NCBI GenBank assembly: GCA_003222895.1
Contig: QHXI01000075.1
Coordinates: forward strand, 1 to 34,843
DNA length: 34,843 nt
Origin: Acidobacteriota bacterium
GTDB taxonomy: Bacteria > Acidobacteriota > Blastocatellia > Pyrinomonadales > Pyrinomonadaceae
Direction: 5' to 3'
Shown: positions 1 to 34,843 of the stretch, piece by piece
Numbering within the stretch: the stretch's first letter is position 1
Layout of the letters: every line of letters begins with the position of its first letter
Notes under the pieces: generated by a model
Seen by the model: the letters and a program-made list of their open reading frames with translations, nothing else
Told to the model about the DNA's origin: nothing
Database searches by the model: none
Program-made: the position numbers and the translations under genes

Positions 1-497
1 AACGCGAAGATAATTCCGGCAAGCCATGCTGCTGCGTTCGCTCGCGTCAGCGTTCGTGTCAGTCGAAAAGCTCCGTAGCCGCTAAACGCGAAACCAAGAA
101 AAGTCGCGATGGCGCTAACCGTGAGCGGACGCAACCCCATCGCAAATAAAGGAAAGAACAGAACCGCTATGCCGTAGTCGTTTTCGCTGAACGCAAGTGT
201 GTAGCGATAGGGATAAAAGATATTTGCGTCGAACAAGTGCAACGGGTTGTGAAACGTCTGATGAAAATCCCACCAAAGCGTCCAGGCAATCATATAAGGA
301 TCGCCTTTGTCAGCAACCGCATCGCGCAGATGCAGAATCCAGGGCCACGTCATCAATCCGGTCAGCAAGCAAAAACCGAGAACAATTCCGACCTCGCGCG
401 CGCCTGCGCTGCCGAGAATTCTCTCGACATACATTCGCGCTGACCGCTCGCCGTTTGTAGCGCTGTGCTTGGATTCGATCTGCCTGGAAGTTGACAT
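1..497 (-). CDS. Polytopic membrane protein, GT-C-like, N-terminal part
   Basis: An open minus-strand frame starts at an ATG at 497 and runs off the left edge without a stop, giving about 165 residues. The protein begins with a polar tail of about 35 residues. Hydrophobic segments follow (around LGFCLLTGLMTWPWIL, then VLFFPLFAMGL and a further stretch), separated by a soluble loop containing DPYMIAWTLWW and FYPYRYTLAFSEND. An acidic-aromatic loop after the first membrane segment is typical of GT-C style membrane glycosyltransferases and related polytopic envelope proteins, but no catalytic motif is decisive here. It is transcribed divergently from the GT2 gene at 632, with 134 bp between them. 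A second ATG 21 codons in (MYVERIL) is an alternative start. Function beyond membrane envelope protein is inference. Confidence 0.7.
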   Translation of the reverse strand, partial: MSTSRQIESKHSATNGERSARMYVERILGSAGAREVGIVLGFCLLTGLMTWPWILHLRDAVADKGDPYMIAWTLWWDFHQTFHNPLHLFDANIFYPYRYTLAFSENDYGIAVLFFPLFAMGLRPLTVSAIATFLGFAFSGYGAFRLTRTLTRANAAAWLAGIIFA

Positions 498-631
498 TTT
501 GATTAGGCGAAGCTGACTGAGCGGCCAATGGCGGTCTAAGTTGTCATTCCGGCATTTGCAGTGTTAGCTTGTGACTCTTTTCTCGGCAGCGGCAAGTTCG
601 AAGCGCGCATTGTGTTGGCCTCAAATAGTTA

Positions 632-1516
632 ATGTCAAGAACAATAACCAGCGAGTCCGTCAAGACGTCGAGCGCTGCGAGGATCGCAGTGCTAATTCCC
701 TGCCACAACGAAGAGTTGACCGTCGCTCAAGTCGTCAATGCATTCGGGAATGAGCTGCCGCAGGCGCGCATCTATGTCTTCGATAACAATTCTACTGACG
801 GCACCGCGGAACGCGCGCTGGCCGCCGGCGCGACGCTCATGTCTGAGCCACGACAAGGCAAGGGTTTTGTGGTGCAATCGATGTTTCGTCGCGTTGACGC
901 CGATGTCTATGTGATGGTCGACGGCGATGGAACTTATCCGGGTTGGGCGAATCGTCTGGTGTTGGCTGTGCTGAACTCGATGTTTCGCGCGAAGCTGACT
1001 GATATTCTTTCCGGCTATCGCGCCTTCAATCGCAAGTTCGTGAAGACGTTGCCGGTCTTTGGCGGCGGATTCGAAATCGAAACTGAGCTGACCATCAAGG
1101 CGGTCGCGCGCGGCTATCGGATTGTCGAAATTCCGACGGCATTGACTTCGCGGCCCGCGGGGAGCCATTCAAAAATAAAATTCTTTCGCGACGGATTTCT
1201 GATTCTGAATACAATCCTCGCATTGTTCCGCGACTACAAACCGCTGACGTTCTTCGGCACCACCGGCGCCGTCCTGCTGTTGCTTTCCCTTATCCCCGGA
1301 GTTGCCGTCGCGCTTGAGTTTGTTAAGCCACACGCGCTTGTGCGGCCGCTTCTGGCCATCTTTGCCGTCGGCATTTTTCTGTGCGGCTTGTTGTCGATTT
1401 CAGTCGGGCTGGTGCTGCATTCGATCGCGCGGCGTTCTCAGGAGTTTGATTATCAGATTCAGGTTTTGAGCGACGAACTGCGGGCGCGAAACTTCTCTGC
1501 CGATCATCATGAGTAG
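632..1516 (+). CDS. Family 2 glycosyltransferase with C-terminal membrane pair, internal deletion suspected
   Basis: This 294-residue protein has the GT2 GT-A fold signature: IAVLIPCHNEE near residue 18, DNNSTDGT near 51 and the metal-binding DGD in MVDGDGTYP near 93. Further on are SGYRAF, FEIETELT and the polyprenyl-phosphate-sugar-synthase-like RPAGSHSK. Two C-terminal hydrophobic segments (about residues 205-225 and 235-260) should anchor it in the inner membrane. It probably transfers a sugar from a nucleotide donor to a polyprenyl or glycan acceptor. In relatives I remember, about 35-40 residues including an M-V-V-G-x-R stretch lie between the TYP after DGD and the FGNRLV segment. Here TYP is followed directly by GWANRLV, so a conserved block appears missing in frame. 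Activity is therefore uncertain. Its last 8 bases overlap the next gene's start, suggesting translational coupling. Confidence 0.85.
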   Translation: MSRTITSESVKTSSAARIAVLIPCHNEELTVAQVVNAFGNELPQARIYVFDNNSTDGTAERALAAGATLMSEPRQGKGFVVQSMFRRVDADVYVMVDGDGTYPGWANRLVLAVLNSMFRAKLTDILSGYRAFNRKFVKTLPVFGGGFEIETELTIKAVARGYRIVEIPTALTSRPAGSHSKIKFFRDGFLILNTILALFRDYKPLTFFGTTGAVLLLLSLIPGVAVALEFVKPHALVRPLLAIFAVGIFLCGLLSISVGLVLHSIARRSQEFDYQIQVLSDELRARNFSADHHE

Positions 1517-3758
1517 CATTCGCGCATTTCCCAACCTCAACCTGAAGAGTTTTCGCGAGCGTTTCGATCTCGCGTCACTCATCTTCGCGCCATACGTGCT
1601 CACGATCGTCTGGCAGTACTTCGCCGTTATTCCCAACAAGGCCGTGGCATGGATCATCGCGGTGGTTGTGTCCGCAGTTCTTTGGTACGCATTCGTTGCT
1701 TTAAAAGAGACGCCAAAAGAAACGACCTCGTGGCAGTTTTGGTTGGTCGTGGCCTTACCGCTGCTGCTGATTTACTTACTTCGGGTCGCGTTTCCCGACG
1801 TGTCATTCGACGTGCTGAACTATCACGTCTTTCACAGCGAACGCGCCCTGCATGGCTGGCTCTTCATTCCGGGAGATTTTTTTCCGACGGCCGCGCCGTT
1901 CAATCCGACGCCGGACATTCTCACCGGACTCTATCGCCACGCGCTCGGGTACCGGCTCGGCACCATCGTTAATTTCGTGGCGCTAATTTGGACCGGAATC
2001 ATTCTTAATCGTCTGCTCCGCGATTACATCAAAAGTGTTTGGCTGCGAAACGTGAGCATCCTATTCATTCTTTGCACTGAGCAGCTCATGTTTCAAATCA
2101 ACAACTACATGGTTGATTTGCTGGCGTTGCCGCTGCTGCTCGAAGCCACCATCATCGCGATCGATGCAAAGACAAATCGAGTTATCCAACGCGCGACCTG
2201 GCTCGCGCTGTTGCTTGGCGTCGCGACCGCGTTCAAGCTGGCAAATCTTTTCATCGCGCTTCCCGTCGTTTTGGCTTACCTGATTAATTTGTTCGTCACC
2301 GCCGATCCGGGCAACCGCATAAAAAAGCTCGTGCGCCTTTTGAAGAGCACGCCCACCGCAGCAGTCGCGTTCTTACTTTCAATCGCGCCATTCACGATTT
2401 TTATTTTTCGTGAGACAGGAAATCCGATCTTTCCGCTTTACAACAGTCTGTTCAAATCGGCGTTCTGGCCGCAGGGCGCCGTGTTTGATCCGCGCTGGGG
2501 TCCATGGGGAGTCGCCGAAACGCTCGGGTGGCCCTTCGTGATGTTTTTTCGTCCGTGGCGGCTCAATGAATTCACGTTTTATTCAGGAAGACTAACCGTC
2601 GGTTACGTGCTCGCATTCCTGTGCCTCTTCATCGCTCGCGCTGATCGACGTGTTCGCGCGATCGCCTTTATCACCCTGCTGGGAACGATTCTGTGGAGCG
2701 CTACCAGCGGCTACATTCGCTATGCTTTGTACTTTGAGCTGACCAGCGGCTTTCTACTCATCTGGCTCGCGTACTTCATCTGGATAAAAACTGCGCGCTT
2801 TCCCAACTGGGCCAGGTATGCCGCGCAAGCACCGCTTTGGTTACTGCTGATCGGGCAGAGTTATGTCGCGCTCCGTTACGTAAAGCGTTGGGAATGGAGC
2901 ACGCGGCAAACAGCTCTCAATCAATCCCGACAGTTTTTTCGCGAATCGAAGAACCTGCTTCGCGATCGCTCACTCGCGAACTATCTCACGCCGGAAGACA
3001 AAGCGCCTTTCGATGATGTCGACGTCTGGTTCGAAACAACTTACAAGACGGCCGCGTTCGAGGCTCTGCTAAATCCGAAGACTCCGGTCATCGGAGTTCG
3101 CATGCCGAATTATTTCGACACGAATCTGGCGCGCCAGAAATTCGCCGAAGTGCTCCAGTCCGTTCGGGGCAGGCGAATGTTTACGCTGACTGATCGTGAA
3201 AGTTATGAAGACGCACGCGCTTTATTGGCCGCACGGGGACTGACGTTGGGAAAAGCGCGCGCTGTCTCGATTGATTATTTTTCCGAGTCAGTCAGATTCA
3301 ATATGCTTTTGGTAGAAGTCTTGCCAAGCTGGCAGAATACTGGTCAAGCTAATCGAGCGGAGAAAGGTCTGCCGCTACCGGACATGGCATTTAAGGCTCG
3401 GCTGTCAGTCTTGAATCCGCCGGCAGTGATGCGCGCCGGGGAACAGCAGACGATTCGCGTCCGGATGACGAATGAAAGTAACGTGAGCTGGCCCGGCCGC
3501 CAGCCAACGTGGCAATTTCAATTGACTGTCGGCGATCGCTGGCTTGATGAAAAAGGCGGCAAGGTGAATGACGTCGATGCGCGCGTTGCGCTCTTCGACG
3601 ATCTGCAACCGTCTGAATCCGTCGAATTGCCGTTGACGATCAATGCTCCGGATTCGCCGGGGACTTACATTCTTCAAATCGATGCGATTCAGGAAGGCGT
3701 CGCGTGGTTTGGCGATCGAGGTTCACAGATTTTGAGCCTAAAAATCAAAGTCGAATAG
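1509..3758 (+). CDS. Polytopic GT-C-like membrane protein with C-terminal Ig-like domain
   Basis: This 749-residue protein has many hydrophobic segments through about residue 460 (for example VAWIIAVVVSAVLWYAFVAL and PLLLIYLLRVAF). The early periplasmic loop contains FPDVSFDVLNYHVFHSERAL, resembling the acidic loop of GT-C membrane glycosyltransferases. A soluble region of about 150 residues follows. From about residue 628 to the end lies an Ig-like beta-sandwich with the pattern NPPAVMRAGE, VRMTNESNVSWP, DRWLDEKGG, LQPSESVELPL, APDSPGTYIL and IQEGVAWF. This tail recurs in four other proteins of the window. The ATG overlaps the end of the upstream GT2 gene by 8 bp, so the two are probably one operon. 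The likely role is assembly of a lipid-linked or surface glycan at the inner membrane. No donor or acceptor can be read from the sequence. Confidence 0.85.
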   Translation: MSSIRAFPNLNLKSFRERFDLASLIFAPYVLTIVWQYFAVIPNKAVAWIIAVVVSAVLWYAFVALKETPKETTSWQFWLVVALPLLLIYLLRVAFPDVSFDVLNYHVFHSERALHGWLFIPGDFFPTAAPFNPTPDILTGLYRHALGYRLGTIVNFVALIWTGIILNRLLRDYIKSVWLRNVSILFILCTEQLMFQINNYMVDLLALPLLLEATIIAIDAKTNRVIQRATWLALLLGVATAFKLANLFIALPVVLAYLINLFVTADPGNRIKKLVRLLKSTPTAAVAFLLSIAPFTIFIFRETGNPIFPLYNSLFKSAFWPQGAVFDPRWGPWGVAETLGWPFVMFFRPWRLNEFTFYSGRLTVGYVLAFLCLFIARADRRVRAIAFITLLGTILWSATSGYIRYALYFELTSGFLLIWLAYFIWIKTARFPNWARYAAQAPLWLLLIGQSYVALRYVKRWEWSTRQTALNQSRQFFRESKNLLRDRSLANYLTPEDKAPFDDVDVWFETTYKTAAFEALLNPKTPVIGVRMPNYFDTNLARQKFAEVLQSVRGRRMFTLTDRESYEDARALLAARGLTLGKARAVSIDYFSESVRFNMLLVEVLPSWQNTGQANRAEKGLPLPDMAFKARLSVLNPPAVMRAGEQQTIRVRMTNESNVSWPGRQPTWQFQLTVGDRWLDEKGGKVNDVDARVALFDDLQPSESVELPLTINAPDSPGTYILQIDAIQEGVAWFGDRGSQILSLKIKVE

Positions 3759-3786
3759 AAATAGTTTCTTTAGAGGAGACGTCGCA

Positions 3787-4338
3787 ATGACTACAAATCG
3801 AAACATCACGCTGTTAATGGCCGTGGTTATAGTTTCCTTCGCATTTGCGTGCAGTGGCAACAAGCCATCCACGACGCCCGGTCAGTCGGCGCAATCGCAG
3901 AAGACGCAAGCGCAGCCTAACGCACCGGCGGCTTTGCCGAACACGGCATTCAAAGCCGAGATTTCTTTGGTCAACCCGCCTGCGAAATTGCGCGCCGGCC
4001 AAAAAGAAACCGTGCGTGTCAAGATCAAGAACGCGAGCAATGAGATGTGGTGGGCACGAGGCGCACCGGTCAACACGCGGCCGGATAATAGGTTTTATAT
4101 CGCCACAGGCGATCGTTGGCTAAAAGCTGACGGCTCGCTTGTGACGGACATGGATGGACGTTACGGCCTCGGAAAAGATCTCAGACCCGGAGAAGAAACT
4201 GAAGTGCCGCTGGGAATCACTGCGCCGAAAGATCCGGGTGAATACACCCTCGAAGTCGATCTGGTGCAAGAGCAAGTCGCGTGGTTCCGCGAAAAAGGAT
4301 CGCCGACCGCGAAAGTGAAAGTTACGGTAACTAAATGA
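3787..4338 (+). CDS. Lipoprotein made mainly of the shared Ig-like domain
   Basis: This 183-residue protein has a signal peptide (MTTNRNITLLMAVVIVSF) ending in a lipobox-like AFAC at about residue 22, so it is probably lipidated and exported. A Ser/Thr/Gln-rich linker leads to an Ig-like domain from about residue 55 to the end: NPPAKLRAGQ, VRVKIKNASNEMWWARG, DRWLKADGS, LRPGEETEVPL, APKDPGEYTLEVDLVQ and QVAWF. The domain is closely similar to the tail of the membrane protein encoded just upstream, with box-by-box correspondence. The gene starts 28 bp after that protein's stop and is preceded by a purine-rich GAGGAGACG about 7-8 bases before the ATG, so it likely belongs to the same transcription unit. 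It may be a stand-alone envelope version of the module; glycan binding is inference. Confidence 0.85.
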   Translation: MTTNRNITLLMAVVIVSFAFACSGNKPSTTPGQSAQSQKTQAQPNAPAALPNTAFKAEISLVNPPAKLRAGQKETVRVKIKNASNEMWWARGAPVNTRPDNRFYIATGDRWLKADGSLVTDMDGRYGLGKDLRPGEETEVPLGITAPKDPGEYTLEVDLVQEQVAWFREKGSPTAKVKVTVTK

Positions 4339-4345
4339 GTTCGCA

Positions 4346-4440
4346 GTGAGCGGTGAGCGGTGAGCAGTAAAAACAAGAAAGGCGACCCGATCACCGCAAT
4401 CCGCGGTTTTTCTGCTCACCGCTCACTGCTCGCTGCTCAC
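4346..4440. repeat. Imperfect inverted repeat of GTGAGCGGTGAGCAG units
   Basis: The gap between the lipoprotein and the GT fusion gene consists of repeated GTGAGCGGTGAGC units on the left and their reverse complement (CTGCTCACCGCTCAC) on the right. They are separated by about 45 bases. The arms could form a long stem ending near the next start codon. It may act as a transcriptional attenuator or simply be a dispersed chromosomal repeat. There is no clean U-tract to call it a rho-independent terminator. Confidence 0.6.
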
Positions 4441-4448
4441 TTTTGTTT

Positions 4449-7400
4449 ATGAAGCTCGCTTATTTCAGTCCGCTCAACCCGCAAGCGTGCGGCATCTCTG
4501 ATTACAGCGAAGAACTGCTGCCTTATCTCGCCACGCACGCCGAGATCGATCTGTTCGTCGATGGATTCGAACCAGGCAATCCCGATCTGCCGGTCGCAGA
4601 TTGCTTTGATTACAAAAAACATCCTTCGGCGCTCGGTCAGCTTGCGAATTACGATGCGATTTTTTATCACGTCGGTAACGACTATCGCTTTCACTACGGC
4701 ACCTGTACGGTGCTGCGCCGGCATCCGGGAATTGTCGTCTTCCACGATTTTGTTTTAGAGGACACATTCCTCGGGCGCGCGCGTGAAATTAACGAGTTCG
4801 AACTTTATCTCGACGAGATGGAGGCCTGTCACGGGCCGTCAGAAAGAGCGCGAGCCGAAGAATTTATTCGTCGTGGACAAGCCCCGCCGCAGGAAGACAC
4901 GCCGCTTCAGTTTCCGCTGAACTTGCGCACCGCTCGATCGGCGGAAGGAATCATCGCGCACTCAGAATGGAGTCGATCGCGGCTGGCAGAGCTCGCGCCG
5001 GGCACGCCGACTGCGCGCATCGCCATGCCGGTAAGAGTTCTGAATCCTGCCTTGCGACGCGCGTGGATGAAACGAAATCCTTTGCGCCAATTCATTTCGA
5101 TCGCAAGCTTCGGCTTGATCACGCCAGACAAAGGCATCGACGCAACTCTGCAAGCCCTCGCTTTGTTGAAAGACGAATTCGATTTTCATTACACGCTGGT
5201 TGGCGCTGAAAATAATTTCTATGACGTGCGCGAATCGATCATTCGTCACGGCATGAGCGAGCACGTCACGATCACCGGCTATGTTTCGCTCGAAGAGTTC
5301 GAGCGCCACATCGCAGAGACTGATATTGCAATCAATCTGCGCGATCACACGGTTGGTGAAACGTCCGCCAGTCTTTGCCGGCTAATGGGCATTGGAATTC
5401 CCGCGATCGTTTCGGACATCGGATGGTTCGCTGAAATTCCCGATGGCTCTGTGGTGAAGATTTTTCCCGCCGACAATTTTGCAGCTCTTCAAGCCAGGCT
5501 GAAGACGCTCATCGCAAATGCGAAGCTTAGAAGGAGCATCGGCGATCGCGCGCGCGATTTTGTGCTCACGGAACACAATGCGTGGCGAACCGCTGAAGCG
5601 TATATCGGGTTTGCGCGCGAAGTGATCGAACAGCGGCCCGCGCAATCCCGCCGAAGTCTTTCCGGCGCCACCTCAGGAACAAACGTTCAGGAAATACCAG
5701 GTGCGACGCATCAAGAAGATCCAACTTCGATCGCGAGTACCGATGAAAGCAGCCGGGTCCGTTCGCGGCGTTTGAGGATCGCGTACTTCAGCCCTCTAAA
5801 TCCGCAACCGAGCGGCATCTCTGATTACAGTGAAGAGTTGCTGATGCATCTGCGCCGGCTTCTCGACATCGATCTCTTCGTCGACGGCTTTGAACCAACG
5901 AATGCCGAGATAACGGCGAACTTTGCGGTGGTCGATTATCAGAAAGATCCTGCAGCGCTCGATAAGCTCAAAGACTATGATGCGGTGCTATATCACCTTG
6001 GCAACGATTATCGTTACCACGGCGGAATTTTTTGGGCGATGCAGAAACATCCCGGCATTGTCGTGCTTCATGATTTCGCGCTGCAGGATTTCTTTCTCGG
6101 CATAGCGCGGCAACAAGGCCGAATGAGCATCTATTTTGACGAGTTGGAAGCGTGTCATGGCAAGCGCGAACGCCAGTTCGCCGAAGAGCAAATGAGTCGC
6201 GGCGCCGTGCCGCCGCATGAAGGCGCGCCACTCGATTTTCCTTTGAACGCGAGCATCGCTCGATCATCTGAAGGCATCGTCGTGCATTCAGAATGGGCGC
6301 GCGAACGAATTGCGGCCGTGTCCGCGGGTGTGCCCGCGACTTCGATCAAACATCACATCACCGAACGCGCGGCTGAGACTCCTATGCCTGAGCGCGCACA
6401 AAACGGAAAGGTCACGATCGCATCGTTCGGCGGCATCACGCGCGATAAAGCCATCCATCGCGCGCTGTCTGCGCTGTCTGCGCTGCGCGAGGAGTTTAAT
6501 TTTGAATACGTGCTGGTTGGTTCGTCCGCGAATTTTCCGGATTTGCCGGACGTGATTCGTCAATACGAACTGGAAGATCGCGTGACGTTAACCAACTACG
6601 TAGGCCTCGAAGAATTTCAGCAGCGCATTCTCGCCGCGGACATCGCAATCAACTTGCGCGAACGGCCTGTCGGCGCAACGTCTGGCAGCTTGTGTCGGTT
6701 GATGGCTGCGGGCGTGCCGACGATTGTTTCCAACGTCGGTGCGTTTTCCGAGCTTCCCGACAATGCGGTCGTGAAAATCGACCACGACCAAAACGGTGAT
6801 GCTTTGTTGCAGGCTTATCTCCGCAAACTGATCGACGATCCATCTTTGCGCGCCCGCATCGGCCGCAACGCCCGCGAATACGTTCTCGCCGAACACAAGA
6901 TCGAAATGAGCGCCGCGAAGTACGCCGCGTTCATTCGCGAAGTCATCGCGCGCCGGCCGCGCACGAACTTCGTCAAGAGCATCGGCAACGAAATCTCGGC
7001 GCTCGGTATTAGACCAATCGACGAAATAGTTATGCGGAACGTTGCGTCAGAAATTGCGGCGCTCGCTCCGACTGCTGAATTCACCAAGACACGCTTCGCT
7101 TTTCCTGGGAGGACCCCCCAGCCAGCTCGTAAGACTGAAGCGGTCGCTCGCAGTAATGGCCGCGCTGATTTATGTACGCCGCCTGAGCCTGTCAAAGAAG
7201 CAGCAGCCGGCCGCATGCGAAAGATCGAAGGCGTCGATTACAAACGCGGCGCCGTCGAATACGCGCGCGCGCTCAGTCCCGAACTTAATTACTATCTGCG
7301 CACCAAGCCGTTCACGAATCTTCACAAGCCGATTAAGTTTTCCGGCGACGGCATGGACATCGAAACCGCGCGCCACTTTTATGACTTCGCGAACATCGCT

Positions 7401-8438
7401 GTCGCGCTCGCGCTGCGCGCCGATGCGAAGATTCTCGATGTCGGTTGCGGACCTGGATGGGTCAGCGAATATTTCGCGCGCATCGGGTACGACATGACCG
7501 GAATCGACATCAGCGACGATCTGATTCAAGTCGCCCGCGAGCGGCTCGCCGCGCTGCCTTATCAAGTCGATCAAGAGACGCCGGTGCGCTGCCGCTTTCT
7601 GGTCCACGACATCGAAGCTAAGGCGCTTAACGAGAAGTTCGACGCGATCATTTGTTACGACGCCCTGCATCATTTCGAAGACGAAAAGAGCGTGTTTCGC
7701 AATCTCGCAGCGATACTGGAAATCGGTGGCCTGCTGTTTATTGTCGAAGGCCAGAAGCCGGAAACTGACTCGGCCTTAGAGATCGAGCTGCGCGGATTCA
7801 TGGAGAAATATCAGACGCTCGAATCGCCTTTCAGCGAAGATTATCTATGCGGGTTGGTTGACGAAAACGGATTCAAGATCGTCGCCGATTACGTCAGCGT
7901 CAATGGCCTTTTCGAACAGCAGATGTTGCACGGTGGAAAAGATAGTCGAGCGTTGCCGCTGCGAACTCTCGACACTGGCTATCATTATTTGACCTGCATG
8001 AAGGTCGCCGATGGCGTGCCCGGGTCGAGTGTTCCAGACAGCCGCAAACCTAATGTTCTTCACGCGAAGATCATGCTGCGGCGTTCTCTGCCTGAAACTG
8101 TTGCGGCGGGCGAAGAACTAATTTTGCCAATTACGCTTATCAATATTGGCGACACAGTTTGGCTGACTGGTCAGACAGTACGTGAGGGACTGGTTATGCC
8201 GGGTGTGAGAATCATCGATTTCGATGGTCAGGTCGCGGTTGAATCGCACGGGCCGCTGCTGCCGCGCAGCGTTGCGCCCGGTCGCAGCCTAACCATCGAT
8301 GTGCACCTCAACGCTCCAAAGAAAGCGGGAGCCTATTCAATGAAAATCGATCTCGTCGATCAGAATATTTGTTGGTTTGAAGAAAGCGGATCGGAACCTG
8401 TCGTGGTTGACTTGATCGTGTCAGAAACCCGGCCGTGA
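4449..8438 (+). CDS. Fused GT-B glycosyltransferase x2, SAM methyltransferase and Ig-like domain
   Basis: This 1329-residue multidomain protein starts at the ATG at 4449; an in-frame TTG at 4443 is less likely. Residues about 1-395 form a GT4-like glycosyltransferase (YFSPLNPQACGISDYSEELL, later HSEWSR, SIASFGLITPDKGID, ETSASLCRLMGIGIP). Residues about 442-835 repeat the same architecture almost motif for motif (YFSPLNPQPSGISDYSEELL, HSEWAR, SFGGITRDKAI, SGSLCRLMAAGVPT), a clear internal duplication. A linker leads to a class I SAM methyltransferase with ILDVGCGPG at about 995 and CYDALHHF further on. The last roughly 125 residues are the Ig-like module (LPRSVAPGRSL, APKKAGAYSMKIDLVDQ, ICWF). 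The protein probably adds two sugars and a methyl group to one glycan, on the cytoplasmic face. No membrane segment is visible. The order of action and the substrate are inference. Confidence 0.88.
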   Translation: MKLAYFSPLNPQACGISDYSEELLPYLATHAEIDLFVDGFEPGNPDLPVADCFDYKKHPSALGQLANYDAIFYHVGNDYRFHYGTCTVLRRHPGIVVFHDFVLEDTFLGRAREINEFELYLDEMEACHGPSERARAEEFIRRGQAPPQEDTPLQFPLNLRTARSAEGIIAHSEWSRSRLAELAPGTPTARIAMPVRVLNPALRRAWMKRNPLRQFISIASFGLITPDKGIDATLQALALLKDEFDFHYTLVGAENNFYDVRESIIRHGMSEHVTITGYVSLEEFERHIAETDIAINLRDHTVGETSASLCRLMGIGIPAIVSDIGWFAEIPDGSVVKIFPADNFAALQARLKTLIANAKLRRSIGDRARDFVLTEHNAWRTAEAYIGFAREVIEQRPAQSRRSLSGATSGTNVQEIPGATHQEDPTSIASTDESSRVRSRRLRIAYFSPLNPQPSGISDYSEELLMHLRRLLDIDLFVDGFEPTNAEITANFAVVDYQKDPAALDKLKDYDAVLYHLGNDYRYHGGIFWAMQKHPGIVVLHDFALQDFFLGIARQQGRMSIYFDELEACHGKRERQFAEEQMSRGAVPPHEGAPLDFPLNASIARSSEGIVVHSEWARERIAAVSAGVPATSIKHHITERAAETPMPERAQNGKVTIASFGGITRDKAIHRALSALSALREEFNFEYVLVGSSANFPDLPDVIRQYELEDRVTLTNYVGLEEFQQRILAADIAINLRERPVGATSGSLCRLMAAGVPTIVSNVGAFSELPDNAVVKIDHDQNGDALLQAYLRKLIDDPSLRARIGRNAREYVLAEHKIEMSAAKYAAFIREVIARRPRTNFVKSIGNEISALGIRPIDEIVMRNVASEIAALAPTAEFTKTRFAFPGRTPQPARKTEAVARSNGRADLCTPPEPVKEAAAGRMRKIEGVDYKRGAVEYARALSPELNYYLRTKPFTNLHKPIKFSGDGMDIETARHFYDFANIAVALALRADAKILDVGCGPGWVSEYFARIGYDMTGIDISDDLIQVARERLAALPYQVDQETPVRCRFLVHDIEAKALNEKFDAIICYDALHHFEDEKSVFRNLAAILEIGGLLFIVEGQKPETDSALEIELRGFMEKYQTLESPFSEDYLCGLVDENGFKIVADYVSVNGLFEQQMLHGGKDSRALPLRTLDTGYHYLTCMKVADGVPGSSVPDSRKPNVLHAKIMLRRSLPETVAAGEELILPITLINIGDTVWLTGQTVREGLVMPGVRIIDFDGQVAVESHGPLLPRSVAPGRSLTIDVHLNAPKKAGAYSMKIDLVDQNICWFEESGSEPVVVDLIVSETRP

Positions 8439-8543
8439 GAGAGGGCTAAGTTTCAGACGAGGACCTTCAGATGTCATCACTTTCATGCTTTTCAAGTCAC
8501 GCTTTCGCTACTCGCCCTCCCTTATGGTCGGGCTTCTGACACT

Positions 8544-9668
8544 ATGACTCGCGACGAAATAATCTCAGACGTGAAGCGCCTCGAGCCGTGGTTTCATTGC
8601 ATCGATCTCGGCGATGGCCTCTTCACAAAAACCAGGAGCACGATCGGCGAGCCCGTCGAGCATCCGCGACCAACTTGGGACGTTGTCAAAGCTGCTCTGC
8701 CGAACGATCTCTCAGGCAAAACGGTTTTGGATGTCGGCTGCAACGCTGGCTTCTATTCGATTAAGGCGAAAGAACGCGGTGCCGCGCGCGTGCTCGGTAT
8801 TGACGCGCAACGCGAACTGATTCGTCAGGCGGCTTTCGTTCGCAACGTGAAAGGATTAGAGATTGATTATCAGCGGATGTCGGTTTACGATCTCGATCCG
8901 CACGAACTCGGTCAATTCGATGTCACGATGGCGCTCGGCCTAATCTATCACTGCAAGCATTTGGTGCTTGCGCTCGAAAAACTTTTTCTGGTGACGCGCG
9001 AACTGTTGATTCTGGAAACTGCGATCTACCCGCCTGAGAAAGCACCCGAATCTTTCGTCTATGCAGAAGGCGGCACACTGCCGACGCTGCATCCGATCGC
9101 CTACGTCGAAAATCTTCCTGACGCGAAGGAAGCCGTCTTCAACTGGTTTCTGCCGGGTATCGCCGCGCTAACTGCTTTGTTGAAGAATGTCGGCTTTGAT
9201 GAAGTTAGAGTCCTACCGGGCGTGCAGAACGATCGGGCCGTCTTCGCCTGTCACAAACGGGTAGCCTTTCCTGATAGCCGAAGCGTGAGTTACCTCGGAT
9301 CGAAGTTGTCGTTGGTAAGTGGTCCAACGCATTGCCGGCCGGGTGAAGTGATGAGGTTTCAGGTGCGCGCTGAAAACACGGGTTACGCTCGTTGGTTACG
9401 CGGGAGCGAGCAAGGCACGGAACGCGGCGACGTTCATTTGGTCGCGCATCTGCTCGGTGAAGATGAAGAGCCGCTCTCGCTTTACCATGCGGGCGCATTT
9501 CTTCCGCGCGACATCGCGCCGGGCGAAACAATCGAAATTGAAATCAGTCTCCGCGCACCCGATCCGCCGGGAAATTATCAGCTCGCGTTCGACATGGTCT
9601 CAGAGCACCTGGCGTGGTTTGAAGATTTGGGAGCGGTGATTGCCAAGCAGCAACTGGTTGTTGAGTAA
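8544..9668 (+). CDS. CmoB/DUF1698-like SAM methyltransferase with C-terminal Ig-like domain
   Basis: This 374-residue protein has an N-terminal methyltransferase of about 245 residues: WFHCIDLGDGL, then the SAM motif I VLDVGCNAGFYSIKA at about residue 60, GIDAQRELI, and the family-typical ALGLIYHCKHLVLALEKL. These features match the CmoB/DUF1698 superfamily. True CmoB modifies tRNA wobble uridine, but the glycan context argues for small-molecule or glycan methylation. Residues about 250-374 are the Ig-like module: PTHCRPGEVMRFQVRAENTG, LPRDIAPGETIEIEI, APDPPGNYQLAFDMV and HLAWF. It lies 105 bp after the GT-GT-MT fusion in the same direction. Tail sharing suggests both methyltransferases act on, or dock to, the same partner. 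Substrate is unknown. Confidence 0.85.
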   Translation: MTRDEIISDVKRLEPWFHCIDLGDGLFTKTRSTIGEPVEHPRPTWDVVKAALPNDLSGKTVLDVGCNAGFYSIKAKERGAARVLGIDAQRELIRQAAFVRNVKGLEIDYQRMSVYDLDPHELGQFDVTMALGLIYHCKHLVLALEKLFLVTRELLILETAIYPPEKAPESFVYAEGGTLPTLHPIAYVENLPDAKEAVFNWFLPGIAALTALLKNVGFDEVRVLPGVQNDRAVFACHKRVAFPDSRSVSYLGSKLSLVSGPTHCRPGEVMRFQVRAENTGYARWLRGSEQGTERGDVHLVAHLLGEDEEPLSLYHAGAFLPRDIAPGETIEIEISLRAPDPPGNYQLAFDMVSEHLAWFEDLGAVIAKQQLVVE

Positions 9669-9700
9669 TTAAGGCGCGCTTCCTTGCGTATCGGCCGATC

Positions 9701-9857
9701 GTCCCGAAGGGACGAAATATTTATAGACTTCACGACTCCAGTAGATCTCGAAGCTCCATAGGAGCGTAATATTTCAACACACAGGAACATTTCCGCTCCT
9801 ACGGAGCTGAAACGCCTTCTTGCCCGAGCAGCAATAACATTTGGCCGCTCTGCGGCC
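9701..9857. repeat. Cluster of four short GC hairpins with AT-rich tails
   Basis: The 295 bp between the methyltransferase and aspartokinase contain no gene. Four hairpins with three-base loops are visible: GTCCC-GAA-GGGAC at 9701 followed by GAAATATTTATAG, GCTCC-ATA-GGAGC at 9753 followed by GTAATATTTC, GCTCC-TAC-GGAGC at 9795 in reverse orientation (preceded by GGAACATTTCC), and GGCCGC-TCT-GCGGCC at 9843 preceded by AACATTT. Stem bases change in a compensated way while the tail is kept, as in REP-type elements. The same unit recurs at 15012-15145. They may also act as terminators or mRNA-stability elements ahead of the lysine operon. Confidence 0.65.
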
Positions 9858-9963
9858 AGGAACCAGCGACATACATTTACCCACTACCTTTCATCTTGAG
9901 CCCGTTGGAAAATATTCTGACAAGTCGTATGCTTTGCGACTGGCTCTCGCTTTGGCTTTATTG

Positions 9964-11361
9964 ATGATATCGAAACCCACAGTCATGAAATTTGGCGGCA
10001 CGTCGGTTGAAAATGCCGACGCGTTCCGAAACGTGGCCGCGATTGTGAAGTCCGCGGTCCATTCGCAGCCCGTAATTGTCGTTTCAGCTATCGCCGGATT
10101 CACGAACTTATTATTGAAGAGCGTCGAGAAGGCGATCGCCGGCGATACAAAAGGCGCGACACGATCTTTGGAGCCCGATCTCGCGCGGCACAATGCGATC
10201 GCGAAAGACCTGCTAAAGGCGGAAGCAGCCGCAGCGTTCGAGCAAACGGTCGGCGTCGCCCGCGCCGAGATCCGCCAGCTTCACAAGATCATCGCGGCGC
10301 ATCCCGTTACTTCGCCGCCGCTTCAGGATGAAATCGTCGCGTTCGGAGAGCATCTCTCGTCGCAATTGCTCGCCGCGGTGTTGCGCGAAGTTGGACTGGC
10401 CGCGCGCTATGTTGATGCGCGACGTTGCATTCGCACGAACGAAGATTACGGGAATGCCGCGCCGCAACCGGGAACGAATGAAGCTACGACGGCTGAGGTT
10501 TCGCCGCTGCTGCATGCGGCGAAGATTCCGGTGCTTGGAGGCTTCATCGGCAGCAGCGACAACCGAGTGACGACGACGCTCGGCCGCGGCGGATCGGACT
10601 ACACCGCCGCGCTCGTGGGCGCCGCGCTCGACGCGCGCGAGATTCAGATTTGGACGGATGTCAGCGGCGTGCTCACGGCCGATCCGCGCGTGGTCTCGAA
10701 TGCCAAAACGATTCCAGTGCTGTCGTATCAGGAAGCCGCAGAGTTGGCTTACTTCGGCGCTAAGGTCTTGCATCCCAAAACGATTCAACCGGCGATCGAC
10801 AAGAACATTGCCGTGCGCGTTTGCAATTCGCGTGAACCGAAAGCAGCCAGCACCCTGATCGTTTCCGAATCAGAGGCGACGCCGCAAACAATCAAAGCGA
10901 TCGCCCACAAGAGCGGCATCACGACGGTTCAGGTTACGTCCGCGCGGATGCTCGGCGCTTACGGATTTCTGCGCGCGCTGTTTGACATTTTCGATCGGCA
11001 CCGCACGGCGGTTGACGTGGTCACAACTTCAGAAGTTAGCGTCTCGCTTTCAATCGACGATACCGGCGCCCTGTCGCAATTGATTCCCGATCTCGAACAA
11101 CTTGGCACCGTCGATATTGAAGAAGGCCGCACGATTATTTCGGTCGTTGGTGAAGGCTTGCGGAACACGCCGGGCATTGCGTCGCGAGTCTTCTCCGAAA
11201 TCAACGACATTAACGTCTCGATGATTTCGGTCGGCGCCTCGAGCGTGAATCTCACTTTTATGGTTGATGAAGCTCGCGCCGAAGAAGCGATTCAGCGACT
11301 GCATCGAGTTTGTTTTGAAGAAGCGGGCGTCTCGACATCGCGCGAGGAGGTCGTTGCGTGA
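9964..11361 (+). CDS. lysC: Aspartokinase, monofunctional
   Basis: It catalyses ATP-dependent phosphorylation of L-aspartate, the first step toward lysine/diaminopimelate, threonine and methionine. The protein opens with the nucleotide-binding VMKFGGTSVENADAFRNVA. It carries GGFIGSSD, TTLGRGGSDYTAAL, IWTDVSGVLTADPR and the ELAYFGAKVLHPKT segment. C-terminal ACT domains (about residues 310-465) contain VTSARMLGAYGFL and INVSMISVGAS, the region where lysine or threonine feedback usually acts. I chose the ATG at 9964, giving 465 residues and the usual short leader (MISKPTVMKFGG). The frame extends upstream to 9841, but that extension translates repeat sequence. The stop overlaps the GTG start of the next gene by 4 bp. 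No homoserine dehydrogenase domain is fused. Confidence 0.95.
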   Translation: MISKPTVMKFGGTSVENADAFRNVAAIVKSAVHSQPVIVVSAIAGFTNLLLKSVEKAIAGDTKGATRSLEPDLARHNAIAKDLLKAEAAAAFEQTVGVARAEIRQLHKIIAAHPVTSPPLQDEIVAFGEHLSSQLLAAVLREVGLAARYVDARRCIRTNEDYGNAAPQPGTNEATTAEVSPLLHAAKIPVLGGFIGSSDNRVTTTLGRGGSDYTAALVGAALDAREIQIWTDVSGVLTADPRVVSNAKTIPVLSYQEAAELAYFGAKVLHPKTIQPAIDKNIAVRVCNSREPKAASTLIVSESEATPQTIKAIAHKSGITTVQVTSARMLGAYGFLRALFDIFDRHRTAVDVVTTSEVSVSLSIDDTGALSQLIPDLEQLGTVDIEEGRTIISVVGEGLRNTPGIASRVFSEINDINVSMISVGASSVNLTFMVDEARAEEAIQRLHRVCFEEAGVSTSREEVVA

Positions 11362-12368
11362 TCGAGGTTCTCAAGCTCACGCGCGAGCTGGTCGATATTC
11401 CGTCGGTTACCGGCGAAGAGTTCCAGATTGGAACCTCGCTGGCTGAATTGCTGAATCGGCTCGGTTATCACGTCGAGTTACAAGACGTGGCTCCCGAGCG
11501 GTCGAACATCATCGCGACAACTGAAGCGCGTCCGCGCGTGGTGCTTTCGACGCACATGGACACCGTGCCTCCGTTCATCGCGTCGAGCGAAGACGACGAA
11601 TTCATCTATGGTCGCGGTGCGTGCGATGCGAAAGGAACCATCGCGGCGCAGATCGCCGCCGCGGAAAAACTTCGCGCCGCCGGCGTCAATGAGATCGGAT
11701 TGCTGTTCACGGTCGATGAAGAAGTCACCAGCGCGGGCGCGAAGGTCGCCAACGATCATCCAGTGGCTGCGTCATGCGAGTATTTAATTAATGGCGAACC
11801 GACCGATAATCGTTTGGCGATTGGGACAAAAGGATCTCTGCAGGCAACTGTTCGAACCGAAGGCCGCGCGGCGCATTCGGCATATCCTGAGGAAGGTGAA
11901 TCGGCGATCGAGAAGCTGCTCGACGTGCTCGATGAAATACGCAACATTGAATGGCCCGGCGACGAATTGTTTGGCGACACGACCTGCAATATCGGCCTGT
12001 TATCCGGGGGCACGCGCGCGAATGTTATTTCCAGCGAAGCCGAAGCGACGTTGCAGATTCGTCTGGCGGTAGAATCAACCGAGGCAATGAATCTGCTGAA
12101 ACAAGCTGTTGATAATCGCGCCGCCGTAGATTACAAATCGGTGCACGATCCGATTCGATTAATGGACCTTGGTGCGTTCGAACAAATGATTGCCCGGTTC
12201 ACTACTGACATTCCATACCTTTCGAACTGGGGTAAGCCGTTGTTGATTGGACCGGGCTCGATTCTGGTCGCGCATACTGATCACGAGCGCGTGAGCAAAG
12301 CGGATTTGTTGACAGCCGTAGAAACATACGTTGCCCTGGTGCGCAAATTGTTTTCAGTTGAGCGGTAA
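11358..12368 (+). CDS. dapE: M20 family deacylase, probable succinyl-diaminopimelate desuccinylase
   Basis: This 336-residue zinc-dependent M20 amidohydrolase begins at a GTG overlapping the aspartokinase stop. Metal and catalytic motifs are visible: STHMDTVPP near residue 65, GRGACDAKG near 88, FTVDEEVTSAGAK near 115 with the catalytic glutamate, INGEPT, the dimerisation-domain RAAHSAYPEEGESAIEKLLD and a late histidine in VAHTDHERV. Within the lysine cluster the expected reaction is hydrolysis of N-succinyl-LL-2,6-diaminopimelate to LL-DAP plus succinate. The superfamily also contains ArgE and LysK, so the substrate is assigned by context (dapD and a DapC-type aminotransferase are nearby). 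The length is slightly shorter than E. coli DapE but all motifs are present. Confidence 0.82.
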   Translation: MIEVLKLTRELVDIPSVTGEEFQIGTSLAELLNRLGYHVELQDVAPERSNIIATTEARPRVVLSTHMDTVPPFIASSEDDEFIYGRGACDAKGTIAAQIAAAEKLRAAGVNEIGLLFTVDEEVTSAGAKVANDHPVAASCEYLINGEPTDNRLAIGTKGSLQATVRTEGRAAHSAYPEEGESAIEKLLDVLDEIRNIEWPGDELFGDTTCNIGLLSGGTRANVISSEAEATLQIRLAVESTEAMNLLKQAVDNRAAVDYKSVHDPIRLMDLGAFEQMIARFTTDIPYLSNWGKPLLIGPGSILVAHTDHERVSKADLLTAVETYVALVRKLFSVER

Positions 12369-12420
12369 CCTCTGTCGAGCAAGTCTTGCTTTGGGGTCGA
12401 TAGAGTCTTACTATCAAAAC

Positions 12421-12645
12421 ATGGTGACTATAACGTTTCCGGATCGCGAAACTGAGAAGCGCGCGCTAGCGTTTCTCCTGGGGCGGTTCTCTGGCCGCGT
12501 CTTGAGATCTGGTGAACACCTTGTCCCTGAAGCCGCACTGGAAGCACTCGCTGATCAGAACATCCCATTCTCTGTAATTGGAAGGACCACTTATGAGCAA
12601 CAAGTGGCGGCGATTCGAGGTCCTGCTCCCACTTCAGTTCAATGA
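12421..12645 (+). CDS. Small hypothetical protein, first of an overlapping pair
   Basis: This 74-residue product starts at the ATG at 12421 (VTITFPDRETEKRALAFLLGRF, then RSGEHLVPEAALEALADQNIPFSV and TYEQQ). It has no signal peptide or membrane segment. The layout, a short acidic-basic protein whose 3' end overlaps the next small gene by 53 bp, resembles an antitoxin followed by its toxin. I recall similar pairs in other genomes but cannot assign a family. It sits 52 bp after the dapE-like gene and may ride on the lysine operon message. Function is unknown; the antitoxin role is inference. Confidence 0.6.
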   Translation: MVTITFPDRETEKRALAFLLGRFSGRVLRSGEHLVPEAALEALADQNIPFSVIGRTTYEQQVAAIRGPAPTSVQ

Positions 12646-12913
12646 TGGAAGTGACTTGCCGGGCCAGCTGCTTGCTGAAGCTGTCCTGGAAATCGTAGAT
12701 CATTTTGGGGCGGTCAGTTACGAGACGCAGAGAGTCGAAGGACATTGGCGTCACGGTGGTGTAATTATCCGCGACAATCTAGCGAAACTGGTCATAGACG
12801 TGCCGGACATTCTCAGCAATCGGCGTTGGATGAAAGAATATAAAGAGCGCTGGCGGGTACGCCTTGAGCAGGTTGATCTGTGGATGGTAAGTCACATCGT
12901 CGAGATTGAATAG
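12593..12913 (+). CDS. Small hypothetical protein, second of an overlapping pair
   Basis: This 106-residue protein starts at the ATG at 12593, chosen because GGAAGGA precedes it by about 7 bases; an in-frame TTG at 12578 is weaker. It begins MSNKWRRFEVLLPLQFNDG, contains EAVLEIVDHFGAVSYETQ and EGHWRHGG, and ends with a charged helix (RRWMKEYKERWRVRLEQVDLW). No signal or membrane segment is seen. It overlaps the preceding 74-residue gene by 53 bp in another frame and ends 12 bp before dapB. The pairing suggests co-expression, possibly a toxin-antitoxin-like module, but no nuclease or kinase motif is recognisable. Confidence 0.65.
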   Translation: MSNKWRRFEVLLPLQFNDGSDLPGQLLAEAVLEIVDHFGAVSYETQRVEGHWRHGGVIIRDNLAKLVIDVPDILSNRRWMKEYKERWRVRLEQVDLWMVSHIVEIE

Positions 12914-12925
12914 CCTCTTGAATCA

Positions 12926-13648
12926 ATGAAAATCGCACTCATCGGATATGGCGCGATGGGGCAGCTCGTCGCGAAGTTGGCCCGAGAGCGGGAGCATGAA
13001 ATCGCCGTCACCTTGACCTCAGAGGATGCGAAACGCAGCACGGACGAAGTTGTTTCTGAATTGAGTGTTTGCGATGTGGCGATCGATTTCTCTGTTACGG
13101 CCGCAGTGCCGAACAACATTGCCCTAAGCATGCGCGCCGGCCTTCCCCTGGTCGAAGGAACGACTGGTTGGAAGGTAGATGTTCACGAGCTTGGTCGCGC
13201 GGTGATCGATGCCGACGGCGCTGTAATCTACGGTTCGAACTTCTCTGTCGGCGCGCAGATTTTCTTCCGCGTTGCGGCATCGGCTGCTGAGCTGTTTCAA
13301 AATCTCTATTCTTACGACGCGTACATCGAAGAGGCGCATCATAAGCGAAAGCGCGACGCGCCGTCGGGGACCGCGCTGCAGCTTGGCGAGATTGTGGCGA
13401 ACCACCTTGGGCGAGAGGTCCCGATTTCATCGACGCGCGCGGGACACATTCCGGGCACGCATCGGGTCGGCTTTGACTCGAGCGCCGATCACATCACCCT
13501 CGAGCACGTCGCGCGTTCGCGTGAAGGTTTCGCGTTGGGCGCTTTGATGGCGGCCAAATGGATTGTGGGACACAAAGGCCTTTATGAATTTTCACAAGTA
13601 TTCGATGAAATACTGAAGTCGCAACCGCCTGCGAAAGAGGGCGAGTGA
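12926..13648 (+). CDS. dapB: 4-hydroxy-tetrahydrodipicolinate reductase
   Basis: It reduces hydroxy-tetrahydrodipicolinate with NAD(P)H in the lysine/DAP pathway. The 240-residue protein shows the dinucleotide-binding start MKIALIGYGAMGQLVAKLA, the central DFSVTAAVPNN and LVEGTTGW, and the catalytic block EEAHHKRKRDAPSGTALQL with the family's HH-x3-K-x-D-x-P-S-G-T pattern near residue 135. The C-terminus contains GTHRVGFDS and DHITLEHVARSREGFALGAL. Length is normal. Its last 67 codons, counting the stop, lie inside a 408-bp segment that is tandemly duplicated. The reading frame itself is intact, and dapA follows immediately. Confidence 0.95.
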   Translation: MKIALIGYGAMGQLVAKLAREREHEIAVTLTSEDAKRSTDEVVSELSVCDVAIDFSVTAAVPNNIALSMRAGLPLVEGTTGWKVDVHELGRAVIDADGAVIYGSNFSVGAQIFFRVAASAAELFQNLYSYDAYIEEAHHKRKRDAPSGTALQLGEIVANHLGREVPISSTRAGHIPGTHRVGFDSSADHITLEHVARSREGFALGALMAAKWIVGHKGLYEFSQVFDEILKSQPPAKEGE

Positions 13649-13854
13649 GGATTTTTATGACCATGAAGCTCGATTGGATGCGCGGATGCGCGACGGCCCT
13701 GGTGACGCCATTCAAAGCTGACGGCTCGATTGATGAAGAGCGCCTGCGCTCGCTCGTCGATCGGCAAATCAAAGGCGGCGTGAAAATGTTAGTTCCGTGC
13801 GGCACCACGGGCGAGAGCGCGACCATGACCGAAGACGAGGACGCGCGCGTGATC
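13447..13854. repeat. 408-bp tandem duplication, copy 1
   Basis: This segment covers the 3' end of dapB and the 5' end of dapA and is followed directly by a second, base-for-base identical copy offset by 408. The boundary is marked by GTGATC running into CATTCC instead of the continuing dapA sequence GTGATCGCTTTA. Perfect identity implies a very recent duplication, or an assembly or read-joining artefact. Confidence 0.95.
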
Positions 13855-13884
13855 CATTCCGGGCACGCATCGGGTCGGCTTTGA
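13657..13884 (+). pseudogene. Truncated dapA 5' fragment created by the tandem duplication
   Basis: The frame from the ATG at 13657 repeats the first 66 codons of dapA exactly (TALVTPFKADGS, VPCGTTGESATMTEDE). It then runs out of frame into the duplicated dapB tail and stops after nine foreign codons (HSGHASGRL). The product would be about 75 residues and would lack the Schiff-base lysine and most of the TIM barrel, so it should be inactive. Confidence 0.9.
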
Positions 13885-14056
13885 CTCGAGCGCCGATCAC
13901 ATCACCCTCGAGCACGTCGCGCGTTCGCGTGAAGGTTTCGCGTTGGGCGCTTTGATGGCGGCCAAATGGATTGTGGGACACAAAGGCCTTTATGAATTTT
14001 CACAAGTATTCGATGAAATACTGAAGTCGCAACCGCCTGCGAAAGAGGGCGAGTGA
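13855..14056 (+). pseudogene. Start-less dapB 3' fragment in the second duplication copy
   Basis: The bases encode the last 66 residues of DapB plus its stop, identical to 13447-13648 (VGFDSSADHITLEHVARSRE onward). There is no start codon or ribosome-binding site of its own, and the upstream dapA fragment enters it in a different frame. It should not be translated, but it keeps the native dapB-dapA junction in front of the intact dapA. Confidence 0.88.
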
Positions 14057-14262
14057 GGATTTTTATGACCATGAAGCTCGATTGGATGCGCGGATGCGCG
14101 ACGGCCCTGGTGACGCCATTCAAAGCTGACGGCTCGATTGATGAAGAGCGCCTGCGCTCGCTCGTCGATCGGCAAATCAAAGGCGGCGTGAAAATGTTAG
14201 TTCCGTGCGGCACCACGGGCGAGAGCGCGACCATGACCGAAGACGAGGACGCGCGCGTGATC
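13855..14262. repeat. 408-bp tandem duplication, copy 2
   Basis: This is an exact copy of the preceding 408 bases. It carries a start-less dapB 3' fragment and then the genuine beginning of the intact dapA gene. The six bases CATTCC start both copies. The unit length is a multiple of three, but the junction joins dapA and dapB in different frames. Confidence 0.95.
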
Positions 14263-14985
14263 GCTTTAACAATCGATGTCGCACGAGGACGCGCAAAAGT
14301 GATAGCCGGCGCGGGCAGTAACTCAACAGCATCTGCAATCGAATACTCAAAGCGCGCCTGTGAGGCAGGCGCGGACGCCGTGTTGCAGGTTGCTCCCTGG
14401 TACAACAAGCCTACGCAGGAGGGTTTGTACGCGCACTTCCGAGCGATCGCCGAAGCGGTTCCCGACGTTCCCGTCATGCTTTACAACGTGCCGGGCCGCA
14501 CGTCGTCGAACATCGCCGCGCAGACTACGTTGCGACTCGCGCGCGACTGCGAAAACATCGTCGCCGTTAAAGAGGCGTCGGGAAATTTGACACAGATAAT
14601 GGAGATTTTGCGCGAGCGGCCAGAAAACTTTTCAGTTTTGTCCGGCGATGATGCGGTGACTTTGCCGTTGATTGCATTAGGCGCGGAAGGGATTGTTTCG
14701 GTAGCTTCGAATGAGATTCCGGATTTGATGTCGCAGATGACGAACTTGGCGCTCGGCGGAAAGTGGAGCGAAGCTCGCGAGCTTCATTATCGTGTGCTTC
14801 CGCTAATGGAGATAAACTTTATCGAGTCAAGCCCCGGGCCGGTCAAAGCCGCGATGGCCATGATGGGATTGCTGGAAGAAAACTTTCGCCTGCCGCTGGT
14901 GCCGATTACTGAAAAGAGTCGCGCGAAGATTCGCGAGGTAGTTAGAGAACTTGGCCTGATTGAGAGCGAGAGTGCCGGCGCGTAA
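14065..14985 (+). CDS. dapA: 4-hydroxy-tetrahydrodipicolinate synthase
   Basis: It condenses pyruvate with aspartate semialdehyde through a Schiff base, the committed step to DAP and lysine. The 306-residue TIM-barrel protein shows MRGCATALVTPFKADG at the start, the catalytic threonine region VPCGTTGESATM near residue 44, the tyrosine and arginine in YNVPGRTSSN and the Schiff-base lysine in VAVKEASGNL. SVLSGDDAVTLPLIALGAEG follows. I prefer the ATG at 14065, with GTGAGG about 7 bases upstream; a GTG at 14053 overlapping the dapB-fragment stop is an alternative. The gene is complete and begins inside the second copy of the 408-bp duplication. Confidence 0.95.
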   Translation: MTMKLDWMRGCATALVTPFKADGSIDEERLRSLVDRQIKGGVKMLVPCGTTGESATMTEDEDARVIALTIDVARGRAKVIAGAGSNSTASAIEYSKRACEAGADAVLQVAPWYNKPTQEGLYAHFRAIAEAVPDVPVMLYNVPGRTSSNIAAQTTLRLARDCENIVAVKEASGNLTQIMEILRERPENFSVLSGDDAVTLPLIALGAEGIVSVASNEIPDLMSQMTNLALGGKWSEARELHYRVLPLMEINFIESSPGPVKAAMAMMGLLEENFRLPLVPITEKSRAKIREVVRELGLIESESAGA

Positions 14986-15011
14986 ATCGACAAGACACGC
15001 GTGAGCGATTA

Positions 15012-15145
15012 GCGCCGTAGGCGCGAAATATTTATAGACTCACGCTTCTCGTTAGTCTTAGCGCGAGCGAAATGCGGCAGCATTTCGCTCGCGCTAGTAG
15101 TTATTGGGAACCTTGGATGCTATAAATATTTCGCCGCTACGCGGC
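15012..15145. repeat. Nested palindromic element with paired hairpin-tail units
   Basis: On the left is GCGCC-GTA-GGCGC followed by GAAATATTTATAG. On the right is the mirror image, CTATAAATATTTC followed by GCCGC-TAC-GCGGC. Between them lies a perfect 17-bp hairpin. The outer units are the same family as those at 9701-9857, here in inverted pairing like a composite REP (BIME-like) element. It fills most of the 210-bp dapA-dapD gap. Confidence 0.75.
15059..15096. terminator. Perfect 17-bp stem with GGCA loop after dapA
   Basis: The arms 15059-15075 and 15080-15096 are exact reverse complements (TAGCGCGAGCGAAATGC and its mirror) with a four-base loop. The stem is GC-rich and lies about 70 bp after the dapA stop. 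No strong U-tract follows, so it may be a terminator, an mRNA-stabilising hairpin or the core of the surrounding repeat. Confidence 0.4.
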
Positions 15146-15195
15146 TGCTATCAATTACTGCGCCGGCTGCGGCACAAACAAAAGCTAAGATCTAA

Positions 15196-16032
15196 ATGTC
15201 GTTACGTGAAAAAATCGAGGACCTCTCCGCGCGCGAACGGGCAACTTATTCCGACGCCGACCTCGATGTCTTCAATGAATTCAAAGCCGCTTTGAATTGC
15301 GGTGAAATTCGCGCGGCTGAACGCGACGCGGATGGCAACTGGCGCACGAACGCGTGGGTAAAGCGCGGCATCCTGCTCGGCTTTCGCATGGGCCAAATCA
15401 TTGAAATGACGCCATCCGGCGCGCCGCTGCAGTTTCTCGACAAGAACACGTATCCCATCAGAAGATTCTCGACTGGAGATCGAGTGCGGATTGTGCCGGG
15501 CGGATCGAGCATTCGCGACGGCGCCTACATCGCGCCGGGCGTGGTTTGCATGCCGCCCATGTTCGTCAACGCCGGCGCCTACGTTGACGAGGGCACAATG
15601 ATCGACAGCCACGCGCTGGTCGGATCGTGCGCGCAAATCGGCAAGCGAGTCCATATCTCAGCCGCGGCGCAAATCGGCGGCGTGCTGGAGCCCGCGGGCG
15701 CGATGCCTGTGGTTATCGAAGACGATTGCATAGTCGGCGGGAACTGCGGCGTTTATGAAGGAGCGATCGTGCGCGAGCGCGCGGTGCTGGCTTCAGGAAC
15801 GATTATTACTGGTTCAACTCCCGTGTTCGATCTGGTGCGCGAAGAAATCTATCGACGAAGCGCTGATTCACCACTCGAAATTCCCGCCGGCGCGGTTGTC
15901 GTTCCGGGCTCGCGCGCGATTCAAACCGAAAAAGGCCGCGACTGGGGACTGTCGCTCTACGCTCCCGTGATCGTGAAGTATCGCGACGAGAAGACTGACG
16001 CGGCGACGCAGTTGGAGGAAGCGCTGCGTTGA
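15196..16032 (+). CDS. dapD: Tetrahydrodipicolinate N-succinyltransferase
   Basis: It transfers succinyl from succinyl-CoA to tetrahydrodipicolinate, committing the pathway to the succinylase branch. The 278-residue protein is the normal length. The N-terminal helical domain includes [19 protein letters not shown] left-handed beta-helix of hexapeptide repeats follows from about residue 95 ([76 protein letters not shown]). The C-terminus has [11 protein letters not shown] and the typical [14 protein letters not shown]. The ATG at 15196 follows the palindromic element, with no strong Shine-Dalgarno in view. Confidence 0.95.
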
Positions 16033-16087
16033 TGCGCGGAATGCTTGACCGAGTTCTGCGCAACACCTAATCTGTCATTTGAACGAC

Positions 16088-16972
16088 ATGGTTGCACCTT
16101 CTCACCAACTACATCTGCCTCCTCCAATATCTACCGCCATCGAGCGCACAGCGCGGCCGTTTTTAAAGTGGGTTGGGGGCAAGCAACAGCTTCTTGCGCA
16201 GTTCGGCAGACTGTTTCCATCCCGCTTCCGGAGATACTTCGAACCATTCATCGGTGGAGGTGCGGTTTTCTTTCACCTTTGGTCGACGCTGAGGACGCCT
16301 TCGACGGCGTTCCTCTTCGATAACAACCCCGAACTTATCAACGCATACATCGTCGCGCGTGATAAAGTTGAAGAACTCATCAATGTTCTTCGCGTCCATC
16401 AACGGCTTCATTCGAAGTCCTATTACTATGATGTGCGGAGACTCGATCGCGACAATCGTCAGCTCACTGACGTAGAGAGGGCGGCCCGAACGGTGTACCT
16501 AAACCGGACCTGCTATAACGGCCTGTTTCGGGTTAACAGTAAGGGACAGTTCAATGTACCAATGGGTAGCTACGCAAGTCCGCAAATTCTGCTGGAACCA
16601 GTAATTCGTGCAGCGAGCGCGGCATTGCAAAGCGTTGACATCGAAGTCAGAGACTTTCGCAGCATGCCTAAGTTAGCTCGAAGAGGTGACTTCTTCTATT
16701 TTGATCCGCCTTACGACCCGTTAACGCAAACGGCGAGTTTTACCAGCTATACATCCGATAATTTTAACGAACATGACCAACGAGAATTGGCAAAGGTGTT
16801 CGCAGCGTTATCGGCCAAGGGCGCGTACGTGATGTTGAGTAATTCAAAGACTCCCTTGATTCTGAGTTTGTACAAAGAGTTCCGAATCGAGACCGTCCAA
16901 GCCAGGCGCGCTGTTAATTCAGATGCTGCTGGCAGAGGATGCATTGAAGAGGTAGTAGTGCTGAATTACTAG
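16088..16972 (+). CDS. DNA adenine methyltransferase, D12 (Dam/DpnM) class
   Basis: This 294-residue enzyme transfers a methyl group from SAM to adenine N6 in DNA. Visible motifs are FLKWVGGKQQLLAQF near residue 22, the SAM-binding PFIGGGAVFFHL near 51, YLNRTCYNGLFRVNSKGQFN in the middle and the catalytic DPPY in FYFDPPYDPL near 198. The order (FxGxG first, DPPY later) marks the alpha/D12 class. Many members methylate GATC, but the site cannot be read here. I chose the ATG at 16088; a TTG at 16079 is possible. It sits 6 bp upstream of a probable endonuclease gene, forming a compact restriction-modification pair inserted between dapD and the aminotransferase. Codon use looks less GC-rich than the neighbours, which fits transfer. 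Confidence 0.92.
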   Translation: MVAPSHQLHLPPPISTAIERTARPFLKWVGGKQQLLAQFGRLFPSRFRRYFEPFIGGGAVFFHLWSTLRTPSTAFLFDNNPELINAYIVARDKVEELINVLRVHQRLHSKSYYYDVRRLDRDNRQLTDVERAARTVYLNRTCYNGLFRVNSKGQFNVPMGSYASPQILLEPVIRAASAALQSVDIEVRDFRSMPKLARRGDFFYFDPPYDPLTQTASFTSYTSDNFNEHDQRELAKVFAALSAKGAYVMLSNSKTPLILSLYKEFRIETVQARRAVNSDAAGRGCIEEVVVLNY

Positions 16973-16978
16973 TCTGCT

Positions 16979-18127
16979 ATGGCTGGATACATCTTTGGCT
17001 TGGACACGCTCGAATCCCTCGCTCTGTATACTAACAACGGCGCTTACGCGACAAAGCTGTCCGCTCCGACAGCTTCATGGATGGGTCATCACGAGGGGAC
17101 TTTCGCGGATTACGCCACAATGAAAGCTGGCGACAATATTTACTTCTTTATTCAACGAAAGATCTACGGAATCGGAAAGCTAGTGAACGTCGGACCAGAC
17201 TGTAAATATTTCAACTTCCCGAACGCGAGCCTGCCACAGTCGTTCACCACCGCTGAGATTGCCTCGGATGTTCTTTGGGACGAAGGAACCGTTAGTGTAA
17301 ATCAACGATGCGTCTGCTTCTTTGATCCTGATCCATATTTTTTCGCGGCTGGAGTCGATATGGACGACGTTCTGTCTTCCAAACCAGCGGCCTTCAAGAT
17401 GCTGAGAGTATTTTGGAAACTTTCATTCATAAAGTTTGATGATGAAGAGAACCAGGCGTTCCGAGACATTCTCCTCAAACGTAATCAAAGTGTGCTGTCT
17501 GCGGAGGGACAAAGTGGCATTTTCGAGTTTGCACCGTCGCGAGACGCGATTACCGCTCGAATAGATCGGCAGCATAGCTTTCCTAATGGTATCGCAGACG
17601 TCTTAAGAGCGTGCGCCGATGGCGATCGATTGCGTCACGAAATGGCTATTGAGGCCGGAATTATTCACCAACTAGCGCATCGCGACGCGCACACAGGCGC
17701 GACTTGGGGGGAGTGGGACTATCTGTCTCACCAAGTCGTAGCCTCACCTTTCAAACCCGTCGATTACATGGACAAGATGGATTTGTTTGGTTACGCGTAC
17801 GTCCCCGGTTTCAAACCTACTAAATCGCGGTTTCTCGTTTGTGAGATTAAGCGGGAAGGCGCGCAGCCCCAAGACATCGACCAGCTAATGAAATATGTGG
17901 ACTGGGTGACGGATGAGTATTGTCATGGTGATTACTCAATGATTAGAGCGTTCTTCGTCGCTCACGATTTCGCCGACGGTGTAATCGAGCACAAGCAAGT
18001 TGTAGGTGTCCGCAAGTACACGGCAGGTGTTCGCCCTGCAAGATCGCTAGAGTGGAATTCATTGCAACTGCTTCATTACTCCTTCAATAACGCGGCCGGC
18101 CGAATCGAGTTCAGGTTAGCAGGTTGA
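16979..18127 (+). CDS. Probable restriction endonuclease, EVE/PUA-like N-terminus with PD-(D/E)XK-like C-terminus
   Basis: In this 382-residue protein the first ~90 residues (DYATMKAGDNIYFFIQRKIYGIGKLVN) resemble an EVE/PUA-like fold that can sense modified bases. The C-terminal third has a nuclease-like arrangement: DYLSHQ, then an aspartate in DYMDKMDLFGY, then the E-x-K of FLVCEIKREG, then DIDQLMKYVDWV. That is the spacing expected of a PD-(D/E)XK core. It starts 6 bp after the adenine methylase, so it is most likely the cognate endonuclease. An EVE-like reader would instead hint at modification-dependent cleavage; both readings are open. Its TGA overlaps a possible TTG start of the aminotransferase gene, so the module is tightly packed. 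Family not confirmed. Confidence 0.72.
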   Translation: MAGYIFGLDTLESLALYTNNGAYATKLSAPTASWMGHHEGTFADYATMKAGDNIYFFIQRKIYGIGKLVNVGPDCKYFNFPNASLPQSFTTAEIASDVLWDEGTVSVNQRCVCFFDPDPYFFAAGVDMDDVLSSKPAAFKMLRVFWKLSFIKFDDEENQAFRDILLKRNQSVLSAEGQSGIFEFAPSRDAITARIDRQHSFPNGIADVLRACADGDRLRHEMAIEAGIIHQLAHRDAHTGATWGEWDYLSHQVVASPFKPVDYMDKMDLFGYAYVPGFKPTKSRFLVCEIKREGAQPQDIDQLMKYVDWVTDEYCHGDYSMIRAFFVAHDFADGVIEHKQVVGVRKYTAGVRPARSLEWNSLQLLHYSFNNAAGRIEFRLAG

Positions 18128-18129
18128 TC

Positions 18130-19284
18130 GTGACGACAACTCCTTTCCAACCACCACCATTTCTTCGCGGCATCGAGAAGAGCATGATCCGACAAATTTC
18201 GGATCGCGCGAAGCCGGGCAGCATCAGCCTCGGCCTCGGTGAGCCTGATCTGCCGACGCCTGAAGTGATCGTGCGCGAAGCCGTGCGCGTGATTCAAGAA
18301 GAGAAAAGTGGCTACACTTTGCAAGCGGGAATTCCGGCGCTGCGTGAAAAGATTGCCGGCGACTATCCGCACATGAACTTAAATCTCGAGCAAATCATCG
18401 TCACCGCCGGCTCGCAGGAGGCCCTGTACTTGATTATGCGCACGCTGGTCGAAGAAGGCGATGAAGTGCTGCTGCCGAACCCGGGTTTCATTCCTTACAC
18501 AATGATGACGCGGATGCTCGGCGGCCGCGCAGTCACGTATCGTCTGCCGGCGAAAGATGATTTCGGTTTTGATCTCGCGGACTTCAAGAGCAAGTTATCG
18601 GCGCGCACGAAGGTAGTCATCTGCATCAGCCCGTCGAATCCCACAGGACGCGTGTTGACGAACGATGATTTGCGCGGAATCGCCAAAGCAGTTGAAGAGA
18701 GCGGCTCAGGCGCTTTCATTATCAGCGACGAGATTTATCGCGAGCTTTACTACACCGCGGAACGTCCTGCTTCGCTCTCGGAATTTTATCCGCGCGCGAT
18801 CGTCGTGAGCGGTCTGTCAAAATCGATGCGCATGACCGGTTGGAGAATTGGTTGGCTAGCCGGCGATGCTGAAGTAATCAAGGCCGCCCTCGTGCTGCAT
18901 GGATACACGGTGACTTGCGCTTCGAGTATTTCGCAGAAAGCGGCGCTCGCGGCCTGGACTGATGAAGCGGCTGCAGCGCGCGAAGAATATCGCGCGATCT
19001 TTCATCGACGGCGCGATCATCTGCTCGGTTTGTTGCGTAGTGAATTGGGCCTGCGGTGCGTGACGCCTGAGGGCGCGTTTTATACGATGGTGGATGTGAG
19101 TAAGTTCGGCGACGAAATGAAAGTTGCCGAAGCAGGATTAGAGCAGGGCGTGGTTACGATTCCGGCCGCCGCGTTTGGCGATGAGAGTCGGGGCTATCTG
19201 CGCATTTCGTTCTGTGCCGATGAAGAAAGATTGAGTGAAGGTGTCAGTCGATTGAGCCGCGCGCTTGAAACGCTGAAACATTAG
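18130..19284 (+). CDS. Class I/II PLP aminotransferase, probable succinyl-diaminopimelate aminotransferase
   Basis: This PLP-dependent transaminase has about 384 residues from the GTG at 18130; a TTG at 18124 overlapping the upstream stop is an alternative. Motifs: SISLGLGEPDLPTPEVI near residue 30, ITAGSQEALYLIM for PLP phosphate binding, ISPSNPTGRVL with the conserved asparagine, ISDEIYRELYY with the PLP-pairing aspartate, and VVSGLSKSMRMTGWRIGW with the Schiff-base lysine. YLRISFCADEERL ends the protein. Together with DapD and a DapE-like deacylase it probably serves as DapC, converting N-succinyl-2-amino-6-oxopimelate and glutamate to succinyl-DAP. Sequence alone cannot exclude a general aspartate or aromatic aminotransferase. 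Confidence 0.85.
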   Translation: MTTTPFQPPPFLRGIEKSMIRQISDRAKPGSISLGLGEPDLPTPEVIVREAVRVIQEEKSGYTLQAGIPALREKIAGDYPHMNLNLEQIIVTAGSQEALYLIMRTLVEEGDEVLLPNPGFIPYTMMTRMLGGRAVTYRLPAKDDFGFDLADFKSKLSARTKVVICISPSNPTGRVLTNDDLRGIAKAVEESGSGAFIISDEIYRELYYTAERPASLSEFYPRAIVVSGLSKSMRMTGWRIGWLAGDAEVIKAALVLHGYTVTCASSISQKAALAAWTDEAAAAREEYRAIFHRRRDHLLGLLRSELGLRCVTPEGAFYTMVDVSKFGDEMKVAEAGLEQGVVTIPAAAFGDESRGYLRISFCADEERLSEGVSRLSRALETLKH

Positions 19285-19441
19285 CCACAGAGGGCGAGGA
19301 AGGCAAGGAGAATCCGCCACAAAAAAGCACAAAAGGCACAGAACGGAAAGGCTGGTTTGATGTGTTTTTCTTCTAGTGTTTTTTTGTGCCTTCTTGCGGC
19401 CAAAAAATTCTTCCTCTGTGTTTCCTCGGTGTCCTCTGTGG
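19285..19441. repeat. Imperfect inverted repeat with CCACAGAGG ends
   Basis: The gap between the aminotransferase and asd begins with CCACAGAGG and ends with CCTCTGTGG. Inside are partly complementary AAAAAGCACAAAAGGCAC-type and TTTTTTTGTGCC-type stretches. It could fold into a long imperfect stem-loop. Such ends are common in dispersed repeats of environmental genomes. No gene is supported here. Confidence 0.55.
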
Positions 19442-19454
19442 TTAAATAATCTCA

Positions 19455-20504
19455 ATGGAAAAGTTTCGCGTAGGCATTCTCGGTGCGACCGGCGTTGTCG
19501 GGCAGCGCTTCATTCAACTGCTCGAGAATCACCCGCAGTTTGAAGTTGCCGCGCTTGCGGCTTCCGATCGTTCGCAGGGTAAGACTTATTCGCAAGCTTG
19601 CACGTGGCGTCTGCCCGGAGATATGCCTGAGCAAGTCAGACAGATCGTGGTTCAGCCTCCCGCGCCGCCGCTCGATTGCGATTTCGTCTTCTCCAGCCTG
19701 CCCACCGACGTCGCGAAAGCGGCTGAAGAAAATTTTGCGCGCGCGGGTTATCCGGTGATCAGCAATTCGTCGCCGCATCGAATGGGCTCGGATGTTCCTT
19801 TATTGATTCCGGAAGTGAACCCGGAGCACCTCGCGCTGATTGATGTGCAGCGAAAGAATCGCGGTTACGATCGCGGCTTCATCGTGACGAATCCCAACTG
19901 TTCGGCGATCGTAATTGTCATGGCGCTCGCGCCGCTGCATGCAAAGTTGGGCATCGAGTCATGCGTCGTCACGACGATGCAAGCGCTTTCCGGCGCGGGA
20001 TATCCGGGAGTGGCCTCGCTCGACGCCACGGACAACGTGATTCCATTTATTGGCGGTGAGGAAGAGAAGATCGAAGCTGAGACTTTGAAGTTGCTGGGTC
20101 GAATCCGCGGTAGTGTCATTGACGAGCCGGCGATGACCGTTAGCGCACAATGCAATCGCGTCAATGTAAGCGACGGGCACATGGCATCGATTCGCGTCAA
20201 ACTCTCTCAGCCGGCCAAGCTCGATCAACTTCGCGAAGCGCTTGCTTCCTTCACGGCCGAGCCGCAGCAGTTGAAACTTCATTCAGCGCCTGAAAAGCCA
20301 ATCATTGTAAGAAACGAAAATGATCGGCCACAGCCGCGTCTGGATCGCGATGCCGGAAATGGAATGAGCGTCACTGTCGGCCGCATCATGGCGGACAACG
20401 TTCTCGATTACCGCTTCGTAGCGCTTGGCCATAACACGATTCGCGGCGCGGCAGGCGCAGCGATCTTGAATGCTGAATTGTTAATCGCGATGAATAAGTT
20501 GTAA
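19455..20504 (+). CDS. asd: Aspartate-semialdehyde dehydrogenase
   Basis: It reduces aspartyl phosphate to aspartate semialdehyde with NADPH, supplying DapA. The 349-residue protein begins FRVGILGATGVVGQRFIQLL (dinucleotide binding). It carries FVFSSLPTDVAKAAEENFA, the catalytic cysteine in TNPNCSAIVIVMAL near residue 148, LSGAGYPGV and the histidine in SDGHMASIRVKL. The final block VGRIMADNVLDYRFVALGHNTIRGAAGAAI is characteristic. The sequence style is the archaeal/fungal-type Asd subfamily rather than the E. coli type. It is the last lysine-pathway gene in the window, in the same direction as the others but separated from the aminotransferase by 170 bp of repeat. Confidence 0.95.
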   Translation: MEKFRVGILGATGVVGQRFIQLLENHPQFEVAALAASDRSQGKTYSQACTWRLPGDMPEQVRQIVVQPPAPPLDCDFVFSSLPTDVAKAAEENFARAGYPVISNSSPHRMGSDVPLLIPEVNPEHLALIDVQRKNRGYDRGFIVTNPNCSAIVIVMALAPLHAKLGIESCVVTTMQALSGAGYPGVASLDATDNVIPFIGGEEEKIEAETLKLLGRIRGSVIDEPAMTVSAQCNRVNVSDGHMASIRVKLSQPAKLDQLREALASFTAEPQQLKLHSAPEKPIIVRNENDRPQPRLDRDAGNGMSVTVGRIMADNVLDYRFVALGHNTIRGAAGAAILNAELLIAMNKL

Positions 20505-20541
20505 CGAACCGCTTTGGCGAATAAGGACAGCAAATCTCGTC

Positions 20542-21000
20542 ATGCCCTCGGTCGCCCTCATCTGCACTGCGAATAGATGTAGAAGTGTGATGGCTCACGC
20601 GATTTTCGTTGACGAGGCCAGGAAAAGATCTCTTCCCATTACGATCTATTCAGCCGGGGTAATTGATTTTTCAGATCAGCCGCCGCTAAGCGAGACCGCA
20701 AGCATTTGTCTGCAACACAACACGCCGCCTCAAAAGGAAAAGCCTACCTGGGTTGGTCAGCTTCCACTCGATTCGATTGACCGATTCCTGGTGATGGAGC
20801 AGGAGCACGCCGACGCGTTGATAAGCGAGTTCGGAATCTCACCGGACCGCATCAGTCTGCTGGGAAGTTTCGATCCGCACCACCGTGGCGCGGAGATCGC
20901 CGATCCTTTCTTTAGTTATAGCGCGCTGGTCTACGAACAGTCTTATAAGCTGATCCGCGACTGCATCCGTGGCTATCTCGACAATACCGCCGATCTCTAA
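20542..21000 (+). CDS. Low-molecular-weight protein tyrosine phosphatase
   Basis: This 152-residue cytosolic phosphatase carries the P-loop ICTANRCRS (C-x5-R) directly after the N-terminus, ITIYSAGVIDF, and the general-acid aspartate in EIADPFF near residue 124. In bacteria this family dephosphorylates tyrosine autokinases controlling polysaccharide export, or arginine/tyrosine-phosphorylated proteins. The nearby glycan genes make the first role attractive, but no BY-kinase is present in the window. It lies 37 bp after asd in the same direction, so it may be cotranscribed. Confidence 0.88.
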   Translation: MPSVALICTANRCRSVMAHAIFVDEARKRSLPITIYSAGVIDFSDQPPLSETASICLQHNTPPQKEKPTWVGQLPLDSIDRFLVMEQEHADALISEFGISPDRISLLGSFDPHHRGAEIADPFFSYSALVYEQSYKLIRDCIRGYLDNTADL

Positions 21001-21008
21001 GTGGTTTT

Positions 21009-21653
21009 TTATTCCGCAGGTGACGTTACGACCCAATCGGTAATCGCGCGCTTCAACCCATCCAACTGATCATCAAAGAAATGTCCGGCGCCTTTGATGA
21101 CCCGCAACTCGGTGGGGGCATTCTCAGAAACGCGCGCAACTAACTCGCGCAGTCCGTCAACATTGCCATACTCATCGTGTTCGCCGTGCACGAACAAGAT
21201 TGGTTTGCGGCAGGATTCGAGAAAGCTGAAGTCATATTTGTCGACCGGCGTGCCGATGCTGATCAGGCGCTTCACTCGATCGTCATCGATGCCGACTTCC
21301 AAACCAACCCGCGCGCCAAACGAAAACCCGCACAGAGTGATTTCCTGGCTCGGATAATTCTCACTCAGATAATCCAATCCCGCACGCGCATCGTCTCGTT
21401 CGCCGTAGCCTTCATCGTGCGTGCCCGTGCTTTGCCCGACGCCGCGAAAGTTAATCCGCAACGTCGCCAAACCCGCGTCGTTCAAAGCCGCGGCCGCGCG
21501 GAACACGACCTTGTTGTGCATCGTGCCACCTCCGCGCGGATGCGGATGCAAGACGAGCGCGACGCCACGAAGCGGCTCGGCCCGCGGAGTCTTAAGAATT
21601 GCCTCCAGGCGTCCGTGCGACACCGGAACAAATAGATTTCCTGTTGGGTACAT
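21009..21653 (-). CDS. Alpha/beta hydrolase, dienelactone-hydrolase-like
   Basis: This 214-residue hydrolase shows an HPHPRGGGTMHNKVV block near residue 36, INFRGVGQSTGTHDEG, the nucleophile elbow GFSFGAR near residue 108 (serine), an aspartate in FVHGEHDEYG and the histidine in GAGHFFDDQ, completing a catalytic triad. No signal peptide is seen. The family cleaves ester bonds of diverse substrates; the natural substrate is unknown. It converges with the phosphatase gene (8 bp between the ends) and diverges from the hybrid kinase, with 114 bp between the two starts. Confidence 0.88.
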   Translation of the reverse strand: MYPTGNLFVPVSHGRLEAILKTPRAEPLRGVALVLHPHPRGGGTMHNKVVFRAAAALNDAGLATLRINFRGVGQSTGTHDEGYGERDDARAGLDYLSENYPSQEITLCGFSFGARVGLEVGIDDDRVKRLISIGTPVDKYDFSFLESCRKPILFVHGEHDEYGNVDGLRELVARVSENAPTELRVIKGAGHFFDDQLDGLKRAITDWVVTSPAE

Positions 21654-21767
21654 CGGATTCCGATTTTGGATTTCAGACTTGTGATTGTCAAAATTCAGTT
21701 AAGATCCAGCGTGTTGACTGCCGCTTCGAAAAAGGATTAGCTTTCCGATTCGAGTACGCGACGCATT

Positions 21768-24764
21768 ATGAGTTTAGACGATCAATCGACAGCCCTGCCA
21801 AAAGTTTCGCGGGTCATTGCTGAGACGGCCTCGGACGCCATCATCACCATCGACGTCGAAAGCACGATTCTGTTTGCGAACCATGCCGCTGAAAGAATTT
21901 TCGGTTATTCGCGGGATGAACTGATTGGGCAATCACTCACCATGATCATGCCGGAATATCTGCGGCATATTCACCGCGCGGGGTTGGGACGCTATCTCGC
22001 GACCGGCGAGCGCCACATGGCGTGGGAAGGCGTGCAACTTCCCGGCCTGCGCAAAGACGGGACCGAAGTGCCGCTCGAGCTTTCGTTCGCTGAATTCACT
22101 GAGAATGGGAAGCATTTTTTTACCGGCATTGCGCGCGACATAACCGAGCGAAAGTTGGCGCAGGAAGCTCTGAAACAAAGCGAAGAACATCTAAGGTCTC
22201 TAATTGAAAATGCCACCGACATCGTGACGGTGCTGAATCGTGAAGGCAATCGCGTCTATGTCAGTCCTTCCGTCGAGCGCTCGCTCGGTTATCGCCCGGA
22301 AGAATTGATTGGAAAAAATCCTTTTGAATTGGTCCATCCCGACGACGCGCAGGAACTGCGCGAACTGTTCACCTCCGGCATCAGCCAACCGGGCTTCATT
22401 GTCTCAAAAGAATTTCGCATTAGACACAAGGACGGCAGTTGGTACATCCACGAAGCGACCGCCCACAATCTGCTCGACGATCCGGCGGTGGCCGGGATAG
22501 TCATAAACTCGCGGGACGTTACCAATCGTAAGCGTCTCGAACGGCGGCTGATTGTGCAAAACGTGGCCGCCCGAATTCTGACGTCGGCCGATTCGCTGGC
22601 GGCCGCTGCGCCGGCATTGTTACAAGACGTCTGCGAAAGTTTAGGTTGGGACCTGGGACAATTTTGGATCGTCGATCGCGAAGCCAACCTCTTGCGTTGG
22701 CTGGCATCATGGAGCGTCCCTTCACTTGAAGCCGCCGAGTTCGAAGAAGCGAGTCGCAGTCGATCGTACGGTCCCGGCGTGGGTTTGCCGGGGAGCATTT
22801 GGGAAGAGGGCGCGGCGCGTTGGATAAGTGATTTGGAGACGATTGAGAACTTTCCGCGTGCTGCCTGCGCTGCCGAAGTTGGATTGCGATCCGCATTCGG
22901 CTTTCCGGTCAAATTGGGAAATGAAATCTCCGGGGTGATGGAATTCTTCACCCGGGCACGTCAGGTCGAAGATCCAACTTTGCTTGAAGTGATGGGGGCC
23001 ATCGGGAATCAAGTCGGCCAATTTGTGGAAAGAATGCACGTGGAAGAAGAACGCGGGAGCCTGTTCGAGCGCGAACAACGCGCACGGCTGGAACTTGAAG
23101 CCACCATGAATCGAATGCGCCAAGTCCAGATCGTGACTGAAGTCGCGCTGGCGCATCTTTCGCTCGATAAGTTACTCGCAGAATTAATTGATCGCGTGCG
23201 CGAGACGATGGACGTCGACACGGTGGTGATTCTGCTGATGGAAGACGACGATCATTTGGTGGCGTGGGCGGCGAAGGGGCTCGAACTCGATCTGAAAATT
23301 CGCGTCCCCATGGGCGCGGGCTTCGCCGGCCGAGTGGCGCAACAGAAAGCGCCAATGGTGATCGATGACATCGATCAGGCTGATCTGTACACGCCGTTCC
23401 TGCGTGAACACGGCGTGAAGTCTTTGGTCGGAGTGCCGCTGCTAATCGAAGGAAGAGCGATTGGAGTAATTCATGTCGGGCGCATGGAACGACGCCCGTT
23501 CACAGAAGACGATACGCGTCTGTTGGAATTGGTCGCGTTCCGCGTCTCACTGGCAATCGACAACGCACGATTGTTCGAAGAAGAACGCGCGGCCCGACGC
23601 GAAGCCGAATCGGCCAGCCGCGCCAAGGATGAATTTCTCACGACCATTTCTCACGAGTTGCGAACACCGCTGACACCAATCATCGGTTGGATCCACATGA
23701 TTCGGAACGACCTTTTGCCGCAGACTGAAACGACGCATGGCCTGGAAGTGATCGACAAGAACTCTCAATCACTGAAGCGGCTGATCAATGACCTGCTCGA
23801 CATGTCCGCGATTCTCAGCGGCAAGATGCGCATGGAAGAAACACCCGTGCCGCTGGCCGACGCGGTTCGCGAAGCTGTCGAGGCGGTGCGCACTCTGGCC
23901 GCGGCGCGTGAAGTCACTTTGCAATTCAATACAAAGGACTGCGACAACGAATCTGTCACCGGCGATCGCACGCGATTGATTCAGGTGTTCGGAAACTTGC
24001 TGGACAATGCAATCAAGTTTTCGGCGCCGCGCGGTGTCGTCCAAGTAACTTGCGAATCAAGCGGCGACAACGCAATCGTCAGCATCGAAGATGCCGGCCG
24101 GGGAATAGCGCCCGAGTTTCTACCTTTTGTGTTCGATCGTTTTCGCCAGGAAGATGGATCAAAGACCAGAAGCCATGGCGGTCTGGGGCTGGGCTTGGCA
24201 TTGGTGAAGAGTTTTGTGGAAGCGCACAAAGGGACCATCGAAGCTGAGAGCGCGGGCCAGAGTCAGGGCAGCCGCTTCACAATTCATTTGCCTTTGCGGA
24301 AAGATGCCGGCGCTTCGACGGCGAGAGAGGGCCCGGCTCGTGAGCCGGTGACGGCGCGCGGGCGGGCGCATCTAATGATCATCGAAGACGATCCGGATAC
24401 GTTGGAGATGCTAAGCGCCACCTTGAAGACGAAAGGTTTTCGCGTCACCGCTTTCGATTCGGCAGCAGAAACTCTGAGAAGCGCACCGCAGGACGCAGTC
24501 GATTTGATTATCTCCGACATTGGAATGCCGGAGCTCGATGGTTTTGAAATGATCAAGCAACTGCGCGCGCTCCCGAATTACGAAACGGTTCCGGCGATCG
24601 CGCTATCCGGTTATGCTTCGCCAAAGGACGTCAAGGCAGCGCTGGCGTCGGGATTCGATGCGCACGTTTCGAAGCCAGTCGATCCCTCAGAGTTGACCGC
24701 GATCGTAGCCAAGCTGTTGAAGAAAGCTGCGCGGAGCGAACGCGAAACGCCGGTCAAATCATGA
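21768..24764 (+). CDS. Soluble hybrid histidine kinase, PAS-PAS-GAF-GAF-HisKA-HATPase-REC
   Basis: This 998-residue signal transducer has no membrane segment. Domains in order: PAS about 13-125 (FANHAAERIFGYSRDELIG), PAS about 140-255 (VYVSPSVERSLGYRPEELIG), GAF about 265-415 and GAF about 440-600 (VRETMDVDTVVILLMEDDD, VPMGAGFAGRVAQQ). The dimerisation domain has the phospho-accepting histidine in TTISHELRTPLTPIIGW at about 628. The ATPase carries VFGNLLDNAIKFS, DAGRGIAPEF and GGLGLGLALVKSF. The receiver starts at about 868 with IIEDDPDTLEM and has the phosphorylated aspartate in ISDIGMPELDG at about 917. It probably senses a cytoplasmic cue such as redox state or a small ligand. No output regulator is adjacent. 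Confidence 0.93.
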   Translation: MSLDDQSTALPKVSRVIAETASDAIITIDVESTILFANHAAERIFGYSRDELIGQSLTMIMPEYLRHIHRAGLGRYLATGERHMAWEGVQLPGLRKDGTEVPLELSFAEFTENGKHFFTGIARDITERKLAQEALKQSEEHLRSLIENATDIVTVLNREGNRVYVSPSVERSLGYRPEELIGKNPFELVHPDDAQELRELFTSGISQPGFIVSKEFRIRHKDGSWYIHEATAHNLLDDPAVAGIVINSRDVTNRKRLERRLIVQNVAARILTSADSLAAAAPALLQDVCESLGWDLGQFWIVDREANLLRWLASWSVPSLEAAEFEEASRSRSYGPGVGLPGSIWEEGAARWISDLETIENFPRAACAAEVGLRSAFGFPVKLGNEISGVMEFFTRARQVEDPTLLEVMGAIGNQVGQFVERMHVEEERGSLFEREQRARLELEATMNRMRQVQIVTEVALAHLSLDKLLAELIDRVRETMDVDTVVILLMEDDDHLVAWAAKGLELDLKIRVPMGAGFAGRVAQQKAPMVIDDIDQADLYTPFLREHGVKSLVGVPLLIEGRAIGVIHVGRMERRPFTEDDTRLLELVAFRVSLAIDNARLFEEERAARREAESASRAKDEFLTTISHELRTPLTPIIGWIHMIRNDLLPQTETTHGLEVIDKNSQSLKRLINDLLDMSAILSGKMRMEETPVPLADAVREAVEAVRTLAAAREVTLQFNTKDCDNESVTGDRTRLIQVFGNLLDNAIKFSAPRGVVQVTCESSGDNAIVSIEDAGRGIAPEFLPFVFDRFRQEDGSKTRSHGGLGLGLALVKSFVEAHKGTIEAESAGQSQGSRFTIHLPLRKDAGASTAREGPAREPVTARGRAHLMIIEDDPDTLEMLSATLKTKGFRVTAFDSAAETLRSAPQDAVDLIISDIGMPELDGFEMIKQLRALPNYETVPAIALSGYASPKDVKAALASGFDAHVSKPVDPSELTAIVAKLLKKAARSERETPVKS

Positions 24765-24767
24765 AGT

Positions 24768-26696
24768 TCAGTCGAACCAGCGCTTGTAGACTCTCACGGG
24801 CATCCGCACAGTTTTTGATCCGCGCAGGCCGAACCACGAAACGCCTTCCTGCAACATGTCAATTTCCAGAATGTACTCGCCCGGCTCCTTCGGGGCGTTG
24901 ACCATCAACTGAAATTCCGCTTCCTCTCCTGGTTTCAGATCGCGCATCAACGGCGCACGTCCATCATCATTCGCAACGGCATCGCCGTTTCGATCCAACC
25001 AGTGGTTTCCGAGATTCACCTGAAACTGATCGCCTGCCCGTTCACGCGCCAGCCAGGTGACGTTGCCGATATTGCGCACCAGAGCGCGGACGGTTGCCGG
25101 CTGCCTCATGTGCAATTGTGCGGGATAATCAATCGGCCGAAGCTCAGCGCGTAAAGCTTCAAACGGCAGCGGCGAAAGTTTACGCGGTAGTCCTTGCGCA
25201 ATGTAAAGGGTGTAGGGATCTCTTCGCAAAAGGATCTGACAACGTGGGCAGGTGCTCTCGGTCGTGATTACAACTCCGCCGTCAGGGGCGGGAACATCGG
25301 GCGGCAACATCACAAACTTGTTTGCCGGAAGATGACTCAGTGTTGCATACCAAAGCACTTGAATGTAGCCGGGAATCGGCGACGTATGCGCAATGTAAAC
25401 CGGCCGCGAGTCTGACGCGCTCACCGCCAAAGGTAATATCGTCGAGAAGTAATCAGCGTCGAAGAGATAAATTCGTTGGGTAGTCTCCGCTGTCTTGCGA
25501 TGAACCCATTGAAAGTAAAATCCTTGCGCAAGGATCAGCACGATCGCGGTGACGGCAAACGCTTGCCGTCCGCGAGACTTTTTCTCGAACAACCAGTGCC
25601 ACGCAGGCAGGGTAAGGATGATTAAGAACATCGGCACCGCAGCCAATCGCAGAGTATGAAGATAATCTTTCGTGAACGACGAGGGCACAAACGAAACGGC
25701 CAAGCCATAAACCACGAATCGCCACCAGGGATCGACGTGTTTTCGCTTGATGAAAAGAAACAGACTCGCCAGGGCGAGCGCGAACGTCGCCAATAGCAGT
25801 TGACCCAGGCCATAGATCGCGGCGATCTGAAAGTAATCGGGATCGCCGTGGACGATCATTCGCCACATGTTGAGATTGCCGGCATAGTGCTTGACGAATT
25901 CCCAAACGATCTCAAGATAACCCGTTTGCGGCGTGATGTAAGTGATCACATCGAACCTGGCTCGCAGCGCGCCGGGATGTCTGAAGTGAAAAATTACAAT
26001 CGGAATTATCGAGACGGCGTACAGAACCCAGACGCGCAGAATCGATGGCAGTCGCCTCGGCGCGCGAAAAAACAGCAGGCCCAACGCGAGCATCGGCGCC
26101 AACAGACGCCCGATTGAGTACGTGTAAGTCAGCAGCGCCAGCGTCGCCGCCAATATCAACGCGTCAATCCAATTCCACGTTGCTTTGTTCACTAACCGGT
26201 AAACGCACCACAGAAACAATGCCAGCAGCAGCGGATAGAGGGCGACTTCGACGACGACGCGGCTCAACTCAAACAACCACGGCATCAACAGCGTCATAAC
26301 CATGACGATGATCGCGACTGAGCGCTGTTTTGTGATTCGGAATGCGAGGATTCCGATTAGCAGCGCCGCGATCAGCCCAGCCGTTGCACTGAATATTCGC
26401 GCAACAGAAATGCTCGGACCTGTGAAGCGATACAGCGCCGCCAAGAGATAGATATAGACAGGATTTTTGTACTCGCCGAACGCGCGGAAGTAGAGCGGCC
26501 ACGCCACGCCAATCTCGTCATGTCCGCTGTGAGCAATTAAGTATGCGTTGTACCCGACGGATGATTCGTCGATGAAAGAGCCAGCCGGAATTGTTCCCGC
26601 ATCATGAAGATAAATCACTGCTCCAATGACGAACACGAACAGGAACGCGAGAGTTGTTGAGTGACGATGAAGAAAAGCTTGAGAGGGCTTTGGCAT
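24768..26696 (-). CDS. GT39/ArnT-type membrane glycosyltransferase with C-terminal Ig-like domain
   Basis: This 642-residue polytopic protein starts with a membrane segment (STTLAFLFVFVIGAVIYLHDAG), followed by the acidic periplasmic loop SFIDESSVGYNAYLIAHSG and FGEYKNPVYIYLLAALYRFTG, the hallmark region of PMT/ArnT glycosyltransferases. About ten further hydrophobic segments run to residue ~400. Residues about 535-642 form the Ig-like module (MRQPATVRALVRNIGNVTWL, GNHWLDRNGD, LKPGEEAEFQL, APKEPGEYILEIDMLQ, GVSWF). It probably transfers sugars from a polyprenyl-phosphate donor on the outer face of the inner membrane. It lies 8 bp downstream of another PMT-type gene, likely one operon, and converges with the hybrid kinase with a 3-bp gap. 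Confidence 0.88.
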   Translation of the reverse strand: MPKPSQAFLHRHSTTLAFLFVFVIGAVIYLHDAGTIPAGSFIDESSVGYNAYLIAHSGHDEIGVAWPLYFRAFGEYKNPVYIYLLAALYRFTGPSISVARIFSATAGLIAALLIGILAFRITKQRSVAIIVMVMTLLMPWLFELSRVVVEVALYPLLLALFLWCVYRLVNKATWNWIDALILAATLALLTYTYSIGRLLAPMLALGLLFFRAPRRLPSILRVWVLYAVSIIPIVIFHFRHPGALRARFDVITYITPQTGYLEIVWEFVKHYAGNLNMWRMIVHGDPDYFQIAAIYGLGQLLLATFALALASLFLFIKRKHVDPWWRFVVYGLAVSFVPSSFTKDYLHTLRLAAVPMFLIILTLPAWHWLFEKKSRGRQAFAVTAIVLILAQGFYFQWVHRKTAETTQRIYLFDADYFSTILPLAVSASDSRPVYIAHTSPIPGYIQVLWYATLSHLPANKFVMLPPDVPAPDGGVVITTESTCPRCQILLRRDPYTLYIAQGLPRKLSPLPFEALRAELRPIDYPAQLHMRQPATVRALVRNIGNVTWLARERAGDQFQVNLGNHWLDRNGDAVANDDGRAPLMRDLKPGEEAEFQLMVNAPKEPGEYILEIDMLQEGVSWFGLRGSKTVRMPVRVYKRWFD

Positions 26697-26704
26697 GTTG
26701 GGGG

Positions 26705-28450
26705 TTAATGTTCGTCCTCTCGAAACAGATAGACGGATCCACCGAAGACAGCTTCTGGGGTCCGATGTCGATACGCATCAAAGAAGTTCTGGCGCTCAGT
26801 CTCGCTGGCCCAATGCCCTTTAACTCTCAACAACTCGGGCACCGTCGAGCCGTTGAGAAAGCTCGCGCCGATGGCGATGTAGCGCGACTTCTCGATTTCC
26901 ACATCGTCATATCGCGTCACGGTAATCGGATTGACTCCGTAATGATGAAGCATGATGAAGTCGCCTAAGAAGCTCGAGCGCACCTTCGTTTCGCCGCGGG
27001 CGCGCAAGTATGCCGCCACTGCTGCCGTATCGTCGCCCCATTCGACGTTCGAATCGGACAAATACCACCAGTGCGGATGCGCCGAAGCCAGCTCGTTCAT
27101 ATAGCTCACGTGATCGGGATAAGCACGCACAGCTTCGACAATCATCCAAGACATCAAAACGACGACAGCGAAGATTCCCGCGCGGAGAACTTTTCGCGAC
27201 TTGCACAAACGAGCGAGCAGCGCGCCACCGAGCATAAACAGAAACGGGTACGCGGGGAGATAGTAGCGCACGCCGATGTCTATGCGGCTGCCGAGCACGT
27301 ACAGCGTATAAATAAGAAACGGCACGAGCATCCAAAGGAAGCTTGGATCTCGTTTCTTGATCCATTCGTAAGTGGCCCAAGCGAGCGACGCCAGTGACAG
27401 AAAGAGAAACGGCAGCGTAGTTTTCAGTGCAAACGCGACGGGAAAGTAATACCACCAACCCATGCGACCATACATGCCTAAGAATCCCGCTGGATGCCCT
27501 TCCGCGTTGTGACGCACCTGTCTAAGAATTCCGAGGATGAAATCAGCCGGCAAGACATGCGAGAGCAAACTGGTGAGCAGAGTAACTTTTCCCGCGACGC
27601 GCGGAAACGATTCCTGAATCCACTGCGCGTCAGGTGCGCCAATCGGCCGGTGCTGAAACAGGTAGCCGGCGTTGATGATTACGACTATGGCGATCGCGAC
27701 GATGACCGCGTGCGCGATCGGGTCTCTCCTCTTATTTTTCCTGGTGCGCCAGATGATGACACCAAAGAAAACTGCCAGGATTGGTCCAGCTAAGAGCATC
27801 GAAAACTTTGCCAGCAGCGCGAATCCCGCGGCCAGGCCAATCCAGGTCGCGTGCTTCAACGATTGCTGGTTCGCATATTGATAAAGGCTTATAAAGAGGA
27901 CGAGGTAACCCAGCGTCGCCGGGATATCTGTTTGGACAACGCGCCCATGCGCCAGAATAGTTGGCTCGAGCACAAACAAAGCAATTGCCAACACGGCCGC
28001 AAAAGAGCCAAATAGCTCGCGCGCGAAACGAAAAATGACCAGGCCGAGAACAACGCTCAACAGGATCATCGGTATGCGCGGCCAGAACGAAAGCGATGCG
28101 AAGCTGTCCGGATTGTTCTCCCAAAAACTTTCCGCGTACGACCACTTCTCGGGAATCGATCCCGGATCGCCGTGAATCTGTTCGGGCTTAACTTCGTTTG
28201 GTTGAATGAAGAGCAGCGGAATGCCCGCGGCGATTTTTGCGAGCGGCGGATGTTCGTTCACAAGTTGGAAGTTCCCGGTGGCCAGATGATAGTATGCCGA
28301 CGGAATCATCACGACCTCGTCCACTGTAATGCTCTTGCGCGAAATCACCGCAAACATCTGGAGTGACATCGCTGCCAGCAACGCTGCGCAGAGCAACTCA
28401 GCAACGTGCGCGGTCGCCCGTGCGCGCAACTTAGCGAACGCGCGCGACAT
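26705..28450 (-). CDS. PMT/ArnT-type membrane glycosyltransferase
   Basis: This polytopic protein has about 581 residues from the ATG at 28450 (MSRAFAKLRAR). An upstream ATG at 28507 would add 19 residues but overlaps the divergent gene. After the first membrane helix comes the acidic loop SITVDEVVMIPSAYYHLATGNFQLVNEHPPLAKIAAGIPLLF, with the DE and HPP pattern of GT39 dolichol- or polyprenyl-phosphate-mannose-type transferases. Later features are ILAHGRVVQTDIPATL and SRIDIGVRYYLPAYPFLFML. A C-terminal soluble part (SDSNVEWGDDTAAVAAYL) follows. It lacks the Ig-like tail of its operon partner at 24768. It probably glycosylates an exported substrate; donor and acceptor are unknown. Confidence 0.87.
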   Translation of the reverse strand: MSRAFAKLRARATAHVAELLCAALLAAMSLQMFAVISRKSITVDEVVMIPSAYYHLATGNFQLVNEHPPLAKIAAGIPLLFIQPNEVKPEQIHGDPGSIPEKWSYAESFWENNPDSFASLSFWPRIPMILLSVVLGLVIFRFARELFGSFAAVLAIALFVLEPTILAHGRVVQTDIPATLGYLVLFISLYQYANQQSLKHATWIGLAAGFALLAKFSMLLAGPILAVFFGVIIWRTRKNKRRDPIAHAVIVAIAIVVIINAGYLFQHRPIGAPDAQWIQESFPRVAGKVTLLTSLLSHVLPADFILGILRQVRHNAEGHPAGFLGMYGRMGWWYYFPVAFALKTTLPFLFLSLASLAWATYEWIKKRDPSFLWMLVPFLIYTLYVLGSRIDIGVRYYLPAYPFLFMLGGALLARLCKSRKVLRAGIFAVVVLMSWMIVEAVRAYPDHVSYMNELASAHPHWWYLSDSNVEWGDDTAAVAAYLRARGETKVRSSFLGDFIMLHHYGVNPITVTRYDDVEIEKSRYIAIGASFLNGSTVPELLRVKGHWASETERQNFFDAYRHRTPEAVFGGSVYLFREDEH

Positions 28451-28494
28451 ATCTATCTCGATGATTGCATCATCGGCTGCCGCCCTCTGATTCA

Positions 28495-31354
28495 ATGGCT
28501 GGTCCATCCAATCCCCGTCAGAAGATCAAAGCTGATTATGTCGCCGGTCTGGTCGTCGCGCTCGCGCCGCTAGTCTATTTCTTCCCGGCGTTGCGCGAGG
28601 GAAGAATACTTTCGCCCGATGACGGCGTAATTTTCAATGTGCCGTTGCGCGTGGCCGCGTCAAACATAATGCGATCGGGCTATTTGCCGCTTTGGGATCC
28701 ATACATCTTCTGCGGCATCCCGCTTCACGGCGCCGCGCAAGCTGGGCTGCTCTTTCCGCTCAACTGGTTCTACTTAATCGCTTCCCCGCCCATCGCTACG
28801 AATCTAATGATGCTGTCGACTTATGCGGTTGCCGGTCGAGCAGATTGGCCACACAAACATTCTGCATACTGCCGCGGTCATGCCGTGGATGCTTTGGGCT
28901 GTCGATGGTTACCTCCGAAACGGTGCGCGCCGCCGCGGCGTCCTGTTAGTCGTACTGATTGCATTACAAGTCTTCGCAGGTCATCAACAAACTCTAGTGT
29001 ACTCGCTAGTGCTCGCCGGCGCGTACGCGTTTGTGATGTCGCGCTCGCTGCACAAAACGCGACCGACGTATTTCGCTTGGGCGGCTTTCATTGTTTCAGG
29101 ATTGGCGCTGGCGGCGGTGCAAATCTTACCGACGTTCGAGTTGCTGCGCAACAGTCTTCGCGCGACGGCGACTTACGAGTTCTTCGGATCTTTTTCGCTG
29201 CCGCCGCGATTTCTACAGACGTTCTTCGCCCCTTACGTTTTGGGCGGAGGCAACGGCCTGATGTTTCGCGCGCCGTACATCGAACGACCATTCTTTGGCG
29301 AGTACGCCGCGTATGCCGGCATTCTCACGCTGATGCTGGCCGCGTTCGTGATGATTTCAAAGCGCGACACCCGCACAAAGTTTTGGGCGGCGGTATTTGT
29401 CGTTGCGCTATTTCTGGCCCTCGGCCGCTTCATGCCGCTTGGTCTCTACCAGATTTTCTATCAAGTGCCCTTGCTCAATTTATTTCGCAGCCCCGCCCGG
29501 CACATGTTGGAAGTTCAATTCGCGCTTGCGGTTTTGGCAGGCCGAGGAATCACTGCAATTCGATCAGCTGAGCGAAGCAGATCGATCACGGCGATGCTAA
29601 TCGGAATCGTGGTCTTTGTGATCACATGCATGGCGGTGACATGGTTTCGTCCGGCTGCTTTTCATCTCAGCCGGGACGTTCCCATCAACGTCCTGCGAGC
29701 GCCTGAATTGTTTCTACCCGTCTTCATTTCCCTGCTGAGCGCGATCGCATTCTCGATGTTCGTGCGCTCAAAGAATCGTCGCGCACTAATATTCGTGTTC
29801 GCCGTGCTGATTTTTGATTTGTTCATTTACGGCAGCGGCAGCGCGTGGCGAACGCACAGTCCGGAGCGCAATTCCGAGCTTTGGCGCGAGCCCGAGGCGG
29901 TTACTTTTCTGCGCGAACATCAGGCACAGGATGCGAGTACACGATTTAGAATTCTCACACAGGATCAAGTGTTCGATCCCAGTCTTCCGATTTCCATCGT
30001 GACACCTGAAGGATTTGATTTCTCTTTGCAGCCTGACATTTACATGATGCACGGGATCGAGAATGCCGCTGGCTACGATGGTTTCGGTCTGTCGCGCTAC
30101 AGCCGTTTGGCCGGCGACATGAAAGTTTGGGGCGAGTTGACTGAGCCTGAACGAACGCTGCGTGGCGACAGTCGCGAACTCGATCTGCTGAATGTGCGTT
30201 ACCTGCTAACACGGCCGATTGCCGTGTCGGCCCCAAAGACTTTTCCTTCAGCGCCTGCGCGTTACGGTAATCAACAGTTTGCGGACACTGATTTGGGTTT
30301 ATCGCCAATCCCGTCGGGCCAGCGCCTGTCGTTCAATGTGCCACCGACTGAAGTGGATCGCATCGCCCTGTTAACCAGTCTTAACTGGTCCGATGTCGTC
30401 CCCGATCACATCGCGGTTGCAGCGATCACTCTGCGCAGCCAGGACGGAAAGACCTTTGATTTTGAGTTACGCGCCGGAGATCACACTTCGGAGTGGTCAT
30501 ACGATCGCCCGGACATGCGCGCGCGCATCAAGCACAAACGCGCGCCCGTTGCGACGAGTTATTCCGTCGATGACGCCAACGGAAAATTCGCAGGACACAC
30601 TTACATCAGTTCGTTCGCACTGCCGGCGAAGACGGTGATTACGTCTGGGTCAATCACGGTCGCGACAGTGAAAGATGCTGCGCAATTAAGTTTGACGGTG
30701 GGGCGCATCTCGTTGGCGAACGGCGCACAAGCGTTTCCGCTGCGCAGCGAATGGATAACGAAGGATTCTTCGTCGCAAGCAATCCCAGCACCGTCAGTTA
30801 CGGTTTCAAGCGATCAGCGATGGAAGAAAGCGGCCGACTTCAAGGACGTGTCCATCTTTGAAAACGCGCGCATGCTGCCGCGTGCCTGGCTGGCGAACGA
30901 AGCTCGCGTGTTGCCTGAGGCTGAGATGCTGCAAGTGATTCGCACCGGCAAATTCACTGACGGTAAAGTTTGGGATCCGCGACAAGTCGCGCTCGTCGAA
31001 GGCAAGATCGATTTCAATTCGAGCTCGCGCGACGCGAACGCAAGCGCAATCCTGATTACGCACGAACCAAATCGCGTGATCGTCGGAGCGAAATCGACGG
31101 AACCGGCAATCCTGGTTTTGAGCGAGAATCACTATCCCGGCTGGCGTGCTTATGTCGACGGAAATCTGGTTGATACTCTCAGGATTGATTACAACCTGCG
31201 CGGCGTTACTATCCCCGCCGGCGAGCACAGGATCGAGTTTGTCTATCGTCCGAAATCCGTGCTAATCGGTTTGGTCATTTCGCTACTAACATTGATCGGG
31301 CTCGCCGTCTGGTGGAATCTTGGTACAGAACCGTTTGCGATAGAAGGCGGGTAG
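28495..31354 (+). pseudogene. YfhO-type membrane protein, interrupted by deletion and frameshift
   Basis: The N-terminus is read from the ATG at 28495 (VVALAPLVYFFPALREGRILSPDDGV, YLPLWDPYIFCGIPLHGAAQ, LLFPLNWFY) and is good YfhO-family sequence up to STYAVAG near 28835. The frame then turns into unrelated residues. The family-like continuation (VEQIGHTNILHTAAVMPWMLW onward) is in another frame, whose open stretch covers 28823-31354. Comparing with the usual YfhO layout, about 30 residues (a short loop and one membrane helix) are missing at the join, so this is an internal deletion of a length not divisible by three. The remainder is intact to the end, including FRSPARHMLEVQFALAVLAG and the closing SENHYPGWRAYVDGN block and last helix. 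Without the lesion it would be a polytopic membrane protein linked to lipoteichoic-acid-like or glycolipid glycosylation. The lesion could be real or an assembly error. Confidence 0.8.
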
Positions 31355-31522
31355 GTCGAGTTTGGAGGAACTACGCAATTACTTAATACCGTGCACACTC
31401 ATCTGACCGCCTCGATCTGGCGGAGCTCTCAAATTGATTTCGAAAACATGATTGCAAGCGCGGATTCGGCAGTTGAAATAAGAAGAGGTAGCCCGCGTGC
31501 ATGCTATCAAGGAGCAGAACAT

Positions 31523-31715
31523 AGCCTGCGAAGCAGGCGCCAGCATAAAGCCGGGGCGTGAGCCCGAGGGAGAGATGGTTGTTAATTCATTTGAAGCCTG
31601 CGGAGCAGGCGCAAGCATAAAGCCTGGGGCGTGAGCCCGAGGGAGAGATGGTTGTTAATTCATTTGAAGCCTGCGGAGCAGGCGCAAGCATAAAGCCTGG
31701 GGCGTGAGCCCCAGG
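31523..31715. repeat. Three direct copies of a 72/73-bp double-hairpin unit
   Basis: The unit AGCCTGCGGAGCAGGC, then CATAAAGC, then the GGGGCGTGAGCCC hairpin plus GAGAGATGGTTGTTAATTC begins at 31523 (72 bp, slightly divergent), 31595 (73 bp) and 31668 (partial, changing after the second hairpin). The first hairpin is GCCTGC-GNA-GCAGGC in all three. The second hairpin is mismatched in copies 1 and 2 and perfect in copy 3. The sequence from 31355 to 31522 before it holds no supported gene. Confidence 0.8.
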
Positions 31716-31775
31716 ATCGCGATAATTATAATTCCTCAAGCCCGCGAAGCGGGCGACAGCTTCAAGGGGAATCTC

Positions 31776-32222
31776 ATGCCCGACTCTTACACGAACCTCC
31801 TCTATCACATCGTGTTCTCAACTAAAGATCGCCGGCCAATCATTACACCTGACTACGAGCCGCGAATTTATGACTATATCGGCGGAACGATTCGTTCACT
31901 CGGTGGAATTTGTTTGGAATTGAACGGCACTGAAGACCATATTCACATGCTCGCCAAGTTGCGACCGGATCGCGCAGTGTCTGACGTTTTGCGCGATCTG
32001 AAGGCAAACGCGAGCGGTTGGATGCACGACGTGTTTCCGGCCCTGACACATTTCTCGTGGCAACGTGGCTATGGTGCATTCACGGTGAGTCAATCAAACG
32101 TCGACGAGGTACGTCGATATATTGCGAAACAAAAGGAGCATCACCGAAAGGTTTCTTTCCGCGATGAGTTTGTTCAATTCTTGAAGGCAAATGGAATTGA
32201 ATACGACGAACGATACATCTAG
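31776..32222 (+). CDS. REP-associated tyrosine transposase (IS200-like Y1)
   Basis: This 148-residue protein starts at the ATG at 31776, chosen because AAGGGGA lies about 5 bases upstream. It opens with YTNLLYHIVFSTKDRRPII, the usual start of the IS200/RAYT family. It carries the HUH metal motif in GTEDHIHMLAKL near residue 58, LKANASGWMH, FSWQRGYGAFTVSQSN and the catalytic tyrosine in EVRRYIAKQKEHH near 120. The length is complete for a Y1 transposase. It nicks and rejoins single-stranded DNA at hairpin-marked ends. The flanking inverted hairpin pairs are its probable substrates and point to a RAYT acting on REP sequences. Confidence 0.92.
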   Translation: MPDSYTNLLYHIVFSTKDRRPIITPDYEPRIYDYIGGTIRSLGGICLELNGTEDHIHMLAKLRPDRAVSDVLRDLKANASGWMHDVFPALTHFSWQRGYGAFTVSQSNVDEVRRYIAKQKEHHRKVSFRDEFVQFLKANGIEYDERYI

Positions 32223-32273
32223 CGTGGAGGCTGTCGCCCTCTCCGCGGGTTCGAATGTCTGTTTGCAAGTTTA

Positions 32274-32493
32274 GCCTGCGGAGCAGGCGTAGGCGTAAAG
32301 CCTGGGGCGTGAGCCCCAGAAAGATAAGAGAGATTCATTCATAGCTCGCGGAGCGAGCGAAAGCGCGATTCGCAAATCACGTAAGCCCCGATGGTGATTC
32401 CGCTGCCGCCCGCTTCGCGGGCTTGGGACACTATCTCTACCGCGATCCTGGGGCTCACGCCCCAGGCTTTATGCCGTCGTGCGCTACGCGCAC
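32274..32493. repeat. Right-hand REP hairpin cluster downstream of the transposase
   Basis: In order: GCCTGC-GGA-GCAGGC at 32274, CCTGGGGC-GTGA-GCCCCAG at 32301, GCTCGC-GGA-GCGAGC at 32344, GCCCGC-TTC-GCGGGC at 32408, CCTGGGGC-TCAC-GCCCCAGG at 32447 and GTGCGC-TAC-GCGCAC at 32479. The first three face one way and the last three the other. This fills most of the 319 bp between the transposase and the next gene; no coding potential is convincing here. Confidence 0.75.
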
Positions 32494-32541
32494 TGTACTG
32501 TTGAAGAATCGCAAGCATGACCCGAATCATGTCCTTCCAGT

Positions 32542-33048
32542 TTAGAGTCTTGGTTTAGAAGAGTTTACTCGCGAACTCCTCCATTTCGTCTCGAGGTTCA
32601 CATCTTTGATCGTCATACCAAAATGTTCAGCCAACATTCTCGCGAACACTTTGATCGGATAGGTCGGGTTATTTGGCTCCTCGGAGGCAAAGGTCAGATG
32701 AAACGACTCAACGATTTCACCAGGATCGCTCACATATAAGATGGCTGTCGGTTTGCCACTGTGCGTTGTTCCGCCAATAACAAGTTTTAGGAGCCGAGTC
32801 CTAGATAAAGCAATTTGAATAACGGGGGGATCCTGATCCTCGAAATCTGGCTCGCCATTGTAGTAGTTGATTTCCGGGTCGAGGGCAATGACTTCGATGA
32901 TCAGTCCTTCATCTACTACCGAAAGCCTGGCGGAACTGGATAGTATTAGATTTCTCGGTAGCGCCCGCGAGGGTATATCCGTACTGAGCATTCTAAGAAA
33001 GACTTCGGTGAACTTGGTTTTGGGTTGACGTACTGCTACCTCCGACAT
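32542..33048 (-). CDS. Hypothetical protein in a nuclease-gene pair
   Basis: This 168-residue protein of unrecognised family has no signal peptide or membrane helix. The middle looks like alternating beta strands (RLSVVDEGLIIEVIALDPEINY, PVIQIALSRTRLLKLVIGG, PTAILYVSDPGEIVESFHLTF), followed by a helix (YPIKVFARMLAEHFGM). It starts 18 bp after the stop of the upstream nuclease-like gene on the same strand, preceded by AGGAGCGAC at a good distance from the ATG at 33048. Cotranscription suggests it works with that protein, for example as an inhibitor, sensor or partner; this is inference only. Confidence 0.72.
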   Translation of the reverse strand: MSEVAVRQPKTKFTEVFLRMLSTDIPSRALPRNLILSSSARLSVVDEGLIIEVIALDPEINYYNGEPDFEDQDPPVIQIALSRTRLLKLVIGGTTHSGKPTAILYVSDPGEIVESFHLTFASEEPNNPTYPIKVFARMLAEHFGMTIKDVNLETKWRSSRVNSSKPRL

Positions 33049-33066
33049 GGTCGCTCCTATCCGAAT

Positions 33067-33978
33067 TTACATTGCTCTTCTTTCGATTATTTCACTAGCC
33101 GAAGTAAAGGGCCTGCCGCGAACCATGTCGCCCTGTTTCTCGGGGATAAGAACATCGAAACCAATCTGACAGTCAAGGACGCATCGTAGATCGACACCGT
33201 CCATGAGTACAACGCGTTCATCTCTTGCGCCCGTCAAACTCTCAAGACATTCGCGGGAGAATCCATTGAACGAGATGAATAAAGCTTTGGTATCGCCACC
33301 AAACGCGTGAGTTGCTCGATCTCTCAACACCGAAACATCCGCGGCGTTGGCCTGCTCTTTCTTCCAGCGAACCTCAACATAATACCAATGCTTGTCAAAA
33401 TAGAATTGGCCGTCGATTTGCTCGCCGGTTCGCTTAAACGGTCCCTTTGACTGCTCAGAATAATATTCAAAAATCTCATTCATGAGAGCTTGAAACCGAT
33501 TGCCACGCTTCTGTAGATCGGACTCAGCATATGTGGCATCGAATTCATCTCTGAAACCCTGCAATCGTGCGTGATCGAGCGGCTTTAGCTTGCCGCGAGA
33601 AACACGCTCATCATGCATTCGCTTTTCGTTCTCTTTTTGATAATCAAGCTGCGCTTTGTATAAGTCGTATCCCTTTCGAAACTCTTGAAGCGATCGTATC
33701 GCTTGGTCACGACGATCCGCCGGAATGGTGTGCAGGTCCCGCCAGTAATATATTCGTGACATCATTTCCTGCACCGGCTTCCGTCCATGTGACCCAAGAT
33801 TCTCCATCCGTGAGAGAACATGTCGAACCAATTTGATGGTGGCCTCGCTTGTTGGCAGCTCGTCTATGATTTCAGCATGTACACCACATTCGCGCAGAAA
33901 CGCTCTAACATTGTCTCGGTACCAGATCAGATCACGAATTGCGACTGCGAGAAGGTTTGATAAGTCCTGGGGCAACAT
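33067..33978 (-). CDS. Predicted PD-(D/E)XK nuclease, restriction-endonuclease-like
   Basis: This 303-residue protein has a helical N-terminal half (AIRDLIWYRDNVRAFLREC, a segment around RIYYWRDLHTIP) rich in charged coiled stretches (KENEKRMHDERVSRGKL). From about residue 165 comes a nuclease-like core: RGNRFQALMNEIFEYY, then QIDGQFYFDKHWYYVEVRWKKE, which fits the D-x(n)-E-x-K pattern (here E-V-R-W-K) of Mrr/PD-(D/E)XK enzymes. KALFISFNGFSRECLESL follows, typical of the strand and helix after the active site in such folds. It heads a two-gene operon with the 168-residue protein. It may be a solitary defence nuclease. Family and activity are not certain because the lysine is offset from the canonical spacing. 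Confidence 0.7.
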   Translation of the reverse strand: MLPQDLSNLLAVAIRDLIWYRDNVRAFLRECGVHAEIIDELPTSEATIKLVRHVLSRMENLGSHGRKPVQEMMSRIYYWRDLHTIPADRRDQAIRSLQEFRKGYDLYKAQLDYQKENEKRMHDERVSRGKLKPLDHARLQGFRDEFDATYAESDLQKRGNRFQALMNEIFEYYSEQSKGPFKRTGEQIDGQFYFDKHWYYVEVRWKKEQANAADVSVLRDRATHAFGGDTKALFISFNGFSRECLESLTGARDERVVLMDGVDLRCVLDCQIGFDVLIPEKQGDMVRGRPFTSASEIIERRAM

Positions 33979-34098
33979 GCGAATGTTTTTGTTTAATCAG
34001 GGAATTGAAGTGGTCCAGGCTTCCATTTTGAGATTGAGGTTTAGCGAGAGATTCAGCAAATTGACCCCAAAGGAGTAGCGCCCGTCCTAACAAGCGGT

Positions 34099-34251
34099 TT
34101 ACATACCTAGCATTATCGCAATCTTCTTAACCAGTCGAATAAGCTCTTCAGATAGTCCGTTGAGGAGAATAATCGCCAACGATACGATGGCTGCCACTTC
34201 AATCATTACTGACTTGATTTGGGTGAACCTACCAACTGGTGCAATTCTCAT
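34099..34251 (-). CDS. 50-residue mini-protein with one membrane segment
   Basis: The minus-strand frame begins MRIAPVGRFTQIKSVMIEVA, continues through a hydrophobic stretch (AAIVSLAIILL) and ends with a charged amphipathic helix (SEELIRLVKKIAIMLGM). The start ATG at 34251 is preceded by a strong Shine-Dalgarno, GGAGGG, five bases upstream, better than most genes in the window. The single helix with a basic N-terminus suggests a small inner-membrane protein, such as a holin-like or type I toxin-like peptide. No family is recognised. It is upstream of, and in the same direction as, the nuclease-like gene but separated from it by 120 bp. Confidence 0.55.
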   Translation of the reverse strand: MRIAPVGRFTQIKSVMIEVAAIVSLAIILLNGLSEELIRLVKKIAIMLGM

Positions 34252-34625
34252 ATACCCTCCAATCCGCGCCTTCCCTCCTTTACTGTTGGGGCGTCAAGCG
34301 CCCTCCGGGCGGACACTTTAATACCCGCTTCCAAGGATAGTGGTCAACTTTTCCGGTTATATTGTGTGTTTTATTTTTCATAAAACATAGTTCGCGCAAT
34401 ATCTTGTGGTGCATCAGGAACAGAGGCACCATGCGATTAGTGTACGAAGAATAAGCCGCCCAGCCCGCAAATCAGGTCCTTCGCCTAGTTCTAAAGCGCG
34501 TGAAAAAATTTTCTTTGACGAGTTGTCGAATTCCGATTGGCCGTTCGACTATATGGTGAAGGCAGGGCAACCGGCCCGCCCAAAGACTTAAATATTAAAG
34601 ACCGTTACAGGAGAAAAGAAAAGTC
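34252..34625. other. Intergenic region with two hairpins
   Basis: No convincing gene is seen in these 374 bases. A GC hairpin CGCCC-TCC-GGGCG lies at 34299-34311, of the same three-base-loop style as the REP-like hairpins elsewhere. An AT-rich perfect inverted repeat TGTTTTAT-TTTTC-ATAAAACA lies at 34367-34387 and could be an operator or attenuator for the downstream gene. A weak GTG frame at 34406-34591 is not supported by a ribosome-binding site. Confidence 0.5.
34367..34387. promoter_or_regulatory. AT-rich perfect inverted repeat, candidate operator
   Basis: Two 8-base arms (TGTTTTAT and ATAAAACA) flank a five-base loop, about 240 bp upstream of the DGPF-domain gene. The symmetry and AT richness fit a regulator binding site, but no regulator gene is in view. 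Confidence 0.3.
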
Positions 34626-34843
34626 ATGCCACAGTATCTGGTTGCTAACTACCTCCCCGACGACTTCGACCCGTCCGCCGTAACCGAAGCGATGATCGAG
34701 GAGATCCACGCGCTCAACCGCGAAATGATCACTGCCGGCGCCAGGAAGTTCGCTTGCGGAATTTCCCCGGCCAGCAACGCAAAGACGGTGCGGAAGCAGC
34801 CTGATGGTACGGTGCTCGTCACCGATGGGCCATACATCGAGAC
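34626..34843 (+). CDS. YCII/DGPF-domain protein, N-terminal part
   Basis: The frame starts at the ATG at 34626 with AGGAGAA about 11 bases upstream and runs off the right edge without a stop (72 complete codons). The sequence MPQYLVANYLPDDFDPSAV, IEEIHALNREMITAGARKFA, a TVRKQPDGTVLVTDGPYIE block and the DGP-[YF] signature match the YCII-related/DGPF family of small cytosolic ferredoxin-like-fold proteins. These are often encoded beside ECF sigma factors, with enzymatic function mostly unproven. Downstream context is outside the window. Confidence 0.82.
   Translation, partial: MPQYLVANYLPDDFDPSAVTEAMIEEIHALNREMITAGARKFACGISPASNAKTVRKQPDGTVLVTDGPYIE

Follow-up and report, generated by a model that had tools for sequence, protein, structure and literature searches.

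WsaE of Geobacillus stearothermophilus is described, in the text available from PMC2943079, as one soluble chain carrying a methyltransferase (MT) and two glycosyltransferase (GT) domains that form different linkages; it methylates a sugar of the product, and its gene adjoins wzm and wzt. The accessible part of PMC11231755 describes WbdA/WbdD, WbbB (O12) and Klebsiella O7 ORF6, in which several GT modules and a terminating enzyme are distributed over one or two chains. The terminating enzyme is a methyltransferase in WbdD and O7 ORF6.

We analyzed a window of 34,843 nucleotides, which is one whole contig of a draft genome of 167 contigs and encodes a protein of comparable domain content. Compared by description rather than by sequence, this protein resembles WsaE in combining an MT and two GTs per chain, but the MT is N-terminal in WsaE and follows the GTs here, and the Ig-like tail of the window protein is not mentioned in the part of PMC2943079 available. 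The systems of PMC11231755, likewise compared by their partial description, use an extended coiled-coil ruler, which was not seen in the model of the window protein, and the modules of O7 ORF6 are GT2 whereas those of the window protein are GT4. The initial annotation had raised the possibility that one chain both adds successive sugars and caps them. WsaE and WbdA/WbdD, as described in these sources, are precedents for such a module; for the window protein itself, activity, sugars and a capping role are predictions. Among the open-licence papers listed in literature searches, none had a title or abstract opening concerning this kind of locus.

Architecture of the 4449–8438 protein

The open reading frame at 4449..8438 (+ strand, 1329 aa) encodes two GT4 modules, a SAM methyltransferase and an Ig/FW-like tail. 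The frame is bounded by 4443/4449–8438 with two possible starts, of which we prefer the ATG at 4449 because the homologue in genome G006 opens with an ATG at the aligned residue. The first module (GTa, 4449..5645, +) and the second (GTb, 5763..6989, +) are connected by a linker of 39 aa (5646..5762, +), similar in length to that of the G006 homologue (locus L054). A Pfam scan of the product revealed two GT4 stretches (PF00534, 97.7 bits), and both halves exceeded the Glycos_transf_1 cut-off of 26.4 bits (GTb 59.9, GTa 47.5). The motifs GISDYSEELL, HSEW and SLCRLM occur exactly twice each, and the halves are 50% identical over about 400 aa (E 2e-137), which is far beyond chance. The model of GTb resembles the solved structures of BshA (Z 30.5), the methylmannose polysaccharide mannosyltransferase (Z 30.3) and PimA (Z 28.6); this comparison covers GTb, and a like fold of GTa is inferred from its identity to GTb.

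The segment ahead of the methyltransferase (6990..7244, +) is modelled as helices of 34 and 17 residues followed by about 47 residues with pLDDT below 50; no extended coiled coil was seen there by inspection of the model. The class I SAM methyltransferase domain (7245..8000, +) contains the glycine-rich loop LDVGCGPGW and the motif GIDIS and matches PF13489 (Methyltransf_23, 78.6 bits, cut-off 27) and Methyltransf_11 (70.2 bits, cut-off 21.2). The C-terminal tail (8046..8435, +) gave a sub-threshold match to N_BRCA1_IG in the scan of the whole product (20.2 bits, cut-off 28), and the tail alone reached 25.7 bits against PF16158, below the gathering score of 28. By iterated profile the same domain was detected in four other window proteins. 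The GT-GT-methyltransferase-Ig order within one chain, the motif-for-motif repeat of the transferases and the shared Ig-like tail had all been proposed in the initial annotation, and each is borne out by these results.

Distribution and origin of the doubled transferase

Of the 119 genomes surveyed, which belong to one family (inferred to be Pyrinomonadaceae), 29 gave a GT match. Twenty of these GT-positive genomes encode one GT with a methyltransferase and two encode two GTs; the sequences from G480 and G031 remained fragmentary or had broken frames. Two long GT matches within one frame were present in none of the 86 loci L073–L133 and L136–L160 (GT profile, frames of at least 250 aa). The doubled GT is rare and the usual form in the family is GT4-methyltransferase-Ig. 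Single-GT proteins predominate (20 versus 2), so the family can do without a second GT. The GT, MT and Ig parts of these single-GT proteins are 43–68% identical to the window protein and several of the loci share its neighbor genes, but they carry one GT where the window protein has two. They retain the MT, and also the tail in cases with a traceable frame. In several relatives the genes follow one another in the order membrane protein-Ig, lipobox protein-Ig, GT-MT-Ig, MT-Ig. Most likely the window protein is a lineage-specific doubled-GT variation on a known style of glycan-building enzyme.

The fusion might have been an artificial join made in assembly. This was rejected, as GTa, linker and GTb lie in one frame also in G006, the genome of another species of the same genus, where the GT-GT order is conserved at 79–80% identity to the window. 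The alternative objection, that homologues would all be single-domain, is nearly true, yet the fusion recurs in this second genome. The two two-GT genomes and the 20 with one GT and a methyltransferase of the same kind offer a natural comparison, in which an extra sugar, if any, should show in the glycan.

In the best GT trees GTa and GTb are not sisters but each stands beside different single-GT relatives: GTa groups with the GTs of L059, L062 and L063, GTb with those of L060, L028 (G005) and L055. The tree with the halves apart is better by a log-likelihood of 31.4, although the AU test does not reject a constraint to one clade (p 0.065). The tree used for this test was built without L072 and the outgroups; a separate GT tree took in six outgroups. 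Because the halves are non-sister in the best trees while sisterhood is not rejected, fusion of two diverged alleles is no less likely than duplication in place. Of the internal duplication proposed initially the repeat itself stands, and an origin in place is uncertain. That the two GTs have diverged is confirmed; they are 50% identical and resemble different single-GT subtypes. The further suggestion that they may have different acceptors has indirect support from the nearest relatives of each half and from the purifying selection on both (below).

Without G006, the MT-Ig part of the window protein joins L057 in the MT tree (support 96/89). With G006 included, window and G006 pair firmly, but no neighbor of the pair is resolved. 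The next-gene tree, computed after removal of the partial L055 row, places window and G006 with G005 (90/92). The G006 gene lies across two contigs with 106 identical overlapping bases, and its second contig shows a frame change at the end of GTb, ahead of the methyltransferase.

Proposed function of the two halves

On balance we lean towards a glycan-assembly enzyme that is conserved in the family and has its GT doubled here, and which would perform two non-equivalent transfers and an O-methylation in one chain. GTa and GTb would both be active transferases, probably with a different glycosidic linkage formed by each on a shared acceptor, which is probably lipid-linked and cytosolic. The fused methyltransferase would O-methylate a sugar of the product. 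The Ig tail, which recurs on further proteins of the locus, would probably serve to hold either the glycan or partner enzymes. Against this reading stand the missing GETS Glu of GTb, the divergence of both halves, the prevalence of single-GT proteins and the frame change in G006.

It is possible, if rather unlikely, that only one half is catalytic and that the other, more likely GTb, acts as an acceptor-binding or dimer-mimicking pseudo-GT. GTb has Ala743 (GATS) at the position of the GETS Glu, which is present in GTa, in 17 of 20 single-GT relatives and in 6 of 6 outgroups. The remaining three relatives (L055, L060 and L028 of G005), however, whose chains contain a single GT, also have Ala at this position, suggesting that GATS marks a subtype rather than a dead domain. 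A loss of donor-binding residues from one half, named initially as a possible refutation, is partly borne out by Ala743, with these three relatives as a counterweight. Both halves also depart from the family pattern further than most single GTs do. Of 132 near-invariant columns, 16 differ in GTa and 14 in GTb, compared with 1–5 in 15 of 20 single GTs and 8–16 in the other five by a leave-one-out count, so that both halves must be regarded as diverged (L072 was left out of the residue comparisons). The HD and K positions, which are family-wide, are kept by GTa and GTb. EX7E is the canonical donor motif of GT4 enzymes. The whole family departs from it with GETSxSLxR, having Arg where BshA has the second Glu (LLEAM), and this departure therefore does not separate the two halves from their relatives. 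Between window and G006 dN/dS was 0.10 for GTa and, for GTb, 0.08 over the first 288 aa and 0.06 over the C part, hence no higher in GTb, compared with 0.05 for the MT, 0.08 for the Ig domain, 0.12 for the whole linker-MT-Ig stretch and 0.08 for the next gene; the values are approximate as dS exceeds 1. By this measure both halves are under purifying selection. Decay of one half was considered and is not supported by dN/dS.

We judge it improbable that the GT pair builds a polymer of repeat units which the MT caps, with Wzm/Wzt reading the cap and exporting the product. The domain content is indeed like that described for WsaE, and the genome encodes one Wzt_C protein, but on another contig (C28), and none of the window proteins scanned against Pfam gave a Wzt_C match. 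Inspection of the model showed no extended coiled coil to join GTb and MT, and one-GT relatives retain the MT and, as far as their frames are traceable, the tail; both points also argue against a polymerase with terminator. About equally improbable is a simple tandem duplication in which both copies catalyze the same transfer with the same specificity, for dosage or processivity: one clade for the halves is compatible with the AU test, but the best tree separates them and they differ at subtype-marking positions.

Neighboring genes and the Ig/FW-like tail

Upstream of the fusion, 632..1516 (+) encodes a GT2 (PF00535, 36.9 bits) that is weakly AglJ-like (169.6 bits, cut-off 325) and has two hydrophobic segments near its C-terminus. 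It is followed by a multi-TM membrane protein with Ig tail (1509..3758, +; Ig 3435–3731), which matched no other Pfam family and which we guess to be a GT-C enzyme, and by a small protein with a lipobox-like start consisting mostly of an Ig domain (3787..4338, +; Ig 3994–4308). Downstream, 8544..9668 (+) encodes another methyltransferase (TIGR04290, 146 bits, cut-off 300), which also carries an Ig tail (9339–9638). Further along lie a multi-TM protein with Ig tail (24768..26696, −; Ig 24807–25103) that is weakly PMT-like (24.0 bits, cut-off 26.1), a PMT-family membrane protein (26705..28507, −; PF13231, 54.1 bits) in which no Ig tail was found, and a YfhO-like membrane protein (28823..31354, +; PF09586, 53.3 bits).

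PF16158 is matched by 62 of 63 tails at E up to 0.1. The tail shares the Ig-like beta-sandwich of FW/N_BRCA1_IG domains (ILRUN Z 10.4, NBR1 Z 9.3) but stays below the PF16158 cut-off, and where the available text of PMC9582228 gives four conserved Trp for that domain, the 63 tails have one invariant Trp and no other at 90%. A similar fold is seen in the Wzt carbohydrate-binding domain with 3-O-methyl-mannose (Z 9.6). Its family PF14524 is not among the three that the tail matches at E up to 0.1, and the best solved chain for the sequence profile is NBR1 (E 0.042), with no Wzt. The top Foldseek rows are GH3 beta-glucosidase domains, and many other Ig-like folds score near Z 9. From the modelled fold the ligand of the tail cannot be read.

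The five strong tail copies of the genome all lie within the window, on the lipobox protein, two membrane proteins and two enzymes needing cytosolic substrates. A scaffold confined to one compartment is disfavored, given the tail on both the lipobox protein and the GT/MT enzymes; compartments were assigned by hydropathy scan and lipobox pattern alone, the latter flagging 14 of 20 short tail-bearing frames, while several of the six unflagged frames were masked or belonged to different genes. Speculatively, and with considerable doubt, the tail could be a pathway-wide glycan-reading module, with a fold like that of the Wzt cap-binding domain and common to proteins handling one O-methylated surface glycan (cytosolic GT-GT-MT and MT enzymes, membrane proteins and lipoprotein), so that the same sugar epitope would be recognized at successive steps, in both compartments. 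With the tail on enzymes of cytosolic substrates and on the lipobox protein of one locus, recognition of one product by several glycan proteins is testable by binding assay. Among 16 tail carriers picked by hand from other genomes of the phylum, 9 are methyltransferases.

Architecture and frequency of the doubled frame

The open reading frame at 4449-8438 (+) encodes a protein of 1329 aa in which two GT4 glycosyltransferase (GT) modules, GTa (4449-5645) and GTb (5763-6989), are followed by a class I SAM methyltransferase (MT) and an Ig-like tail, as described in the initial annotation. The three motifs reported there as repeated are each present twice in the chain, and the proposed divergence of the halves is apparent from their alignment (50% identity, E 2e-137). 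When the entire protein was searched against its own genome, the closest other match to the GT part had E 2.4e-6. The window is the entire contig C125 of a draft genome of 167 contigs.

An assembly join, raised earlier as a possible refutation, is ruled out by G006, another species of the same genus, which carries GTa and GTb in a single frame with 82% and 85% identity to the window's halves. The G006 gene is spread over two contigs with 106 identical bases common to both; the second contig holds the remainder of GTb, the MT and the tail. Where GTb ends on that contig the reading frame changes, which is either real or a draft error.

A GT match (E 1e-30) was found in 29 of 119 Pyrinomonadaceae genomes, counting the window's own. 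One GT followed by an MT in the same frame was detected in 20 of the 29 (G016 with a truncated MT), two GTs only in the window's genome (G000) and G006. The remaining seven contain a lone GT (G443), a distant lone GT (G034, G027, G479, G485) or fragments and broken frames (G480, G031). The Ig tail lies in frame with GT-MT in 18 of the 20 single-GT genomes; where no tail is visible the locus ends before it (G482) or the frame breaks (G016). Among 20 loci examined (L054-L072, L114) only L054, the G006 contig, is doubled, and a GT profile search of another 86 loci revealed no second case. Based on these counts, GT-MT-Ig is the usual form in the family and the doubling a local variant. The fusion is real and present in two genomes; the proposed refutation, that homologues are all single-domain, nearly holds by these counts (20 single-GT genomes, two doubled ones). 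In the same class, all four scanned GT-MT loci lacked a detected tail (L037, L038, L039, L041), and MT-Ig without GT occurs in G034 (L033). At L156 1063-2751 (G377) a GT of the fusion's family has an Ig-profile match behind it with no MT match in between.

Function and origin of the two transferase halves

In the comparison of the window with G006, GTa has a dN/dS of 0.10, and GTb, measured in two parts, has 0.08 and 0.06. The MT gives 0.05, the Ig tail 0.08, the linker-MT-Ig stretch taken together 0.12 and the following gene 0.08; these values are approximate as dS exceeds 1. By this measure neither half appears to be decaying. At 132 near-invariant columns GTa deviates 16 times and GTb 14 times, more often than 15 of 20 single GTs (1-5 columns); the other five deviate at 8-16. 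The GT part of a GTb-MT-Ig model (mean pLDDT 73.9, built with 17 sequences) matches the GT4 structures BshA (Z 30.5), methylmannose polysaccharide mannosyltransferase (Z 30.3) and PimA (Z 28.6).

The canonical GT4 motif is EX7E. It is absent family-wide from the fusion's GT family, which has Arg at the second Glu. In GTb, Ala743 replaces the Glu of the GETS motif, a residue present in 17 of the 20 relatives with a single GT and in all six outgroups. A donor-binding residue lost in one half had been named as evidence against the doubled enzyme, and the substitution itself is present; however, L055, L060 and L028 share this Ala without a second GT in the chain, and we therefore infer that GATS marks a subtype and not an inactivation.

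When outgroups are left out of the tree, GTa falls into a group with L059, L062 and L063 (92/87), and GTb joins L060 and L028 (97/96) and then L055 (95/92); with outgroups, the GTa group (95/91) and GTb with L060 (96/70) are recovered. The pattern is best explained by two diverged alleles having fused. The second GT may instead stem from tandem duplication with fast divergence afterwards, as the term "internally duplicated" implied: constraining the four GT rows together cost 31.4 log-likelihood units in the tree without outgroups and was not rejected (AU p 0.065).

Our best guess is that GTa and GTb would make two bonds, the MT would methylate, and the tail would hold the product or partners. 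WsaE offers a precedent that such a chain can work (PMC2943079). WbdA/WbdD, WbbB and O7 ORF6 of Klebsiella and E. coli split the same work otherwise and are marked by a coiled-coil ruler (PMC11231755). Since this ruler is not seen in the GTb-MT-Ig model and the genome's one Wzt_C match lies on another contig than the fusion gene, we do not class the protein as a polymerase-terminator enzyme.

The Ig-like tail

The tail family merits more attention than the GT doubling. With an iterated profile, 71 tails were detected across 21 records, namely the window and 20 loci, 70 of them at most 25 residues from the frame end and the last at 28. All five strong matches of the genome (E 6.6e-30 or better) lie inside the window on proteins of different kinds (coordinates are those of the Ig matches): a multi-TM protein (3435-3731), a small lipobox protein (3994-4308), the fusion (8106-8399), a second methyltransferase (9339-9638) and another multi-TM protein that is weakly PMT-like (24807-25103). 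An RHS-repeat protein carries a sixth, weak match (E 2.5e-10). Across the phylum, matches at E 1e-5 occur in 44 of 149 genomes. Sixteen proteins hand-picked from other genomes (E 2.1e-14 or better; L169-L180, L182-L184, one of L186) comprise nine SAM methyltransferases, three radical SAM proteins, one glycosidase and three without other Pfam match. Their Ig domain is not always C-terminal, lying inside the methyltransferase protein in L169 and L184 and towards the N-terminus in L174, L179 and L182. L170 483-2696 (G120) encodes a methyltransferase followed by three tandem Ig domains.

The tail model (pLDDT 91.7) is similar to the FW domain of ILRUN (Z 10.4), to the cap-binding domain of Wzt with 3-O-methyl-mannose (Z 9.6) and to NBR1 (Z 9.3), and numerous other Ig-like folds also score close to Z 9; the first Foldseek rows are GH3 beta-glucosidase domains. 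The tail falls below the PF16158 cut-off for the FW/N_BRCA1_IG domain and lacks the four-Trp signature described for FW domains (PMC9582228). The Wzt domain binds a methylated cap sugar (PMC9445017). As the tail is carried by a lipobox protein and by enzymes needing cytosolic donors, a ligand found on both membrane sides, for instance the glycan, is an attractive guess. The tail may instead serve protein-protein contacts, as FW domains do (PMC9582228).

Neighboring genes

Lysine/diaminopimelate genes (aspartokinase, M20 peptidase family, DapB, DapA, DapD-like, aminotransferase, semialdehyde dehydrogenase) occupy 9841-20504 and separate two parts of the glycan locus that lie near each other in G005. 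Among them, at 16079-18127, are an adenine DNA methyltransferase of the D12 class, which PADLOC labels as orphan or type II, and a protein of 382 aa that has no match in Pfam and only a weak, sub-threshold one to NucS in NCBIfam; the two are possibly a restriction-modification pair. An Mrr-type restriction endonuclease domain was detected at 33067-33978 (25.5 bits, cut-off 21). Large DUF4214 proteins adjoin the glycan locus at L165 of G005 (4237-7206, 7226-9760, 12774-15068), one with a Calx-beta domain, and are possible surface proteins and glycan targets.
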